Shown here: one piece after another, positions 1-64,000 of the stretch
Numbering within the stretch: the stretch's first letter is position 1
How the letters are laid out: each line of letters starts with the position of its first letter
NCBI GenBank assembly: GCA_016342325.1
Contig: JAEINR010000001.1
Coordinates: 62,001-126,000, forward strand
Reading direction: 5' to 3'
Source: Desulfobacterium sp.
Lineage (GTDB): Bacteria; Desulfobacterota; Desulfobacteria; Desulfobacterales; Desulfobacteraceae
DNA: 64,000 bases
Made by a program: the position numbers and the translations under genes
Notes under the pieces: generated by a model
What the model was told of the DNA's origin: nothing
The model's database searches: none
Seen by the model: the letters and a program-made list of their open reading frames with translations, nothing else

Positions 1-398
1 ATCGTGCCGAAGTAGATCTCCTGCTCTTTGATGTCGCGGATGGATGTGGTGCCTGCTTCCTTGTCCACATCGTAAACTACGAGTCTTACGGTTATGTTAA
101 CGGGAATTTCATAGGTCATCCCCCGGCTGATGCACTCTTCCACAGAGTGCTTTGTCTCTCCGAACGAGTAGGAGACATATTCAAGGGAGGAGGTCCCTGT
201 AAAGTCCTTAATGGGAAAAACCGATTTGAATACCAGGTGTATTCCGATATCTTCCCTGTTTTCAGGGAAAGCATCCCTTTGCAGAAAACGTTCAAAAGAG
301 GTACGCTGCATTCCAATGAGATCGGGAATGTCAACGACCCTGCTTTTACTACCAAATTCTTTTCTTATGCGCTTGCTTGCCAAAAGGCTCCCGGTCAT
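1..398 (-). CDS. rpoB: RNA polymerase beta subunit, N-terminal part (cut by window edge)
   Basis: Encodes the N-terminal 132 residues of the beta subunit of RNA polymerase; the rest lies beyond position 1. Reading the minus strand from the ATG at 398 gives MTGSLLASKRIRKEFG, then VVDIPDLIGMQRTSFERFLQ and a segment with YEIPVNITVRLVVYDVD and IKEQEIYFGT, which is the typical start of bacterial RpoB (beta protrusion region). A TTTGGAG Shine-Dalgarno lies just upstream and an in-frame stop precedes the ATG, so the start is firm. It follows rplL at 117 nt, the standard rplKAJL-rpoBC order. The spacer holds a weak GGCC-TTATA-GGCC hairpin near 443-455; I see no clear terminator or attenuator. Confidence 0.93.
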   Translation of the reverse strand, partial: MTGSLLASKRIRKEFGSKSRVVDIPDLIGMQRTSFERFLQRDAFPENREDIGIHLVFKSVFPIKDFTGTSSLEYVSYSFGETKHSVEECISRGMTYEIPVNITVRLVVYDVDKEAGTTSIRDIKEQEIYFGT

Positions 399-515
399 GG
401 TATCTCCAAATATGGGTTATTATAACCGTGAAAGCGGAGACATGGCCTTATAGGCCCTGCCCCCGCATCGAGTGTGTGAAATTTACAAATTTTTTCAAAT
501 AGTTAGGACAAATTA

Positions 516-899
516 CTATTTGACAGAGACCTGGGCACCAGCTGCTTCGAGCTGATCCTTGATCTTTTCTGCATCTTCTTTTGTGATTGCTTCTTTAACG
601 GGTTTCGGAGCCTCGTCAACAAGCGCCTTTGCCTCTTTGAGACCAAGACCTGTGATGGCGCGAACTTCCTTGATTACACCAATTTTCTTGTCGCCTGCAG
701 CTTCGAGGATGACGTCGAACTCTGTCTGCTCTTCAGCAGCACCGGCATCGCCTGCAACCGCACCACCAGCCATCATTGCAACGGGAGCCGCAGCAGATAC
801 GCCGAATTTTTCCTCAAGCTCCTTTACCATCTCTGAGAGATCAAGGACGCTCATGTTTGCTATAAATTCAATTACATCATCTTTTGTGATATCAGCCAT
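516..899 (-). CDS. rplL: Ribosomal protein L7/L12 (bL12)
   Basis: Stalk protein of the large ribosomal subunit that recruits translation GTPases, present as dimers bound to L10. The 127-residue product starts [25 protein letters not shown] (dimerising N-terminal domain). It then has the Ala/Gly-rich hinge [18 protein letters not shown] at about residues 36-53, and a C-terminal domain with EKTEFDVIL-like and [19 protein letters not shown] motifs that contact factors. The ATG at 899 was chosen because AAGGAG lies 5-6 nt upstream; an in-frame extension to 947 would add a non-conserved leader. It follows rplJ by 66 nt and precedes rpoB. Length is normal for the family. Confidence 0.96.
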
Positions 900-965
900 T
901 ATTTTCTCCTTAGAAAAACCTGTAAAGAGTTGCCTCTTTTTGATCATTAAAATTATCTAAAACGT

Positions 966-1487
966 TTATGCAGCCTCTTTCTGTTCGCCAATCGCATTGC
1001 AAACAGTGAGAAATGCCCTTGGAACGCCTCCAAGGACTCTAACCATGGCTGTCGGTACTCCGTTCATTGCTGAGAGCAACTGTGCCAGGAGGACCTCGCG
1101 TGACGGCATCTTTGCGAGCGCCTTGATCTCGTCAACCGAGAGGAGCTTACCGTTCATGGCTCCTGCTTTGATTTCAAGCTTGTCGTTTTCTTCGGCAAAC
1201 TTGACCAGAACCCTGGCTGGGGCCACGGGGTCGTCCTTGCAGGTAGCAAGGGCGTTGGGCCCTTTGAAGGAATCTTTCATAAGAGCGGTATCAGTACCCT
1301 CACAGGCCATGGCGAGGAGCGTGTTCTTCATGACTTCCAACTGAACACCCTCTTTTCTCAACTCAGACCTGAGCTGGGTCATCGCCTCGACATCCAGTCC
1401 CTTGTAATCGACAAGGACTGAAATTTGAGTCTCTGCAAGGCGGACCTTTACCTGCTCTACAAATTCTTTTTTATTTGATAAATTCAA
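966..1487 (-). CDS. rplJ: Ribosomal protein L10 (uL10)
   Basis: Base of the ribosomal stalk, anchoring L7/L12 dimers to 23S rRNA, and autogenous regulator of its own mRNA in known systems. The chosen TTG start at 1487 gives a 173-residue product beginning (M)NLSNKKEFVEQVKVRLAETQ and continuing with ISVLVDYKGLDVEAMTQLR, the usual L10 N-terminus, and ending with the L12-binding helix. A strong AAGGAGGT lies 9-10 nt before this TTG, whereas the upstream ATGs have no ribosome site and add unrelated residues. It is preceded by a long leader (1488-1665) that carries the L10-type regulatory RNA and is followed by rplL. Confidence 0.93.
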   Translation of the reverse strand: MNLSNKKEFVEQVKVRLAETQISVLVDYKGLDVEAMTQLRSELRKEGVQLEVMKNTLLAMACEGTDTALMKDSFKGPNALATCKDDPVAPARVLVKFAEENDKLEIKAGAMNGKLLSVDEIKALAKMPSREVLLAQLLSAMNGVPTAMVRVLGGVPRAFLTVCNAIGEQKEAA

Positions 1488-1539
1488 TAAACTACACCTC
1501 CTTTCCAAATACAACATTTTTTCAGAGGTGCCAACTATG

Positions 1540-1620
1540 CCAAAACAGGCTTCCGTCTCGGCAGGCCGGCAGCGCCGATTATACACATGTTCATGTGCAC
1601 CTACTGTCTTTGACAGACAA
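1540..1620 (-). promoter_or_regulatory. L10-type ribosomal protein leader RNA
   Basis: The rplA-rplJ spacer, read on the minus strand, contains CAAAGACAGUAGGUGCAC, then a small hairpin and a later GGCCUGCCGAGACGG. GUAGG and CCUGC can pair, closing a branched structure. This is the pattern I know from L10 leaders, where the L10-L12 complex binds a kink-turn and represses rplJL. The assignment is by recalled consensus; a covariance-model match would settle it. Confidence 0.6.
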
Positions 1621-1665
1621 TTTAAAACTTAATCTACCAGTGGCAGAAACGTAAGCAACTCTCAG

Positions 1666-2358
1666 CTATTTTGCCAACACCGGATCGATTTTAACGCCTG
1701 GTCCCATGGTTGTGGAAACAGTAATTGCTTTAAGGTATGTACCCTTACTGGATGCAGGCTTAAGCGCAACAATGGTGGAGAGAAAAGCCTTGATATTTTC
1801 AACCAGTTTTTCAGCACCAAAGGAAACCTTTCCAACCGGGGCATGTATGATACCGGCCTTTTCAACCCGAAATTCAATCTTTCCGGCCTTGAGTTCCTCA
1901 ACCGCCCGTGCGACCTCAAAGGTCACGGTTCCGGTCTTTGCGTTGGGCATGAGCCCCCGGGGTCCGAGAACCCTTCCGAGCTTACCGACCGTTCCCATCA
2001 TGTCAGGGGTTGCAATGGCCTTGTCAAATCCGAACCAGCCATTCTTGATCTTCTCGACGGTCTCATCGTCGGCTATGAAATCAGCCCCTGCGTCAAGGGC
2101 TTCTTTGCCTTTCTCACCCTTTGCAAAAACGAGAACCTTTACTTCCTTACCCAGACCGTTGGGAAGAACAACAGTACCGCGAATCATCTGATCAGCGTGC
2201 CGCGGATCCACTCCTAGCCTTACAGCAATATCTAAAGTCTCATCGAACTTTGCATAAGACGAAGCGAGTGAGAGCTCTAAAGCTTCATTGAAATCGTAAC
2301 GAGCCTGCTTGTCGATCTTTTTAGATACTTCTGTATATTTTTTACCGTGCTTCGGCAT
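1666..2358 (-). CDS. rplA: Ribosomal protein L1 (uL1)
   Basis: Binds 23S rRNA at the L1 stalk and helps release deacylated tRNA; in many bacteria it also represses its own operon mRNA. The 230-residue product starts [29 protein letters not shown]. It contains [25 protein letters not shown] and [17 protein letters not shown], both L1 signatures, and has the normal two-domain length. AAAGGAG lies 13 nt before the ATG, a rather long spacing. It follows rplK by 25 nt and precedes the L10 leader. Confidence 0.97.
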
Positions 2359-2383
2359 TTTATATCACTCACTCCTTTAACGG

Positions 2384-2806
2384 TTAAACTACTTCGATGC
2401 CCATACTTCTGGCTGTACCAGCAATTATGTTCACGGCTGCATCAAGGTCAGCAGCATTCAAATCTTCCATCTTTGTTGTGGCGATCTCGACAAGCTGGTC
2501 CCGGGTTACCGTACCAACCTTGTCACGGTTTGGAACACTGGATCCTTTGTCTATCTTAGCCGCCTTTTTCAAGAGCATGGAGGCCGGAGGCGTCTTTGTA
2601 ATAAAGGTAAACGACCTATCCTGATAGACGGTAATCACCACGGGTATGATAGAGCCTGCATCATTGGCCGTCCTGGCATTAAAAGCCTTGCAGAAATCCA
2701 TGATATTTACGCCATGCTGACCCAGCGCAGGGCCGATTGGCGGAGAAGGATTTGCCTTGCCAGCCGTTACCTGAAGTTTTATCAGCGCCATTACTTTTTT
2801 TGCCAT
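2384..2806 (-). CDS. rplK: Ribosomal protein L11 (uL11)
   Basis: Binds the GTPase-associated centre of 23S rRNA together with the L10-L12 stalk and is needed for stringent-factor activation in known bacteria. The 140-residue product has the typical start [43 protein letters not shown] with the Pro-rich hinge. The C-terminal RNA-binding domain ends [23 protein letters not shown] precedes the ATG. It lies 39 nt after nusG, in the standard nusG-rplK-rplA order. Confidence 0.97.
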
Positions 2807-2845
2807 CTTTATCTACTCCTGACACTTACTTTAATGTTTCTCTAT

Positions 2846-3376
2846 TTAAATCTTTGAAACCTGGGCGAACTCGAGTTCCACTGGCGTTGCCCTGCCAAAG
2901 ATGCTGACCAGAACCCTGATTTTTCCCTTATCCGGCAGTGATTCTTCTACTGTACCGTTGAAATTGGTGAAGGGGCCATCGGTTACCCGTACATCATCTC
3001 CAGGTTCAAAATAATATTTGGGCTGAGGTTTCTTTTTGCCCTGTTCCATTCTCTCTACGATTGCAGCGGCTTCCTGATCGGTAATGGGAGCCGGTTTGTG
3101 CTTCCCACCAAGAAATCCAGTAACTTTTGCAGTGGAATTTACAATATGCCATGTCTCATCATTTAAAGACATGCGCACGAGAATGTACCCCGGATAAAAT
3201 TTTCTTGAAGATTCCCGTTTCTTTCCGTTTACGAATTCGACCACGTGTTCGGTGGGGACGAGAATCTCACCAAATTTGTCCGAGCAGCCGGAATTGGAAA
3301 TTCTATCTTCCAGGGCGAGTTTAACCTTCTGCTCAAACCCTGAGTAGACATGAACCACATACCATTTAAGAGACAC
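2846..3376 (-). CDS. nusG: Transcription termination/antitermination factor NusG
   Basis: Binds RNA polymerase through its NGN domain and links it to Rho or ribosomal S10 through its KOW domain. The product (176 residues from the preferred GTG) starts [26 protein letters not shown], the canonical NGN start. It carries [12 protein letters not shown] near residue 65, and the KOW segment [20 protein letters not shown] with [14 protein letters not shown] at the end. Two GTG codons are possible, at 3382 and 3376. The second is preferred because GGGGAG sits 5 nt before it and overlaps the first. It begins 12 nt after secE. Confidence 0.95.
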
Positions 3377-3388
3377 TGTCACTCCCCT

Positions 3389-3781
3389 TTATGCAAGGAC
3401 AACCTGAACAAGCTTTGAAAGGCTAAAATCGACCAGGCCAAGAAAAGCAGCAAGAATAAAAACAAGAATAATAACAACAACGGTTGAACCCGCCGTCTGC
3501 TTGCGATTCGGCCAGGTTACTTTTTTCAGTTCAACGCGAACCTCCCGCAGAAACTGAACAGACTTCTGGTAGAAATTCGGTTCCCCGGGAACTACAACTG
3601 CTGGAGGACTTGACTTTCCAAGTTTCTCACGAACCTTTGCAACCTGATTCGAGACCTGAGTTGTTGAATCTTCTCGCCTATCGGCCCCTTCGATTCCGCT
3701 GTCTCCCGCCAAACCTTCAGAATCCTGCACTTTTGTCTTGATTTTATCAGCTGGCGACTTCTTTTTTTGCAACCGTGCCAT
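3389..3781 (-). CDS. secE: Preprotein translocase subunit SecE
   Basis: Single-spanning inner-membrane subunit that clamps SecY in the Sec translocon. The 130-residue product has an unusually long charged cytoplasmic N-terminus of about 70 residues. The conserved core follows: FYQKSVQFLREVRVELKKVTWPNRKQT, then a transmembrane helix (about 102-121, VVVIILVFILAAFLGLVDF). The KKVTWP amphipathic helix motif is diagnostic. AGGAG lies 5 nt before the ATG. Short SecE proteins have about 60 residues, so the N-terminal extension is an added low-complexity piece. It lies between tRNA-Trp and nusG as in many genomes. Confidence 0.93.
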   Translation of the reverse strand: MARLQKKKSPADKIKTKVQDSEGLAGDSGIEGADRREDSTTQVSNQVAKVREKLGKSSPPAVVVPGEPNFYQKSVQFLREVRVELKKVTWPNRKQTAGSTVVVIILVFILAAFLGLVDFSLSKLVQVVLA

Positions 3782-3843
3782 ATCACTCCTGATTTATTTC
3801 TATCTTATCCAATCCTCCTGGATTCGACGTAACTGGTGGTGGC

Positions 3844-3916
3844 AGGTCAGGAGGGAGTCGAACCCCCAACATCCGGATTTGGAGTCCGGCGCTCTACCAA
3901 TTGGAGCTACTGACCT
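3844..3916 (-). tRNA. tRNA-Trp (anticodon CCA)
   Basis: A complete cloverleaf folds on the minus strand: acceptor AGGUCAG/CUGACCU, D-arm AGCUCCAAUUGGUAGAGC, anticodon stem CCGGA/UCCGG with loop CUCCAAA, and a T-arm with GGUUCGACUCC. The anticodon CCA reads UGG. The 3' CCA is not encoded. Its place between rpmG and secE is typical. Confidence 0.95.
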
Positions 3917-3962
3917 GCATTACCAACAGACATTGAAGCGGCAGTCAACTGCCTGACAGAAA

Positions 3963-4118
3963 CTATTTACGCGTCTCCTTATGAGTCACATGCTTCTTAC
4001 AAAATCTGCAATATTTCTCAAACTCGAGTTTATCAGGAGTTATACGCTTATTCTTTGTCGTTGTGTAGTTCCGCCTCTTACACTCTTCACATGCAAGAGT
4101 AACATTAACTCTGGCCAC
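3963..4118 (-). CDS. rpmG: Ribosomal protein L33 (bL33), zinc-ribbon form
   Basis: Small protein of the large ribosomal subunit. Translating the minus strand from the GTG at 4118 gives 51 residues: [51 protein letters not shown]. Cys10, Cys13, Cys37 and Cys40 form the two CxxC pairs of a zinc ribbon, so this is the C+ form. AAGGAG lies 6 nt before the GTG. It is nearly always found between tuf and secE in this gene order and is short enough to be missed by length-filtered gene finding. Confidence 0.94.
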
Positions 4119-4136
4119 TTGAAACTCCTTGATTGA

Positions 4137-5330
4137 TTATTCGATTATTTCTCCGATAACACCCGCACCTACAGTGCGTCCACCTTCTCTGATGGCAAAC
4201 CGAAGCTCTTTTTCCATGGCTATGGGAGCAATGAGTTCAGCACTGATTGCAGCGTTATCGCCTGGCATTATCATCTCAACGCCGTCCGGCAGTGTCAAAA
4301 TACCAGTAACATCGGTTGTCCTGAAAAAGAACTGTGGCCTGTAACCACTGAAGAACGGGGTATGACGCCCACCCTCTTCCTTACTCAGACAATAGATTTC
4401 TGCTTTAAACTTAGTGTGGGGCGTAATGGACCCGGGCTTTGCTACGACCTGCCCTCTTTCAACGGCCTCACGCTTGGTTCCACGAAGAAGAAGTCCGACG
4501 TTATCGCCTGCTTGACCCTCGTCCAGAAGCTTCCTGAACATCTCTACACCGGTGCAGATGGTCTTGGTTGTATCCCTGATACCGACGAGTTCTACTTCTT
4601 CGCCGGTTTTAACGATTCCTCGCTCGATTCGCCCTGTAACAACAGTACCTCGACCTGAGATAGAGAACACATCCTCAATGGGCATGAGGAAGTCTTTATC
4701 CATGTCCCGAACAGGCTCCTCAACATAGGTATCAAGAACATCGAGCAGCTTATGAATGGGATCTGCAGCAGGGTCGTCGGAAGTATCAGCCTCAAGGGCC
4801 TTAAGGGCGCTTCCGCGAATTATCGGAGTGTCATCACCGGGGAACTCATACTTGGTGAGAAGTTCCTGCAGTTCCATTTCAACAAGCTCAATGAGTTCTT
4901 CATCATCAACCATGTCGCACTTATTAAGGAACACAACGATGCTCGGCACACCAACCTGCCGTGCAAGAAGAATGTGCTCCCGGGTCTGGGGCATGGGACC
5001 ATCATCGGCGCTCACAACAAGAACAGCACCGTCCATCTGGGCGGCACCTGTGATCATATTCTTGATATAATCGGCATGGCCCGGACAATCAACATGGGCA
5101 TAATGGCGATTCTCAGTCTCATACTCAACATGGGCTGTGGAAATAGTGATACCGCGCTCACGTTCTTCCGGCGCTTTATCGATCTCGTCAAAGGCTACAA
5201 ACTCACCAAATCCCCGGAGGGCTGCATGCTTGGTAATCGCTGCGGTGAGGGTTGTTTTGCCATGATCAATATGGCCGATAGTTCCGATATTAACATGCGG
5301 TTTAGTCCGCTCAAATTTTTCTTTAGCCAT
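4137..5330 (-). CDS. tuf: Translation elongation factor Tu
   Basis: GTPase that delivers aminoacyl-tRNA to the ribosomal A site. The 397-residue product starts [28 protein letters not shown]. It carries P-loop GHIDHGKT (residues 19-26), switch II DCPGH (81-85) and the guanine motif NKCD (136-139), followed by domains II and III ending in [10 protein letters not shown]. Most bacterial EF-Tu have GHVDHGKT; the Val-to-Ile change is conservative. The gene lies directly downstream of tRNA-Thr(GGT), equivalent to tufB of E. coli, and is probably co-transcribed with the four upstream tRNAs. No second copy lies in this window. Confidence 0.98.
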
Positions 5331-5360
5331 CCTAGACTTTTCCTTCCGCTTGAATAAAAA

Positions 5361-5437
5361 TGGAGCCCATGAACGGATTCGAACCGTTGAACCTCTTCCT
5401 TACCAAGGAAGCGCTCTACCAACTGAGCTACATGGGC
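5361..5437 (-). tRNA. tRNA-Thr (anticodon GGT), CCA encoded
   Basis: Cloverleaf on the minus strand: acceptor GCCCAUG/CAUGGGC, D-loop AGCUCAGUUGGUAGAGC, anticodon stem CUUCC/GGAAG with loop UUGGUAA, T-loop GGUUCGAAUCC, discriminator U and encoded CCA. It lies 30 nt before tuf. Confidence 0.96.
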
Positions 5438-5489
5438 ATCATTACAAAGCAGTTGCAAACAAAATTTGTATTCGGACTGCATAGAAAGG

Positions 5490-5565
5490 TGGAGCGGGAG
5501 ACGAGGTTCGAACTCGCGACATTCAGCTTGGAAGGCTGAAGCTCTACCAACTGAGCTACTCCCGC
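5490..5565 (-). tRNA. tRNA-Gly (anticodon TCC), CCA encoded
   Basis: Cloverleaf on the minus strand: acceptor GCGGGAG/CUCCCGC, D-arm AGCUCAGUUGGUAGAGC, anticodon stem CAGC/GCUG around loop CUUCCAA, T-arm with GUUCGAAC, then U and CCA. Third tRNA of the tuf operon. Confidence 0.96.
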
Positions 5566-5667
5566 ACATTCAAGAGCGACGCCATGCAAGCAATCACCCT
5601 ATGAAGATCTATTCTATGCAGTATACGACCCGACCCAGGGGGTCTGCAGTCTCCTACATAAACTATT

Positions 5668-5752
5668 TGGTGGTGGGGGGAGGATTTGAACCTCCGAAGG
5701 CTTAGCCGTCAGATTTACAGTCTGATCCCTTTGACCACTCGGGAACCCCACC
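5668..5752 (-). tRNA. tRNA-Tyr (anticodon GTA), CCA encoded
   Basis: Class II tRNA of 85 nt on the minus strand. Acceptor GGUGGGG/CCCCACC, anticodon stem CAGA/UCUG with loop CUGUAAA, a long variable arm (CGGCUAAGCCUUCG), T-arm GGAGG-UUCAAAU-CCUCC, discriminator A and encoded CCA. The long variable arm together with GTA identifies tyrosine. Confidence 0.96.
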
Positions 5753-5766
5753 AATATGTTTTTTTC

Positions 5767-5842
5767 TGGAGCCGATACCCCGAATCGAACGGAGGACATT
5801 CTCATTACAAGTGAGATGCTCTACCAACTGAGCTATATCGGC
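5767..5842 (-). tRNA. tRNA-Thr (anticodon TGT), CCA encoded
   Basis: First gene of the minus-strand transcript. Acceptor GCCGAUA/UAUCGGC, D-arm AGCUCAGUUGGUAGAGC, anticodon stem CUCA/UGAG around loop CUUGUAA, T-arm CUCCG-UUCGAUU-CGGGG, then U and CCA. The order Thr-Tyr-Gly-Thr-tuf matches thrU-tyrU-glyT-thrT-tufB of enterobacteria. Confidence 0.96.
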
Positions 5843-5889
5843 CTTGCTTCGTTGCAGAAGCACTGTGCGCTTCACAACAAGACCAGGGG

Positions 5890-5918
5890 AATATAACAGA
5901 GGGGCCCCATATTGACAA
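5890..5918 (-). promoter_or_regulatory. Sigma-70 promoter of the tRNA-tuf operon
   Basis: On the minus strand a TTGTCA -35 (5913-5918) and TATATT -10 (5890-5895) are separated by exactly 17 nt. The first tRNA starts about 40 nt after the predicted start site. The bases after the -10 are CCCCTGG, a GC-rich discriminator of the kind that makes stable-RNA promoters sensitive to ppGpp. Stringent control is inference. Confidence 0.7.
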
Positions 5919-6084
5919 CCCAAAGATTCGACAGTTATCAGCAGCCTACAGCATCAACATAATTTTAGCGCACCATTTCACATCTTTTCCGCTCATTTAC
6001 TGCTATTTACTCTCATTTTTAAACTACCATACAAAATCAATGGAAAAATCGACCCCCACGTAGGCCGATCAAATCCATATTTAC

Positions 6085-6111
6085 TTGACACACCCCCGCT
6101 AATTCTATATT
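6085..6111 (+). promoter_or_regulatory. Weak sigma-70 promoter candidate in the 5919-6176 spacer
   Basis: The divergent spacer 5919-6176 holds no gene that I can see. On the plus strand there is a perfect TTGACA (6085-6090), followed 15 nt later by TATATT (6106-6111); this spacing is shorter than ideal. It lies 66 nt before the lytic transglycosylase start and may drive it. A TATAAT at 6160-6165 has no matching -35. Confidence 0.3.
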
Positions 6112-6176
6112 CATTATCAAACTCACCCGTCACAGACACCTCAACCTTAAACGCGCTTATATAATGATATAAATAT

Positions 6177-7952
6177 ATGAATAAAATAAATTCGATCATC
6201 CTAATACCATTTGTCATCATAGGTTGCCAGTCATCGATTCCAAGACAAGCTGCAATCACAGGCGAACAAACCGTCTTAGAACAACCCGCTCCATCCACAA
6301 CCCCGTCAGCCATATCCACAGAATCAACCAGCAGCATCAATCCCCTTACAGCCAATACCAAAGAAGCACTCTCCACCGCAGATCTCGACAAACAGACGTC
6401 CAAAGAAACCGCCGCGCAGGAGGAGATCGACCAAGCCCTGGAACTCTGTGACTCGGCACAGACCCTGTGGGAAAAAGGAGAACTCGAAAACGCCCTTGCC
6501 CAATTAGATATGGCCTATGCCACCATCCTTGACCTGGATATCGACACCCACCCCCAGCTCAACCAGCAAAAAGAAGATATCCGGTACATGATATCCAAAC
6601 GGATCCTTGAGATCTACGCTTCTCGAAACATCGTGATCAATGGTAATCACGACGCCATTCCGCTCACCATGAACACCTATGTACAAAAGGAGATCAAACG
6701 CCTGACCGGCCCGGAAAAGCGTTTTTTCATCCAATCCATGGAGCGGGCAGGCAGATACCAGCCCTTCATCGCTGCAGAACTAAAGAAAGCCGGACTGCCC
6801 GAGGAACTCTCCTGGTTGCCACTCATTGAGAGCGGATTCAAGATAAGAGCTCTCTCCCATGCCAGAGCCCTGGGACTCTGGCAGTTTATCCCCTCCACCG
6901 GATACAAGTTCGGACTCAAACGCGACTATTACATTGACGAGAGACTCGACCCTGTCAAAGCGACCCATGCAGCCATTGCCTATCTAAAGGAACTTCACAG
7001 TATGTTCGGGGACTGGGCCACCGTACTGGCTGCCTATAATTGCGGCGAAGGAAGAATATTAAGAACCATTAGAAAACAGAACATCAATTACCTGGATAAC
7101 TTTTGGGATCTCTATGAGAAACTCCCAAGGGAAACCGCCCAGTATGTTCCGCGCTTTCTTGCAACCCTTCACATCGTAAAAAACCTGGACAAATACAACA
7201 TCAAACCGGTCAAAGGGTTTGAACCCTATCAGTACAAAGTCTGCACCATTAAAAAGCAGATACAGCTCAAAGATATTGCAAAAGAGATCGGCGTAAAGAC
7301 GACCTTACTCAAGGATTTGAACCCTGAACTCAGATACGCTCTCCTCCCCCCCGAGGAGTACAAGATCCGGATCCCGGTAGACAAGGTAAACACCTTTATC
7401 GCTCGCCTTGACAAGATCAAGTCCTCCTACACCGCCCCCACCCGGTACACCTACCACAAGGTCAGACGAGGGGAGACACTGTCCGGCATTGCCAAGCGCT
7501 ACCACACGTCCCTTCGCAGGATCACCTCAGCCAACAACATCTCAAAAAAGAGTGTCATCGTGGCCGGAAAGGTCCTGAAGATACCCAACTCCAGCGCCAG
7601 GGCCAACCCCATAGTGGCAGGAGCCACCCCTCGCACCCCCGGAGGAGCTATCAAATACTCGGTAAAGCAGGGAGATAACCTCTGGCTCATTGCAGGACGA
7701 TACAAAACCACAACCAAGAAGATAATGGCTTCAAACCACCTCAGAAGCTCGGCACTTTATATTGGGCAGAAGCTGAACATCCCCACCGGAAGTGTCCGAT
7801 CCAGCACTTTTTCCACTCATTTTGTAAAATCCGGCGATAATCCCTTTACAATTGCCAAAAAATATAATATGACTCTCCATCGTCTTCTTACGTTGAACCA
7901 TTTAACGGATAGAAGCAAGATTTACCCAGGCCAGAAATTACTGGTCGAATAA
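6177..7952 (+). CDS. mltD: Membrane-bound lytic murein transglycosylase with LysM domains (MltD-like lipoprotein)
   Basis: Predicted to cleave peptidoglycan glycan strands to 1,6-anhydro ends in the periplasm. The 591-residue product starts MNKINSIILIPFVIIGC with a lipobox (IIGC, Cys17), so it is a lipoprotein. A low-complexity linker follows. An SLT-type catalytic domain spans about 180-330, with ESGFKIRALSHARALGLWQF (probable catalytic Glu218) and AYNCGEGRI. A divergent LysM-like segment lies near 350-410, and three clear LysM repeats start near 424, 491 and 545 (GETLSGIAKRYHTS; GDNLWLIAGRYKTT; GDNPFTIAKKYNMT). No good Shine-Dalgarno precedes the ATG; the signal peptide supports this start. 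tRNA-Arg begins 5 nt after the stop. Confidence 0.88.
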   Translation: MNKINSIILIPFVIIGCQSSIPRQAAITGEQTVLEQPAPSTTPSAISTESTSSINPLTANTKEALSTADLDKQTSKETAAQEEIDQALELCDSAQTLWEKGELENALAQLDMAYATILDLDIDTHPQLNQQKEDIRYMISKRILEIYASRNIVINGNHDAIPLTMNTYVQKEIKRLTGPEKRFFIQSMERAGRYQPFIAAELKKAGLPEELSWLPLIESGFKIRALSHARALGLWQFIPSTGYKFGLKRDYYIDERLDPVKATHAAIAYLKELHSMFGDWATVLAAYNCGEGRILRTIRKQNINYLDNFWDLYEKLPRETAQYVPRFLATLHIVKNLDKYNIKPVKGFEPYQYKVCTIKKQIQLKDIAKEIGVKTTLLKDLNPELRYALLPPEEYKIRIPVDKVNTFIARLDKIKSSYTAPTRYTYHKVRRGETLSGIAKRYHTSLRRITSANNISKKSVIVAGKVLKIPNSSARANPIVAGATPRTPGGAIKYSVKQGDNLWLIAGRYKTTTKKIMASNHLRSSALYIGQKLNIPTGSVRSSTFSTHFVKSGDNPFTIAKKYNMTLHRLLTLNHLTDRSKIYPGQKLLVE

Positions 7953-7957
7953 TATAA

Positions 7958-8032
7958 GCCCCCGTAGCTCAGTGGATAGAGCATTGGATTCCTAATCCAT
8001 GTGCGCAAGTTCGATTCTTGCCGGGGGCACCA
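7958..8032 (+). tRNA. tRNA-Arg (anticodon CCT), CCA encoded
   Basis: Cloverleaf: acceptor GCCCCCG/CGGGGGC, D-arm AGCUCAGUGGAUAGAGC, anticodon stem UGGA/UCCA with loop UUCCUAA, T-arm with GUUCGAUUC, discriminator A and CCA. It lies 5 nt after mltD and 9 nt before the U32 gene, so it is probably cut out of a longer messenger. Confidence 0.95.
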
Positions 8033-8041
8033 AATCTTACC

Positions 8042-9265
8042 ATGAAAACTATCCCAAAAAAAATAGAATTACTCGCACCAGCCGGTAACATTGAGAAGCT
8101 TGAAACGGCTATTGAATACGGCGCAGACGCCGTTTACCTGGCAGGAAAAGAGTTTAGCCTAAGAAACTTTTCAGGCAATTTTACCGACCAGGAACTGGAA
8201 CAGGCCATCGGGTTTGCCCACAAAGCCGGCGTCAAGGTATATCTTGCGTGCAACATCTATTCACGCAATCCGGAACAGAGCGCCATCACCTGTTACCTTG
8301 AAAAGGTTGGCCGCCTCAACCCCGATGCCATCATTATTGCCGATCCGGGCATCATAATGCTGGCAACCGCCACCATCCCCCACATTCCCATCCACCTCAG
8401 TACCCAGGCCAACACAACCAACTACAACACGGTTCAATTCTGGAAACAGGCTGGCATCAAGCGGGTCAACCTTGCCCGGGAACTCTCCCTTGATGAGATC
8501 GGGGAAATCAGCACACGCGCCACCATTGAAACCGAGACATTTATCCACGGGGCCATGTGTATTTCCTACTCCGGGCGCTGCCTTTTGAGCAATTTTCTCA
8601 CCGGCAGGGACAGCAATCAGGGATCGTGCACCCACCCCTGCCGCTGGAGTTACTCGGTGGTCGAAGAGCAGAGACCCGGCGAGTACCACCCATTGATGGA
8701 GGATAACCGGGGGTCTTACATCTTCAACTCAAAAGACCTGTGCATGCTCGACCATATACCCGAATTGATCGAAGCCGGCATCACCTCGCTTAAAATAGAG
8801 GGACGAATGAAGGGGATCAGCTACCTTGCTTCGGTGGTAAAAACCTATCGCCAGGCCATTGACAGCTATACCCTTGACCCCGAACATTACCGAATCGACC
8901 CCCAATGGAGGGAAGAACTCTCCCGGATATACCACCGGGACTATTGTACCGGCTTCTACTTCAACGACCCGGACCAGACCCTACCCAACTACCTAAACCG
9001 CCGCCAGGGCATGATCCACGGCTTTATCGGCAAAATCATAGACGCAAACGAAGAAGGTCAAGTTACCGTGGCTATCAAAAACAAGATTTCCCGGGGTGAC
9101 ACCATTGAGATCCTCACACCCAGGGGCCCAAATCCAAGGACATTGGTGACCGGCATACTTGACAAAAACAACAAACCGATTGAGCATGCCCAGCCAAACA
9201 CGTGCTCAACCCTGGAACTCGAGATAGACACCCGGCTCAAAGGCATTGTCCGCAAGGTGTTCTGA
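8042..9265 (+). CDS. trhP: Peptidase U32-family protein, TrhP-like (tRNA uridine hydroxylation)
   Basis: By family, probably forms 5-hydroxyuridine at the tRNA wobble position using prephenate-dependent chemistry, or a related RNA hydroxylation; the peptidase name is historical. The 407-residue product has LLAPAGNIEKLETAIEYGADAVYL, IADPGI, HLSTQANTTN, LARELSLDEI and then HGAMCISYSGRCLLSNF with NQGSCTHPCRW. The four Cys of these last two motifs fit an iron-sulfur site. QRPGEYHP and FNSKDLCMLDHI also resemble what I recall of E. coli YegQ (TrhP). The ATG at 8042 lies just past tRNA-Arg; an earlier ATG at 8018 is inside the tRNA and is rejected. No strong Shine-Dalgarno is visible. Other U32 members (RlhA, UbiU/V) are possible alternatives. 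Confidence 0.75.
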   Translation: MKTIPKKIELLAPAGNIEKLETAIEYGADAVYLAGKEFSLRNFSGNFTDQELEQAIGFAHKAGVKVYLACNIYSRNPEQSAITCYLEKVGRLNPDAIIIADPGIIMLATATIPHIPIHLSTQANTTNYNTVQFWKQAGIKRVNLARELSLDEIGEISTRATIETETFIHGAMCISYSGRCLLSNFLTGRDSNQGSCTHPCRWSYSVVEEQRPGEYHPLMEDNRGSYIFNSKDLCMLDHIPELIEAGITSLKIEGRMKGISYLASVVKTYRQAIDSYTLDPEHYRIDPQWREELSRIYHRDYCTGFYFNDPDQTLPNYLNRRQGMIHGFIGKIIDANEEGQVTVAIKNKISRGDTIEILTPRGPNPRTLVTGILDKNNKPIEHAQPNTCSTLELEIDTRLKGIVRKVF

Positions 9266-9300
9266 TCCCTTTGTCCATCTGGCTTTTTCAGCAATCCTGT

Positions 9301-9371
9301 TTGACTTTTAATTGGATCTTTTGTATTTTTAAGTCTATTATATATCAAATCGTATATAGATCATGCGATAA
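9301..9371 (+). promoter_or_regulatory. Promoter region of the che operon (sigma-70-like and sigma-28-like candidates)
   Basis: The spacer 9266-9419 holds two candidates. TTGACT (9301-9306) and TATTTT (9324-9329) are 17 nt apart, a fair sigma-70 site. TCAAATCG (9345-9352) followed after 11 nt by TGCGATAA (9364-9371) resembles the flagellar sigma-28 site TAAAGTTT-N11-GCCGATAA, with a weak -35. Which one is used cannot be told from sequence. Confidence 0.35.
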
Positions 9372-9419
9372 CGGGTTTGTTAACTGTTCATAAGAAAATA
9401 ACTTTTCAGGAGATGCATC

Positions 9420-12400
9420 ATGTTTGAAGACGATGAAACCCTGCAGATGTATATCGAAGAATCCCTCGAACATCTATCGGACATTGAGAGTGATTTGCTA
9501 ACCATCGAAGAGGGTGGCGAGGACATCGATATCGATCTTGTAAACAATGTTTTCCGTGCTGCCCACTCCATAAAAGGTGGCGCCGGATTCATGGGCCTTA
9601 CTACCATCAAGGATCTGGCCCATAGTCTGGAAAATGTCCTGGATCTCATCAGAAACATGGAGCTTGTTCCGGACCCAGACCGAATCAGCGTTCTTCTGAA
9701 GGGATTTGACAAACTCGAAAGCCTGATGAACAATATCCAGTCCAGCAATGACGAAGATGTTTCAGACCACGTCCAGGACCTGGAAAACATCACCAAAACG
9801 TCTCTGCCCGAAGAGAAGCAGGACCTTGTCGCCGGAGTTGTAGACTTAGCGCTTACCGACGGAAGGATTTTTGCCCAGGTATCTCAATACGATGTCGAAC
9901 AACGAAAAAATGAAGGTCACTTCATCTTCCTGGTTGAATATGATCTCATCAACGACATCCACCGGAAAAACAAGAACCCCATCAAGCTCCTTGAGACCCT
10001 TGAAAAGACAGGTACCATTATTGAGTCCAGAATAGATTTTGACTCGGTGGGGACGCTTACAACCTGGACCGCTCCAACCAGAATTCCCTTTCAGGTTCTC
10101 TACTCTTCCATCATCGAGCCGGACATGGCAGAGACCCTGTTTGGTCTCAATCCAGAGGCCATCCACATCATCAGCGATGACATGATCCACCTGTCGGATG
10201 CAACGGCGGATTCAGCTCCTCCGGCAATGACGTCAATAGAGATACCCCAAGAACAGATCGTGGCGTCCCAACCTGCTCCTGCGCCCATTGAGATGACAGT
10301 CGCGGTACAACCGCCGGCCATGGAAGAAGTCAAGGTTGTGGAAGCACCGGTGACAGCGCCTGCCATACAAAAAACCGTAAAGGCCAAAGAGACTCCCCAG
10401 GAGAACACACCGGCAGAGGCCGCATCCAAGCCCATGGGATCCCTGCGGGTCAACGTCAATCTCCTGGACACCCTGATGAACCTGGCAGGAGAACTGGTAT
10501 TGAGCCGAAATCAGCTGCTCCAGGGAATCACGTCCTCCAATGGCAAGGCAACCGAACTCGCCGGCCAGCGCATCGACATGATCACCTCTGAACTTCAGGA
10601 AACAATCATGCAGACCCGGATGCAACCCATTGCCAGCATCTTCAACAAGTTCACCCGGGTGGTAAGGGATCTTTCAAAACAGCTTGGCAAATCCATTGAC
10701 CTTGCCATCGAGGGCAAGGAAGTTGAACTTGACAAAACGATCCTGGAATCCATCAACGATCCGTTGACCCACCTGGTGCGCAACTCAGTCGATCACGGCA
10801 TTGAGCCGACCCACCTGAGGGAGAAGATCGGGAAGCCCAAAACCGGAACCATCACCCTCAAGGCATTCCACGATGCCGGCCAGGTCAACATCGTCATCTC
10901 CGATGACGGCAAGGGACTTGATCCGGAGGGAATCGCCCAGGCCGCTGTCAAAAAAGGCTTGAGGAGCGATCAGCAGATCGCGGAGATGTCCGACAAAGAG
11001 AAAACAGACCTGATCCTCCTGCCCGGTTTTTCAACTGCCGAAAAAGTCACGGACGTCTCCGGCCGGGGGGTTGGCATGGATGTCGTGGTCACCAACCTCG
11101 AGAAACTGGGGGGGATCATCGAAATCGAATCTACCCTGGGCACGGGAACCACCATCCAGATCAAGCTCCCCTTGACCCTGGCCATCATACCGAGTCAGAT
11201 CATCTCGGTGGGAAAAGAGCAGTACGCTGTTCCCCAGGTCAACCTGGACGAGCTGCTGCGCATCCCTGCAGCCCAGGTTAAGGAAAAGATCGAAAAAGTG
11301 GGGGATGCCGATGTGGTCAGGCTCAGGGGAAACCTTTTGCCCCTTCTTAACCTCTCAGAGGTCCTTGGCATTAAAAAAACCTATGTCCACCCCGAAGATA
11401 ATGCTGAACATCAGGACAGGAGAACCTCCATTTCAGACAGGCGATCCTTCCAGATGGACGCATCCGGCGAACCGCTCAACGGCCAGGAGAGGGCCACAGA
11501 AGACGAACAGAAAGAGCGCCAGGGCAAAGACAGACGCTACCATGCCTCAAGCGCCATCAACATCGCTGTTGTCTCTGCAGGGTCCTACAAATACGGCCTT
11601 GTGGTCGATGAACTCAAGGATTCGGAAGAGATCGTTGTAAAACCCCTTGGCAGGCACCTGAAGCGCTGCTCCGGTTATGCCGGCGCCACCATCATGGGCG
11701 ATGGCAAGGTGGCTCTCATCCTTGATGTTTCCAACCTGGGTCAGATGGCTGAGCTCACCACCATGGCAGAGACCGAGCGGGTCTCCAAGGCGGCCAGGGA
11801 GGCCGAAGAGGCTAAGAAAAGAGCCAAGGACAAGGCGTCTCTGCTTGTGTTCAAAAACGACGAGCACGAACACTTCGCAGCCCCGCTGAACCTGGTGGAA
11901 AGGATCGAGCGAATCCCCTCCTCCAGCATCGAGCTTGTCGGCGGTAAAAAAGTCGTCCAGTACCGGGGCGGCACCCTGCCCCTTTATGAGCTCTCCCAGG
12001 TGGCAAACGTTGGCAACCTTCCCGAAAGAGAACAACAGGAGATCATCGTCTTCAAGGTCAAGGACCGGGAACTCGGCCTCATGGTCACCCCTCCTGTGGA
12101 TGCCGTTGAAGTCTCCCTGGAGATCGACGATTCCACCCTGAAACAGGCCTGCATCAACGGCTCCATGATCATAGAAGGACACACAACCCTGCTTGTCGAC
12201 ATCTTCGGGCTTGTCAAGGAGCTCAACCCTGACTGGTTCGAGGAGGAGAAAGCCGCGGCCGCAGAAATGACCGAGGACGGACAGAAGGTGATTCTCTTTG
12301 CCGAGGATTCCGCCTTTTTTCGAAACCAGGTAAAGGGTTTCATGATCGAAGAGGGATACAAGGTTTATGCCGCCGAAGACGGGGCCATTGCCTGGGACCT

Positions 12401-12650
12401 TTTAGACAAGCACAAGGAAGAGATCGACATCGTTGTGACCGACCTTGAGATGCCCAACATGGACGGGTTTGAACTCACGGAACGCATCAAAAACCACCCG
12501 GAGTTTTCCCACTTCAAGGTGATCGCCCTCACCTCCCTTGCAAGTGACGCCCACATTTCCCAGGGGGAAAGAGTTGGAATTGACGCCTACGAAATAAAAC
12601 TTGACCGTGAGAACCTGATGAAAGTAATCCGGCGCTATCTGACATTTTAA
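9420..12650 (+). CDS. cheA: Hybrid chemotaxis histidine kinase CheA with two CheW-like domains and a receiver
   Basis: Central kinase of a chemosensory array in the cytoplasm. The 1076-residue product has an Hpt domain (1-110, phospho-His49 in AAHSIKGGAGF) and a P2-like region (about 150-255). An Ala/Pro-rich linker and the dimerisation domain (from about 338, NLLDTLMNLAGELVLSRNQL) follow. The kinase domain has N-box HLVRNSVDHGIE near 451, ISDDGKGLD and SGRGVGMDVV near 547. The first CheW-like domain (from about 587) is interrupted by a charged insert (about 661-708), and a second one spans about 803-935. A C-terminal receiver has EDS and phospho-Asp1008 (VVTDLEMPNMDGF). CAGGAGATG precedes the ATG. 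It heads cheA-cheW-cheB-cheR-HEAT/REC. No methyl-accepting receptor gene is nearby, so the pathway output (flagellar or other) is open. Confidence 0.93.
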   Translation: MFEDDETLQMYIEESLEHLSDIESDLLTIEEGGEDIDIDLVNNVFRAAHSIKGGAGFMGLTTIKDLAHSLENVLDLIRNMELVPDPDRISVLLKGFDKLESLMNNIQSSNDEDVSDHVQDLENITKTSLPEEKQDLVAGVVDLALTDGRIFAQVSQYDVEQRKNEGHFIFLVEYDLINDIHRKNKNPIKLLETLEKTGTIIESRIDFDSVGTLTTWTAPTRIPFQVLYSSIIEPDMAETLFGLNPEAIHIISDDMIHLSDATADSAPPAMTSIEIPQEQIVASQPAPAPIEMTVAVQPPAMEEVKVVEAPVTAPAIQKTVKAKETPQENTPAEAASKPMGSLRVNVNLLDTLMNLAGELVLSRNQLLQGITSSNGKATELAGQRIDMITSELQETIMQTRMQPIASIFNKFTRVVRDLSKQLGKSIDLAIEGKEVELDKTILESINDPLTHLVRNSVDHGIEPTHLREKIGKPKTGTITLKAFHDAGQVNIVISDDGKGLDPEGIAQAAVKKGLRSDQQIAEMSDKEKTDLILLPGFSTAEKVTDVSGRGVGMDVVVTNLEKLGGIIEIESTLGTGTTIQIKLPLTLAIIPSQIISVGKEQYAVPQVNLDELLRIPAAQVKEKIEKVGDADVVRLRGNLLPLLNLSEVLGIKKTYVHPEDNAEHQDRRTSISDRRSFQMDASGEPLNGQERATEDEQKERQGKDRRYHASSAINIAVVSAGSYKYGLVVDELKDSEEIVVKPLGRHLKRCSGYAGATIMGDGKVALILDVSNLGQMAELTTMAETERVSKAAREAEEAKKRAKDKASLLVFKNDEHEHFAAPLNLVERIERIPSSSIELVGGKKVVQYRGGTLPLYELSQVANVGNLPEREQQEIIVFKVKDRELGLMVTPPVDAVEVSLEIDDSTLKQACINGSMIIEGHTTLLVDIFGLVKELNPDWFEEEKAAAAEMTEDGQKVILFAEDSAFFRNQVKGFMIEEGYKVYAAEDGAIAWDLLDKHKEEIDIVVTDLEMPNMDGFELTERIKNHPEFSHFKVIALTSLASDAHISQGERVGIDAYEIKLDRENLMKVIRRYLTF

Positions 12651-12663
12651 CTTAACCAGGGCA

Positions 12664-12825
12664 AGCCAGAACAAAAGGGGTTCTCTGCTTTTCTTGCCAA
12701 AAGAACAGGAAAAGCAGAGCGAAGAACCTGACCTGGAGCAGCCAGAACCCTAGCGTTTTTCTGATTCTCTTACCAAAAAGGTACGCCAATCAGAGAGAAG
12801 GAGCTAAATGTTCGGAACGAGGAGC
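12664..12825 (+). repeat. Two tandem imperfect hairpin units between cheA and cheW
   Basis: The 182-nt cheA-cheW spacer consists largely of two related units, 12664-12739 and 12740-12825, each starting AGCCAGAAC and ending GGAGC. Unit 1 folds as CTCTGCTTTTC (from 12682) pairing with GAAAAGCAGAG, with an inner TTCTT/AAGAA stem. Unit 2 folds as TCTGATT/AATCAGA with inner TACC/GGTA. Both loops contain a CTT(G/A)CCAAAA core. The final GGAG serves as the cheW ribosome site. Confidence 0.6.
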
Positions 12826-12832
12826 AATCAAC

Positions 12833-13282
12833 ATGAATGAAACGGCAAATGCAGTCAAGGCGCACAGTATGGAACTTGCCACCTTCTATGTGGGCAAGGC
12901 CCTATGCGGCATCGATATCCTGAACATTCAGGAGATAAATAAACATTTTGAGGTAACCACTGTCCCCCAGGCGGCTGAGTATGTTGTAGGCGTTCTCAAC
13001 CTCAGGGGTAGAATCGTCACCATCCTCGATCTTGGCAAAAAACTGGGACTCTCCCAGATCCAGGCGGACAAGAACAACCGGAACATCATCGTCCGTTCCC
13101 AGGACGAGCACATCGGCTTGATGGTCGACTCCATCAGCGATGTTGTAACGGCAGACACGGACAGAATCGAGTCTTCACCATCCAACATCAACGGCCTCAA
13201 AGGTAAATTTTTTCAGGGCGTTCTTAAGACGGAAACAAGCCTGATCGGCATTCTTGACATTGAAGAGGTTTTAAAGGAATAG
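12833..13282 (+). CDS. cheW: Chemotaxis coupling protein CheW
   Basis: Adaptor that joins receptors to CheA in chemosensory arrays. The 149-residue product is a single CheW domain: ELATFYVGKALCGIDILNIQEINKHFEVTTVPQAAEYVVGVLNLRGRIVTILDLGKKLGL is the typical first half, and IGLMVDSISDVVTADTDRIE followed by FFQGVLKTETSLIGILDIEEVL the second. GGAG lies 8 nt before the ATG. It begins 182 nt after cheA, across the structured repeat, and cheB starts at the base after its stop codon. Confidence 0.95.
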   Translation: MNETANAVKAHSMELATFYVGKALCGIDILNIQEINKHFEVTTVPQAAEYVVGVLNLRGRIVTILDLGKKLGLSQIQADKNNRNIIVRSQDEHIGLMVDSISDVVTADTDRIESSPSNINGLKGKFFQGVLKTETSLIGILDIEEVLKE

Positions 13283-14383
13283 ATGGAATCAGTACGCGTT
13301 CTTGTGGTGGATGACACCATCGTATACAGAAAGATTGTTAGTGACGTGCTCAACGAGCTGCCCGGTGTCGAAGTGGTGGGATCCGCCAACAACGGAAAAA
13401 TTGCCCTTTCACGGATCGCCAAACTTAAGCCGGATCTTGTCACCCTGGACATCGAAATGCCCCAGATGAGTGGCATTGAGGTGCTCGAGGCCCTGCACAA
13501 AGTTCCGGACGCTCCCGTGGCTGTAATGCTGAGCACCCTCACCCACAAGGGCAGTGACATGACCATCCGTGCCCTTGAACTGGGGGCTTTTGACTTCATC
13601 TCCAAACCGGATTCCGGCAGAATGGCTGATAATCTGATCAAGGTGAAGGCCGCCCTGGAACCCATTATCGCCGCATTCAAACGGCAAAGACAGATTCGGG
13701 CCAGGCTCAAGGGAAAACTCTCGGGAACCACGTCTCCGCCCACACCGAGGCCTACCCGCCCGGTCGCAACGACACGGAGCAACCTGGCCCGGTCCCGGAC
13801 CACCATGTCCGAGATTGTGGGCATCGGCATCTCCACCGGAGGGCCCAACGCCCTTGCCAAGATGATGCCCATGCTTTCTCCCAAGCTCAACGTTCCCATC
13901 CTCGTGGTCCAGCATATGCCACCTCTTTTTACCCAATCCCTGGCAAAGAGTCTGAACGCAAAATGCCAACTCACAGTCAAGGAGGCAACAAACGGCGAAC
14001 CCCTGGTTCCCAACACCGTATACATTGCCCCGGGTGGAAAGCAGATGAAGATCGTTGCAGGAGCCGACGGAAAAACCCGAAACATAAAGATCACGGACGA
14101 TCCGCCGGAGAACTCCTGCAAGCCGTCTGTGGACTACCTGTTCCGCTCCATTGCCGAGCACTATGTTGGACGGGCCACCGGCGTAATCATGACGGGTATG
14201 GGTTCTGACGGCACCCTGGGCCTCGCCCAGATGAAAAAAAACGGCAGCCTCATCATCGCCCAGGACAAGGAGAGCTGCACGGTTTACGGTATGCCCAAGG
14301 AACCCATTGAATCGGGTCTGGCAGATGTCGTAGCCCCCCTGGACAAAATCGCCGAGAAAATAACAAAAACCATCATCAGATAA
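13283..14383 (+). CDS. cheB: Chemotaxis protein-glutamate methylesterase/deamidase CheB
   Basis: Removes methyl groups from receptor glutamates and deamidates glutamines; activated by CheA phosphorylation. The 366-residue product has a receiver (1-125, DD at 10-11, phospho-Asp56 in LVTLDIEMPQMSG). A Pro/Thr/Arg-rich linker follows, then the methylesterase domain from about 175 with catalytic Ser184 (GISTGGP), His211 (VVQHMPP) and Asp309 (MTGMGSDG). Its ATG directly follows the cheW TAG, with AAAGGA inside cheW as the ribosome site, so translation is coupled. Confidence 0.95.
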   Translation: MESVRVLVVDDTIVYRKIVSDVLNELPGVEVVGSANNGKIALSRIAKLKPDLVTLDIEMPQMSGIEVLEALHKVPDAPVAVMLSTLTHKGSDMTIRALELGAFDFISKPDSGRMADNLIKVKAALEPIIAAFKRQRQIRARLKGKLSGTTSPPTPRPTRPVATTRSNLARSRTTMSEIVGIGISTGGPNALAKMMPMLSPKLNVPILVVQHMPPLFTQSLAKSLNAKCQLTVKEATNGEPLVPNTVYIAPGGKQMKIVAGADGKTRNIKITDDPPENSCKPSVDYLFRSIAEHYVGRATGVIMTGMGSDGTLGLAQMKKNGSLIIAQDKESCTVYGMPKEPIESGLADVVAPLDKIAEKITKTIIR

Positions 14384-14396
14384 CCAGCAGGCCGCA

Positions 14397-15233
14397 ATGA
14401 TCAAAATAACTCCACCGGAATTTGACATTTTAGCCCGGTATATTTTAGAAATATCGGGAATCGCCCTTGCTAAGGGCAAGGAGTACCTTGTGGAGACGAG
14501 GCTCAGCCCCCTGGTTGAAGAGCTTGGTTGCACATCCTTTACCGAATTCCACAAACGGGCAAAATCGGATTTCAAAAAAGATCTCGAAAAAAAAATCATC
14601 GATGCGATCTCCACCAACGAAACCTATTTTTTCAGGGATAAATCCCCATTTGAGCTGCTCCAGCACAAGATTATTCCCGACCTCATTGACAAGCGGACAA
14701 AGGGAAAATCCGGCTTAAAACCGAACCTCCGTCTCTGGAGCGCTGCAAGTTCCACCGGCCAGGAAATCTATTCCATTGCCATGGCCATGAACGAGATCGG
14801 TATTTTCCCGACCGGTTTCAACATCAAACTCCTTGGTACGGACATTTCCGACGCTGCCGTTGCCCAGGCAAGCTACGGTTGGTACAACAAGTTTGAAATC
14901 GCCCGGGGCCTTGAGCAGAAGCGGCTCAATCGCTTTTTCAACCCTGACAAAGATGGCTGGCGCATCAAAGACGAGATCCGTTTCATGGCGCAATTCAAGA
15001 AGATGAACCTCATGAAGCCCTTCGTCGGCCTTGGAAAATTTGATATCATCCTTTGCAGAAATGTCATGATCTACTTCACTCCGGAAGACCGACGCAAAAT
15101 TTACGCCAACATCGCCAAGGTACTTGAACCCGACGGCTACCTTCTCATCGGATCCACCGAATCCCTTGCAAACGATTCTGATCTCTTCGTGCCCCAGCGG
15201 TACCTCAAGTCCGTTTTTTACCAGTTCAAATAA
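14397..15233 (+). CDS. cheR: Chemotaxis protein methyltransferase CheR
   Basis: Transfers methyl groups from S-adenosylmethionine to receptor glutamates, opposing CheB. The 278-residue product has the N-terminal helical domain (ISGIALAKGKEYLVETRLSPLVEELG) and TNETYFFRDKSPFELL. The SAM-binding domain has LWSAASSTGQEIYSIAM, LLGTDISDAAVAQASYGWYN and FDIILCRNVMIYFTPEDRRKI. All are CheR landmarks. It starts 13 nt after cheB and precedes the HEAT/receiver gene by 21 nt in the same operon. Confidence 0.95.
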   Translation: MIKITPPEFDILARYILEISGIALAKGKEYLVETRLSPLVEELGCTSFTEFHKRAKSDFKKDLEKKIIDAISTNETYFFRDKSPFELLQHKIIPDLIDKRTKGKSGLKPNLRLWSAASSTGQEIYSIAMAMNEIGIFPTGFNIKLLGTDISDAAVAQASYGWYNKFEIARGLEQKRLNRFFNPDKDGWRIKDEIRFMAQFKKMNLMKPFVGLGKFDIILCRNVMIYFTPEDRRKIYANIAKVLEPDGYLLIGSTESLANDSDLFVPQRYLKSVFYQFK

Positions 15234-15254
15234 CATAATTCGAGGTCACAAATT

Positions 15255-16943
15255 ATGAACAGTATAGATCCAAAAGAATTCATGGACGAGCTGTTCTTCT
15301 GCCTCAAGCAGGAGGACATTGTCAAGGCCAAGGCCCTGCTGCAATTTGCATCGGACTCGAACGTCGACATCACCATACAGCAGCAAGCCCTGTTAGCCCT
15401 TGGCAGCGCACCGGAATCAGTTGCTTTCCCGCTTCTGGAGTATCTCCTGAAGATCGATATCTCCAATCCCGAGCTCAATGAAACCCTCTATGAGCTTATC
15501 CTGGATAAGTCCTACGGTAACACAGATCTCGTGCTGAAATATATTCACCAGGACCACAAGAAGAGCCGCTTGATCTACCTCCAGGCAGCAGGCGATCTCA
15601 TGCTGGCGGAAGCGGCCCCCGAGCTTGCCCGGATCCTTCAGCAGGAGACGGACAAGGAGATTCTCATTGCCACCGTAAAGGCATTGGGAGCGCTGCGGCT
15701 TGCTCAATACCTTCCAACCATCGCCTCGGTCATGGCCGACCCGGACATGGAGATCAAACAATCGGCCATTTATGCCATGGCCGAGATGGGTGAAAAAAGT
15801 GCCGTGGACCAGCTTTTCAAGGTGATCACCGGACACGATGAATCCGATCTCCTCGCCATAGAGGCCCTGGCAGGCATCCAGGACCAGCACGCCCTGAACG
15901 TCCTTTCAACCCTCCTCGAATCGCCCCACACCCACATCAGGGATGCGGCCATCGACCAGCTCATCGAGATCGGTAAAAAAGCGGTACCCACCCTGACAAC
16001 GGCTACCCGAAATGCCGAGGCCGACTACATGATCCATCTGGTGACCACCCTTGGCTATATCGGCGACCAGTCGGCCCTGCCGACCCTCCTGGACATCATC
16101 AACGTAAAACCCAAGGATCCTAACATCCGCCAGGCCCTGTACGAAGCCCTGGAACGGCTGCCGTCGACCAAATCGGCCATCAGCCTTGCAAATGGTCTCC
16201 AGGACGGTATCGAAGCGGTGAGGATGAGTGCGGCAAGGGCCGTGGATAAAAACCTATCCAAGGTACTTGTGGCGGGACTAAAGAACATCATAAGGCAGGA
16301 GGACGAAGGCGCAAGGGGTGCGGTGGCCGCCCTCATCGATGCCGAGGCAGACAACATCTTCAATTTTCTTATCGTTGAGGAGTCCTTTGTGACCCTTGCC
16401 AAGGATCATGTGCTAAAAAAGGCGGATCCGTCCACCCGGGCCCATTTCCTGGAGCTGCTGAGATCTAAGGACCAGGAGGAGCTTGCCCGTTCCATGGAGG
16501 AGGCTGTCCCGGTTGCCGAACCCGTACAAAAAAAGCGTCCCCTGGAGATCTTTGTCGTCGACGATTCGAAGATGATGCTCAAGCTATACCAGAACAAACT
16601 GATCAAGCTGGGATACCGTCCCCGGGTGTTTGCATCACCGGAAAAAGCGCTCACGGCGGTGTCCATACTCAAGCCGGATCTGGTCATCACCGATCTAAAC
16701 ATGCCCAAGATCAACGGCGTCCAGCTGACCCGGGAGATCAGGCGAAAGTACACCCGCAAACAGCTGCCCATCATCATGATCACCACCCAGAGTGATTTTA
16801 TCCAGATGGACGAGAACAGCCATCACGAAAGTGTAAATGAAACATACCTGAATCAGTCCGGCATCAACACGGTCCTTCACAAGCCCTTTACGGACGATGA
16901 ATTGGCAGCGGCCATGGACCGGTTCCTCAAAAACACGACCTAA
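15255..16943 (+). CDS. HEAT-repeat protein with C-terminal response-regulator receiver
   Basis: Last gene of the chemosensory operon. The 562-residue product has an alpha-helical N-terminal part (about 1-420) built from HEAT/PBS-lyase-like repeats; recurring units resemble ALGALRLAQYLPTIASVMAD and AIYAMAEMGEKSAVDQLFK. A receiver follows (about 432-560) with VVDDSKMMLKLYQ, phospho-Asp480 (LVITDLNMPKINGVQL) and the Lys of LHKPF. There is no output domain, so the HEAT scaffold probably gives the partner specificity. A role as an extra CheY-like or adaptor output of the upstream CheA is inference from position. The stop lies 5 nt before a long palindrome. Confidence 0.8.
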   Translation: MNSIDPKEFMDELFFCLKQEDIVKAKALLQFASDSNVDITIQQQALLALGSAPESVAFPLLEYLLKIDISNPELNETLYELILDKSYGNTDLVLKYIHQDHKKSRLIYLQAAGDLMLAEAAPELARILQQETDKEILIATVKALGALRLAQYLPTIASVMADPDMEIKQSAIYAMAEMGEKSAVDQLFKVITGHDESDLLAIEALAGIQDQHALNVLSTLLESPHTHIRDAAIDQLIEIGKKAVPTLTTATRNAEADYMIHLVTTLGYIGDQSALPTLLDIINVKPKDPNIRQALYEALERLPSTKSAISLANGLQDGIEAVRMSAARAVDKNLSKVLVAGLKNIIRQEDEGARGAVAALIDAEADNIFNFLIVEESFVTLAKDHVLKKADPSTRAHFLELLRSKDQEELARSMEEAVPVAEPVQKKRPLEIFVVDDSKMMLKLYQNKLIKLGYRPRVFASPEKALTAVSILKPDLVITDLNMPKINGVQLTREIRRKYTRKQLPIIMITTQSDFIQMDENSHHESVNETYLNQSGINTVLHKPFTDDELAAAMDRFLKNTT

Positions 16944-16948
16944 CATCC

Positions 16949-17008
16949 GGGGTCAGACTTAGCTTATTGGCGTTTTTTTTAAAACGCCAATAAGCTAAGT
17001 CTGACCCC
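16949..17008 (+). terminator. 28-bp perfect palindrome, likely bidirectional terminator
   Basis: GGGGTCAGACTTAGC... (16949-16976) is exactly complementary to 16981-17008, with a TTTT loop. The arms end in T-run/A-run sides, so the hairpin sits between the convergent che operon and the next minus-strand gene and could stop transcription both ways. The stem is much longer than a normal terminator and its outer GGGGTCAGACTTA resembles ends of REP/RAYT-type mobile palindromes (recalled, not searched). Confidence 0.6.
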
Positions 17009-17017
17009 TTCATATAT

Positions 17018-18076
17018 TCACGTATAGATGATCTTGAACGGAATGGGGGGATATTTCCAGACGGCGGGTTTGGGTAGAATCTGCTCCTCGGACACGGTGA
17101 GCCAGTTGGTGTCCAGTTTCAGCTCCCTGAGCCGTCCGCCCTCGGACGGCAGGGCATGGGGGGTATAGGCATAGACGACGTTGAATATGCACACCAAAAA
17201 CTTTCCCTCCCGGGCCACAACATAATTCTTGGTAAAGCTGGTCTGGCTGATGTTTGCTGATTTTGAGATCTCCCTCACCTCCTCCCGGGTAAACTTCACC
17301 AGGATCGACTTGGAGATGGAATCCTCATCAATCCGGAGCAATGCCCTTGACTCGCTGCTCCCCACGTATACCGTGGTGATGCCGGCAAGCTTCCGGAAGT
17401 ACTGGGCAGCGACAATGGCAGCGGTTCTCCTGCCACCCGCCATTACCGGCATCCCATAGTACTCAAAAAACTTCTTCTGGAAGTTCTCCGCATACTTGTC
17501 CCCCTTCTCATAGAGATCCTTGGAGATGTAGCGAAGATCCCGGGCCAGCTCCTCGGCCGCATCGGCAATAGGCCAGTCGATGCGCACATGAAAGTGGGTC
17601 AAAGCATACCTGTCCTGGGTTCCGGCCCGGGCATCCCGCTGGACCAACAATGCATAGTCCACCGGAAGCAGGGTTTTCATAAAGTCAAAGAACCCGTCGG
17701 TATCGATGTACTTTAGATTTCTGGGATACTCCTCTGCATCGGGAAAGTGCTTGTGCTTCACAAGATTGGTCTTTGTCGTCTTGTTGGCATCAAAGTAGCG
17801 GATGTACTTTTTGTGGCTCTCGTCCACATACTCCTCGCAGAAGAGCACCAGAAAAGAGTTTTGAGCCTCAAACTCGATGGAGGGGATCCTGGCCCTGGGT
17901 TTGAGTTCCCGGGTCTCTACAAAGGGATAGGGGGTCTTCTGACGCGTAAAATTGTTGTATGAATCGATGAGGGCGTACCCAAGGACAAACTGATCCATCT
18001 CATCCCGAAGCAACTCGTAATACGATCGCCTCAGCTTATCCTTTCGACTCAGTCGGTTTCGTGTGCAGCAGAACAT
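17018..18076 (-). CDS. Uncharacterised protein, 352 residues
   Basis: I do not recognise this protein. It starts MFCCTRNRLSRKDKLRRSYYELLRDEMDQFVLGYALIDSYN, and is rich in aromatic and charged residues. It has no signal peptide or membrane helix. A central YYGMPVMAGGRRTAAIVAAQYFRKLAGIT and later TREEVREISKSANISQTSFTKNYVVAREGKFLVCIFNVVYAYTPHALPSEGG look like a folded C-terminal domain. The segment REISKSANISQTSF could be a helix-turn-helix, but this is weak. The ATG at 18076 is chosen because AGGAG lies 5 nt upstream; a GTG at 18082 overlaps that site. It begins 11 nt after pgk and is probably co-transcribed with it, ending at the palindrome. Confidence 0.7.
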   Translation of the reverse strand: MFCCTRNRLSRKDKLRRSYYELLRDEMDQFVLGYALIDSYNNFTRQKTPYPFVETRELKPRARIPSIEFEAQNSFLVLFCEEYVDESHKKYIRYFDANKTTKTNLVKHKHFPDAEEYPRNLKYIDTDGFFDFMKTLLPVDYALLVQRDARAGTQDRYALTHFHVRIDWPIADAAEELARDLRYISKDLYEKGDKYAENFQKKFFEYYGMPVMAGGRRTAAIVAAQYFRKLAGITTVYVGSSESRALLRIDEDSISKSILVKFTREEVREISKSANISQTSFTKNYVVAREGKFLVCIFNVVYAYTPHALPSEGGRLRELKLDTNWLTVSEEQILPKPAVWKYPPIPFKIIYT

Positions 18077-18087
18077 CCCCACTCCTG

Positions 18088-19269
18088 TTACCTCCCCGTA
18101 AGCGCAGTCACCCCTGGCAGTTCGCGTCCCTCCATCAAGTGGAGAAAGGCACCGCCGCCGGTGGAAATATAACTCATTTTATCGGCCACCCCACACACCT
18201 TGACTGCAAGGCCTGTATCACCGCCGCCCACCACGGAAAAAGCCTTGGAACCGGCCACGGCATCGGCCACAGCCTTTGTTCCGTGACAGAACCGCTCCAT
18301 CTCGAACACCCCCATGGGGCCGTTCCAGACGATGGTGCCGGCGTCTTCCAGGGCCCTGGCAAACAGGGTGCCTGTTTCGGGCCCGATATCAAGGCCCATC
18401 CATGTGCCGGGAATGGCGTGAACACTCACCTCCCGTGTTTCGGCAGCAGCGTCGAACCGATCGGCCACCACCAGGTCCACGGGAAGGACAAGGTCAACTC
18501 CCCGCTCTTTGGCCTCTTCAATGATCAAGGCTGCGGTTCCCACAAGATCCGCTTCAATCATAGAGGCGCCGGTATCCATGCCCTGGGCCTTGAGAAAGGT
18601 ATTGGCCATGGCGCCGCCGATAATGAGCCTGTCAACATACTTAAGCATATTTTTAAGGGCGCCAAGCTTGCTTGAGACCTTGGCACCACCCACAATGGCC
18701 ACCAGGGGCCTTGATGGATTTTCAACCGAGTCTCGAAAGCAGTTCATCTCTTTTTCCAACAAAAATCCGGCACAGGCCTGGGGAGTAAACTCCGTGATGG
18801 CCACCACCGACGCCTGCTCCCTGTGGCTGACGGAAAAGGCGTTGTTGACAAAGACGTCGCACAGGGAGGCAAGTTTTCTTGCAAACTCCCTGTCGTTGGC
18901 GGTCTCTTCGCTGTAAAATCTAAGGTTTTCAAGAAGGAGAATCTCACCGTTACCAAGGGACGCAACCCGCTCTTCTACCCCGGGTCCCACGCAGTCATCA
19001 ACAAAGCCCACCGGCCGACCCAAAAGCTCGGAGAGCCTTTTTGCAGCAGGCGCAAGGCTTAAGGCCGCTACTCTTTTCCCCTTGGGCCTTCCCATATGGG
19101 AGGCAAGGATGATCTTCCCCCCCTTGTCGACAAGATGTTGGATCAGGGGCAAGGTCGCCCTTATCCTGTTATCATCGGCGATGTTCAGGTTCTCGTCCAG
19201 GGGCAGGTTGTAGTCCACCCTCACCAGAATCGTCTTGTCGTTAAGCTCAATATCTCTGACCGTTTTCAT
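18088..19269 (-). CDS. pgk: Phosphoglycerate kinase
   Basis: Interconverts 1,3-bisphosphoglycerate + ADP and 3-phosphoglycerate + ATP in glycolysis/gluconeogenesis. The 393-residue product has VRVDYNLPLDE near 17, SHMGRPKG near 58, LLENLRF, VAIVGGAKVSSKLGAL, GGAMANTFL and VVGGGDTGLAV. It ends with YISTGGGAFLHLMEGRELPGV, the normal order for a full PGK. Two positions differ from the common pattern: NDAF is NNAF (LCDVFVNNAFSVSHREQAS) and GGGDS is GGGDT. GGAGAGG precedes the ATG. It lies 122 nt after a small Cys-rich gene. Confidence 0.94.
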   Translation of the reverse strand: MKTVRDIELNDKTILVRVDYNLPLDENLNIADDNRIRATLPLIQHLVDKGGKIILASHMGRPKGKRVAALSLAPAAKRLSELLGRPVGFVDDCVGPGVEERVASLGNGEILLLENLRFYSEETANDREFARKLASLCDVFVNNAFSVSHREQASVVAITEFTPQACAGFLLEKEMNCFRDSVENPSRPLVAIVGGAKVSSKLGALKNMLKYVDRLIIGGAMANTFLKAQGMDTGASMIEADLVGTAALIIEEAKERGVDLVLPVDLVVADRFDAAAETREVSVHAIPGTWMGLDIGPETGTLFARALEDAGTIVWNGPMGVFEMERFCHGTKAVADAVAGSKAFSVVGGGDTGLAVKVCGVADKMSYISTGGGAFLHLMEGRELPGVTALTGR

Positions 19270-19391
19270 ATGCCTCTCCGGATTATCCCTCCAGGTTTTA
19301 TCATTATGCCCGGTTTTCCCAAACCCCGGTATTTTCGTATACTACTTCCAACCCGAAACAAAGTAAACACAAGAGTGTTACCCGTTTGAAA

Positions 19392-19655
19392 TCAAAACCG
19401 CTTTCTTGCCAGCTGCTTTTTCCGGGACCACCGTTGGAAAAAGTTCAGCATGCCCGCCTGCTCCCCCCGCTCGATGAGCTCCTCCTGAACCGTTATCCCC
19501 TTGATCCCGGCCATGGCGGCCCTGAGGCATTCGGTCTTGCAGGGACACTGGTACATACAATCGTCAGGCGTCTCTCGCAAGCCCCGATCACTCATGGGGA
19601 ACACCTTGTCAAGCACTCCGAAACAGCCAGGCCGTTCGCTTGTATCGTTATCCAT
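19392..19655 (-). CDS. Small cysteine-cluster protein coupled to radC
   Basis: An 87-residue hypothetical protein that I do not recognise. It starts [28 protein letters not shown] and carries four close cysteines in DDCMYQCPCKTECLRAAM, then a charged helical tail ending RWSRKKQLARKRF. The Cys cluster suggests metal or iron-sulfur binding (inference). Its ATG overlaps the radC stop (ATGGATAA), a classic coupling arrangement. The Cys pattern and the coupling make a random open frame unlikely. pgk follows 122 nt downstream. Confidence 0.65.
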   Translation of the reverse strand: MDNDTSERPGCFGVLDKVFPMSDRGLRETPDDCMYQCPCKTECLRAAMAGIKGITVQEELIERGEQAGMLNFFQRWSRKKQLARKRF

Positions 19656-20475
19656 GTTGAATGTCAAACTCCCTTCTGAATTCGGCAATAATGCCTTGGT
19701 CTGCAAAGCTATAAATACTCTCAGACCCGGTAATTACGTGCTCGTGTACGGTGATCCCCACATGGGCCAGGGCAAAGTAGAGCCGCTTTGTGATGGCAAT
19801 ATCCTCCCCCGAGGGCTGGGTGTCGCCCGACGGATGATTGTGGGCAAAGATCAGGGCCGCCGCCCTGTGGTCCAGGGCCCTGGCAATGACTTCCCTGGGA
19901 TAGACGGCAGAGGAGGTGAGGCTCCCCTGGAACAGGATTTCGCTTGCCAGTACCCGGTTCTTTGCATCCAGGAAAATTCCAACAAACACCTCCCTGGGCC
20001 GATGGCCGATGAACTGGTCAAGAAAGGAACGAAGATCACTGGAGTTCTTCAGGACCATCTTTGATTGGATCCGCTTTTCAAGAAAGCGATCGCTGGCCGC
20101 CTTGATAAGCCGGATTCCAAGCACATTGGAGGGGCCGATCCCTTTGACCCGGACCAGCTCCTCCACACTTGCCTCAAACACACCCTGGAGGGTCTTGAAT
20201 CGCTTTAACAGACCTTTTGCCCTGTCTTTACAATCCTGTCTTGGGGTGTTCAGGGTCAAGATAAGTTCGATCACTTCGTAATCGAGGAACCCCCCAAGAC
20301 CCCCCTCCAGGAAGCGCTGTCGCAGCCGCTGGCGATGACCTTTACCCTTGTGTTCCTTCGGGTCCTTCTGGGCCTTCGAGTTCTTCGGGTCCTTCGGGTC
20401 CTTCGGGTCCTTCGGGTCCTTCTGGGCCTTCGGGTCCTTCGAGTTCTTCGGATCCTTCTTGTCCTTCAGGTTCAT
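19648..20475 (-). CDS. radC: RadC-like JAB/MPN-domain protein
   Basis: RadC-family protein; the family has a DNA-related history, but its true function is unsettled. From the ATG at 20475 (GGAGAGG just upstream) the product has about 275 residues. The first about 40 are Lys/Asp/Pro repeats ([10 protein letters not shown]). The RadC core follows: [28 protein letters not shown], a helix-hairpin-helix ([14 protein letters not shown]), and the metalloprotease-like motif [21 protein letters not shown]. No start codon occurs between the gyrA stop (20342) and the core, so radC must begin inside gyrA and the two overlap by about 134 nt. An ATG at 20505 is an alternative start. The stop overlaps the next gene. 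Confidence 0.87.
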
Positions 20476-22963
20476 GGTCCTCTCCACGGTCACCGGATTC
20501 GGCATCGTCAAAGCTCTCTGACTCTTCCTTGTCCTCCTTGTCCTCCTCGGGCAGCCTTGCGGCCCCGATGAGCTTCTCACCGACGCTCAGGTTGATGAGC
20601 TTCACCCCCTGGGTGTTACGGCTGATGACCGAAATATCCCTGAGGCCGGTCCGGATCAGCTTGCCCTTGTCCGTGACCAGCATGAGTTCGTCCTCATCCC
20701 CCACAAGCAGAAGCGAGACCATCTTTCCGTTCCTCTCGGAGGTGCGGATGGAGAAAACCCCCTTCCCTCCCCTGGTCTGGGTGCGGTACTCCTCAATGTT
20801 GCTTCGTTTTCCATAACCGTTTTCGGTGACGGTCAGAAGGGTGTAACCGTGGTTCTGCACCTCCATACCGACCACTTTGGAACCTGGATCAATCCGCATC
20901 CCCCTGACGCCCATGGAGCCCCTGGCCGTGGCCCGGACATTGCCCTCATGGAACCGGATCACCTTTCCGCCTTCGCTGCCCAGAAAGATGTCCGTGTCTC
21001 CATCGGTGATCCCTGCCGCGATCAACTCGTCTTCCTCGGCAAGCTTGATACCGATGAGACCGCCGGATCGGGGCCTTGAGTAGGCCATGAGGTCGGTTTT
21101 CTTGACCCGGCCGAGCTTGGTGGCCATAACCACGTATTTGCCTTCGACAAAATCAGGCACCGTGAGCACCGTGGCAAGCTTCTCCCCCTCGTCAAAGTTG
21201 AGCAGGTTGACAATGGCCTTGCCAAGGCTGGTCCTGCCTGCCATGGGAAGCTGGTATACCTTGGACTGGTACACCTTGCCGAAATTGGTAATAAAGAGAA
21301 AGGTGTGGTGGGTAGAGGCAACGAACAGATGCTCAACAAAATCCTCATCCTTGGTGCCCATGGCGGTCTTGCCCCGCCCTCCCCTGTGCTGGCTGGCATA
21401 AAGGGTGATGGGATTTCGCTTGATATAGCCGCTTCGGGTCACGGTGACCACCATATCCTCTTCGGCGATCAGATCTTCGATGCCGATCTCTCCGGTGGCC
21501 TCGACGATCTTTGTCCGCCGGGGATCATTGTATTCATCCGTAAGCTCGTTGAGCTCCTCTTTGATGATTCCCCTGACCACCTCATCGCTCTCAAGGATCT
21601 CCTTGTACCAAGCAAGATCCTTCAACAGCTGGGCGTACTCCTCGTTAATCTTGTCCCGCTCAAGACCTGTGAGCCTTTGGAGGCGCATCTCAAGGATGGC
21701 CTGGGCCTGTATAATTGTGAAATCAAAGCTCTGCACAAGCCCGGTCTTTGCCTCTTCCGGGGAGCGGGAGGCCCGGATCAGGGCCACGACCTTGTCAAGG
21801 TTGTCCAAGGCCTTGATCAGCCCCTCCAGGATATGGGCGCGCTCCTGGGCCTTTCTCTGGTCAAAAATGGTCCGCCGGATGATCACGGAGCGCCGGTGAT
21901 TGATGAAATGCTCCAGGAGTTCCTTGAGCGTAAAGAGCTCGGGGCGGCTGTTGATAACGGCTAGAAAGATGATACCGAAACTTGAGCGCATGTTGGTGTG
22001 CTTGTATAGCTGGTTGATCACCACCTCTGCCATCTGATCCCGCTTGAGGCCGATGGCGATCCGCATGCCGTCGCGGTCGGATTCATCCCTCACAAAGGAG
22101 GCGCCCTCGATCACCTTTGCCCGCATGAGCTCGGCAATCTTCTCCACAAGCTTTGCCTTGTTCACCTGGTAGGGCAGCTCGGTCACGACAATGGTCTCCG
22201 CCTTTGTCTTGGAGTTCTCCTCCACCTCCACCTTTGCCCGGACCGAAATGATGCCCCGGCCGGTGGTGTAGGCGTCGTGTATCCCCTTTGTTCCGAAGAT
22301 ATGGCCATGGGTGGGAAAATCAGGCCCTGGAATATGCTCCATCAGTTCCGGAATCGTGATGTTGGGGTTGTCCAGAAGGGCGATCAATCCCTGGACAACC
22401 TCTCCAATGTTGTGGGGAGGAATGTTGGTGGTCATACCCACGGCAATACCGGAGGAGCCGTTCACCAGAAGGGCTGGAAATTTTGTCGGAAGCACTGAGG
22501 GTTCGCCCAGGGTCTCATCGTAGTTGGGCGTCCAGTCAACCGTCTCTTTTTCAAGATCGGCCAGCATCAGGTGGGCGATCTTCTTCATCCGGATTTCGGT
22601 ATACCTCATGGCGGCCGGAGAGTCGCCGTCCACGGATCCGAAGTTGCCCTGGCCGTCCACAAGGGTGTAGCGAAGGGAAAAACTCTGGGCCATACGGACG
22701 ATGGTGTCGTACACGGCAGTATCACCATGGGGATGATACTTACCGATGACATCACCGACAATACGGGCGGATTTTTTATAGGGTTTGTTCCAGTCGTTTC
22801 TCAGCTCACGCATGGCAAAGAGCACACGCCTGTGAACCGGTTTTAACCCGTCCCTGACATCGGGAAGGGCCCTTCCAATGATTACACTCATGGCATATTC
22901 GAGATAGGATTTCTTCATCTCCGTCTCGATGCTGATCGTATTGGTATTGTCTTGATTTAGCAT
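20342..22963 (-). CDS. gyrA: DNA gyrase subunit A
   Basis: Breakage-rejoining subunit of DNA gyrase (negative supercoiling). The 873-residue product starts [48 protein letters not shown]. It has the catalytic Tyr121 (AAMRYTEIR), the quinolone-region [10 protein letters not shown] with Thr at the position of E. coli Ser83, and a C-terminal beta-pinwheel with the GyrA-box variant QHRGGRG. The last about 70 residues are an acidic, repetitive tail ([12 protein letters not shown], then GPEGPEG) that overlaps radC. AAGGA lies 7 nt before the ATG, which overlaps the stop of the upstream permease gene (ATGCTAA). Confidence 0.96.
20355..20467 (-). repeat. 9-nt tandem repeat read in two frames (gyrA tail and radC head)
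   Basis: About a dozen imperfect copies of a 9-nt unit (GGACCCGAA on the minus strand). In the gyrA frame it encodes [10 protein letters not shown]; in the radC frame it encodes DPKDPKDPK. Because the unit is three codons long, copy-number changes keep both frames open. Confidence 0.9.
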
Positions 22964-24150
22964 GAACTATCCTTCTTAATATTCTCTTTGACTCTGTCAG
23001 GTTCCACAAGAACCTGAAAATTTGCAAAATAGATATCGGCCAGGGTCAGAAAAAGCGTTATTACCAGCGGGCCGTAAATGATTCCCAGGATGCCGTAGAG
23101 TTGGAGTCCTCCGATAATGGCAAAAAAAACGATCAAGGGGTGCATCTTTACCCTGTCTCCGACAACCTTGGGCTTGAACATGTATTCAATACCCCAGGAG
23201 AGGAGCGCATAGAAAATCATAAGGCCGATCCCGGCCGCCACCCTCTGTTTGAGCATGAGCAAGAGTCCCGCCGGAATCAGCACAACGCCGACACCCAAAA
23301 TGGGCAGAAAGGCGAGAAACCCCATGATCACTCCCCAGAGAAAAGGCGAGCCAAGGTCTAACATAAAAAAAGCGATCCCGCCCAGCACCCCCTGTATCAA
23401 TCCGCCAAGGCCGTTTCCGATGAGTACGGCCCCTGCCATCTCCTTGAACTTACAGAAGAGCTTTTCATTGTGCTCGTCTGCCAGGGGGGAGAGATCATAG
23501 ATGTAATGGACAAACCGTGTGCCATCGATGAACAGGTAAAAGACGACAATGAGCATAAGACAGAAGTAGAAAACGATCTTAAACACATTGGAGGCAATAA
23601 AACTTGCCTGCTGAAACAGGTAGAGCCCCACCACTCGTCCAAGTTCGGAGATCGGTTTTACCAGTTCTTCCCAGGAAAAGGAGAGATCGAACCCCATGGT
23701 GGAAAGCAACTGGTTGACCCGTTCCAGGGCATGGGTGTTTTCAAGGGCCTGTTTGATCTGGTTGCTCAGCACAGCACTCTTTGCCATTAAATAGAGGTCA
23801 TAGGCCTCCTTGGAAAGAACCCCCACAAAAAGAAGCACCGGAACCAGGACCACAAAAAAGATAAGGACGCAGGTTATCATGGATGCCAGGGTGGGTTTTA
23901 GCCGCTTCAGGAAAAGGGTGTTGACCGAAGCAAAGATACCGGTAACGACCAAGGCCATGACAATGGTGTCAAAAAAGGGGGCAATTAGCTTCCCGGCAAG
24001 CACCAGGGAGACGGAAAAGAGAACCAGAAAAAAGAAAAAAACCGCTTTTTCAGAAGGACTCTGTCCCAAAACGTCACCACCGCTGTTATAGGAAGCCCCT
24101 TCCCCAAGGAGAACGGTGTACTTCCTGTTTATAAACCTGCCCCAAACCAC
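22957..24150 (-). CDS. AI-2E/PerM-family membrane transporter
   Basis: Polytopic inner-membrane protein of the AI-2E exporter-like (PerM/YdiK) family; substrates vary and cannot be told here. The product (up to 397 residues) has two early helices ([38 protein letters not shown]) and a third ([22 protein letters not shown]). A soluble stretch of about 90 residues follows, then more helices with [28 protein letters not shown] and [29 protein letters not shown], the conserved C-terminal pattern. The start is uncertain: GTG at 24150 lacks a ribosome site, and a TTG near residue 28 (LGQSPSEK) is possible. The stop overlaps the gyrA start by 7 nt. Confidence 0.82.
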
Positions 24151-24272
24151 GCCCGGGATCTATTTCGTGACTTACCACGTCTTCTTTTCGAATCTTCCGG
24201 TTTGCTGCAGCCCGCGACCCAAGGGGAGTGTTTAACACCTGAGAATTCAGCGACTCAAAAGATAAGCAACAA

Positions 24273-24301
24273 GGGCTCGGGCAAATGCGTTGTCCAAGCC
24301 C
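24273..24301 (-). terminator. Hairpin after the small membrane-protein gene, weak terminator candidate
   Basis: GGGCTCGG (24273-24280) pairs with CCAAGCCC (24294-24301) through an 8-bp stem with one G-U pair and a 13-nt loop. On the minus strand it follows the stop of the 51-residue gene and is followed by a T-rich but not uninterrupted run. The rest of the spacer 24151-24585 holds only that small gene. Confidence 0.35.
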
Positions 24302-24316
24302 CCTGTGTTCGATTGT

Positions 24317-24472
24317 CTATTTCCCCAAACACCCTATTGCGGCAAGGAGGAGAAGCGCTTCATATATGATGACCTGTGTAAAGCTGCCAAAAAAGTGGTA
24401 AACGATTCCCCCGCCCATAATTGCAGGCACTGCAGTGAAGACCATTATTGCGATTTTTCTGCTGATATCCAT
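24317..24472 (-). CDS. Small two-helix membrane protein, 51 residues
   Basis: Translation of the minus strand from the ATG at 24472 gives MDISRKIAIMVFTAVPAIMG, GGIVYHFFGSFTQVIIYEAL, LLLAAIGCLGK. It has two hydrophobic helices (about 6-25 and 33-48) and a positive N-terminus, so an inner-membrane protein is likely. AAAGAGGTG lies 8 nt before the ATG. It lies 114 nt after the thiolase on the same strand and ends before a hairpin. I do not recognise a family. The plus-strand open frame over the same bases has no ribosome site. Confidence 0.55.
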   Translation of the reverse strand: MDISRKIAIMVFTAVPAIMGGGIVYHFFGSFTQVIIYEALLLLAAIGCLGK

Positions 24473-24585
24473 AATTAAAACACCTCTCTTTTCCCTTCAG
24501 ATCCGGTTTGACAAACATTCGAAAAAATCAACCTATTTTTTACCACTTGAACGGCGCCAAGTAAAGGAAAAAACCATCGTCTCCG

Positions 24586-25863
24586 CTATCGTTCGATGAT
24601 CATTCCCATGCCCAGTCCGCCGCCGATACACATGGAGATGAGCCCTGTGCCATACCCTTTTCTCTTCATCTGGTTGATGGCCGTGACCATCTGCCTGGCG
24701 CCGGTGCATCCGATGGGGTGTCCCAGGGAGATTCCGCTGCCCAGTTCATTGGGTTTTTCAATGTCAAGCCCAAGCTCCCGCATGCAGCCAATGGCCTGGG
24801 CGGCAAAGGCTTCGTTCAGCTCCACAAGATCGATATCATCCATGGTCATACCGGTGCGTTTAAACAGTTTTCTCACCGCAGGCACAGGTCCCAGCCCCAT
24901 ATAGGCGGGATCAAGGCCACCGGAAGCAGCCCCCTTAACGGAAGCCAGAATCTCCAACCCCATCTCCTCGGCCTTCTCCCGACTCATGAGAAGAACAGCG
25001 GCTGCGCCGTCATTAATCCCCGACGCATTGCCGGCCGTGACGCTGCCGTCCTTTTTAAACGCGGGCCTGAGCTTGCCGAGCTTCTCCAGACTGGTTTCCA
25101 TGGGACGCTCATCCGTGTCCACCAGGGTCTCTTTCCTTCTGACCATCACCGGCACCGGAACAATCTCGCCTGCAAAGGTGCCGTCCTGAACCGCCCCAAA
25201 TGCCCGGGAATGACTCAAGGCCGCCAGCTCATCCTGCTCTTGGCGGGTGATGCCGTATTTTGCAACGATATTCTCGGCCGTCAGCCCCATGTGGTAGCCG
25301 TAGAAGATCTCGTACAGGCCGTCATAGACCATGAGATCCCGGACCTCCCCCGTACCGGTGAGCTCCATGCGATGGCCCCACCTGGCCTTGGGAAGGGCCA
25401 TGGGCGCATTACTCATGCTCTCCTGGCCGCCGGCAACAACCACGTCGGCGTCGCCGGCCATGATGGACTGGGCCGCCAGGGAAATGGCCTTGAGGCCGGA
25501 GCCACATATTTTGTTCACGGTAAAAGCCGTGGTCTGCCGGGGAATGCCGGCTGCGATCATGGCCTGCCGGGCTGTGTTCTGCCCCTGGCCCGCCTGGAGC
25601 ACATTCCCCATGATCACCTCGTCGATGACCACGGGTGCAAGACCGTCATCATAGTCATACCCTTGCTTCTCAAGATCTATCATGCCCTGGCCGTCCAGGG
25701 AGTCCGGACCAAAATTTTCCCCGGCCACAGGCCTTAGACCCGTGCGTTTCAAAAGATCCTTCATTACGATGGAACCTAGTTCAACAACAGACACACTCTT
25801 CAAAGAACCGCCAAAAGAACCCACCGGTGTTCTCACGCCACCTACGATCACAACCTCTCTCAT
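24586..25863 (-). CDS. Acetyl-CoA C-acetyltransferase (thiolase)
   Basis: Condenses or cleaves acyl-CoA (acetoacetyl-CoA with two acetyl-CoA, or longer chains). The 425-residue product starts [24 protein letters not shown]. It has the acyl-accepting Cys120 ([12 protein letters not shown]), [38 protein letters not shown] with the catalytic His, and the second Cys in [12 protein letters not shown]. It is about 30 residues longer than the common 392-395. The extra is an insertion at about 45-75 ([19 protein letters not shown]), before the usual [14 protein letters not shown] precedes the ATG. It is divergent from the NRDE gene. Biosynthetic versus degradative use is not decided by sequence. Confidence 0.92.
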
Positions 25864-25992
25864 GTCAATGCCTCCTGATTGTTGATTTTATCTTTTTTTT
25901 CCACTATATCTTACGCTCAAACCCATACGAAAATGGATAGTTTAACCTACAATCCATAGCAAAAAGAAATTTCAAACACAAGGGATTATATC

Positions 25993-26793
25993 ATGTGCCT
26001 GATCCTGATCGCCCACAAGCCCGACCCTTTGAAACGGTTGATTATCGCAGCCAACAGGGATGAATTTTTAGCCCGCCCCACACAGGCCATGCACTTCTGG
26101 GAAGACCACCCGGACATACTTGCCGGAAAGGACCTTGTTGGTGGCGGCACCTGGCTCGGCATGAATAAAAACGGCAGATTCGCAGCCCTCACCAACTACA
26201 GGGATCCATCCGCCCAAAAGCCGGACCCTCCGTCCAGGGGAACCATCATCACCGACTATCTTGATTCCCGCCTCCCCCCCAAGGCGTTCATCGACGAGCT
26301 CAAAAAGGGATCCCACAGGTTCAACGGCTTCAATCTCCTTATCGGGAACCGGGACACCCTCTACTGGTTCTCCAACATGGCCCCGGAAGCAAAACAGCTC
26401 CCCCCCGGGATCTACGGCGTGAGCAACCACCTCCTGGACACCCCCTGGCCCAAGGTAAGCAAGGGCAAAAAGGCCCTTGCTACCGTTCTGGCCCAAGAAA
26501 AAAAATTCACCATGGCCCCATTATTTTCCATGCTGGCCGACACGAAGACACCATTGGACAACGCGTTGCCGGACACCGGGGTCGGTAAAGAATGGGAACG
26601 AATTCTCGGCCCCATTTTCATCAATAGCCCAGCCTACGGCACCCGGGCATCCACAGTGATTGTGATGGATGAAAAAGGAGCGGTTGACGTTTGTGAACGA
26701 AGTTTTAACAGGAAAAATAATCGTGAATACAGCGAGGAGGGATTTTCTTTTCAGACACAACCCGGAACCGGGACCGCAAGCGGTGCTTTATAA
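25993..26793 (+). CDS. NRDE-family protein (TANGO2-like)
   Basis: Member of the NRDE/TANGO2 family, whose biochemical role is poorly defined. The 266-residue product starts MCLILIAHKPDPLKRLIIAANRDEFLARPTQAMHFW, with Cys2 and the name-giving NRDE motif at 21-24. DILAGKDLVGGGTWLGMNKNGRFAALTNYR and GIYGVSNHLLDTPWPKV follow, all typical. The fold is NTN-hydrolase-like, and Cys2 would be the nucleophile after Met removal (inference). AAGGG precedes the ATG. The gene is a single plus-strand island between minus-strand neighbours and converges on rarA. Confidence 0.85.
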   Translation: MCLILIAHKPDPLKRLIIAANRDEFLARPTQAMHFWEDHPDILAGKDLVGGGTWLGMNKNGRFAALTNYRDPSAQKPDPPSRGTIITDYLDSRLPPKAFIDELKKGSHRFNGFNLLIGNRDTLYWFSNMAPEAKQLPPGIYGVSNHLLDTPWPKVSKGKKALATVLAQEKKFTMAPLFSMLADTKTPLDNALPDTGVGKEWERILGPIFINSPAYGTRASTVIVMDEKGAVDVCERSFNRKNNREYSEEGFSFQTQPGTGTASGAL

Positions 26794-26837
26794 AATAAGG
26801 TGAACAGAAATAGCGCCGAACCTTGGTTCCGGGTTGT
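26757..26837. terminator. 13-bp inverted repeat across convergent gene ends
   Basis: ACAACCCGGAACC (26757-26769) is exactly complementary to GGTTCCGGGTTGT (26825-26837), spanning the end of the NRDE gene and the 49-nt gap to rarA. A small ACCGC/GCGGT hairpin lies between. It could act as a two-way terminator; the large loop makes this uncertain. Confidence 0.35.
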
Positions 26838-26842
26838 CCAAG

Positions 26843-28195
26843 TTAAGATCTGCGTTTTTTCTTCAGGTCGATCCAGGCCTCAAGCCGCTGTTTGACCATG
26901 GCTTCGTACCCCCGGTCCGTGGGAAGATAGAACCGTTCCTCCTGGAGTTCCTCGGGAAGGTAATCCTGGGGAACGTACCCTTCCTTATAGTCGTGGGCGT
27001 ATTTATAGCCTTTATTATATCCAAGCTCTTTCATCAACCCGGTTGGCGCATTCCGAACATGAAGGGGCACCGGAAGATACCCTGTCTCCTGAATTCGCTG
27101 GGTCACCCGCTTGTGGGCCATGTAAACACTGTTGCTCTTTGGGGCAGTGGCAAGGTACACCGCTGCCTGAAACAGGGCATCATCGCCTTCAGGAGAACCA
27201 AGAAACCGGAACGACTCCATGGCATTGAGGGCCACGCCCAGGGCACCCGGATCCGCCACCCCCACGTCTTCCGTGGCAAAGCGCACCATTCTGCGGATCA
27301 CATAAAAGGGATCTTCTCCTGCGGACAGCATCCGGGCAAGCCAGTAGATGGCCGCATCCGGATCACTCCCCCGAAGGCTCTTGTGAAAAGCGGAGATGAG
27401 ATTAAAATGCTCCTCCCCGGCCTTGTCGTAGCGAAGGGCTTTCTTCTGGACCGCGGTTTCCGCATCCTCAAGGGTGACAACAACCAAGGTGTCCCCGGCC
27501 TTGCCCCGGCTCTGGGACGATGCGTAAACTGCCACGGTTTCAAGGCTGGTAAGGGCGACCCTCACATCACCGTCCGCAACCGCCGCAATGTGCGCAACCG
27601 CCTCCTTGGAAAAGGTCAACCCCAGGGAGCCAAGCCCATTTTCCGTATCCGCTGCGGCCCGCTCAAGAATGGAGACGATGTCAGAACTGTCCAGACGGTT
27701 GAGGGTAACCACCCGGCACCTGGAGACCAGGGCCGGTATCACCTCAAAGGAAGGATTTTCAGTGGTAGCCCCCACAAGGACGATGACGCCGGTTTCCACA
27801 TGGTGGAGAAAGGCGTCCTGCTGGGCCTTGTTAAACCTGTGGATCTCGTCCACAAAGAGAATGGTCCGTTTTCCGTGGAGGCGCCGCCGCTGCTTTGCCC
27901 CCTCAATCACGGCCCGGATGTCCTTAACCCCGGAAAGCACGGCCGATATCTGTACAAAATGGCACAGGGTCTCCCGGGCAATGATGCCGGCAAGGGTTGT
28001 CTTGCCACATCCGGGTGGCCCCCACAGGAGGGTTGAAAAGAGTTTGTCGTCGGTGATCGCCCGGTGGAGAAGCTTGCCGGAACCCACCACATGATCCTGG
28101 CCCACCACCTGGTCAAGACGCTCCGGACGCATCCGGTCCGCAAGGGGACGAAACATGGGGTCATCCTGATCTATCCCGACGTCAAACAAATCCAT
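26843..28195 (-). CDS. rarA: Replication-associated recombination protein A (RarA/MgsA AAA ATPase)
   Basis: Clamp-loader-like AAA+ ATPase acting at stalled replication forks. The 450-residue product has RMRPERLDQVVGQDHVVG, Walker A GPPGCGKTT at 59-67, Walker B with ILFVDEIHRFNKAQQDAFL, sensor 1 GATTENPSFEVIPALVSRC and the C-terminal helical tetramerisation part (LSAGEDPFYVIRRMVRFATEDVGVADP). Order and length are normal. Its ATG shares one base with the der stop (TGATG), so the two are translationally coupled. Confidence 0.93.
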   Translation of the reverse strand: MDLFDVGIDQDDPMFRPLADRMRPERLDQVVGQDHVVGSGKLLHRAITDDKLFSTLLWGPPGCGKTTLAGIIARETLCHFVQISAVLSGVKDIRAVIEGAKQRRRLHGKRTILFVDEIHRFNKAQQDAFLHHVETGVIVLVGATTENPSFEVIPALVSRCRVVTLNRLDSSDIVSILERAAADTENGLGSLGLTFSKEAVAHIAAVADGDVRVALTSLETVAVYASSQSRGKAGDTLVVVTLEDAETAVQKKALRYDKAGEEHFNLISAFHKSLRGSDPDAAIYWLARMLSAGEDPFYVIRRMVRFATEDVGVADPGALGVALNAMESFRFLGSPEGDDALFQAAVYLATAPKSNSVYMAHKRVTQRIQETGYLPVPLHVRNAPTGLMKELGYNKGYKYAHDYKEGYVPQDYLPEELQEERFYLPTDRGYEAMVKQRLEAWIDLKKKRRS

Positions 28196-29640
28196 CAGCT
28201 CTTCTTTCCATCCCTTGAGCGCTTGCGCTGGCTCTGCTCTTTACGCTCCTTTTTCCTGCGGGTGGTCTTTTTTTCCTTCTTCTCAACGATCCTGGCCGAC
28301 AGGGGATTCTTTTCGGAAAAATCGATCTTTCCTGTCTTGGCCCGGAAGAGAAGACGGATGGGGGTCTGTTCAAGCTCTGCCATCTCCCGTACCTGGTTGA
28401 TCAAATACCGATGGTAGGAGAAATGAACAGCCTCGGGATAGTTGACAAAGCAGACAATGGTGGGGGGCTTTACCGCCACCTGGGTGGCATAGTAAAACTT
28501 GAGTCGTTTCCCCTTGTGCATGGGCGGTTCGGTCCGGTAGACGGCATCATCGATGATCCGATTCAAGAGACCCGTATTTATCCGGTAGGCGTATTCAGCA
28601 TAAATTTTCTCTACCATGGCGAGGATCTTGTGGGTGCGAAGGCCTGTGAGGGCGGAGATGGTCATGGCTGGGGCAAAGGAGAGAAACTTCGATTTCATGC
28701 GAAGATCCTCCATGAACCGCTTCTGGTCTTTTCTATCCTCGTCCAGAAGATCCCACTTATTGATCAGGAACAAAGCGCCGCAGCCCCTGTCCTGGGCATA
28801 GCCGGCAATGGTGATATCCTGGTCGGTGACCCCTTCGTCCGCATCAACGAGGATCAGGGCAACATCGCAATCATCCAAACCCTTCAGGGCTTTGAGGATC
28901 GAGAATTTTTCGATCTTCTGTTTCACCTTTCCCTTGCGCCGAATCCCTGCGGTGTCGATGAGACGAAACCGCTTTCCATTTCGATCGATGGAGAGCTCCA
29001 CGGCATCCCGGGTGGTGCCGGCAATTTCGCTGACCACAACCCTGGGCTTGCCGAACAACTTGTTGATCAGGGAAGACTTGCCCACGTTGGGACGGCCTGC
29101 CACGGCAATGCAGATCTCGTTCTCCGGCTTCACTTCCGGTTCTTCATCTGGAAAAAGCGCCACCATGTCGTCGAGAAAGCGCTGAACCCCGATGCCGTGC
29201 TCCGCACTCATGGGGTAAAACTTTTCCATGCCAAGGGAGTAAAACTCAAGGAGGTCCTCCCGCTGGTTGTGGTTCTCGACCTTATTGACAAGAAAGAAAA
29301 CAGGCTTGGAAGCCCGGCGCAGAATACCTGCAATATCCCGGTCAAAGGGGGAGAGCCCTGCCCGCCCATCCAGGACAAGGGCGATGATGTCCGCCTCCTG
29401 AATGGCCATCTCCACATGCTCCCTGATCTCGGCGGCAAAATAGTCGTCATCGGACATAAGAAACCCGCCCGTGTCGACCAGGGTAAAGTGCCGTTCTTCC
29501 CAGACGGCATCGACGTAGTGCCTGTCCCTGGTAACCCCGGGGAAATCATCCACCAGGGCATTTCGCGACCGCGTAATTCTATTGAACAGCGTGGATTTTC
29601 CCACGTTGGGACGACCTACAAGGGCAACAACCGGTTTCAT
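28195..29640 (-). CDS. der: Ribosome-assembly GTPase Der (EngA)
   Basis: Double-domain GTPase needed for 50S ribosome maturation. From the ATG at 29640 the product has 481 residues. Its first G domain has GRPNVGKST (9-17) and DTGGF; the second has GRPNVGKSSL, DTAGIRRKGK and NKWD. A C-terminal KH-like domain follows (VCFVNYPEAVHFSYHRYLINQVRE), then a Lys/Arg-rich tail. The start was placed at MKPVVALVG because GGAGG lies just upstream; an extension to 29673 is not conserved. It is the first protein gene of a tRNA-Lys/tRNA-Glu/der/rarA transcript. Confidence 0.95.
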   Translation of the reverse strand: MKPVVALVGRPNVGKSTLFNRITRSRNALVDDFPGVTRDRHYVDAVWEERHFTLVDTGGFLMSDDDYFAAEIREHVEMAIQEADIIALVLDGRAGLSPFDRDIAGILRRASKPVFFLVNKVENHNQREDLLEFYSLGMEKFYPMSAEHGIGVQRFLDDMVALFPDEEPEVKPENEICIAVAGRPNVGKSSLINKLFGKPRVVVSEIAGTTRDAVELSIDRNGKRFRLIDTAGIRRKGKVKQKIEKFSILKALKGLDDCDVALILVDADEGVTDQDITIAGYAQDRGCGALFLINKWDLLDEDRKDQKRFMEDLRMKSKFLSFAPAMTISALTGLRTHKILAMVEKIYAEYAYRINTGLLNRIIDDAVYRTEPPMHKGKRLKFYYATQVAVKPPTIVCFVNYPEAVHFSYHRYLINQVREMAELEQTPIRLLFRAKTGKIDFSEKNPLSARIVEKKEKKTTRRKKERKEQSQRKRSRDGKKS

Positions 29641-29797
29641 TGACAAACCTCCATAACAAAAAAAACAGACCACTCATCCTGAAAACTCTCACGAGCCTGG
29701 GAATATGAATGAAGTCTGTTTAATATATGATAAAAACACTTTTTTATAAAGGGGAAGTTCCAGACCCCGAAAAGAACCGGAGCTGAAAAAAAACAGA

Positions 29798-29875
<78 letters not shown>

Positions 29876-29890
29876 GCAACATCTGTTTTT

Positions 29891-29966
29891 TGGTGGGCCG
29901 TACTGGGCTCGAACCAGTGACTCTCTCCTTAAAAGGGAGATACTCTACCAACTGAGTTAACGGCCC
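29891..29966 (-). tRNA. tRNA-Lys (anticodon TTT), CCA encoded
   Basis: Cloverleaf on the minus strand: acceptor GGGCCGU/ACGGCCC, D-arm AACUCAGUUGGUAGAGU, anticodon stem UCUCC/GGAGA with loop CUUUUAA, T-arm CUGGUUCGAGCCCAG, discriminator A and CCA. First gene after a strong promoter. Confidence 0.95.
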
Positions 29967-29982
29967 CCGAAAAACAAGACGA

Positions 29983-30011
29983 CTTATATCTGTTAATCAA
30001 ACCGTTGTCAA
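29983..30011 (-). promoter_or_regulatory. Sigma-70 promoter of tRNA-Lys/tRNA-Glu (der, rarA)
   Basis: On the minus strand TTGACA (30006-30011) and TATAAG (29983-29988) are 17 nt apart, and tRNA-Lys starts about 10 nt after the predicted start site. The -35 lies inside a perfect inverted repeat AACCGTT-gtc-AACGGTT (30000-30016). This repeat also lies just after trkH and could be a terminator stem or an operator. Confidence 0.7.
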
Positions 30012-30030
30012 CGGTTATTTTCATGCCGCC

Positions 30031-31479
30031 CTATTTTTTCCAGAATTCGGGCACAAAGAGAATGATCACCGTATAGATCTCAAGCCGCCCCAGGAGCATG
30101 CACCAGACCAGGAGCCACTTACCCATGACGGGGACATGGGCAAAGTTATCCACCGGCCCCACGGTGCCGAAACCAGGGCCGATGTTGCCGATACAGGCGG
30201 CAACGGCACCAAAAGACGAGACCATGTCCATGCCCATTGCGGCCAGACCGAGACTGCACAACACAAAAAGACCGATGTATAAAGCCAAAAACCCCATGAT
30301 ACTCCTCAGCACAGGGTCCGGGATCACAGTAGAGTTGAGCTTCACCTGGGACACGCTTCTCGGATGAACCAGGGTAAAGAGCTCCCTGTAGCAGTACTTG
30401 AAGCAGACCATGATCCGGGCACACTTCATGCCGCCACCTGTGGAGCCGGCTGAGGCGCCAATGAACATACACATAAAGAGAAGGGCCTGGCTCAGGCCCG
30501 GCCAGGTCTCGTAATCCGCAGTGGCATATCCAGTGGTGGTAACAATGGAAACCACTTGAAAGGAGGCATATTGAAACGACTTGCCAATGCTGTCATAGAC
30601 CGTACCATGAACGTTAAAGGTGATCACCAGGCTCAAGACAAGACAGAGCCCCAGAAAGAACCTGCACTCGGAATCCCGCCAGAAGATCAGGGTCCTCCCC
30701 CTGAGCAGCTGATAGTGGAGGGAGAAGTTGATGCCGGCAATGACCATGAAGACCAGAACCACATAATCCAGGTAGGCGCTGTCGTAATGGGCCATGGAGG
30801 TGTTCTTGGTGGAAAAACCGCCCGTGGGCATGGTGGTGAAGGTGTGACAGAGGGCGTCATAGAAGTCCATATTCCCGGCAAGCAAAAAGACCACCTCCAC
30901 AAGGGAGATCAGGGCGTAGACATACCAAAGGATCTTTGCGGAATCGCTCAGGCGTGGGGTGAGCTTGTCAGGAACGGGACTTGGCACCTCCGCCTTGAAC
31001 AGCTGCATACCTCCCACCCCGAGAAAGGGGAGTATGGCAAGGCTGAGCACGATGATTCCCATGCCACCGAGCCATTGAATAAAGCTGCGCCAGAAAAGAA
31101 GACTCCTGGAGAGTCCTTCAATATTGGTCAGCACCGACGATCCTGTGGTGGTAAACCCGGACACGGATTCAAAAACGGCATCGGTAAATCCCGGCACACC
31201 CTGGCCCAGATAAAAGGGGAAGGCCCCAAAGAGACCGATGGCGGTCCAGGCAAGGGCGACGATGGCCATGCCCTCCCTAGGGTTAATATAGTCGATACTG
31301 GGCCTTCTCGAGCCGAAAAACAAAAGGGTTCCCGCACCAATGGTCAACCCCATGGATTGGACCAGGGCCACCAGGCTCTGATCCTTATACCAGAGACTGC
31401 ACAACAGGGGAAACACCATGGAAAGCCCCAGGAACACAAGAAGGATTCCCACCAGATTGGAAACATAGGACCAGCGCAT
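30031..31479 (-). CDS. trkH: Trk-type potassium uptake channel subunit
   Basis: Integral membrane potassium-translocating subunit. The 482-residue product is highly hydrophobic with about ten helices. It has four pore-loop signatures: SVSGFTTTGSS, FTTMPTGGFST, VSIVTTTGYATADY and IGNIGPGFGTVGP, each with the selectivity Gly. The ATG follows directly on the trkA stop (TAGATG), so the subunits are coupled. The gene ends 64 nt before tRNA-Lys. Confidence 0.94.
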   Translation of the reverse strand: MRWSYVSNLVGILLVFLGLSMVFPLLCSLWYKDQSLVALVQSMGLTIGAGTLLFFGSRRPSIDYINPREGMAIVALAWTAIGLFGAFPFYLGQGVPGFTDAVFESVSGFTTTGSSVLTNIEGLSRSLLFWRSFIQWLGGMGIIVLSLAILPFLGVGGMQLFKAEVPSPVPDKLTPRLSDSAKILWYVYALISLVEVVFLLAGNMDFYDALCHTFTTMPTGGFSTKNTSMAHYDSAYLDYVVLVFMVIAGINFSLHYQLLRGRTLIFWRDSECRFFLGLCLVLSLVITFNVHGTVYDSIGKSFQYASFQVVSIVTTTGYATADYETWPGLSQALLFMCMFIGASAGSTGGGMKCARIMVCFKYCYRELFTLVHPRSVSQVKLNSTVIPDPVLRSIMGFLALYIGLFVLCSLGLAAMGMDMVSSFGAVAACIGNIGPGFGTVGPVDNFAHVPVMGKWLLVWCMLLGRLEIYTVIILFVPEFWKK

Positions 31480-32844
31480 CTAAAAGAACTCCAGCTTAAC
31501 GGTGAGGAGTTTCTCAAGCTTTTTAACGGCCTGGCGCCGGGCAAAGAGAATGATCCGGTCGTCGGGCTCCACAACACTCTCCCCCGTGGGAATGATGATC
31601 TCATCCCCCCGGATAATACAGACAAGGAGGGCGCCCTTGGGAAAGGAGAGCTTCTTGAGGGGGCGACCCGTGATATCCGAAGTCGCCAGGGCAACGGCCT
31701 CGATCACCTCTGCATCCTCCCCGAGCACGGAGACCGCAGAGAGGATCTTCCCCTTTCGAATCTCCTGGAGAATGGAACTGATGGCCGAAAGTCTGGGACT
31801 GACCATCTTATCGAGCCCGATGGTCGACATGAGCGGAAAATAGCTGAACTTGCTCACCTTGGTGATGGTACTGTGGGCACCGAGTTTTTTGGCCAGAAGG
31901 GAGGTCAAAATGTTTGTCTCCTCATCATGGGTGAGGGTAACAACCACATCCGCATCCCTCACATTTTCTTCCATGAGTAACTTCTGGTCCGACCCGTCGC
32001 CGTGGAGAACAACGGTTTTGTTCATGGTTTCGGCCAGCACGTTGCAGCGCTCAAAATTGGATTCGATGATCTTTGTCTGAACCGACTCCCGCTCAAGCGC
32101 CTCTGCAAGCCGCTGTCCGATACGCCCGCCCCCCACGATGATCACCCGCTTCAAGGGCTTGACGTTTTTATTAAAGAGCTTGACCGTGTCGGCAAGCCGC
32201 TTTTTTTCACTGATAAAATAGACAAGGTCTCCGGGTTCCAGGACATTGTCGCCCCTGGGAATAATCAGTTCATCCCCCCGAACCACGGCGGCTATCAAGG
32301 GTCTTGCCTGGCCGAACATGGCTGAGAAATCCGACAGCCGCACCCCTGCCATGGGAGACGCCTCGTCAAGGCGAAGCCCCACAAACATAACCCTGCCCTC
32401 GGCAAATTCTCCCACATCAACGGCGCCCGGCACCCGCATGAGTCGCTGAATGGTCTTCACCACCTCTATTTCCGGGTTGATGACGGTATCGATATGGGGA
32501 GCCGCGTCTTTAAACGTTTGATGATAGTCATCAAACCCCGCGTCCCTGATCCGGGCAAGCTTTTTGGTGGCGGGAGAGAGCATATTTGCAACCAGGCAGG
32601 CCACGAGATTCGCCTCGTCGCTGTCTGTCACGGCCAACAGGATCTCGGCCTCCTTGATGCCGGCATCTTCCAGCACCTTGGGAGAACTTCCCGATGCCAT
32701 AATCACCTGAACGTCCAGGTCGTCCGACACCCTTCGAACAGCCTCGGGATCCTTGTCGATGACCACCACATCCTTATCTTCAGAGGCAAGACGACTGGCA
32801 ATATGGTAGCCCACCTCCCCTGCCCCCACGATGATAATTCTCAC
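31480..32844 (-). CDS. trkA: Trk system nucleotide-binding regulatory subunit TrkA
   Basis: Peripheral cytoplasmic regulator that gates TrkH in response to nucleotides. The 454-residue product has two tandem RCK units. The first has MRIIIVGAGEVGYHIA (GxGxxG, residues 7-12) and an RCK-C domain with LVYFISEKKRL near 205; the second has RVIIVGGGRIGQRLAEAL near 232 and RCK-C up to the C-terminus. The start is a GTG with AGGAG 7 nt upstream. Full double-domain length. Confidence 0.94.
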   Translation of the reverse strand: MRIIIVGAGEVGYHIASRLASEDKDVVVIDKDPEAVRRVSDDLDVQVIMASGSSPKVLEDAGIKEAEILLAVTDSDEANLVACLVANMLSPATKKLARIRDAGFDDYHQTFKDAAPHIDTVINPEIEVVKTIQRLMRVPGAVDVGEFAEGRVMFVGLRLDEASPMAGVRLSDFSAMFGQARPLIAAVVRGDELIIPRGDNVLEPGDLVYFISEKKRLADTVKLFNKNVKPLKRVIIVGGGRIGQRLAEALERESVQTKIIESNFERCNVLAETMNKTVVLHGDGSDQKLLMEENVRDADVVVTLTHDEETNILTSLLAKKLGAHSTITKVSKFSYFPLMSTIGLDKMVSPRLSAISSILQEIRKGKILSAVSVLGEDAEVIEAVALATSDITGRPLKKLSFPKGALLVCIIRGDEIIIPTGESVVEPDDRIILFARRQAVKKLEKLLTVKLEFF

Positions 32845-32897
32845 TATTCAACTCCTGTCATAAAGTATAGGGATTGCCAAGGATTTACACCATGGAA

Positions 32898-32915
32898 CCC
32901 CCGGTGTCAATCCTT
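32898..32915 (+). repeat. Junction repeat, copy 1 (partial)
   Basis: CCCCCGGTGTCAATCCTT, the first 18 nt of a repeat also found at 33701-33731 and 35987-36017 in the same orientation. Here the match stops at CCTT and a decayed MNT fragment begins. Confidence 0.75.
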
Positions 32916-32917
32916 CT

Positions 32918-33012
32918 ATCAAAGGGACTTGCCGATGAATCCAGCGGCATAGACATTGCGATCTTTGTGAACCCAGAATCAAAAGACTTTTTTTTGACAT
33001 CAAAATCGACCG
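32918..33012 (+). pseudogene. Decayed fragment of an MNT nucleotidyltransferase gene
   Basis: About 93 nt match 34079-34172 inside the intact MNT gene at near 85-90% by eye, including the region for GLANESSDIDIAIFV. The fragment has base changes and a run of eight T where the intact copy reads GATTCTTTT, and no start codon. It is a leftover of an older MNT copy or of a failed duplication. The rest of the spacer 32845-33058 shows nothing else. Confidence 0.75.
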
Positions 33013-33058
33013 ATTACAAATTGTCCCGGCTTACATAGGTAGCCTGTTTCTCTTAAGC

Positions 33059-33086
33059 TTGACATCGATCAAAATTGATATATCAT
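33059..33086 (+). promoter_or_regulatory. Promoter of hicAB module 1, probably leaderless
   Basis: TTGACA (33059-33064), a 16-nt spacer and TATCAT (33081-33086) end only 6 nt before the hicA ATG, so the transcript would start at or next to the start codon. An ATCA-AAAT-TGAT palindrome in the spacer is a candidate site for HicB. Confidence 0.6.
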
Positions 33087-33092
33087 ATAATC

Positions 33093-33278
33093 ATGAACGG
33101 TAGACAGGTTTTGAAGATTTTAAATGAAAATGGTTGGCAGATTCTCCGCATTAACGGAAGCCATCATCGCCTTGGTAAAGGCCACCTAAAAATTTCAGTT
33201 CCTGTTCATGGCAAACGTGACCTTGGTGTCGGCTTGATAAAAGCCATTGAAAAACAGACAGGAGTTAAATTAACATGA
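33093..33278 (+). CDS. hicA: HicA-type mRNA interferase toxin
   Basis: Small toxin predicted to cleave mRNA; neutralised by HicB. The 61-residue product MNGRQVLKILNENGWQILRI continues with NGSHHRLGKGHLKISVPVHGKRDLGVGLIKAIEKQTGV. It is the dsRBD-like HicA fold with the catalytic His in GSHHR. The ATG at 33093 is the family start; no Shine-Dalgarno is present, which fits a leaderless message. The last 4 nt overlap hicB (ATGA). Confidence 0.9.
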   Translation: MNGRQVLKILNENGWQILRINGSHHRLGKGHLKISVPVHGKRDLGVGLIKAIEKQTGVKLT

Positions 33279-33694
33279 AAGCTCTTTTCCCAGCTTTAAT
33301 AGAACGAGATAGAAGCGGTATGTATTTTGTTAAATTCCCCGATTTGGAAGAAGCAATTACTGATGGGGAAACCATCGATGAAGCCTTGTTTAATGCGCGT
33401 GAGGTTCTTTCTTTAACCATAGAATCACGCCTTGACGAAGGAATTGAAATTTCTCCTCCAAGCCACATTCAAGGGGATAATGTTTATTTGGTGGCTCCAG
33501 CAGCTCGAGTACAGGCTGCTTTGTTAATTCACCAAGCTAGAGGGCAGCGCAGTTTAGCTGATCTGGCAAGGGCTCTTGATACGTCATGGCCAGCAGCTAA
33601 GCGTCTGGAAGATCCCCACCATTCCCCTACATTAAAAGTTCTGGATAAAGCTGCTACCACTCTTGGAAAAAATCTTGTTTTGAGTTTTGAGTAA
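33275..33694 (+). CDS. hicB: HicB-type antitoxin with C-terminal HTH
   Basis: Antitoxin and probable autorepressor for the upstream HicA. The 139-residue product has an RNase-H-like N-terminal domain (FPALIERDRSGMYFVKFPDLEEAITDGETIDEALFNAREVLSLTIESRLDEG) and a C-terminal helix-turn-helix (QRSLADLARALDTSWPAAKRLEDPHHSPTLKVLDKAATTLGKNL). AGGAG of the toxin end serves as ribosome site. Its HTH makes it a different subtype from the RHH-type HicB at 36070-36399. Confidence 0.9.
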   Translation: MKALFPALIERDRSGMYFVKFPDLEEAITDGETIDEALFNAREVLSLTIESRLDEGIEISPPSHIQGDNVYLVAPAARVQAALLIHQARGQRSLADLARALDTSWPAAKRLEDPHHSPTLKVLDKAATTLGKNLVLSFE

Positions 33695-33700
33695 CTGGCG

Positions 33701-33731
33701 TCCCCTGTGTCAATCCTTGGGAGGCTTTTGC
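33701..33731 (+). repeat. Junction repeat, copy 2
   Basis: TCCCCTGTGTCAATCCTTGG then GAGGCTTTTGC, directly after hicB module 1. It matches copy 3 at 28 of 31 positions by eye. On the minus strand it encodes the C-terminal QKPPKD-stop of the start-less open frame that follows. Confidence 0.8.
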
Positions 33732-34000
33732 CCTTCCGCCCCGACTTCAACAAGTATTGACTTAAACGACTCCGTCGTTAATTTATCAAATTTATAATGG
33801 AAAGTTTTATCCTCTGTGCTGTAAAACTCCGTCTGTTCACGGCGGAGATGTAAAGCACTCTCAATTTTAGTATTGAATCTGTTCTTTCCCAGTGGTACTT
33901 TTGAACTGTTAAGGCGGTCGGACAGATCGTTACAGTCTACGGGATAGCGATCCGTGTTTACCCTACCGATACGAAAACAGTATGTTTCTTTGGAGTTTTT
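33710..34000 (-). pseudogene. Start-less 96-codon open frame, probable gene remnant
   Basis: The spacer 33695-34002 contains no intact gene. On the minus strand a frame of 96 codons runs between stops and has no ATG, GTG or TTG. It reads NSKETYCFRIGRVNTDRYPV, then DLSDRLNSSKVPLGKNRFNT and KLTTESFKSILVEVGAEGQKPPKD before the stop. It has protein-like composition. A similar tail (MPAEGGAVQKPPKD) is encoded at the third copy of the junction repeat. I take it as the 3' end of a lost gene; the family is unknown. Confidence 0.4.
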
Positions 34001-34002
34001 TC

Positions 34003-34386
34003 ATGATAGAAACGGAGATAAGACGTACAATGGAACTGCACGGTCATGAAATTGTCTTCGGTTATCTGTTTGGTTCACAGGCAAAAGGGCTTGCCAACGA
34101 ATCCAGCGACATAGACATTGCGATCTTTGTGACCCCCGAATTAAAAGACGATTCTTTTGATATCAAAATCGAGCTTTATATGAATCTTTCCAGAGCATTG
34201 AAGCGAAACAATATCGATATTGTAATCCTGAACCAATGCAAAAATCTAATCCTCATGAACGAGATTATCAGCCACGGCCATTTAATATGTGATACGGACA
34301 AATCGCTACGGCAGCTTTTTGAACAAAGAACACTCCACAGTGCTATTGACTTTAAGACCCAACGACGCATGACCATGGGGATATAA
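34003..34386 (+). CDS. MNT-domain nucleotidyltransferase antitoxin (MntA-like)
   Basis: Minimal nucleotidyltransferase; in studied pairs it AMPylates and so silences the HEPN toxin. The 127-residue product starts MIETEIRRTMELHGHEIVFGYLFGSQAKGLANESSDIDIAIF with the GSx(9-10)DxD signature (GSQAKG...SDIDIAI). The start at 34003 has GGAG 7 nt upstream; a further ATG at 33982 has none. Its stop overlaps the HEPN start by one base (TAATG). A broken copy of its middle lies at 32918-33012. Confidence 0.88.
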   Translation: MIETEIRRTMELHGHEIVFGYLFGSQAKGLANESSDIDIAIFVTPELKDDSFDIKIELYMNLSRALKRNNIDIVILNQCKNLILMNEIISHGHLICDTDKSLRQLFEQRTLHSAIDFKTQRRMTMGI

Positions 34387-34805
34387 TGGAACGTATTTTA
34401 CAAAAAATCGGCAGGATCAACGAATGCGTAACCATCATCAACAGCATTAAAGACGAATGCGGGGAACGCTTTGAGACCGACCCAATATATCGAGGAGCCC
34501 TTCTTCATTACCTATACCTCATGGCAGACACATCAATCGTGCTTGCAGAGCTGGTTATAAAAAAACTAAACCTGAGAACTCCGCAAACCTATGCTGAAGC
34601 CTTTGACATTCTTGGGGACAATGGTGTGCTCAAGCCTGAGTTTGCGTATTCATTTGCAAAGATTGCTGGATTCAGAAACTTTCTTGCCCACGACTACGAA
34701 AAGATTGACGCCTCGGTCATATGCGGCAGGGTCATTGGCAGCATTCCAGACATAAACGAGTACATCTCCCAGATACAAACAAAATTTAACATCAATCCCG
34801 AATAG
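34386..34805 (+). CDS. HEPN-domain RNase toxin (HepT-like, DUF86)
   Basis: Predicted RNase toxin paired with the MNT antitoxin. The 139-residue all-helical product has the HEPN catalytic motif Rx4HxY in GFRNFLAHDYEKID (Arg-Asn-Phe-Leu-Ala-His-Asp-Tyr). The Tyr is the residue AMPylated in known pairs. It has normal HepT length. It is encoded after its partner with a one-base overlap. A plain spacer (34806-34969) follows in which I see no gene. Confidence 0.88.
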   Translation: MERILQKIGRINECVTIINSIKDECGERFETDPIYRGALLHYLYLMADTSIVLAELVIKKLNLRTPQTYAEAFDILGDNGVLKPEFAYSFAKIAGFRNFLAHDYEKIDASVICGRVIGSIPDINEYISQIQTKFNINPE

Positions 34806-34969
34806 AATTCGGCTTAATCATAAATCAGCCACTGTGACTACAAATTAAGTGCGATGCCCCCCGAATATACGATCACTCCATAACCTTGAACACCTGCTTC
34901 ACCCCGTTTAACTTCCCCCATACAAAAACACTATCAATACTGATACTAATGTCAATATTCATAATAAGT

Positions 34970-35978
34970 TATGAGAAAAAAAGAACACAGAGTTAGGTAA
35001 TTTATCCCCCAACACCCCATGGCCATGGTATATAATGGTACATATTTTACCGAAAACCGACAGTTTCAAGGATAAAGGGTAGCGCATTACACCCCCATCC
35101 AAACAGGAACTATACCAGCTCTTTTTCAACCGCCTCCCGGCTTTCAATCGGCTCCAATCTTTCAACGGGTTTTCGTTTTTCACCCACACCGCCGGGATCG
35201 GTCCCGTTAAGGCCATCCCCATCGCCATTAACTTCAAACTTCTAACGAATCTTCTCAAGGGAGATCAGCCCCCCCCTTTTCTGGCGGAGGGTGTGAGAAA
35301 TGATTTCAGCTTGCGCTCCAGCATCCCGGGATGGAGATCCCCTGCAATGGCGATCACGCCTTCGGTGATAATCTTCTGGAGCATGAGTTCCTGAACGGTT
35401 ATCTCCTTGATATTGGCAACAAAGGGCAGGCATAAAAAGTTAAACAGGACAATTCCGTAAAGGGTGGATGTTAGGGCAATGGGAACGGCGGACATGATCA
35501 CTGCAGAGTCACCGACCCCGCCCAGCATGCCGATCAGCCCCACAACACTTCCCACAAGCCCAAATGCTGGAGCCACATCAGCCATGGTCTGGAGCACCCG
35601 GGTGGTCTCATCCCGCCGCATCCTGAAAAAATACATTTCAGCGTTAAGGACCTCCCGTATCTGGGCCTGATTGTAGCCATCCACCATGAACCCGATTGCC
35701 TGGCGCAGAAAAACAATCGTGGTCTCCTCCTCATCGCGCTGGAGAGATAAAAGCCCCTTTAGCCTGCGCTTTACAGAGAGATCCACCAGGATTTCGACAA
35801 TATCATCCGGGGTTTTAAGCTCCTTGCCATAGGACGTTAACAACACCTTGACAAGAATTATCAGACGCTCCATTTTGTAACTGAGCAGTGTTGCACCAAA
35901 GGTTCCACCCATAACGATGGTGAAACCGGACAGATTCAAGTAAAGTCCGATATGCCCATGAATAACAAAACCCATACA
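34970..35978. repeat. Partial duplication of the motA region, copy B
   Basis: About 1 kb nearly identical to 36740-37746 in the same orientation. It includes about 140 nt of 3' flank beyond the motA stop (ACACCCCATGGCC, then CATATTTTACCG). Similarity fades near TAAGTTATGAGAAAAA and stops sharply at 35978. Confidence 0.85.
35110..35978 (-). pseudogene. Decayed partial copy of motA
   Basis: Nearly identical to the intact motA (36879-37826) over most of its length but broken in three ways. The first about 40 codons are missing, with the match ending after CCCATACAA at 35978, next to junction repeat copy 3. A C-run near 35269-35276 has two extra bases, shifting the frame and ending the protein at SARKGGG. 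Further on, a CAG of the original frame is TAG (LEKIR then stop). The remaining frame still encodes the proton-channel helices. Expression as a dominant fragment is possible but unlikely. Confidence 0.85.
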
Positions 35979-35986
35979 ACATAGCG

Positions 35987-36017
35987 CCCCCGGTGTCAAT
36001 CCTTGGGAGGCTTTTGC
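35987..36017 (+). repeat. Junction repeat, copy 3
   Basis: CCCCCGGTGTCAATCCTTGG then GAGGCTTTTGC, adjacent to the point where the motA duplicate is cut. Same orientation as copies 1 and 2. The near-palindromic CCTTGGGAGG core could be a recombination site; function unknown. Confidence 0.8.
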
Positions 36018-36069
36018 ACGGCACCCCCTTCAGCAGGCATTGAGTTGAACATTTTATTGCGCACAAGCT

Positions 36070-36399
36070 TTAACGACTTAGACGATAACTTACCAATCTA
36101 TTGATACTCACACCGGACTCTGCGGCCTGAATAGCAATACTTCGGTGAACTTCAGGCGGAACGCGAACGGTAAATTTACCGCTGTAGTTTTTTACCGCAA
36201 TGGGTTGTGGGACATCCTCCCCATGTTGTTTCATGTCTGTAACGACTTCAGCGACAATATTACGAACACCTTTCAAAGCAGATTCCGGAGTATCAGAAAG
36301 CCAGCTCAAACTATTAAATTCTGCGCAGAGCCCCACATACTCTTTGTCAGCTTCAGACCAAGAGACCCTGTATGTGTAGTGATCATTTTTTAATGGCAT
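36070..36399 (-). CDS. hicB: HicB-type antitoxin with ribbon-helix-helix tail
   Basis: Antitoxin for the upstream HicA and probable autorepressor. The 109-residue product has the HicB N-terminal domain (YTYRVSWSEADKEYVGLCAEFNSLSWLSDTPESALKGVRNIVAEVVTDM) and an Arc-like C-terminal part (GKFTVRVPPEVHRSIAIQAAESGVSINRLVSYRLSR). GGAGG lies a few nt before the ATG, inside the hicA end, and the genes overlap by about 17 nt. This is the RHH subtype, unlike module 1. Confidence 0.88.
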   Translation of the reverse strand: MPLKNDHYTYRVSWSEADKEYVGLCAEFNSLSWLSDTPESALKGVRNIVAEVVTDMKQHGEDVPQPIAVKNYSGKFTVRVPPEVHRSIAIQAAESGVSINRLVSYRLSR

Positions 36400-36643
36400 T
36401 TTCCACCTCCAATCTCTCTATGGCCTTTAGAACCTGCTTCACTTGGTAAGCCTTGGCCTTCCCTTTATGGTTTTGAATGTTAACCCGTGGGTCACCATGC
36501 CAAGGCATTTTATAAATCCTATGACTGCTTCCAGACTGCCTCGCTTGACCAAAATAATATTCACAAACCTTACACAGCCCTAAAAAGCAAACATTAGCAG
36601 GATTTTGTTTCAGTTGCTTTAGAATTTCTTCTATTTGCCCCAT
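36383..36643 (-). CDS. hicA: HicA-type mRNA interferase toxin
   Basis: Predicted mRNA-cleaving toxin of the second HicAB pair. The product of 86 residues starts MGQIEEILKQLKQNPANVCFLGLCKVCEYYFGQARQSGSSHRIYKMPWHGDPRVNIQNHKGKAKAYQVKQVLKAIERLE. The catalytic His is in GSSHRIY. Compared with module 1 it is longer by about 25 residues, with a Cys-bearing loop (CFLGLCKVC). An upstream TTG frame to 36676 lies inside the promoter and is rejected. No Shine-Dalgarno is present; the promoter abuts the ATG. Confidence 0.85.
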   Translation of the reverse strand: MGQIEEILKQLKQNPANVCFLGLCKVCEYYFGQARQSGSSHRIYKMPWHGDPRVNIQNHKGKAKAYQVKQVLKAIERLEVENAIKK

Positions 36644-36648
36644 GGGAG

Positions 36649-36676
36649 ATAATACCACTATTGATACCATTGTCAA
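36649..36676 (-). promoter_or_regulatory. Promoter of hicAB module 2, probably leaderless
   Basis: On the minus strand TTGACA (36671-36676), a 16-nt spacer and TATTAT (36649-36654) end 5 nt before the hicA ATG. The layout matches the promoter of module 1. GGTAT occurs twice in the spacer and -10 region, a possible RHH operator half-site. Confidence 0.65.
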
Positions 36677-36739
36677 ATAGGAAAGACCGTAAAATTTACC
36701 ATTTGCCAGTGGTGCAGACGCATCGCTGGAGGTGTTTTA

Positions 36740-37746
36740 TAAGCAAAAAAGGCCACAGGGCTAGGTAATTTATCACCCAACACCCCATGGCCATCGTATC
36801 TAATGGTACATATTTTACCGAAAACCGGCAGTTTCAAGGATAAAGGGTTTAGCATACCCCCCCCCATCCAAACAGAGACTATACCAGCTCCCTTTCAACC
36901 GTCTCCCGGCTTTCAATCGGCTCCAATCTTTCAACGGGTTTCCGTTTTTCACCCCCACGGCCAGGATCGGTCCCGTTAAGACCATCCCCATCGCCATTAA
37001 CTTCAAACTTCTGACGAATCTTCTCAAGGGAGATCAGCTCCCCTTTTCTGGCGGAGGGTGTGAGAAATGATTTCAGCTTGCGCTCCAACATCCTGGGATG
37101 GAGATCCCCTGCAATGGCGATCACTCCTTCGGTGATAATCTTCTGGAGCATAAGTTCCTGAACAGTTCTCTCCTTGATATTGGCAACAAAGGGCAGGCAA
37201 AAAAAGTTAGACAGGACAATTCCGTAGAGGGTAGATGTAAGGGCAATGGGAACGGTAGACATGATCACTGCAGAGTCACCAACCCCGCCCAGCATGCCGA
37301 TCAGCCCCACAACACTTCCCACAAGCCCAAAGGCGGGAGCCACGTCAGCCATGGTCTGGAGCACCCGGGTGGTCTCATCCCGCCGCATCCTGAAAAAATA
37401 CATTTCAGCGTTAAGAACCTCCCGTATCTGGGCCTGATTGTAGCCATCCACCATGAACCCGATTGCCTGGCGCAGAAAAACAATCGTGGTCTCCTCCTCA
37501 TCGCGCTGGAGAGATAAAAGCCCCTTTAGCCTGCGCTTTACAGAGAGATCCACCAGGATTTCGACAATATCATCCGGGGTTTTAAGCTCCTTGCCATAGG
37601 ACGTTAACAACACCTTGACAAGAATTATCAGACGCTCCATTTTGTAACTGAGCAGTGTTGCACCAAAGGTTCCACCCATAACGATGATGAAACCGGACAG
37701 ATTCAAGTAAAGTCCGATATGCCCATGAATAACAAAGCCCATACAA
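36740..37746. repeat. Partial duplication of the motA region, copy A (source)
   Basis: Same-orientation match to 34970-35978. This copy contains the full 3' part of intact motA plus its 3' flank and is taken as the original because only it continues into a complete gene and motB. Confidence 0.85.
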
Positions 37747-37826
37747 AAGAGTGCGACACAGAGCATCAATCCGATGATATTTTTCTTGCCGTGGGCCCAA
37801 AAAGACCGTGTTTTAAGATTATCCAT
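36879..37826 (-). CDS. motA: Flagellar motor stator protein MotA
   Basis: Inner-membrane stator subunit that with MotB conducts ions to turn the flagellum. From the ATG at 37826 the product has 315 residues: MDNLKTRSFWAHGKKNIIGLMLCVALFCMGFVIHGH (helix 1), LNLSGFIIVMGGTFGATLLSY (helix 2), a cytoplasmic charged region, and VAPAFGLVGSVVGLIGMLGG with IALTSTLYGIVLSNFFCLPFVANI (helices 3 and 4). The GLVGSVVGLIGML signature identifies the MotA/TolQ/ExbB family. A Lys/Glu/Gly-rich tail follows. The ATG overlaps the motB stop (ATGGATAA), so motB comes first, the reverse of the usual order. Confidence 0.9.
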   Translation of the reverse strand: MDNLKTRSFWAHGKKNIIGLMLCVALFCMGFVIHGHIGLYLNLSGFIIVMGGTFGATLLSYKMERLIILVKVLLTSYGKELKTPDDIVEILVDLSVKRRLKGLLSLQRDEEETTIVFLRQAIGFMVDGYNQAQIREVLNAEMYFFRMRRDETTRVLQTMADVAPAFGLVGSVVGLIGMLGGVGDSAVIMSTVPIALTSTLYGIVLSNFFCLPFVANIKERTVQELMLQKIITEGVIAIAGDLHPRMLERKLKSFLTPSARKGELISLEKIRQKFEVNGDGDGLNGTDPGRGGEKRKPVERLEPIESRETVERELV

Positions 37827-38634
37827 TGTTAACCGTCCTGTTTTTTGCTCGGGACCCAACACCGCCAACCGGATCGACATAGGGTCTCTCTTTCATTAAA
37901 ATAATCTCAACCCTTCGGTTGAGAGAACGATTGTAAGCTGTGTCATTGGGCATCAGAGGCTGAAGCGATGCATGGCCGGACACGAAAAACCGCTCTTCAG
38001 GCAAGCCGGCGTCTTTGATCAAATACCGGACAACCCTGCACGCCCTTGCCGTTGAAAGCTCCCAGTTTGAGGAATACAGATCCGAATGGTTGGGCATGCT
38101 GTCGGTATGACCGATCACATTGACAATAAATGAATTATCCTGGAGAATCTTCCCGATCTGGCTGAGCCGCCATCTGGCTTCGGGCTTGAGGTCAGCCCTT
38201 CCCACATCAAAAAACAGGTCTCCGGCAAGCGAGATCCTGACCGCCCTGTCCTCGACAAGGTCCACCTTGGCACCCTCCACAAACTCATCCAGGATAGCCT
38301 GGCGGGTCTGATTGAAAATCTCCGATGGCCTGGCCTGGGTATTCACCTCAACGATATTCCCTGAATCTGATTCAGAAACGGTGCTGGCGCCAGGGCCGGG
38401 CCCAAATTCAAGTGTCCTGCTTCCCGCCTGGTACACATAGAGGATCACAAAAAAGATGAACATGGTCATCATGAGATCGGACCAGGACACCGACCAGATA
38501 TGGTTTCTCCCCTGGTTTGGATAGTATAGAAGGTCTACTGAACAAGGATCAAAGCTCTGTTCAGAAAATGACTGAAAAGCCCCTCCCTCCTGAGAACCGC
38601 CTGCTTTCTTTGCTGTACGCCCCATATCTTCCAT
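37819..38634 (-). CDS. motB: Flagellar motor stator protein MotB
   Basis: Stator subunit anchoring the motor to peptidoglycan. From the ATG at 38634 (GGAG 7 nt upstream) the product has 271 residues. It has a cytoplasmic N-terminus, one transmembrane helix after WSVSWSDLMMTMFIFFVILYVYQAG (the ion-binding Asp is in SDLM), a linker, and an OmpA-like peptidoglycan-binding domain (INVIGHTDSMPNHSDLYSSNWELSTARACRVVRYLI and YNRSLNRRVEIILM). The 164-nt spacer upstream shows no convincing promoter. No other flagellar structural gene is adjacent except flagellin, 24 kb away. Confidence 0.9.
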   Translation of the reverse strand: MEDMGRTAKKAGGSQEGGAFQSFSEQSFDPCSVDLLYYPNQGRNHIWSVSWSDLMMTMFIFFVILYVYQAGSRTLEFGPGPGASTVSESDSGNIVEVNTQARPSEIFNQTRQAILDEFVEGAKVDLVEDRAVRISLAGDLFFDVGRADLKPEARWRLSQIGKILQDNSFIVNVIGHTDSMPNHSDLYSSNWELSTARACRVVRYLIKDAGLPEERFFVSGHASLQPLMPNDTAYNRSLNRRVEIILMKERPYVDPVGGVGSRAKNRTVNNG

Positions 38635-38840
38635 CTTTTTTCTCCAGCCCCTAATAAAATTGACAAAAACTGCCACGAGTCGGGAATATAGTTTAGATCG
38701 ACAGCCACAGCCTCCGCCTGTAGCGATTCAAAATATATTGCCCGGAAATAAGCCGTTGCTGTTCATTGGCTTATCATTCCATGGGAACAAGAAAGCAATA
38801 ACCGTTCCAACCGGCAAAATTAAATCAATCTAAAACAACC

Positions 38841-39926
38841 TCAAAGTAGGCTCTCTTTCACTGCCAGCACCACACGCTCCTGCTCCTCTTTCTGTAAAAA
38901 GGGATGCATGGGAAGACTGACAACCCGTTTTGCCACAGACTCGGTAACCGGAAGCTGCAGGGTATCGGCTTTCAAGGCAGGCTGGTCATAGAGGGGCACA
39001 GGATAATGAACCGCCGTTGGCACCCCTTTGGTTTGAAGGTGTTGTCGCAAACCATCCCTGTTGTCGGCAAGCAGGGTGTACTGGGCAAACACCGACGTGC
39101 ACAAGGGGTGAACAAACGGCGTGACCACATCGGCCCCTGCCAGAAGCGCGGTGTAACGCTCTCCCACCCGCTGTCGTTGTTCAACCTCGTCTTGGAAAAA
39201 ATCGAGTTTGGCAAGAAGCACGGCTGCTTGTATGGTATCAAGCCTGCCGTTTATCCCAATCCGATCATGGTGATACCGCTCCTTCTGGCCATGGATGCGG
39301 ATACTTCTCATGGCTGCGGCAAGCGCGTCATCGTCGGTAAAACAAGCGCCTCCGTCACCATAACAGCCAAGGGGTTTTGAGGGAAAAAACGAGGTACACC
39401 CAATGGTCGAAAGCGCACAGGAACGCCCCTTATCATAGGTTGCCCCAAAACTCTGGGCACCATCCTCAACCACGGGGATCCCCTGTTTTCCGGCCACCCG
39501 GTTGATGGCGTCAAAATCGGCACACTGACCAAACAGGCTCACCGGGATAATCGCCTTTGTGCGCCCGGTGATTGCAGCCTCCACAAGGCCAGGATCCATG
39601 TTGTAGGTTTCAGGATCGATATCCACAAACACCGGGGTCGCCCCCAGGAGGACGATGGTTTCACCCGTGGCAAAAAACGAGAATGCAGAGGTGATCACCT
39701 CGTCTCCCGCCCCCACACCAAGGGCCATCAAGGCGATAAGGAGGGCATCCGTCCCGCTTGAAACACCGATACAATGCCCCACGCCGACATATTCTGCAAG
39801 CCGCTGTTCAAGCTCCTCAACCTCCTTGCCCATGATATATCTGCCGTGGTCAAGAACCGCGTGGATCCGGTTGTCTATCTCACTCTTATACCGTGCATAC
39901 TGGGTTTTTAAATCGACAAATTCCAT
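38841..39926 (-). CDS. wbpE: Sugar-nucleotide 3-aminotransferase, WbpE-like (DegT/DnrJ/EryC1)
   Basis: PLP enzyme predicted to aminate the 3-oxo group of UDP-2-acetamido-3-oxo-glucuronate. The 361-residue product has VSSGTDALLIALMALGVGAGDEVITSAFSFFATGE, VVEDGAQSFGATYDKGRSC and the PLP-binding Lys184 (FFPSKPLGCYGDGG). It follows wbpD with a one-base overlap (TAATG). With WbpB and WbpD it forms the three-step route to UDP-2,3-diacetamido-2,3-dideoxyglucuronate. WbpA (the 6-dehydrogenase) and WbpI (the epimerase) are not in the window. Confidence 0.85.
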   Translation of the reverse strand: MEFVDLKTQYARYKSEIDNRIHAVLDHGRYIMGKEVEELEQRLAEYVGVGHCIGVSSGTDALLIALMALGVGAGDEVITSAFSFFATGETIVLLGATPVFVDIDPETYNMDPGLVEAAITGRTKAIIPVSLFGQCADFDAINRVAGKQGIPVVEDGAQSFGATYDKGRSCALSTIGCTSFFPSKPLGCYGDGGACFTDDDALAAAMRSIRIHGQKERYHHDRIGINGRLDTIQAAVLLAKLDFFQDEVEQRQRVGERYTALLAGADVVTPFVHPLCTSVFAQYTLLADNRDGLRQHLQTKGVPTAVHYPVPLYDQPALKADTLQLPVTESVAKRVVSLPMHPFLQKEEQERVVLAVKESLL

Positions 39927-40516
39927 TATAACTTGGACCCCTCTGTTATGGAAATAACCCCTTTTTCAAGGGTGTACACCTCGCCGGTGTGGGGACAGGT
40001 GCACTGCCCCTCCCCTGACACAGGAAGGTCGAGTTGCTCACCAAACCGACTCATCCACCCCTTGTGCCTGGCCGGGACCCCTGCCACCAGGGAATAGGGC
40101 AAAACATCCTGCCGGACCACAGCCCCTGCGGCCACAAAGGCGTATTCACCAATGGTCACCCCGCAGACAATCGTACAGTTTGCCCCAAGTGTCGCATGGT
40201 GCCGCACCAGGGTGCTCCGGTACTCCTCCTTTCTTGAAATAGCCGAACGGGGATTATAAACATTAGTGAATGTCATACTGGGGCCGCAGAAAACATAATC
40301 TTCCACAGTAACGTTGTCATAGACAGAAACATTATTCTGGATCTTCACACCGTCGCCAATGACGGCCCTGGCTCCCACAAAGACATTCTGGCCAAGGGAG
40401 CACCCCTCTCCCACACGGGCACCGGCACACACATGGACCCAGTGCCAAACCCGGGTATCCTTGCCCACAATGGCCCCTTCATCGACAATGGCTGTATCAT
40501 GAACCTTGTAATCCAT
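39926..40516 (-). CDS. wbpD: Sugar-nucleotide N-acetyltransferase, WbpD-like (hexapeptide repeat)
   Basis: Predicted to acetylate the 3-amino group made by the WbpE-like enzyme, using acetyl-CoA. The 196-residue product is a left-handed beta-helix acyltransferase: [40 protein letters not shown]-like hexapeptides, [57 protein letters not shown], then [21 protein letters not shown] and a CTCPHTGE tail. It starts 3 nt after wbpB. Confidence 0.85.
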
Positions 40517-40519
40517 GGA

Positions 40520-41476
40520 TCACCCCTTCAAAAAAGGATGCCGACGGTCACCGGTATCGTCCACCGGAGTGGAGTGACGCAGCTGATGCACCAGGGTGAT
40601 GGAGTCCCGGGCCTTTTCAAGGCCAAACCCGTTTCCGGCAAGGACTTCCTTATAAGAGAGGGTATGAAGGTCGGTAAATCCCCCCGAGAACTCCACCTCG
40701 TCCCCATCCACGGCAATGGACCGAAAAGTCGGCCTTGATTCGGCCTTGACCGCATCGGGAAGATCCTCACGGTCCACGGAGAGGAACCACCGGACATTGG
40801 CCCGTTCAAGTTCAAGATAGCCTGCCATCTTCCTTCCATCGGATTTGTGTACCTCGCTGTGGCGAACACCGCCAAAAATCCATATAAGCATGTCAAAAAA
40901 ATGAACACCGATGTTGGTGGCAATGCCCCCTGATTTGCTCAAATCCCCCTTCCAGGAATGAAAATACCATAGCCCCCGGGAGGTAATATAGGTCAGATCG
41001 ATATCATGTTTTTTATCAACAGGCGACTCATCCATCTTCTTCTTAAGCGCGATGATGGCGGGATGGAGCCGCAACTGGAGAATGTTGTAGATCCGTTTGC
41101 CAGACTCTTTTTCCATCTCGGCCAGGGCGTCAAAATTCCACGGGTTCAACACCAACGGTTTTTCACAGATGGCGTCCGCCCCGATGCGCAGGGCAAACCG
41201 AATGTGGGAGTCATGCAGATAATTGGGAGAACAGATGCCCACATAGTGGATCCGCTTCTCCTCCCCCTGGCGCTTCAGCTTTTCGGCATGGCGGTCAAAC
41301 CGCTCAAACTCGGTGAAAAAAGCGACATCATAGGAGTAGGAGTCCAGTACCCCCACTGAATCCGAGTTATCCAATGCTGCAACCAGGCGGTTCCCGGTCT
41401 CCTTCACCGCCCTCATATGCCTTGGAGCCACATAGCCTGCAGCGCCGATGATGGCAAAATTCTTCTGACTTTCCAT
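40520..41476 (-). CDS. wbpB: UDP-2-acetamido-2-deoxyglucuronate 3-dehydrogenase, WbpB-like (Gfo/Idh/MocA)
   Basis: NAD-dependent oxidation of C3 of UDP-GlcNAcA. The 318-residue product from the ATG at 41476 (AAGGA upstream) has MESQKNFAIIGAAGYVAPRHMRAVKETGNRLVAALD, ICSPNYLHDSHIRFALRIGADAICEKPLVLNP, YNILQLRLHPAIIALKKK and DLTYITSRGLWYFHSWKGD with GIATNIGVHFFDMLIWIFG. It matches my memory of Pseudomonas aeruginosa WbpB almost throughout. First gene of the minus-strand wbpB-D-E set. Confidence 0.88.
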   Translation of the reverse strand: MESQKNFAIIGAAGYVAPRHMRAVKETGNRLVAALDNSDSVGVLDSYSYDVAFFTEFERFDRHAEKLKRQGEEKRIHYVGICSPNYLHDSHIRFALRIGADAICEKPLVLNPWNFDALAEMEKESGKRIYNILQLRLHPAIIALKKKMDESPVDKKHDIDLTYITSRGLWYFHSWKGDLSKSGGIATNIGVHFFDMLIWIFGGVRHSEVHKSDGRKMAGYLELERANVRWFLSVDREDLPDAVKAESRPTFRSIAVDGDEVEFSGGFTDLHTLSYKEVLAGNGFGLEKARDSITLVHQLRHSTPVDDTGDRRHPFLKG

Positions 41477-41866
41477 AAGAAACGATCCTTTCTTTCCATT
41501 AAAATTTAATTTCAACAATCCCATTTCCGATAATAGTCTTTGCAGAGACCAAGCAGTTGTGAGAGGATCCCCCTATGTTAGAAAAAGAACATCTACACAA
41601 AGGGCACATATTTTGCAAGTAGCTTCTGAATTGTCGGACTTAATATGAACGATCGGTAAAAACCGGCAATTCTAAAGACAAGGTACGGAATTTTTTTCCG
41701 GGAGATTTTAATAGTATGAACAGGTACTGGACCATATTCCATGGGCAAAAGCAAGAAAAAGAGCCCCGCATCATATAAAACAGCTGATATTTTCGGCCGA
41801 CATGATGCTAAAAAGAACAGAAGGTTCAAGTACCAGACAGACAGAACTGAAAAAAAAGGAAAACGC
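41477..41866. other. Divergent regulatory spacer between the two sugar clusters
   Basis: 390 nt with no supported gene; AT-rich open frames on both strands here have no ribosome site or recognisable content. It contains the sigma-54-like site described separately, a CGGT/ACCG mini-hairpin near 41652-41664 and a CGGAA/TTCCG hairpin near 41686-41700. No JUMPstart-type element was found. Confidence 0.5.
41602..41617 (+). promoter_or_regulatory. Sigma-54-type promoter candidate
   Basis: GGGCAC-ATATT-TTGCA matches the -24/-12 consensus TGGCAC-N5-TTGCA at all but the first base, with the required GG-N10-GC spacing. It faces the glycan-flagellin cluster, about 250 nt before its first start codon. 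An activator site was not identified. Confidence 0.5.
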
Positions 41867-42874
41867 ATGAATATTCGGGGTAAAAAGTTTCTCGTCATAG
41901 GTGGTGCAGGGTTTATCGGATCTCATCTTGTTGATCTACTGACAAAAGAAGACGTTGAAGAGATAAGAATATTTGATAATTTCACCCGGGGAAGTGAAGA
42001 AAATATAGCAGAGGCCCTAAAAGATCCGCGGGTCAAAATTTATGAGTTCGGTGGAGAATTGATGCACAGGGATATTCTTCATTCTGCCACGCAGGGTGTA
42101 GACGGAATCTTTCACCTGGCCGCCCTATGGCTTCTACATTGTTATGACTTTCCACGGTCAGCTTTTGAGGTAAATATCGGGGGGACATTTAACGTACTCG
42201 AAGCAATGGTGAACAATGGGGTAAAACGACTTATTTTTTCATCGTCTGCAAGTGTCTACGGAGATGCAATAGAAGAACCCATGACCGAAAACCACCCACA
42301 CAACAACACCAATTTTTACGGTGCAACCAAAATCGCCGGCGAGCACATGTGCAGGGCTTTGTATCATCGTTATAGAGATACTGAAAAGTGTTTTGAGTAT
42401 GCCGGATTGCGCTATATGAATGTTTACGGAGCCAGACAGGATTACCAAGGGACCTATATTGCGGTTATTATGAAGATCCTTGACCGATTGGATAAAGGAT
42501 TGCCACCGGTCGTCTATGGAGATGGCTCACAGTCCTATGATTTCATTTATGTCACAGATTGTGCCCAGGCCAATATAGATGCCATGAAATCCGATACTGC
42601 AGACTCTTTTTACAATGTGGGTACAGGTATCAAGACATCCATAAAAGAATTGGCCGAATTGATCCTTGAAGTTACAAACTCAGATATGGAAATTGAATAT
42701 AAACCTGGAGGACTCACCTTTGTCAAAAACCGTGTCGGATCTCCGGTAATGGCAGAAAATGAAATTGATTTCAAAGCAAAGATCGAATTAAAAAAAGGTC
42801 TCAAGGAATTAATTAAATGGAGGAATTCTCACAAAGACGCTGTTCAAAAAAGACGCTCAAAGGTAAAAGTATGA
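41867..42874 (+). CDS. NAD-dependent sugar-nucleotide epimerase/dehydratase
   Basis: Extended short-chain dehydrogenase acting on a nucleotide sugar (epimerase or 4,6-dehydratase). The 335-residue product from the ATG at 41867 (AAGGA 8 nt upstream) has the Rossmann motif VIGGAGFIGSHLVD (GxxGxxG), FHLAALWLLH, SSSASVYGD and catalytic Tyr/Lys in NFYGATKIAGEHM. GLRYMNVYGARQDYQG and DFIYVTDCAQANI follow. The substrate is not clear; proteins of this kind start routes to amino sugars together with a DegT aminotransferase, which here overlaps its stop by 4 nt (ATGA). Confidence 0.85.
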   Translation: MNIRGKKFLVIGGAGFIGSHLVDLLTKEDVEEIRIFDNFTRGSEENIAEALKDPRVKIYEFGGELMHRDILHSATQGVDGIFHLAALWLLHCYDFPRSAFEVNIGGTFNVLEAMVNNGVKRLIFSSSASVYGDAIEEPMTENHPHNNTNFYGATKIAGEHMCRALYHRYRDTEKCFEYAGLRYMNVYGARQDYQGTYIAVIMKILDRLDKGLPPVVYGDGSQSYDFIYVTDCAQANIDAMKSDTADSFYNVGTGIKTSIKELAELILEVTNSDMEIEYKPGGLTFVKNRVGSPVMAENEIDFKAKIELKKGLKELIKWRNSHKDAVQKRRSKVKV

Positions 42875-43986
42875 GAATTCCACTGATAAAGCCCTATATG
42901 ACTGAAGCCATTAAAGACGAAGTTCTGAAAGTTCTTGACAGCGGATATTTAACGGAAGGCCCTGTTACAAAAAAATTTGAAGAGAGCATTCAAAAATATC
43001 TTGGCGTTAAACATGCTTTAGCGGTATGCAACTGCACCGTTGGCCTTGAAATGGCCCTGCGCGCCCTGGAGATCGCCCCAGGGGATGAGGTTATCGTACC
43101 GAACTACACCTATCCTGCGACCGCATCCGTGATAAACATCGTCGGGGCAACAGCAGTTATCGTTGATATAGATCCACAAACAATGCTCATTGATATGACC
43201 GCTATTGAAAAGGCAATAACCCCCCGTACAAAAGCGATCATGCCGGTCTCAATCTTTGGCAACCCCTTAGATTATGATCGTCTTAATGAAATAAAAGCCA
43301 AGTACAATCTCCATATCATTGAAGATGCCGCCTGCTCCCTAGGAGCAGAACTCAATTCAGCCAAAATAGGCAATCAAGCGGACATCAGCGTATTCAGCCT
43401 TCACCCCCGCAAATTTATTACCACCGGAGAAGGAGGAGTGGTAACCACAAACAATGCCCACCTGGCAGAATGGATGCAGTCATATAAGCACTTTGGCATG
43501 GGCATGCAGGAATCAAGAGCGGCAACGACCTTTGACCGCATCGGAACCAACTATAAGTTAAGCGACATTCAAGCGGCAGTGGGTCTGGGCCAGATGAACC
43601 AGGTAGATGTACTTCTTAGAAAGAGAAGAAAACTTGCCGCTCAATATTATGATGCGTTCAAAAGTAGTGATACGATTTCAATTCCGCAGACAGTTACAAA
43701 TGGAAGGCATTCATTTCAATCCTGCTGTATTTTTGTCAACAAACGAGACCTAATAATTTCAACCCTTGCTGAGAAAGGAATTGAAACCCAGATCGGGACC
43801 TATGCACTGCACATGCATAAAGCATTTAATGACAACCCCCAATGCCGCATACAGGGGAATATGTCAGCCAGCGCATATGCCTATAAACACTGCCTGACTC
43901 TACCAATGTACCATGATATGACCGAAGACCAACAAGCATTTGTCATAAGAGAAATAAAAAAACTATGTGCGAACTCTGTGGAATAA
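42871..43986 (+). CDS. DegT/DnrJ/EryC1-family sugar aminotransferase
   Basis: PLP-dependent transaminase for a keto sugar nucleotide, presumably the product of the preceding epimerase/dehydratase. The 371-residue product starts MRIPLIKPYMTEAIKDEVLKVLDSGYLTEGPVTKKFEE. It has CNCTVGLEMALRALEIAPGDEVIVPNYTYPATA, IIEDAACSLGAELN and PLP-Lys181 (SLHPRKFITTGEGG). AAAGG precedes the ATG, which overlaps the upstream stop. It is the second aminotransferase in the window and only distantly like WbpE, so it serves another sugar. Confidence 0.85.
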   Translation: MRIPLIKPYMTEAIKDEVLKVLDSGYLTEGPVTKKFEESIQKYLGVKHALAVCNCTVGLEMALRALEIAPGDEVIVPNYTYPATASVINIVGATAVIVDIDPQTMLIDMTAIEKAITPRTKAIMPVSIFGNPLDYDRLNEIKAKYNLHIIEDAACSLGAELNSAKIGNQADISVFSLHPRKFITTGEGGVVTTNNAHLAEWMQSYKHFGMGMQESRAATTFDRIGTNYKLSDIQAAVGLGQMNQVDVLLRKRRKLAAQYYDAFKSSDTISIPQTVTNGRHSFQSCCIFVNKRDLIISTLAEKGIETQIGTYALHMHKAFNDNPQCRIQGNMSASAYAYKHCLTLPMYHDMTEDQQAFVIREIKKLCANSVE

Positions 43987-44023
43987 GAAAAGCCCGCCAG
44001 GGGAAATTACCCAAAGCTCATTT

Positions 44024-44047
44024 AGCGGTTAAAGATCCGTTTTTTTT
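44024..44047 (+). terminator. Weak terminator candidate
   Basis: AGCGG (44024-44028) pairs with CCGTT (44037-44041) around an 8-nt loop and is followed by a T-run, between the aminotransferase and the TPR-glycosyltransferase gene. The stem is short (5 bp, one G-U), so read-through is likely. Confidence 0.3.
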
Positions 44048-44082
44048 ATGATGGAGTTGTGCATTATACAATGGGGATAACG

Positions 44083-46980
44083 ATGAAAGACAAACTCATG
44101 CAAGGTGAGCTACTTTTTTCACAAGGCAGACTTGATGAAGCGTTTAAAATTTTTAAGGAAATCGTACAACTTCAAACTGACAATAAACAAGCATTCAATA
44201 ATTTAGGGGTTATTTCCTTTAATTTGGATAAAATTGATGTAGCGGTTGGTTTTCTGACTCAAGCTATTGATATAGATCCCACATATAAAGACGCCATAAT
44301 AAACCTTGCGGACATTTTAAGATCGGCCAACGCTCTCTATGAAATCAGGTCAATATTGGAGAATGCGATTGAAAGACTCCCTGAAGATAGAGAACTGCTT
44401 CAACTTTTGGCTGAAGTTCCTATGAATAAATCCTCAAAGAAACTGGCAATCCTCTGTTTGCCGGGACTTGAGAATTTTCTTGGTGATATTGTTGATTATC
44501 TGAAGGACAGGTATGAAGTCAGGATATGCTACAGTAACAAGAGCATCGAGATTGATGCCACTGTAAAATGGGCTGATGTCGTATGGATTGAATGGGCAAA
44601 TGAAATCGCGGTTGCCTTAACCGGGGCACCTGCCCTTATAGGGAACAAACAGATTATATGCCGGCTTCACAGCTATGAAGCGCTTGCTGGTTATGCCGCG
44701 AAGATAGACTGGAATCGAATTTCCGATTTGATATTTGTGGCGAAGCATATTAAAAATATTGTTCTTAATCAGGTCCCGGATCTGGAAACAAAGGTGGGCA
44801 ACACACATATTGTTCCCAATGGAATCAATCTTGACAAATTCCCTTTCAAGACGAGAGAGAAAGGCAAAAATGTGGCTTTTGTCGGTTATCTTAACTACAA
44901 AAAAGGACCGATGCTGCTTTTGCATGCGTTTAACGAACTGGTAAAAGCCGATAAAGAATATAAGTTATATGTTGCCGGGCAATTCCAGGATGCCAGGTAT
45001 CAGTTTTATTTCTCTCAAATGATCCGTGAAAACGGACTTGAAAAAAACATTATCATTGAGGGATGGATAGATGACATCGCAACCTGGCTTGAGGACAAGC
45101 AATATATTGTTTGCACAAGCGTTCTGGAGGGGCATCCTGTTGGGCTGATGGAGGCAATGGCCAGGGGCATCAAACCCCTTATTCATAATTTTGTCGGGGC
45201 CAGAGGAATTTATCCTAAAAGGTATATCTGGAATTCAATTTCCGAGTTTGTGGCTATGGTTCTGGAAGATCACTATGACTCCGCTGAATACAGGGAGTTT
45301 ATTGTTCGTAATTTCTCCTTGAAGAGGCAGCTCAAGGCTTTCGACGATATAATAGCTGGAAAAGAACCAGAGGTTTTTCAGCTGCCAGGAGTAGCGCTCG
45401 AACGAAACCAAGCAAGAACAGCAGGGGGGGTGGAGTGGGTATTTCCTGAAAATGTGTTTTCCCAAGATCTGGATGTCAGGATTCAGGCCTTAAAAGATGA
45501 AGCCGTAAAACAGCTCACAGCACAAAAATTTGATTTGGCTGAGACATCCCTGGATCGGCTGACAAAACTTACGGGTTATTCTGATGATACGGTTATCAGA
45601 TCCTTGGTCCAGCTCTACCAGAAAAAGGATTACATACCGGGAATACAACAGGCCTGGAAACGTGCCGCTGTTTCAGCCCTTGAGCGGGAGGATTTGGATA
45701 AATTTCTTGAGTATTGTTACATCTCCATCTATTCGGAAAACTTTTACGCCAAAAATCCGAATTATAATTATGCGGTTATTAACGAAGATATAAATTCTTA
45801 TATAGCCTTAGCCGCACGTTCCCATCCACTTTTTTCATGGGTTAAAAAACACAGAAAACCATACCGACCGACCCAAGAGAACTCGAAGATGAGGGTGGGC
45901 TTTGTTTTGGAAGGATTCAGTCAATATCAGGCACCGATCAGAGCATATTTTCCGTTTGCAGAACATTATGATTCAAATAAATTTGAACTTTATTTCTATT
46001 CCAGGTGGTGTATGGAAGAAGAAATGGCCAAAAAGGAAGGATATCAAATTTCCGCAGAACACTTTCAAAAACATGGATGCCGCGCGATCACACCTGAAAA
46101 CCGTTTGACGCCCACACAACAAGTTGAATTCCTGACGAAACAGATTGTTAATGACAGAATTGATATTCTTGTTTTTCAAACCACGTACTTTGTACCTGTA
46201 TATAATTTTATTTCTTGTTTGCATCCTGCTGTTTTTCAGGCGGCAATCAGCCATCAGCAACCTGAATATTCCCATGAATTGGATTTGGAGTATGCGCCAG
46301 ATAAAGCGATTATGGAATCGCCGTCAAAAGTGGGCACTTGGCCAACAACGTTAACCAAAAAAAATGTCAAAGAGACCAATGACAGGGGAATCTTTCAGAT
46401 TGAAGAATCGGCTATAGTATTGATCAGTGCAAACAGGGAAGTAAGATATCAAAGCTCCATTTTCTGGAAAGAGATGCTTATCGTATTAAACCGCCATCCA
46501 GATGCATATTTTATTCCATTAGGATTATCTGAGGACGGCTTAAAAAAATGTATTCCGCATGAAGCAATACCCAAAAACATTATTACGGTGGGCTTTCGAA
46601 ACGATGTAATGCATTTTTTGAATATGAGCGATATATATATTGATATTTTCCCTTCAGGGGGAGGTTCTTCTCTTGCGGAAGCGATGACTGCCACATTGCC
46701 GATCGTAACTTTTCAACCAGACTATTCAACTTTGTTCTCGATTAATAAAGAGACGGTCCCAACGCTCTGGGGGATACCAAAAACAGACTTGCTAATTCCA
46801 GTCGGAGGAATAGAACAATGGCATACAGTTGTTGATAAGTTAATTTTAAATAAAGGATATAGAGAAGAGATGGGAAAAGTAATGGGAGCGGCAGCAGATA
46901 AACTAGATCCGAAATCTGTTTCTTTACTATTTATGGACCGTTTAAAGAAAGCTTATTTTGAAAAGCATAAAAACATCTAA
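44083..46980 (+). CDS. TPR protein with two glycosyltransferase-like GT-B domains
   Basis: Predicted cytoplasmic double glycosyltransferase. From the ATG at 44083 (GGGG 7 nt upstream) the product has 965 residues. TPR-like repeats span about 1-110 (LMQGELLFSQGRLDEAFKIFKEIVQ; QAFNNLGVISFNLDKIDVAVGFLTQAID). A GT4-like domain spans about 119-440, with VPNGINLDKF, NVAFVGYLNYKKGPMLLLHAFNELVKADKEYKLYVAG and TSVLEGHPVGLMEAMARGIKPL. A helical linker follows. A second GT-B-like domain spans about 603-965, with MRVGFVLEGFSQYQAPIRAYFPFAEHYD and IYIDIFPSGGGSSLAEAMTATLPIVTF. The second half resembles GT41/SPINDLY catalytic parts in its donor-site motif. Acceptor unknown; TPRs suggest a protein substrate or scaffold. 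Confidence 0.75.
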   Translation: MKDKLMQGELLFSQGRLDEAFKIFKEIVQLQTDNKQAFNNLGVISFNLDKIDVAVGFLTQAIDIDPTYKDAIINLADILRSANALYEIRSILENAIERLPEDRELLQLLAEVPMNKSSKKLAILCLPGLENFLGDIVDYLKDRYEVRICYSNKSIEIDATVKWADVVWIEWANEIAVALTGAPALIGNKQIICRLHSYEALAGYAAKIDWNRISDLIFVAKHIKNIVLNQVPDLETKVGNTHIVPNGINLDKFPFKTREKGKNVAFVGYLNYKKGPMLLLHAFNELVKADKEYKLYVAGQFQDARYQFYFSQMIRENGLEKNIIIEGWIDDIATWLEDKQYIVCTSVLEGHPVGLMEAMARGIKPLIHNFVGARGIYPKRYIWNSISEFVAMVLEDHYDSAEYREFIVRNFSLKRQLKAFDDIIAGKEPEVFQLPGVALERNQARTAGGVEWVFPENVFSQDLDVRIQALKDEAVKQLTAQKFDLAETSLDRLTKLTGYSDDTVIRSLVQLYQKKDYIPGIQQAWKRAAVSALEREDLDKFLEYCYISIYSENFYAKNPNYNYAVINEDINSYIALAARSHPLFSWVKKHRKPYRPTQENSKMRVGFVLEGFSQYQAPIRAYFPFAEHYDSNKFELYFYSRWCMEEEMAKKEGYQISAEHFQKHGCRAITPENRLTPTQQVEFLTKQIVNDRIDILVFQTTYFVPVYNFISCLHPAVFQAAISHQQPEYSHELDLEYAPDKAIMESPSKVGTWPTTLTKKNVKETNDRGIFQIEESAIVLISANREVRYQSSIFWKEMLIVLNRHPDAYFIPLGLSEDGLKKCIPHEAIPKNIITVGFRNDVMHFLNMSDIYIDIFPSGGGSSLAEAMTATLPIVTFQPDYSTLFSINKETVPTLWGIPKTDLLIPVGGIEQWHTVVDKLILNKGYREEMGKVMGAAADKLDPKSVSLLFMDRLKKAYFEKHKNI

Positions 46981-47041
46981 TAGCGGGAATCATGGTATGA
47001 TCTCAATAAACAGACTTATTTCAGTAGCGAGTTAACGAGTT

Positions 47042-48919
47042 ATGTGCGGAATCTGCGGTATATTTAATTTAAACGGCAACCCTGCTTCTCCGGTCATTTT
47101 GCGTAAAATGACGGATGCTATAGCCCACAGGGGCCCCGACGGTGAAGGCTTTTATACAGACCGTTTTATCGGGCTTGGACACAGACGGCTTGCAATTATT
47201 GACCTGTCCCCGGCAGGGCACCAGCCAATGATTTCTCCCGATGGGAATACTATTCTGACCTTTAATGGAGAGATATACAATTTCCAGGAATTGCGTTTAG
47301 AACTGGAAGCCCGTGGTCACCAATTTCATTCCCGAACGGACTCTGAGGTGGTGCTCAATTCCTGGATTGAATGGGGTCAGAAATGTATCACCCGCTTCAA
47401 CGGCATGTTCGCCTTTGCTGTGTGGGACAAACGTCAACAATCCCTATATTTAGTCCGTGACCGTTATGGAATAAAACCCCTTTATTATGCACATTATGGC
47501 AATGTTTTTTTGTTTGGGTCCGAACAGAAAGCCATCCTTGCTCATCCAGATGCAAAACATGATATAGACAAAAAGGCCCTTCTGGAATACTTCACTTTCC
47601 AGAATATTCTCACAGACCGCACTCTGCTCAAAAAAACCAAACTGCTCCCTCCTGCAAGCGTGGCAAAAATTGTGTTTGGGAAAAATGGAGACCCGCTGAT
47701 CACACGTTACTGGGATTACTGTTTTTGTGAACCTAAGCATCCTGCTGATCCCCGGGAATACCGCGAGGAACTCGATCGACTCATCCGTCAGGCTGTGAGC
47801 CGTCAACTGGTAACGGATGTAGAAATAGGTGCTTATCTATCCGGGGGCATGGACTCCGGGACCTTAACAGCTCTGGCCGCCAGAGAACTTCCATACATCA
47901 AAACATTTACCTGTGGTTTTGACCTCAGCTCCGCTTCAGGAATTGAAATGGGGTTTGATGAGAGGGTCAAAGCTGAAGCCATGTCTGCCCTTTTCAAAAC
48001 AGAACATTATGAAATGGTTCTCAAAGCGGGAGATATGGAGCGCTGTATTTCAAAACTTGCCTACCATATTGAGGAACCGAGGGTCGGACAAAGCTACCCG
48101 AACTATTATGTTGCCCAGCTGGCCAGTAAATTTGTGAAAGTTGTCCTTTCCGGGGCCGGAGGGGATGAGCTTTTTGGCGGTTATCCATGGCGTTATTATC
48201 GTGCCGTAAACTGTGCTAATTTTGAACATTATATTGATCAGTACTATCGTTACTGGCAACGTCTAGTTGGAAACCGTCATCTAAAAAAAATGTTTTCCCC
48301 TGTATGGAAGGATGTCAAGGATGTCTGGACCAGGGATATTTTTCGCAATGTTTTTGATACATATGACCATCAACTCTGCACACCCGAAGATTATATCAAT
48401 CATTCGCTCTATTTTGAAGCCAAGACTTTTTTGCATGGATTATTCGTAATTGAAGACAAGCTCAGCATGGCCCACAGTCTGGAAACCCGCGTACCATTTA
48501 TGGATAATGATCTTGTTGATTTCGCCATGAGCTGCCCTGTAAGCCTGAAACTAAATAATCTGGCTGAAGTTGTCCGGATCGATGAAAATGAACCTGGAAA
48601 TAAACAGACACAATTTTTCAAAAAAACCCGCGACGGCAAACAAATTTTACGGGATGTGATGGGTAAATATATTCCGGAGTATATTGTCAAAGCTGAGAAA
48701 CAGGGTTTTTCTTCCCCAGACGCCAGCTGGTTCAAGGGAGAAAGTATCAATTTTGTAAAACGCAAATTGATGAACGGTCATGCGCGGATATATGATTTCC
48801 TTGATCGGAAGATCGTACAGGACTTGGTAAATGAGCATCTTACCGGAACAAATAATCGACGTTTGCTTATATGGTCCCTGATTAATGTTGAAACTTTTTT
48901 AGGGCAAGAGATTAAATGA
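47042..48919 (+). CDS. asnB: AsnB-like glutamine-dependent amidotransferase
   Basis: Asparagine-synthetase-type enzyme; in sugar clusters such proteins often amidate a uronic acid or related carboxylate rather than aspartate. The 625-residue product has the N-terminal glutaminase with nucleophile Cys2 (MCGICGIFNLNG), AHRGPDGEG, GHRRLAIIDLSPAGHQPM and FNGEIYNF. The synthetase domain has the PP-loop YLSGGMDSGTLTAL (LSGGxDS), SGAGGDELFGGYPW and LETRVPFMD. Full length for the family. Four nt overlap the following formyltransferase gene (ATGA). The sugar carboxamide role is inference from context. Confidence 0.88.
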   Translation: MCGICGIFNLNGNPASPVILRKMTDAIAHRGPDGEGFYTDRFIGLGHRRLAIIDLSPAGHQPMISPDGNTILTFNGEIYNFQELRLELEARGHQFHSRTDSEVVLNSWIEWGQKCITRFNGMFAFAVWDKRQQSLYLVRDRYGIKPLYYAHYGNVFLFGSEQKAILAHPDAKHDIDKKALLEYFTFQNILTDRTLLKKTKLLPPASVAKIVFGKNGDPLITRYWDYCFCEPKHPADPREYREELDRLIRQAVSRQLVTDVEIGAYLSGGMDSGTLTALAARELPYIKTFTCGFDLSSASGIEMGFDERVKAEAMSALFKTEHYEMVLKAGDMERCISKLAYHIEEPRVGQSYPNYYVAQLASKFVKVVLSGAGGDELFGGYPWRYYRAVNCANFEHYIDQYYRYWQRLVGNRHLKKMFSPVWKDVKDVWTRDIFRNVFDTYDHQLCTPEDYINHSLYFEAKTFLHGLFVIEDKLSMAHSLETRVPFMDNDLVDFAMSCPVSLKLNNLAEVVRIDENEPGNKQTQFFKKTRDGKQILRDVMGKYIPEYIVKAEKQGFSSPDASWFKGESINFVKRKLMNGHARIYDFLDRKIVQDLVNEHLTGTNNRRLLIWSLINVETFLGQEIK

Positions 48920-49860
48920 GAGTTATATTTATAGGCGCAAGCAGGTTTGGGTTAGAATGCTTGAAAATACTGTCCGGGTTGGAAGGATGTGAATTGGTAG
49001 GAGTTGTCACAGCTCCACAAAAATTTTCAATATCTTATCGGCCAGAGGGAGTAGTCAACGTTCTTCATGCGGATGTAGAATCTTACTGTATGGCCAAACA
49101 TATTCCAACCTACAAAATAAATAACGGTATGAAAAGCGATGCCCTTTTCAATCAAGTCCGCACCTGGAATCCGGATATCTTTTTAGTTGCAGGCTGGTAT
49201 CATATGTTACCTAAAAAGTGGCTTGAGTTGACTCCTGCATATGGACTTCATGCCTCCTTGCTGCCGGATTACAGTGGCGGAGCGCCACTGGTTTGGGCGA
49301 TGATCAACGGCGAGAAACAAACTGGTATAACCCTGTTCAAATTTAATTCAGGCGTTGATAACGGCCCTATTCTTGGGCAAAAAAGAACCACCATATATGA
49401 AACCGATACTATCGCTACGCTCTATGTCCGCATAGAAAAGCTTGGATTGGAATTAATTCAAAAAAACATTCCCGCTCTTACCAATGGCACTGCAATTTTA
49501 ACCCCCCAGGACGATTCCCAACGAAGGATATTTCCCCAGCGCGGTCCCGAAGATGGAATTATTGATTGGAGTCGGACGGCCATGGAATTGCACAATTTTA
49601 TCAGAGCCCAAACCAGACCCTATCCCGGTGCTTTCACCACATGGAAGGGAAAACGTTTAACCATCTGGAAAGCCCAGGAATCAACCCATACAGAGACTCA
49701 GGAACTCAAACATGGTGAGGTTTCACACGAATCAAAAGCAATGTTGATAAATACAAGAAATAATTTCATCGAAGTACTGGAGGTGACTTATGGGCAGCAA
49801 GAAATCACAGGACAAGAACTTAAAAAAATTATTGGGATGGGGGCGGTCCTGGGAACATAG
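48916..49860 (+). CDS. Formyltransferase-fold protein, probable sugar N-formyltransferase
   Basis: Belongs to the methionyl-tRNA formyltransferase/ArnA-N fold that uses N10-formyl-tetrahydrofolate; in this context it would formylate an amino sugar. The 314-residue product starts MRVIFIGASRFGLECLKIL and has the fold's signature YGLHASLLPDYSGGAPLVWAMINGEKQTGITLFKFNSGVDNGPILGQ with His112 and an Asp near 147. The catalytic Asn normally two residues before the His is Gly110 here, which is unusual. The C-terminal OB-like region includes IDWSRTAMELHNFIRAQTRPYPGAFTTWKGK. Coupled to asnB. Confidence 0.75.
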   Translation: MRVIFIGASRFGLECLKILSGLEGCELVGVVTAPQKFSISYRPEGVVNVLHADVESYCMAKHIPTYKINNGMKSDALFNQVRTWNPDIFLVAGWYHMLPKKWLELTPAYGLHASLLPDYSGGAPLVWAMINGEKQTGITLFKFNSGVDNGPILGQKRTTIYETDTIATLYVRIEKLGLELIQKNIPALTNGTAILTPQDDSQRRIFPQRGPEDGIIDWSRTAMELHNFIRAQTRPYPGAFTTWKGKRLTIWKAQESTHTETQELKHGEVSHESKAMLINTRNNFIEVLEVTYGQQEITGQELKKIIGMGAVLGT

Positions 49861-49902
49861 CTCAACGGTTCAACCTTTTACAAAAAGTAAAGAAATACAG
49901 AA

Positions 49903-51072
49903 ATGATTCTAAACAGAGATATTAATAAATCCGGTATTCAAATTTGTACGCGTTGTATTTACGATGAGCGAGTATCCGGGATAAGGTTTGACAACGATGG
50001 TGTCTGTAATTATTGCAAACAAACAGAAACCTTAAAAGATCAATACGGAACCGGCTCACCTGTAGGAGATGGCAAGTTTTCCACAATTATTGAACAAATA
50101 AAAAAGGCAGGAAAAAGAAAAAAGTATGACTGCGCAATAGGGGTAAGCGGAGGGACGGATTCTTCATATCTGGTATATCTTGCAAAGCAATGGGGGCTTA
50201 GACCGTTAGCTGTTCATTATGACAATACCTGGAATTCAGCCATCGCCACAGAGAATATTCGTAAAGTTTTAAGCCAATTGGATGTTGATTTGTATACCCA
50301 TGTTGTTGACAACAAAGAATCCGACGACATATTTAAGTCCTTTTTTTTAGCAGATGTGGCAGAAATTGAAGCCGCTACGGATTTAGCGTTAGCCGAAACG
50401 ATGTATCGGGCGGCATCTAAATTTGGGATAAAATATGTGTTGGAAGGTCATTCTTTTATTACGGAAGGAATTACACCGGTTGGAAGAAATTATTTTGACG
50501 GCCGATATATCCAGACAATTCATGAAAAATTTGGCAGCCGTCCTATGAAATCATATCCATTGATGACGTTTAATAGATTTTTATGGTGGTCATCTGTAGC
50601 ACGAATAAGAAAGATTCGTCCCTATTGGTATATCGATTATAGCAAGGAAGAGGCTCAAGATTTTTTAAAAAGCAAATTTGGATGGAAGTATTACGGGGGG
50701 CACCATCTCGAAAACCGGATGACAGCCTTCACCCATGGAATTTATTTACCCAGGAAATTCAATTCGGATATGCGCAACAATACCCTTTCGGCTTTAGCTA
50801 GAATGGGTAAAATAAGTCGCGAGGAAGCATGGGCAAGGTACAATACCCCACCAGAGGTTGAAGAAAACTTGTTACGTTATTTTAAAAAACGTTTAGGCCT
50901 TTCGGAGTCTGAGTATGACGAGATTATGAGAAGAAGTCCAAAATCCTGGCATGAATATCCGACCTACAAGAAGCGCTTTGAGCGTTTCCGCCCATTGTTC
51001 GCTATTTTAGCCAAAGCCAACCTCGTCCCTATGAGTTTTTACTTAAAATACTGTTTTCCAGCAGAGGCATAA
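49903..51072 (+). CDS. wbpG: N-acetyl sugar amidotransferase (WbpG/PseA-like)
   Basis: Converts an acetamido group of a sugar nucleotide to acetamidino, using ammonia supplied by HisH/HisF-type partners. The 389-residue product has two CxxC pairs for zinc (Cys15/18 and Cys35/38: CTRCIYDERVSGIRFDNDGVCNYC) and a PP-loop CAIGVSGGTDSSYL (SGGTDSS 82-88). The family core follows with VLEGHSFITEGITPVGRNYFDGRYI. Its stop directly precedes hisH, and hisF follows, the same trio found in P. aeruginosa O-antigen and in flagellin-modification loci. Confidence 0.9.
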   Translation: MILNRDINKSGIQICTRCIYDERVSGIRFDNDGVCNYCKQTETLKDQYGTGSPVGDGKFSTIIEQIKKAGKRKKYDCAIGVSGGTDSSYLVYLAKQWGLRPLAVHYDNTWNSAIATENIRKVLSQLDVDLYTHVVDNKESDDIFKSFFLADVAEIEAATDLALAETMYRAASKFGIKYVLEGHSFITEGITPVGRNYFDGRYIQTIHEKFGSRPMKSYPLMTFNRFLWWSSVARIRKIRPYWYIDYSKEEAQDFLKSKFGWKYYGGHHLENRMTAFTHGIYLPRKFNSDMRNNTLSALARMGKISREEAWARYNTPPEVEENLLRYFKKRLGLSESEYDEIMRRSPKSWHEYPTYKKRFERFRPLFAILAKANLVPMSFYLKYCFPAEA

Positions 51073-51678
51073 ATGATCACCATTATTGATTATGGCATGG
51101 GTAATGTCGGGTCCATTAAAAATATGTTAGAACGGATTGGTGAACCTGCTATCATTACAAATGATATTGGCGAAATACGAGAAGCTGTCAAAATAATTCT
51201 TCCGGGAGTCGGCGCTTTTGATAATGCCATGACACAAATTAACGATAGCGGCTTACGCTCTATACTTGACCATAAAGCTTTGAACGAAAAGATACCAATC
51301 CTGGGAATATGCCTGGGAATGCAGTTGCTAACCCGTGGAAGTGAAGAGGGTAAAGAACTCGGGCTGAACTGGATTGCTGCTTCCTCTATCAAATTTCCTG
51401 ACAGCAATAGATTTAAAGTACCCCATATGGGATGGAATATTGTTCACAAATCAACTCGAAACGCCTTGACCAAAGGATTTGAAGGTGAAACCCGGTTCTA
51501 TTTTGTTCATTCTTATTATGTTCAGGTTGATGATGATAAAAATTCGATTTTAAAAACAGAATACGGCCTTCAATTTGATTCAGCCATAGCACAGGACAAT
51601 ATTTATGGTGTTCAGTTTCACCCCGAAAAAAGTCACCGTTTTGGAATGCGTGTGTTAACAAACTTTGCGGAGCTTTGA
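51073..51678 (+). CDS. hisH: HisH-type glutaminase subunit for sugar amidination
   Basis: Class I glutamine amidotransferase releasing ammonia. The 201-residue product starts MITIIDYGMGNVGSIKNMLERIG and has LPGVGAF, nucleophile Cys80 (LGICLGMQLL) and the His183/Glu185 pair (GVQFHPEKS). It matches HisH of histidine synthesis, but the flanking wbpG and the altered HisF, with no other his gene here, point to sugar amidination. The ATG follows immediately on the wbpG stop. Confidence 0.9.
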   Translation: MITIIDYGMGNVGSIKNMLERIGEPAIITNDIGEIREAVKIILPGVGAFDNAMTQINDSGLRSILDHKALNEKIPILGICLGMQLLTRGSEEGKELGLNWIAASSIKFPDSNRFKVPHMGWNIVHKSTRNALTKGFEGETRFYFVHSYYVQVDDDKNSILKTEYGLQFDSAIAQDNIYGVQFHPEKSHRFGMRVLTNFAEL

Positions 51679-51680
51679 AA

Positions 51681-52442
51681 ATGTTACGAACTCGAATAAT
51701 ACCCTGTCTGCTTTTAAGAAATGGTTCCCTTGTAAAAACCAAACGCTTTGGAAAGTTCAATTATATTGGTGATCCGGCAAATACATGCCGAATATTTAAC
51801 GAACTGGAAGTTGATGAATTGACAATTTTGGATATCAGTGCAAGCAAAGAGAAGCGAATTCCAAGCTATAATGTATTGCAAGAGATAACCAATGAATGCT
51901 TCATGCCGGTTTCATACGGAGGTGGAATCTCGTCTGTAAAAGCAGCTGAGCGGGTTTTCAAAATGGGCTTTGAAAAGGTTATTCTTAATAGTTCGGCACT
52001 TAAAAATCCGCACCTGATAAGAGAACTATCCAAAGCGTTTGGTAGTCAAAGTATAATTGTGGCTATTGATGTGAAAAAAAATTTTATAGGCAAACAACAA
52101 TGCAGGGGAGTGTCCGGCAAACTTAACAGCAAAAAACTTCCCATGGAATGGGCAAAACAAGTTCAAGACCTGGGGGCGGGAGAAATTTTACTAACCTCCA
52201 TTGATCGTGAAGGAACCTGGAGCGGTTTTGACCTTGAGTTGGTAAAATCGGTGTCTGATGCAGTCACAATTCCCGTAATTGCCAATGGGGGGGCTGGTTG
52301 CATTAACCATATTGGAGAGGCCGTTAAACTCGGTAATGCCTCGGCAGTTGCTTTAGGCAGTATGGTTGTTTATCAGAAAAAGGGCATGGGAGTTCTGGTT
52401 AACTTTCCAGATAAAAAACAGTTAAAAAAAGTATTGCAATAA
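51681..52442 (+). CDS. hisF: HisF-like subunit for sugar amidination
   Basis: TIM-barrel partner of HisH that channels ammonia. The 253-residue product from the ATG at 51681 (GGAG 8 nt upstream) starts MLRTRIIPCLLLRNGSLVKT. Genuine histidine-pathway HisF reads IIPCLDV here with the catalytic Asp11; that Asp is Leu in this protein. Later parts remain HisF-like: DELTILDISASKE, VSYGGGISSV, IIVAIDVKK, GAGEILLTSIDREGTWSGFD and IANGGAG. This loss of the cyclase residue is what I recall from P. aeruginosa HisF2, so it probably feeds ammonia to WbpG. Confidence 0.9.
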   Translation: MLRTRIIPCLLLRNGSLVKTKRFGKFNYIGDPANTCRIFNELEVDELTILDISASKEKRIPSYNVLQEITNECFMPVSYGGGISSVKAAERVFKMGFEKVILNSSALKNPHLIRELSKAFGSQSIIVAIDVKKNFIGKQQCRGVSGKLNSKKLPMEWAKQVQDLGAGEILLTSIDREGTWSGFDLELVKSVSDAVTIPVIANGGAGCINHIGEAVKLGNASAVALGSMVVYQKKGMGVLVNFPDKKQLKKVLQ

Positions 52443-52560
52443 AAAACAGCTTTGCTGGGCCGTTCCCCCGATTTAAAGTAATGGGAATTGGTTCCAAAGT
52501 ACAAAAGTGACAGATAATTTTTTTCGAACGTGTTTGAAATCATAAAAAGGTGTAAAAAGT

Positions 52561-53652
52561 ATGTCAAATTTCAATTCATATATTGATCCACATAGTAATG
52601 AAAAACTTTTGCCATCAAATCAAAATGAACTGATCACCGTCAGTGATTCAAAAAGCTTTCCCATAATTAACAATATTCCTCGATTTGTTTCAAAGGAATT
52701 TTATGAACAAGAAAATCAAAATCCGCATTCCCTGAAAGATAAAGAATCCCAAACCGCGAGCTCTTTTGGGAATAAATGGCAAGACAAAACATTTGCAAAC
52801 GATGGAGTGAATAACGAATTTGCAAGAAACAGGCTTTTAGAACAATTCCTGGCAATGCTTGGTTTGCAATCTGAGTCAGACTTGATCAATTTGCTTGGCC
52901 GTTCCACCAAGACACTGAATGGGGGTTGCGGCGTAGCATGGTCTGAATATTTATTCAATCCGAATTTAAATTGCGAAAGGCATTGTATTGATATTTCACT
53001 GGCTGTTGAAGCAGCCTATAAGAACACAAAACATTTGCCCAATGTTACAATTTCCCAAGCTTCAATTTTAGAAATTCCATATCCGGAAGAGTTTTTTGAC
53101 ATTGTATATAGTGCAGGTGTCGTTCATCATACTCCGAACCCCAAGAAAGCAACGCAAGAATTAGGAAAACGTGTTAAGAAGGGGGGAATATTAGGTATAT
53201 ATATATACAATAAAAAGCCATTCCTTCGAGAAATGACGGACCATAAACTACGTGACATTACCACCAAAATGAGCTTTGAAGAGTGTTTGGATTTTTCGAA
53301 CAAAATAAGCTTATTGGGCAAATCTTTGCAAAATTTAACTGACAAGGACTTAATCATCGAAAAAGATATTCCTCTTCTTGATATCAAAGCGGGAACGTAT
53401 AAAATACAACAATTTTTTTATGATCATTTCATAAAATGTTGGTATAATGAAAATCTTCCGATAGAATATTCAGATCTATGTAATCTTGATTGGTATCACC
53501 CTGAATACGCAAGCCATCACGATAAAGATGAAGTAGTTAGTTGGTTTAAAGAGATCGGCTTTAACAACATTCAATGCATCCAACCATCTGGCTGGGAATA
53601 TAGCGGCTGTTTTATCTCAGGGAAACGCACAGACGTAACCCCAAAAGATTGA
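52561..53652 (+). CDS. Class I SAM-dependent methyltransferase
   Basis: Probable methyltransferase acting on a glycan or sugar. The 363-residue product has an N-terminal Trm112-like strand region (YIDPHSNEKLLPSNQNELITVSDSKSFPIINNIPRFV), then the SAM fold. Motif I is TLNGGCGVAWSEYLF, with CIDISLAVEAAY and FDIVYSAGVVHHTPNPKKATQELGKRVKKGGILGIYIY following. A long C-terminal part holds FYDHFIKCWYNENLPIEYSDLCNLDWYHPEY. It starts 118 nt after hisF. The target is unknown; methylated sugars are common in flagellar glycans. Confidence 0.8.
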   Translation: MSNFNSYIDPHSNEKLLPSNQNELITVSDSKSFPIINNIPRFVSKEFYEQENQNPHSLKDKESQTASSFGNKWQDKTFANDGVNNEFARNRLLEQFLAMLGLQSESDLINLLGRSTKTLNGGCGVAWSEYLFNPNLNCERHCIDISLAVEAAYKNTKHLPNVTISQASILEIPYPEEFFDIVYSAGVVHHTPNPKKATQELGKRVKKGGILGIYIYNKKPFLREMTDHKLRDITTKMSFEECLDFSNKISLLGKSLQNLTDKDLIIEKDIPLLDIKAGTYKIQQFFYDHFIKCWYNENLPIEYSDLCNLDWYHPEYASHHDKDEVVSWFKEIGFNNIQCIQPSGWEYSGCFISGKRTDVTPKD

Positions 53653-53704
53653 ACAATCAAGCTGTAGTACCCCCTTAAAATCCAGCTACAATCAGGAGCC
53701 ATCT

Positions 53705-55420
53705 ATGGGTAAGAACAAAAAAGAGGCAACCCCCTCAAAAGACACTTCAAAAGACCTGTTAAAACAGGGAAAAGCTTATTTCCAACAGGGCCGCTTGGAC
53801 CTTGCCGAGCAACACTTTCTTCAAGCTGTCCAAAGAGATCCGAACCTGGTAGAAGCCCACAATAACCTTGGTGTTGTTTCCTGGCAAAACAATGACTCCC
53901 AAAGGAGTATTGAGCATTTCAAACGGGCGCTATCAATAGATCCGCAAAACCAGGATGCCATAACAAATCTGGAACAAATCATAGAGATACTTAATTCACA
54001 AAATTCAAACACGGGCAAGGATAAGGCAAGAGGCCCGGCAAATACGGAACGAATTGAAATTGTAGACAACATTAAAGTGACAGTGCCTTTATCCGATTCA
54101 CTCATGACTCCATTTGTATTAAAAGAACAACGAGACTGGTTTGAAGACGAAATAACTTTTATACGGAACTTTGTTCAACCAGGTATGACCATAATTGACA
54201 TTGGTGCCAACTATGGGCTTTATACCTTATCCTGCGCAAAGAGATGCGAAAAGACAGGATCCGTATGGGCTTTTGAACCAACCAGCTCTGTTGCCGAATG
54301 CCTCAATGATAGCCTGTTGACAAACGGATTTTCAAACACAACCCTCGTCAATGCAGGTCTTTCAAACAAAAGTGGAGAAGCCAAATTATCCCTTAATCCC
54401 AACGCAGAATTAAATTCGCTCAATGCACCAATGCCTGACAATGGAGATTTTGAAATTATCAAGCTTAAAACCCTTGACGAATGTGCTCAGGATTATAACT
54501 GGAAAAAAATAGACTTTATCAAACTTGATGCTGAGGGAGAAGAAATTCGTATCATTGAAGGTGGAGCTCAAACCCTTGACAAATTTTCCCCACCTATCAT
54601 GTATGAACTGAAGCATGGAGATATAATAAACCTTTCCCTGATAAATGCGTTTAAAAGTTATGGCTATGCCCCATACTATCTTATCCCCGGACCACAACTG
54701 CTCATACCATTTGATCCCAGCACTGAATTTGATATTTTCTTGCTTAACCTATTTGCAATTAAAGATGAAACGGCCGAGCTACTTAAAAATAAAAACAAAC
54801 TAATAATAGACCTTGAAGCACTCAGCACTACACCCATTGATGGTTTACCTGAGGATTTATGGAAGTTTGCCCTAAAACAAAAAGCCTTTTCAGAACCGTT
54901 CATTAACAACTGGATTGAAATAATCACCTCCAGTGGAGAATCGTATATTACGGATTTAACCCATGCTCTAAATTTTTATTCCTATTATCTCATTGGAAAA
55001 GATCCTAATAAAAAACTAAAAGCTCTTTTAAAAAGTGAAGAACTCCTTAATCAAGTGTCAGAGAAAACACCAAACACCGGTGTTCTAATGACCCGGATCA
55101 GAGTGCTCATCGAGCTTGGACGCAGAGGAGATGCTGTTCTTCTTCTTGATTCACTTATCAAAAAAGTCATATCAGGAGAAGCTCTATCCTATGATCTTCC
55201 ATTTTTCCCAGTTTCTGAAAGGTATGATAATCTGCCCACAGGGAGTTCCCCGGACAACTGGTTAATCTCCTCAGTTGTAGAACTGTATGAAAAGAAAAAA
55301 GCCTTTTCATCATACTTCGCAGGCAAACAGTCCATTGCAAATCTTGAACACCTTCTGACCCTTGGATATTGTGATGATGAAATAAAACGTCGCCTGGAAC
55401 TTCTTAAATCCATGCCATAA
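53705..55420 (+). CDS. TPR protein with FkbM-family methyltransferase domain
   Basis: Predicted O-methyltransferase with a TPR targeting module. The 571-residue product has a Lys-rich start, two to three TPR units at about 16-95 (LLKQGKAYFQQGRLDLAEQHFLQAVQRDPNLVEAHNNLGVVSW), and an FkbM domain at about 135-350. The latter shows motif I FVQPGMTIIDIGANYGLYTLSCAKRC, LDECAQDYNWKKIDFIKLDAEGEEIRIIEGG and YELKHGD. A C-terminal helical part (360-571) is not recognised. The TPR block is closely similar to an internal block of the next gene. GGAG lies upstream of the ATG. Confidence 0.82.
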   Translation: MGKNKKEATPSKDTSKDLLKQGKAYFQQGRLDLAEQHFLQAVQRDPNLVEAHNNLGVVSWQNNDSQRSIEHFKRALSIDPQNQDAITNLEQIIEILNSQNSNTGKDKARGPANTERIEIVDNIKVTVPLSDSLMTPFVLKEQRDWFEDEITFIRNFVQPGMTIIDIGANYGLYTLSCAKRCEKTGSVWAFEPTSSVAECLNDSLLTNGFSNTTLVNAGLSNKSGEAKLSLNPNAELNSLNAPMPDNGDFEIIKLKTLDECAQDYNWKKIDFIKLDAEGEEIRIIEGGAQTLDKFSPPIMYELKHGDIINLSLINAFKSYGYAPYYLIPGPQLLIPFDPSTEFDIFLLNLFAIKDETAELLKNKNKLIIDLEALSTTPIDGLPEDLWKFALKQKAFSEPFINNWIEIITSSGESYITDLTHALNFYSYYLIGKDPNKKLKALLKSEELLNQVSEKTPNTGVLMTRIRVLIELGRRGDAVLLLDSLIKKVISGEALSYDLPFFPVSERYDNLPTGSSPDNWLISSVVELYEKKKAFSSYFAGKQSIANLEHLLTLGYCDDEIKRRLELLKSMP

Positions 55421-55448
55421 ATGGCTTGATAACGATACACAATGTGCC

Positions 55449-55476
55449 GCACATCTGAAGGTCCTGTGCTTTTTTT
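55449..55476 (+). terminator. Intrinsic terminator candidate
   Basis: GCACA (55449-55453) pairs with TGTGC (55465-55469), followed directly by eight T. The 5-bp stem with an 11-nt loop is weak but correctly placed between the TPR-FkbM gene and the next TPR gene. Confidence 0.4.
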
Positions 55477-55530
55477 AAAAACGCATTTTTAAAAGCCACA
55501 AACAAATAACAATAGACGGAATCATCATCC

Positions 55531-58500
55531 ATGGACAAGACTCAAAAAGATAGTTCCCCATCAGCAAATGTCGACAGCTTTAACAGAGCGTCGCAATTCT
55601 ATAGCAACCGTGATTTCAGCAATGCCATCAAAGAATGTGAATCCATTCTTGCAAACGATACAAACAATATAAATGTCTTAAATCTGCTTGGCCAGATAAA
55701 TTTCCAAACCCAAAATCACCAGAAAGCCCTTGATTATTACGGAAAGGTCCTATCCATCGATCCGGCCTACGCCGTAACCCTCAATAATGCAGGAAGAGTA
55801 TTTGAAGCCCTTGGAAACTATTTAAAAGCTCTTGAGTTTTACCAAAAAGCTGCAGAATTACACCCTGAGATCCCTGAAATATTGGTCAATATTGGAAACA
55901 CAAATGCCGCATTAAACAATGATCAACAAGCTATTTCATATTACAAGCAGGCATTAAAAATAAGGCCCAATTATGCCGAAGTCCATTCAAACCTCGGGAA
56001 CCTCTATTTTCAAAAACAAGGAGACATCGGCAACGCGATCAAGCATTGTAAAAAAGCCATTAAAATCAATCCAAAACTGGCTGAGGCCCACAACAATCTT
56101 GGCAATGCACTCAAGCACCAAGGGCACCTTGACCAAGCGATTCAATACTACAAAAAGGCAATAAAGCTGAAACCGGATTATTCATGTGCAAACTCAAATC
56201 TTCTTTTAGGAATCCATTACAGCGATAGCATCTCTCCCAAAGAGGTTTTTAACGAACATAAAAATTATGCACAAAACCAGTGTGCCAGCGTCTCACCTGA
56301 CGCCCATACAGATCATGATAGATCGGTAAACAGAATTTTACGAATAGGATATATTTCCCCTGATTTCAGGGCCCACCCCGTTGCATGGTTTATAGAGTCT
56401 GTAATTGCAGAACATGACCGGTCTCATTTTAAAGTCTTCTGCTATTCAGACGTGATAACGCCTGACCTCTTGACAGAAAAATTCAATAAAATTTCAGACT
56501 GTTTCCAGACCATCAAAGGCTTCTCCCATACCGATGTTGCATCCCTCATAAAAAATGATCAAATAGATATACTTGTGGATCTTGCAGGGCATACGGCCAA
56601 CAACCGAATACCAATGCTTGCACTGAAACCTGCTCCGATCCAGATCACCTACCTTGGGTATCCTGGCACCACAGGGCTGGACAGCGTGGATTACAGACTG
56701 ACGGACCACTTCGCAGATCCAAAAGGCATGACGGAACAATATCATACTGAAAAACTCATCCGAATGCCCAGATCCTTTCTTTGCTACACCTCGCCTGAAT
56801 TTTCCCCAGGGAGCACAGAACCCCTATCCAAACGATCTGGCAAAATAACATTTGGATCATTTAACAACAGATCCAAAATTACGAAGACAGTGATTGCTAC
56901 CTGGGCTGAAATTTTGAAAAAAGTTCCCGGTTCAACCCTGTTTCTAAAGGCAAAATCCCTTGCAGACCCTGAGACCCAAAGACTAATGATAAAGCTGTTC
57001 AAAAAACACAAAATCAGCCATAAACAACTTTATTTTTCAGGTTTTCTTCCCGATGCTGCGGATCATATGCTTTTGTACAACAAGGTGGACATAGCCCTTG
57101 ACACCTTCCCCTATAATGGTACCACAACCACCTGTGAGGCATTGTGGATGGGGGTTCCGGTCGTCACCGTTCAAGGTAAAACCCATGCTTCCCGTGTGGG
57201 AACAAGTATTCTCTCAAATACCGGATTAGAAGAACTGATTGCCAAAGACAGAAACGACTATATAAAAAAAGCCTGCGCCCTTGCCAATGCCCCTCATCAG
57301 CTTGCGCAGCTAAAATCCGAGTTAAGAAACCGAGTAAAGGAATCCGGATTCATTGATGCAAGAAGATTCACCCGGGAGCTTGAACAAAACCTCTCCACTG
57401 CCTGGCAGAAATGGTGCAACTCCATACAGAAAGTTGGCGACACTAATTATACGCTTGACCATAACGGCCCGGACGAACTTTTAAAACAGGGAGAGGCTTA
57501 TTTCCAGAATGGTGAGATGGAACTTGCGGAACAACACTTCCAAAAAGCCGTCCTCAAAGATCCGAATCTTGTTGATGCATATAACAATCTTGGCGTCATT
57601 TGCTGGCAGAAGAGAAACCTGGAAGAAAGCATTGCACACTTTAAAAAGGCATTGACCCTGGACCCGGTAAATCAGGATGCAATTGCCAACCTGAAACAGA
57701 TCTCACACACGCTTGAAAATGAACTCCAGGTAAAAAACGGCCAAGAATCGCCCCCACATATCTCCTCTGTACAGCCAGAACAAAAGGCAGCCAGCGTGTC
57801 TAAATTACTTGTGAGCTTCGTTAATTCGGTGCCTTCCCTGGAAAAAAGTCAAGGGGGGCTCTACCTTGTGGATCTCAAAACCAATGAGCATAAAAAAGTA
57901 ATTGACTTGAACGATCTGCACATGGACCTAAAAAAAGGAACTCCAGCCAGGGGAATTTCAGGTATCGCCTCTCACGATGATCAGATATGTCTCGTGGCAG
58001 GGGATACCCTCTTCATCTACGATAAACATTTTCAACGGATTGAAACCCACCAAAGCCTATACCTGAAAGACAATCATGGGATATTTGCTTCAGGCAACAG
58101 GCTTTTTATCACATCGACCGGGTTTGATGCAATACTTGTGTTTGACTTTTTATCCAGGAAATTTGTTGAAGGTTACCATGTAAAATACAACGAGACCGTC
58201 AACAGTATCCACCTGCTGGCATTTGACCCTGAATCTGAAAAAGGTCCGGTTCAAAAAAATACAATTCATCTTAACACCGTGTCCATACATGACAACAAAC
58301 TCTATTTTTCCTGCCGAAACCTTGACCGGCTTTTTTGTGTACACGAAAATGGTGCCATGGATGCAGTGGCCAATATTCCTTTGGGAACCCAGACTGCAAG
58401 GCCCTACAAGAAAGGCTTTTTAATACCCGCAACAAACGGACATACCCTGGAGCACCTTGATTTTAACGGCAAGGTCATTCAATCCTTTAATGTGCACCAT

Positions 58501-58704
58501 CACGGAAAAACGGATTCTATCACAACGCCTGCTTTCAATTATTCCATGGGACTCTGTATCATAGACGATGATTTAATCATAACAGGAGCGTCTTCTTCAA
58601 CCATCATAGCGTACAGATCAGGAGTCAACGAGCCGGTCATAACAGTTAATCTGCCCATGGCAAGAACAAGTTCCATTAACGCACTTGTAGCATGGACATT
58701 CTAA
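55531..58704 (+). CDS. TPR-GT41 (SPINDLY/OGT-like) glycosyltransferase fused to a second TPR block and a C-terminal propeller-like domain
   Basis: Predicted protein O-glycosyltransferase. The 1057-residue product has five to six TPRs at 10-235 (NNAGRVFEALGNYLKALEFYQKAAELHPEIPEILVNIG). A GT41 catalytic region follows at about 269-627: ILRIGYISPDFRAHPVAWFIE, ILVDLAGHTANNR, ITYLGYPGTTGLDSVDYRLTD, FGSFNNRSKITKTVIATWAEIL and LDTFPYNGTTTTCEALWMGVPVVT. A second TPR block lies at about 648-735, nearly the same as in the preceding gene. The C-terminal 300 residues (757-1057) are beta-rich with repeats such as GIASHDDQICLVAGDTLFIYDK and TVSIHDNKLYFSCRNLDRLFCV, like the DUF4915-type propeller. This last fusion is unusual. 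Flagellin is a likely acceptor by position. Confidence 0.82.
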   Translation: MDKTQKDSSPSANVDSFNRASQFYSNRDFSNAIKECESILANDTNNINVLNLLGQINFQTQNHQKALDYYGKVLSIDPAYAVTLNNAGRVFEALGNYLKALEFYQKAAELHPEIPEILVNIGNTNAALNNDQQAISYYKQALKIRPNYAEVHSNLGNLYFQKQGDIGNAIKHCKKAIKINPKLAEAHNNLGNALKHQGHLDQAIQYYKKAIKLKPDYSCANSNLLLGIHYSDSISPKEVFNEHKNYAQNQCASVSPDAHTDHDRSVNRILRIGYISPDFRAHPVAWFIESVIAEHDRSHFKVFCYSDVITPDLLTEKFNKISDCFQTIKGFSHTDVASLIKNDQIDILVDLAGHTANNRIPMLALKPAPIQITYLGYPGTTGLDSVDYRLTDHFADPKGMTEQYHTEKLIRMPRSFLCYTSPEFSPGSTEPLSKRSGKITFGSFNNRSKITKTVIATWAEILKKVPGSTLFLKAKSLADPETQRLMIKLFKKHKISHKQLYFSGFLPDAADHMLLYNKVDIALDTFPYNGTTTTCEALWMGVPVVTVQGKTHASRVGTSILSNTGLEELIAKDRNDYIKKACALANAPHQLAQLKSELRNRVKESGFIDARRFTRELEQNLSTAWQKWCNSIQKVGDTNYTLDHNGPDELLKQGEAYFQNGEMELAEQHFQKAVLKDPNLVDAYNNLGVICWQKRNLEESIAHFKKALTLDPVNQDAIANLKQISHTLENELQVKNGQESPPHISSVQPEQKAASVSKLLVSFVNSVPSLEKSQGGLYLVDLKTNEHKKVIDLNDLHMDLKKGTPARGISGIASHDDQICLVAGDTLFIYDKHFQRIETHQSLYLKDNHGIFASGNRLFITSTGFDAILVFDFLSRKFVEGYHVKYNETVNSIHLLAFDPESEKGPVQKNTIHLNTVSIHDNKLYFSCRNLDRLFCVHENGAMDAVANIPLGTQTARPYKKGFLIPATNGHTLEHLDFNGKVIQSFNVHHHGKTDSITTPAFNYSMGLCIIDDDLIITGASSSTIIAYRSGVNEPVITVNLPMARTSSINALVAWTF

Positions 58705-58722
58705 ACAAGGCACCATTCTCCC

Positions 58723-61329
58723 ATGACATCAATTTCAAAAATCAATAAGCTTTTTACGAAAGCCCAAAGTTACTGTGTTTCCGGGGATTATCAGAACGCC
58801 CGGATCCTTTGTGAAAAAATAATAAACATCAACCCCAAAAATCCCGACGCCTTAAATATGATGGGATGGATTGCCCATGTAACGGGGAATAATGAAGAAG
58901 CTGAAAAATTAATAAACAAGGCGATCCGGTTGAACTCGCTTGTACCTGTTTTCCACAACAACCTTGGCAACATTCTTTTTGCCCAGGGAAAAAACAGACC
59001 CGCATTTAACGCATTCTTAAAAACCGTCAAGTTGAAACCGGATTATGCTGAAGCACACTATAACTTAGGCCTTACCGCAATGGCCTGCAATAAGCATGAC
59101 CGGGCTGTCAATAGCTTTAAGCAAGCCATTAAACTTAAAGCGGATTTTGGCGAAGCCTATTTGGGATTGGGCAACGTTCAAATGGCACAAAACCTTTTGC
59201 AGGAGGCCATTGTCTCCTATACGAAGGCCATTGAAATAACCCCGGCATATCTGGAGGCCTGCGTCAACTTAAGTATCACCCTTAGATCTGTAGGTGACAA
59301 TGATCGAGCTAAAAAAGTGCTGCAAAAAGCACTCATTCATTTGCCGGATAATTCTGAAATTTTATTAAATCTTGGTAGTCTATATAAAGATGACGCTGAA
59401 CCAGACAAAGCTGTTGCGTGTTTCCAATCAGCTCTTAAAACAACCCCCGATGATGCCCGAATTCTCTATAATCTTGGAACGACCTTGATGGATTCCAAGC
59501 AGTATTCTAAAGCATTTAAGCACCTTAATAGAGTACTGGAGTTTTCACCCAAAGACCCAAAAACACTAAACAACCTGGGCCTTATTTTTTCCAATTCCGG
59601 TGCATTTGCACGGGCTATTGACTATTACAACATGGCCCTTGAAAACCGTCCTGATTATTTCAAAGCGTACAACAACCTAGGAATTGCCTACAAAAGACTT
59701 GAACAAAAAGACAAAGCAACGGCTTTTTTCCGGAAAGCCATTGCTCTCTCCCCTGAATTTACCCAAGCCTACCACAACCTTGCCGAAATCCTTTGGGAGG
59801 CTGGAGACCTTGAAGGAGCCGCAGAAAACTGCAGAAAAGCCATCGCGCTTAAACCAGACCTAACCCAGGCCCATGCCCACTATGCCTCTGTTCTAAAATA
59901 TCAATGCAACTGGGATGAATTTGAAAAGGTATCGCGTCGCATTGATGACCTCCTTCAAAACGAACTGGATCAAGGCAAACCAATTGGAGAACCCCCTTTT
60001 CTGAACCTTATCAGAACCAACGATCCTGGATATAACCGAATAGTTGCAGATGCCTTTGCCAAAAGAACATCACACTCTGCCAAAGCCCTGGATGTAAGTT
60101 TTACATTTGATCCCCCTCCACGGGAAAAACAAAAAATAACCGTTGGCTACATCTCTGCAAATTTTCGCAACCACCCCATGGCCCACCTTCTGGCAAGCCT
60201 GTTCAAACTTCACAACAGAAACGACTTTAATATCAACTGCTACTCCCTGGGGCCTGACGATAAAAGCATCTACAGGCAAAGATTCATGGAGGACTCAGAC
60301 ATATTCAGAGATTTACGAGCCCTAAACCACGTAGATGCAGCACGACAGATATATGACGACAAGGTGGACATTCTTGTGGATCTCATGGGGTACACCCAAG
60401 GCAACAGAATGGAAATTATGGCCCTGCATCCGGCACCGGTTCAAGTAAGATACATGGGGCTTGCGGGCACAACCGGCGGGGACTTTTTTGATTATATCAT
60501 AACCGATAAAATCGTCACGCCCAAAGATCAGTCCGTCAATTATGCTGAAAAATTCATCTACATGCCCCACACATATCAAATAAATGACAAGAACAAAATA
60601 ATTTCCGACAAACCCATATCAAGACAAATGGTTGGCCTTCCTGAAAATAATTTTGTGTTCTGCTCATTCAACCAATCCTATAAAATTGATCCTGTAATCT
60701 TTTCATCATGGCTGGAGATATTAGAACGAACAAAAAACAGCGTCCTCTGGCTAATGCCCAAAAACAGGACAGCAAAACAAAATTTATTGGCTGCGGCCAG
60801 GAAGCACGGTATCGATGAAAAAAGACTTGTTTTTGCCCAACACCTCCCTCTGGATGAACATATAGCAAGGCTCAAACTTGCTGATCTTGCCCTGGATACA
60901 CGAACAATTGGCGGCGCGGCAACAACAAGCGATGCCCTCTGGGGTGGCCTGCCAGTGATAACCCTCCTGGGGAAGAATTTTGCGTCACGCATGTCTGCAA
61001 GCATCCTTTCCGCAATAGGGCTTGAAGAGCTTGTTACCCATACCATTCAAGAATATACAGAACTTGCCATAGATCTTGCAAATGACAAAACCAAGCGTGT
61101 CACATTACGCAACAAGTTAAAAAGCAACATTGGTTCCATGCCCCTATTCGATACATCCGCCTTCACAGTTAACCTTGAACAAGGATTTAAAAAGATATGG
61201 GATATATATATGGCGGGAGAATCCCCCCGGATAATTGACGTAAAAAATGAATGCACAGAAATCACCATTGGCACGTCACTGGACACAGAGACCTATGGCT
61301 TTCATGTTAAAAACATTTTAATGGGTTAA
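58723..61329 (+). CDS. TPR-GT41 (SPINDLY/OGT-like) glycosyltransferase
   Basis: Second predicted protein O-glycosyltransferase of the cluster. The 868-residue product has about eleven TPRs over residues 1-400 (AEAHYNLGLTAMACNKHDRAVNSFKQAIKLKADFGEAYLGLGNV and similar). The GT41 region spans about 471-835: KITVGYISANFRNHPMAHLLASLFKLHN, ILVDLMGYTQGNRMEIMALHPAPVQVRYMGLAGTTGGDFFDYIITD, FCSFNQSYKIDPVIFSSWLEIL, LDTRTIGGAATTSDALWGGLPVIT and FASRMSASILSAIG. It starts 18 nt after the previous gene and ends 5 nt before the FkbM gene, so the three form one transcript. Donor sugar unknown. Confidence 0.85.
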   Translation: MTSISKINKLFTKAQSYCVSGDYQNARILCEKIININPKNPDALNMMGWIAHVTGNNEEAEKLINKAIRLNSLVPVFHNNLGNILFAQGKNRPAFNAFLKTVKLKPDYAEAHYNLGLTAMACNKHDRAVNSFKQAIKLKADFGEAYLGLGNVQMAQNLLQEAIVSYTKAIEITPAYLEACVNLSITLRSVGDNDRAKKVLQKALIHLPDNSEILLNLGSLYKDDAEPDKAVACFQSALKTTPDDARILYNLGTTLMDSKQYSKAFKHLNRVLEFSPKDPKTLNNLGLIFSNSGAFARAIDYYNMALENRPDYFKAYNNLGIAYKRLEQKDKATAFFRKAIALSPEFTQAYHNLAEILWEAGDLEGAAENCRKAIALKPDLTQAHAHYASVLKYQCNWDEFEKVSRRIDDLLQNELDQGKPIGEPPFLNLIRTNDPGYNRIVADAFAKRTSHSAKALDVSFTFDPPPREKQKITVGYISANFRNHPMAHLLASLFKLHNRNDFNINCYSLGPDDKSIYRQRFMEDSDIFRDLRALNHVDAARQIYDDKVDILVDLMGYTQGNRMEIMALHPAPVQVRYMGLAGTTGGDFFDYIITDKIVTPKDQSVNYAEKFIYMPHTYQINDKNKIISDKPISRQMVGLPENNFVFCSFNQSYKIDPVIFSSWLEILERTKNSVLWLMPKNRTAKQNLLAAARKHGIDEKRLVFAQHLPLDEHIARLKLADLALDTRTIGGAATTSDALWGGLPVITLLGKNFASRMSASILSAIGLEELVTHTIQEYTELAIDLANDKTKRVTLRNKLKSNIGSMPLFDTSAFTVNLEQGFKKIWDIYMAGESPRIIDVKNECTEITIGTSLDTETYGFHVKNILMG

Positions 61330-61334
61330 ACAAA

Positions 61335-62195
61335 ATGAACCAAAATGAATTAAACGACACCTTATATAACGCCGTACGGGAAGTATCCCCCTCCCTCTCC
61401 TTTACAATTCTTGAAATTGGTGCCCTGCCAATAGAGGGAGAGATCGAACCGTTTCATCGATTAATCGACTTTTTTCCAGAATCGACTTTGATTGCATTTG
61501 AAGTCGACAAAGAACTCTGCAAGGAACTAAACGCAAAATCCAAACCCAATATAAATTATTATCCAGTTGCAGTGGCTCAACACGATGAAGAACGCATTTT
61601 CTACGACACAGTGAATCCAATGTGCGGCTCTTTATACAGACCCAATGAAAAGTTCCTGGGACTTTATCAAAATCTCGACGTAGCAATGATAAAGTCAATA
61701 AGTACTGTCAATACAGTCAGCCTGGATAGCTTCACCCGGGCGAACCATATAAATGATGTTGATTTTATAAAAATTGATATCCAGGGAGCGGAGTTAGATG
61801 TTTTTAAGGGGGGGGGTAACACCTTAGGGAATGTACTCAGTATTGTAAGTGAAGTTGAGTTTGTACCCTTGTATGTTGATCAACCCCTGTTTGGAGATGT
61901 GTGCAGCCATCTGAACGGGCAAGAGATGATGTTCCATAAATTTCTTGGAATGGCGGGTCGCACACTCAAACCTGTTTTTTTAAACAATAATCCTAATTTT
62001 TGTTCCCAGCAAATGTGGGCGGATGCCATGTTCGTAAAAAAGATACACAAATTAAAAGACCTTACTTCAGAAAAATTATTAAAGCTGGGGATTCTATCCT
62101 ATCTTTATAACAGTCCAGATCTTGCCCATTTCTGTTTTAAACTCCATGATGACAAAAATGGAACAAATCTATCCCCCAAAGCACTGAATCAATAA
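61335..62195 (+). CDS. FkbM-family methyltransferase
   Basis: Predicted SAM-dependent O-methyltransferase. The 286-residue product has FTILEIGALPIEGEIEPFHRLIDFFPESTLIAFEVDKELC (motif I region, less canonical than usual), VNTVSLDSFTRANHINDVDFIKIDIQGAELDVFKGGGNTLGNV, the FkbM core, and SEVEFVPLYVDQPLFGDV. It starts 5 nt after the second GT41 gene and is the last gene before flagellin. Together with the TPR-FkbM protein and the class I enzyme it makes three methyltransferases for the same cluster. Confidence 0.83.
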   Translation: MNQNELNDTLYNAVREVSPSLSFTILEIGALPIEGEIEPFHRLIDFFPESTLIAFEVDKELCKELNAKSKPNINYYPVAVAQHDEERIFYDTVNPMCGSLYRPNEKFLGLYQNLDVAMIKSISTVNTVSLDSFTRANHINDVDFIKIDIQGAELDVFKGGGNTLGNVLSIVSEVEFVPLYVDQPLFGDVCSHLNGQEMMFHKFLGMAGRTLKPVFLNNNPNFCSQQMWADAMFVKKIHKLKDLTSEKLLKLGILSYLYNSPDLAHFCFKLHDDKNGTNLSPKALNQ

Positions 62196-62224
62196 CCGCA
62201 AACTAAAAACCATTCATAATTTTC

Positions 62225-62251
62225 TAAAGTTTAATTCTACCGTGACGATAG
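62225..62251 (+). promoter_or_regulatory. Sigma-28 (FliA) promoter of flagellin
   Basis: TAAAGTTT (62225-62232), an 11-nt spacer and GACGATAG (62244-62251) match the flagellar sigma-28 consensus TAAAGTTT-N11-GCCGATAA, perfect in the -35 half and 6 of 8 in the -10. It leaves a leader of about 160 nt before flagellin. That leader holds an unused AAGGAGG near 62279, GGA motifs and a short GGGC/GCCC hairpin, which would suit post-transcriptional control (inference). Confidence 0.72.
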
Positions 62252-62419
62252 CTATCTGTGAATCTAACAAAAAGACCAAGGAGGTGAAGCCGAAAAGAAG
62301 TAAGAATCAAATAGAGCACATCGTATAAAAGTTTAAAATAGACTTAAGTAAATCATAACACAATTGAACTTTGTTGGGCAATGAGGCCCGCATAAACAAT
62401 TCATGGAGGATAATTCACA

Positions 62420-64000
62420 ATGGCACTTAGAATTAACACAAACGTTGCAGCACTCTCGGCCCACTTGAGCATGAAAAAAACTGACAGCGCAATGAGCCAG
62501 TCCCTGGGACGACTCTCAACTGGTCTCAGGATCAATAAGGCTGCAGATGATGCTTCAGGCATGGCAATTGCCGACTCCTTACGGTCCCAGGCAAACGGTC
62601 TTGGCCAGGCCGTAAAAAATGCCAACGACGGTATATCCATCGTCCAGACAGCAGACGGCGCCCTTGAAGAAGCAACAAACATAGTCAACACCATCAAGAC
62701 CAAGGCCATCCAGGCAGCCCAGGACGGCCAGACATTTGCATCCAGAAAAATCATCCAGAAGGATATTTCCAAACTGCTGGAAGAGGTTGACCTTCTTGCA
62801 TCTACCACATCCTTCAATGGTAAAAAGCTCCTTTCCGGCGAATTTACAAACAAGAGTTTCCAGGTGGGCTCATCCTCCCGTGAAACTGTTGGTATCAACA
62901 TCAAGTCCGCTGAGACCTCAAAAATCGGGCATGTAACAACTGCAGATTTGAAAGTTACCGATACCGGTGACCTTTCCCTCCTGATTCACAGCAACGAACA
63001 GGATAAGGATTTTACACTTGAAACAATAAACATGCAGTATAACAACGAAGCGGCAAACGGCATCGGAGCCCTTGCCAATGCTGTAAACAGGTCATCGGAT
63101 AAGACAGGCATAAGCGCCCAGGCCATTGTTCAATCAAGTTCCAACGGAACGATTAAAGCCGGAACAATCTCAGAGGGAGACGGCTTCTCCATCAACGGAA
63201 TTGCCATGGGTGCCATTGATGTCGAGGCAAATGACAATAGCGGCACGCTTGTGGCAGCAATCAACCAAAAATCCGACCAGACTGGCGTTTCTGCCGCCAT
63301 AAACGATGGCGTACTTACCCTGACTTCAGCTGACAACAGGGCCATCAAAGTTGACGGTAAGTTGGGTGCCGTCATGGGTAAAGATTCATCAGCCATGTCA
63401 ACCTTTGGTGAACTGAAGATCACACAGACAGGTTCAAATACCCTGGCAATAAAAGATGCTGCCAGCGGAACATTGACAGAAACACAACTCGTAACCACTT
63501 CAACCCTTAATACTACCTCTGATATGGTTATGGCAAAAGACTCCCTGTTGGATGCAGCCGCAAGTACACTTGCCAAGGGAACCAAGTTGGGATTTAACCT
63601 CGCGACCACGGCCGCTACGAAAACAACGGTCGACTCCACCATTACAGCGGGTTCAATCTTGGCTACGACCGCAACCATTGATGAAGGCACCACCCTTGGA
63701 GGAAATTTCTCAGCGCTCGCTTTTACCACAACCGACACAGCCGTCCTAGGAAAAGGCACGGTCATAGCGAATCTTTCAACCCTTGGTAAAGGAACCGTAC
63801 TCTCAACCGACATTACAACAGCGGCCGGTGTGATCTCAGCAGGTTCCACCCTCACCGCAGACACGGCCCTTACAGCGGCGGTTACCCTCCAGGGTGAGAT
63901 GACGGTACAGAAAGATACGGACTTTGCCGCCAGTACGGTTTTTGCTGCCGGCTCCACAATAAACGACGATTTTATAACCAACGCCGTTGTAACAGTAACC
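62420..64000 (+). CDS. fliC: Flagellin, large (N-terminal 527 residues; continues past window)
   Basis: Filament subunit exported through the flagellar type III apparatus. The frame is open to the window end. Residues 1-175 are a canonical flagellin D0/D1: MALRINTNVAALSAHLSMKK, LGRLSTGLRINKAADDASGMAIADSLRSQ, NANDGISIVQTADGALEEATNIV and TSFNGKKLLSG. A long variable middle follows, with flagellin-IN-like motifs (GTLVAAINQKSDQTGVSA). From about residue 380 a Thr/Ser/Ala-rich stretch repeats GT(x)L/I-type turns (KGTKLGFNL, AGSILATT, EGTTLGGNF, KGTVLSTD, AGSTLTAD). GGAGG precedes the ATG. The size and Ser/Thr content fit a glycosylated flagellin; glycosylation itself is inferred from the neighbouring genes. 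Confidence 0.94.
   Translation, partial: MALRINTNVAALSAHLSMKKTDSAMSQSLGRLSTGLRINKAADDASGMAIADSLRSQANGLGQAVKNANDGISIVQTADGALEEATNIVNTIKTKAIQAAQDGQTFASRKIIQKDISKLLEEVDLLASTTSFNGKKLLSGEFTNKSFQVGSSSRETVGINIKSAETSKIGHVTTADLKVTDTGDLSLLIHSNEQDKDFTLETINMQYNNEAANGIGALANAVNRSSDKTGISAQAIVQSSSNGTIKAGTISEGDGFSINGIAMGAIDVEANDNSGTLVAAINQKSDQTGVSAAINDGVLTLTSADNRAIKVDGKLGAVMGKDSSAMSTFGELKITQTGSNTLAIKDAASGTLTETQLVTTSTLNTTSDMVMAKDSLLDAAASTLAKGTKLGFNLATTAATKTTVDSTITAGSILATTATIDEGTTLGGNFSALAFTTTDTAVLGKGTVIANLSTLGKGTVLSTDITTAAGVISAGSTLTADTALTAAVTLQGEMTVQKDTDFAASTVFAAGSTINDDFITNAVVTVT

What the first reader, a model, noticed from the sequence alone, without database searches (positions are those of the whole stretch)
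55531..58704. OGT-like enzyme with an internal second TPR block and a propeller-like C-terminal domain
Order seen: TPR, GT41, TPR, beta-repeat domain of about 300 residues. Bacterial OGT homologues normally end with the catalytic domain. A propeller fused behind it could bind the acceptor filament protein or a glycan and would make a self-contained glycosylation machine.
Basis: partly seen in the sequence, partly recalled or inferred. Interest (0 to 1): 0.6.

Follow-up and report, generated by a model that had tools for sequence, protein, structure and literature searches.

The report
SPINDLY-type glycosyltransferase with C-terminal propeller
Beside a flagellin gene in an unnamed bacterium lies an enzyme that probably puts a sugar on the flagellar protein, and its far end carries an extra ring-shaped domain distantly related to sulfate-transferring enzymes but without their key residue, so it most likely binds something instead of reacting with it.

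Summary
The architecture is real. ORF 55531-58704 (1057 aa) reads TPR, GT41, TPR, then a tail of about 300 residues that AlphaFold models as a six-bladed propeller (pLDDT 79, pTM 0.80). The GT41 domain is SPINDLY-type (310 bits against 166 to human OGT); the next gene holds an OGT-type GT41, and flagellin is the third gene downstream. The tail matches no Pfam, NCBIfam or PHROG family. Eight relatives were found, all single genes: three viral records, four genomes in the phylum of a Magnetovibrio-labelled MAG, and Desulfamplus. Two of the three viral records place it among GT10 and GDP-mannose dehydratase genes. Profile comparison links the family, with a sister family, to arylsulfotransferases (Prob 92) and DUF4915 (Prob 88). 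That alignment pairs its HxN and THN histidines with conserved arylsulfotransferase histidines. The fused copy keeps HxN but has Gln for the second, so I predict a binding module, not a second enzyme. Against this: the stand-alone copies lack an Arg that arylsulfotransferases carry, and structure ranks receptor propellers higher. The internal TPR is shared (48 of 75 aa) with the upstream TPR-FkbM gene.

The parts
55531..58704 (+). Whole ORF, 1057 aa, TPR - GT41 - TPR - propeller
55582..56220 (+). N-terminal TPR array (residues about 18-230; limits approximate)
   Evidence: Pfam TPR families; TPR_1 has 7 stretches in the whole protein
56299..57426 (+). GT41 catalytic domain (residues about 257-632), SPINDLY-type; His282, Asn445, Lys449, His512, Tyr528 and Thr532 lie at the AtSPY H495, N661, K665, H728, Y744 and T748 positions; Pro283 at S496 (positions counted by hand from the alignment, letters checked)
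57475..57705 (+). Internal TPR module (residues 649-725); 48 of 75 aa identical to the TPR module of ORF 53705-55420, identity falls off at both ends
57799..58701 (+). Six-bladed propeller (residues 757-1057). Motif residues kept: His849, His913, Asn915. Changed from the stand-alone copies in alignment A9: Gln954 (His), Met1006 (Arg), Asn1050 (His)
53705..55420 (+). Neighbour: TPR + FkbM methyltransferase, carries the related TPR module
58723..61329 (+). Neighbour: second GT41 gene, OGT-type (300 bits to human OGT against 179 to SPY)
61335..62195 (+). Neighbour: FkbM methyltransferase
62420..64000 (+). Flagellin gene, runs past the window end; 790 aa in all, Ser+Thr 0.29-0.30 in residues 300-600; candidate acceptor

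Best explanation
The protein is a cytosolic SPINDLY-type GT41 O-glycosyltransferase of a flagellar glycosylation island. Its N-terminal TPR superhelix holds the acceptor (most likely the flagellin encoded three genes downstream) while the GT41 domain transfers a sugar to Ser/Thr (inferred). The C-terminal TPR plus propeller is a separate module added by domain shuffling: its TPR is related to that of the neighbouring TPR-FkbM gene, and its propeller comes from a family otherwise found here only as single genes (shown by sequence). That family is distantly related to DUF4915 and to arylsulfotransferase propellers (profile evidence). The fused copy lacks the histidine that aligns with the one sulfated in arylsulfotransferases, so it most likely no longer catalyses. 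It would act as a binding or docking module for a glycan or sulfated ligand, or for a partner enzyme of the island, close to the acceptor (inferred).
For: GT41 type: 310 bits to SPY against 166 to human OGT, and the reverse for the next gene. The catalytic Lys, the His and the SPY Tyr744 position are conserved. Flagellin is the third gene downstream. Propeller model. All 8 relatives found are single ORFs of 305-371 aa, so fusion is probably derived. Internal TPR shared with the FkbM gene, 48/75 aa. Profile links (E-values for one comparison): family to sister family Prob 99.1; family plus sister to arylsulfotransferases Prob 91.8, E 7.4e-7, and to DUF4915 Prob 88.4, E 2.8e-6. Family alone to arylsulfotransferases Prob 52.2, score 40.0; 0 of 200 column shuffles reached it, best 24.4. 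The fused copy keeps 39 of 75 columns invariant in four stand-alone copies: 8 of 24 charged/amide/His columns against 31 of 51 others (Fisher p 0.046).
Against: Only one genome carries the fusion, so no conservation shows that it is used. The Fisher test is marginal, its classes were chosen after looking, and two of the four stand-alone copies are 97% identical. The profile links rest on alignments of 4-12 sequences, and no shuffled control was run for the combined profile or for DUF4915. Solved arylsulfotransferases rank below receptor propellers that are not enzymes (Z 21.1-21.7 against 22.8-23.8). The column aligned with the arylsulfotransferase Arg (EcAST R374 by spacing) is Leu, His or Thr in the stand-alone copies, and EcAST H252 is not aligned. 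The donor is unknown: Tyr at the Y744 position also occurs in XcOGT and TtOGT, whose donors are unsettled (PMC9715652 section 12). Ser496 of SPY is Pro here. In-frame starts at 57517 (ATG) and 57796 (GTG) leave separate translation of the tail possible.
Confidence: 0.5

Rival explanations
1. The propeller is an acceptor-recognition domain for the filament protein, giving the enzyme a second grip on flagellin.
For: Propellers are common protein-binding folds (general knowledge; receptor and Kelch propellers are frequent); flagellin is the third gene downstream.
Against: Stand-alone relatives include viral genes in glycan clusters, and I noticed no flagellin by eye in the ORFs listed around them (not searched for). 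In FlmG the TPR domain does this job (PMC7591256 passages). The family's motifs lie at or near the starts of the innermost strands, which suits a small ligand in the channel.
Confidence: 0.2
2. The propeller is a decaying remnant with no present function, fused by chance loss of a stop codon.
For: Single genome; the Desulfamplus relative keeps only 14 of 75 invariant columns (gaps counted as lost) and ends early; several motif residues are lost in the fused copy.
Against: The frame is open over 300 residues with GC3 like the GT41 part (0.445 and 0.449); the fold is predicted with fair confidence, and His849, His913 and Asn915 remain.
Confidence: 0.2
3. The fusion is bifunctional: the propeller is still an enzyme (sulfotransferase-like or another transferase) that modifies the sugar the GT41 domain adds.
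For: Profile link to arylsulfotransferases with matched HxN. The fused copy, unlike the stand-alone ones, has Arg (residue 929) in the column of the arylsulfotransferase Arg. The genome has overlapping genes for GDP-mannose dehydratase, an Fcl-like epimerase and ATP sulfurylase/APS kinase.
Against: The residue aligned with the sulfated His is Gln; the H436N form of EcAST is deposited as a mutant with substrate in the active site (title).
Confidence: 0.1

Closest known systems
SPINDLY (plant protein O-fucosyltransferase, GT41)
   Same: N-terminal TPRs and GT41 domain, 310 bits over the catalytic domain; H495, N661, K665, H728, Y744 and T748 positions conserved.
   Different: Bacterial, near flagellin; Pro at S496; carries an extra TPR plus propeller after the catalytic domain.
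FlmG (Caulobacter flagellin glycosyltransferase)
   Same: TPR domain followed by a GT-B domain, works on flagellin in the cytoplasm (PMC7591256, passages).
   Different: FlmG is 596 residues, TPR plus GT only as described in the passages seen, and adds pseudaminic acid; no sequence comparison with FlmG was made here.
Arylsulfate sulfotransferase (PF05935; EcAST, Cpz4)
   Same: Six-bladed propeller; HxN and a following His aligned in profile comparison; Cpz4 and EcAST are among the 50 structural matches listed, with longer alignments (261-282 residues) than the top rows but lower Z.
   Different: No Pfam match; Gln in place of the sulfated His in the fused copy; Arg of the active site absent in the stand-alone copies; no beta-sandwich domain; EcAST H252 not aligned.
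DUF4915 (PF16261) propellers
   Same: Same motif order (HD, HLN, PHS, RGL); Prob 88 with the combined profile.
   Different: No Pfam match; direct family-to-family comparison Prob 1.2.
Sister propellers L100-L105, which match no Pfam family above its cut-off in the two tested
   Same: Prob 99 to the tail family; L101 hits DUF4915 below the cut-off (23.1 bits against 35).
   Different: Weak matches to the tail profile (E 7e-8 to 8e-6); open frames of 325-367 aa, not fused to GT41.

Membership tests
GT41 (PF13844) | Match above the curated cut-off | tested here: met
   208.8 bits against 25
GT41 (PF13844) | Catalytic lysine (AtSPY K665) present | tested here: met
   Lys449; role from PMC9715652 passages
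SPINDLY-type GT41 | Closer to SPY than to OGT | tested here: met
   310 bits against 166 to human OGT and 257 to the Thermobaculum enzyme; no tree was built
SPINDLY-type GT41 | Tyr at the Y744 position | tested here: met
   Tyr528; also found in XcOGT and TtOGT
SPINDLY-type GT41 | GDP-fucose as donor | not testable with these tools
   The genome has Gmd above the family cut-off and an overlapping epimerase that looks like Fcl, so the donor is probably available
DUF4915 (PF16261) | Match above the curated cut-off | tested here: not met
   No match at E up to 10
Arylsulfotransferase (PF05935) | Match above the curated cut-off | tested here: not met
   No match at E up to 10
Arylsulfotransferase (PF05935) | Active-site His-x-Asn (EcAST H356, N358) | tested here: met
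   His913, Asn915; hhalign pairs this column with the HFN of P0002; EcAST numbers assigned by spacing only
Arylsulfotransferase (PF05935) | Sulfate-carrying histidine (EcAST H436) | tested here: not met
   Gln954 in the fused copy; His in L054, L055, L038, L003, L099, L107 and L108; Cys in Desulfamplus
Flagellin glycosyltransferase of the FlmG kind | TPR domain followed by GT-B domain | tested here: met
   TPR then GT41; that GT41 is GT-B is general knowledge
Flagellin glycosyltransferase of the FlmG kind | Binds and modifies flagellin | not testable with these tools
   Gene neighbourhood only

The most novel reading that the evidence does not exclude
The stand-alone propellers are an unrecognised branch of the arylsulfotransferase superfamily, used by viruses and bacteria to sulfate fucose-bearing glycans or glycoproteins, and the window protein is a protein fucosyltransferase fused to a sulfotransferase-derived domain that reads or positions the sulfated product.
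Probability: 0.12. Interest if true: 0.75.

Novelty: new variant of a known kind. Interest (0 to 1): 0.47.

Why it matters
It offers a testable bacterial SPINDLY-type enzyme with a candidate acceptor near by, and it points to a small propeller family, found in viral and bacterial sugar clusters, for which I found no Pfam, NCBIfam or PHROG model. The profile links suggest that DUF4915, this family and the arylsulfotransferases share an ancestor and a set of motif positions, which suggests assays for proteins that now have no function.

Tried and rejected
Sequence searches of the tail alone gave little: no match in Pfam, NCBIfam, PHROGs, PDB or plasmids. The pattern scans found no relative, with a better alignment, found two viral loci, and two genome loci, one of them Desulfamplus again. 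Four matches at E 0.006-0.008 (15-17 bits) I treated as chance. In one search seven of nine matches are weak (E 7e-8 to 5e-5): L100-L105 I treat as a sister family; L106 looks different and was not used. The profile search of the PDB (21 sequences) hit designed propellers and WD40 proteins, in most rows over 30-45 residues (two rows over 128 and 89); I take this as the repeat only. Foldseek's own top rows were a surface-layer protein and BtuG lipoproteins at TM about 0.5, and in BFVD an unnamed Caudovirales phage protein, A0A6J5L568, TM 0.68/0.75, 17% identity, not followed up.

Alignment A5 used a wrong frame for L063 and was replaced by A6. The first family-to-DUF4915 comparisons were negative (Prob 0.9 and 1.2). 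In one search one of six sister sequences (L103) was a wrong 107-aa frame; one search repeats it without: sister to arylsulfotransferases Prob 84.3 (83.7 before), sister to DUF4915 72.3 (92.4 before). Arylsulfotransferase to DUF4915 directly: Prob 0.5.

Rejected: that the tail is disordered; that fold matches name the function, since the best rows are receptor propellers. The motif pattern was made after looking and fitted only 3 of 6 stand-alone copies and not P0002, so its shuffle is not used. One search failed on an index error and was rerun. Paper searches listed no GT41-propeller protein by title or start of abstract; DUF4915 and TIGR03032 gave 0 papers each. Only open-licence PMC text was searched. 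Of papers I saw listings, plus passages and section 12 of PMC9715652, passages of PMC7591256 and passages of PMC13426309.

On checking this report I lowered the novel case from 0.15 to 0.12: the arylsulfotransferase Arg is missing in the stand-alone copies, and arylsulfotransferases rank below, not level with, receptor propellers.
Full report
What was checked. The window is G000:C149:62001-126000 of an unnamed 6.67-Mb genome. Another genome of the same family, G003, appears to be Desulfamplus magnetovallimortis: the contig with its propeller gene has the same length (76,373) as record NZ_LT828564.1. ORF 55531-58704 is continuous, 1057 aa. Pfam gives TPRs, Glyco_transf_41 and a second TPR pair; the tail has no family.

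The tail is a propeller. AlphaFold with three sequences gave pLDDT 79.3, pTM 0.80 and 24 strands. VIA-align's best row is LRP6 3s94, Z 22.8, rmsd 2.8, 240 aligned; Foldseek's best rows have TM about 0.5. A stand-alone relative from a viral contig (L107) gave a better model, pLDDT 85.2, pTM 0.86, again 24 strands, best Z 23.8.

The catalytic domain. Against the PDB, residues 244-640 score 310 bits to Arabidopsis SPINDLY, 257 to the Thermobaculum enzyme (5djs) and 166 to human OGT. The next gene's GT41 domain is the reverse: 300 to human OGT, 179 to SPINDLY. So two GT41 types sit side by side. The SPY positions H495, N661, K665, H728, Y744 and T748 are kept; S496 is Pro (counted by hand, letters checked). 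PMC9715652 (passages and section 12) ties K665 and Y744 to activity and donor choice, but also says that XcOGT and TtOGT have Tyr there with unsettled donors. The genome has a GDP-mannose dehydratase above the family cut-off, an epimerase that looks like Fcl overlapping it, and a fused ATP sulfurylase/APS kinase overlapping that. It can probably make GDP-fucose and PAPS, but that cluster is on another contig (C63).

Where the tail came from. The internal TPR module is 48 of 75 aa identical to the TPR module of the upstream TPR-FkbM gene. Identity falls off at the module ends, and only 21 of the 48 identical residues use the same codon, so the copy is probably old. Relatives of the propeller: 2 of 98 nearest genomes, its own included; only itself among 395 of the phylum by single sequence, with four more at chance level by profile; 3 of 385 in the class of a Magnetovibrio-labelled MAG, the MAG included; 9 of 299 in that MAG's phylum, 2 of them strong, the MAG included; 1 of 50,697 phage records; none of 72,556 plasmids; 2 viral-contig loci. 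These samples overlap in part. The eight distinct relatives (LR756508.1, L107, L108, L038, L054, L055, L099, Desulfamplus) are all single ORFs of 305-371 aa; none is fused.

Context of the stand-alone genes. In phage record LR756508.1 the gene overlaps a GT10 (fucosyltransferase family) gene by 4 bases, with an epimerase and a GDP-mannose dehydratase gene about 4 kb on. In L107 it is followed by a Sulfotransfer_1 gene, with GT10, GT11 and GDP-mannose dehydratase genes near; the gene before it has no Pfam match at E 0.01. In L108 the second gene before it is an epimerase; the first has no Pfam match. In L054 it lies between a TPR-sulfotransferase and an Asp/Asn hydroxylase-like gene; L055 shows the same TPR-sulfotransferase by eye. 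In L038 the gene before it is a family-2 glycosyltransferase, and the next has no Pfam match. In Desulfamplus it lies after an acyltransferase gene and, with one gene between, before an OGT-type GT41 gene like the window's second one. In L099 the neighbours do not look like glycan genes (by eye). The link to fucose and sulfate genes is therefore partial.

What the propeller is. In the L107 model the family motifs (RGLRGI, HE, HLN, THN, RGL, IHGLE) stand at or near the starts of innermost strands, that is, probably around one mouth of the channel. Family profile against sister proteins L100-L105 without L103: Prob 99.1. Against six arylsulfotransferases (P0002, a PF05935 match of 71.7 bits, and five plasmid records annotated as such): Prob 52.2, E 1.4e-4, score 40.0; 50.6 without the window copy; 0.2 against the reversed alignment; 0 of 200 column-shuffled profiles reached 40, best 24.4. 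Family plus sister, 12 sequences: Prob 91.8 to arylsulfotransferases, 88.4 to DUF4915 (no shuffles run for these). The alignment pairs HLN with HFN and THN with QHD of P0002. P0002 is tied to EcAST numbering only by spacing (Asn at +2 and Arg at +18 from the His). EcAST's active site is given as H252, H356, N358, R374 and T501 with H436 sulfated (PMC13426309 passages).

Against the arylsulfotransferase reading. Direct comparison with DUF4915 is weak (Prob 1.2). EcAST H252 is not aligned. The column of the arylsulfotransferase Arg is Leu, His or Thr in the stand-alone copies. Cpz4 and EcAST rank below the receptor propellers (Z 21.2 and 21.1 against 22.8; 21.7 and 21.5 against 23.8), though with longer alignments. 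A shared fold shows no function.

The fused copy. Of 75 columns invariant in four stand-alone copies it keeps 39; of 24 charged, amide or His columns 8, of 51 others 31 (p 0.046; classes chosen afterwards; two of the four copies are 97% identical). It keeps His849, His913 and Asn915 and has Arg929, but Gln954 stands where seven of the eight relatives have His; Desulfamplus has Cys. Hence the prediction: binding, not catalysis. The Desulfamplus copy keeps 14 of 75, gaps counted as lost.

Commonness. Among 42 distinct GT41 ORFs from the loci in hand, 32 had a readable end and 30 of these end within 100 aa; none of 11 tails of 60+ aa matched the propeller. Large frames with several GT41 domains occur in the order, so domain addition to GT41 is not itself rare.

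Verdict. Observation confirmed; interpretation partly supported; a new variant of a known kind.

Noticed in passing
G064:C438, G069:C218 (L056), G090:C74: Open frames of 4843, 3835 and 8093 aa in related genomes; the first two hold many GT41 domains with TPRs, the third shows at least two GT41 stretches.
   Followed up: partly
window 55531-58704 and 58723-61329: Two adjacent GT41 genes of different types, SPINDLY-type and OGT-type.
   Followed up: yes
L016, ORF of 1104 aa: Another GT41 protein with a 328-aa tail that looks by eye like a GT4-type glycosyltransferase (not tested by a family search).
   Followed up: partly
L097 2968-6788 (G000:C63): Overlapping genes for GDP-mannose dehydratase, an epimerase that looks like Fcl, and ATP sulfurylase/APS kinase, suggesting joint supply of GDP-fucose and PAPS.
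   Followed up: partly
L107 and L003: Viral records with GT10, GDP-mannose dehydratase and further sugar genes around the propeller; L107 also has GT11 and a sulfotransferase.
   Followed up: partly
window 38841-41524: Aminotransferase, hexapeptide acyltransferase and Gfo/Idh genes on the minus strand (Pfam), like a diacetamido-uronic acid set (pathway recalled).
   Followed up: no
window 48916-52442: Formyltransferase, then a gene without Pfam match that looks like an amidotransferase and HisH/HisF-like genes (by eye), as in acetamidino-sugar synthesis (recalled).
   Followed up: no
L100-L105: Propeller family in open frames of 325-367 aa, one beside an epimerase-like gene and one beside an ABC-transporter-like gene (by eye); profile-linked to DUF4915, the tail family and arylsulfotransferases.
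   Followed up: partly
L115 2951-5056: A FliD-like gene (by eye) follows the flagellin gene downstream of the window.
   Followed up: no
BFVD A0A6J5L568: Closest viral fold match to the tail, an unnamed 287-aa phage protein, TM 0.68/0.75, 17% identity.
   Followed up: no
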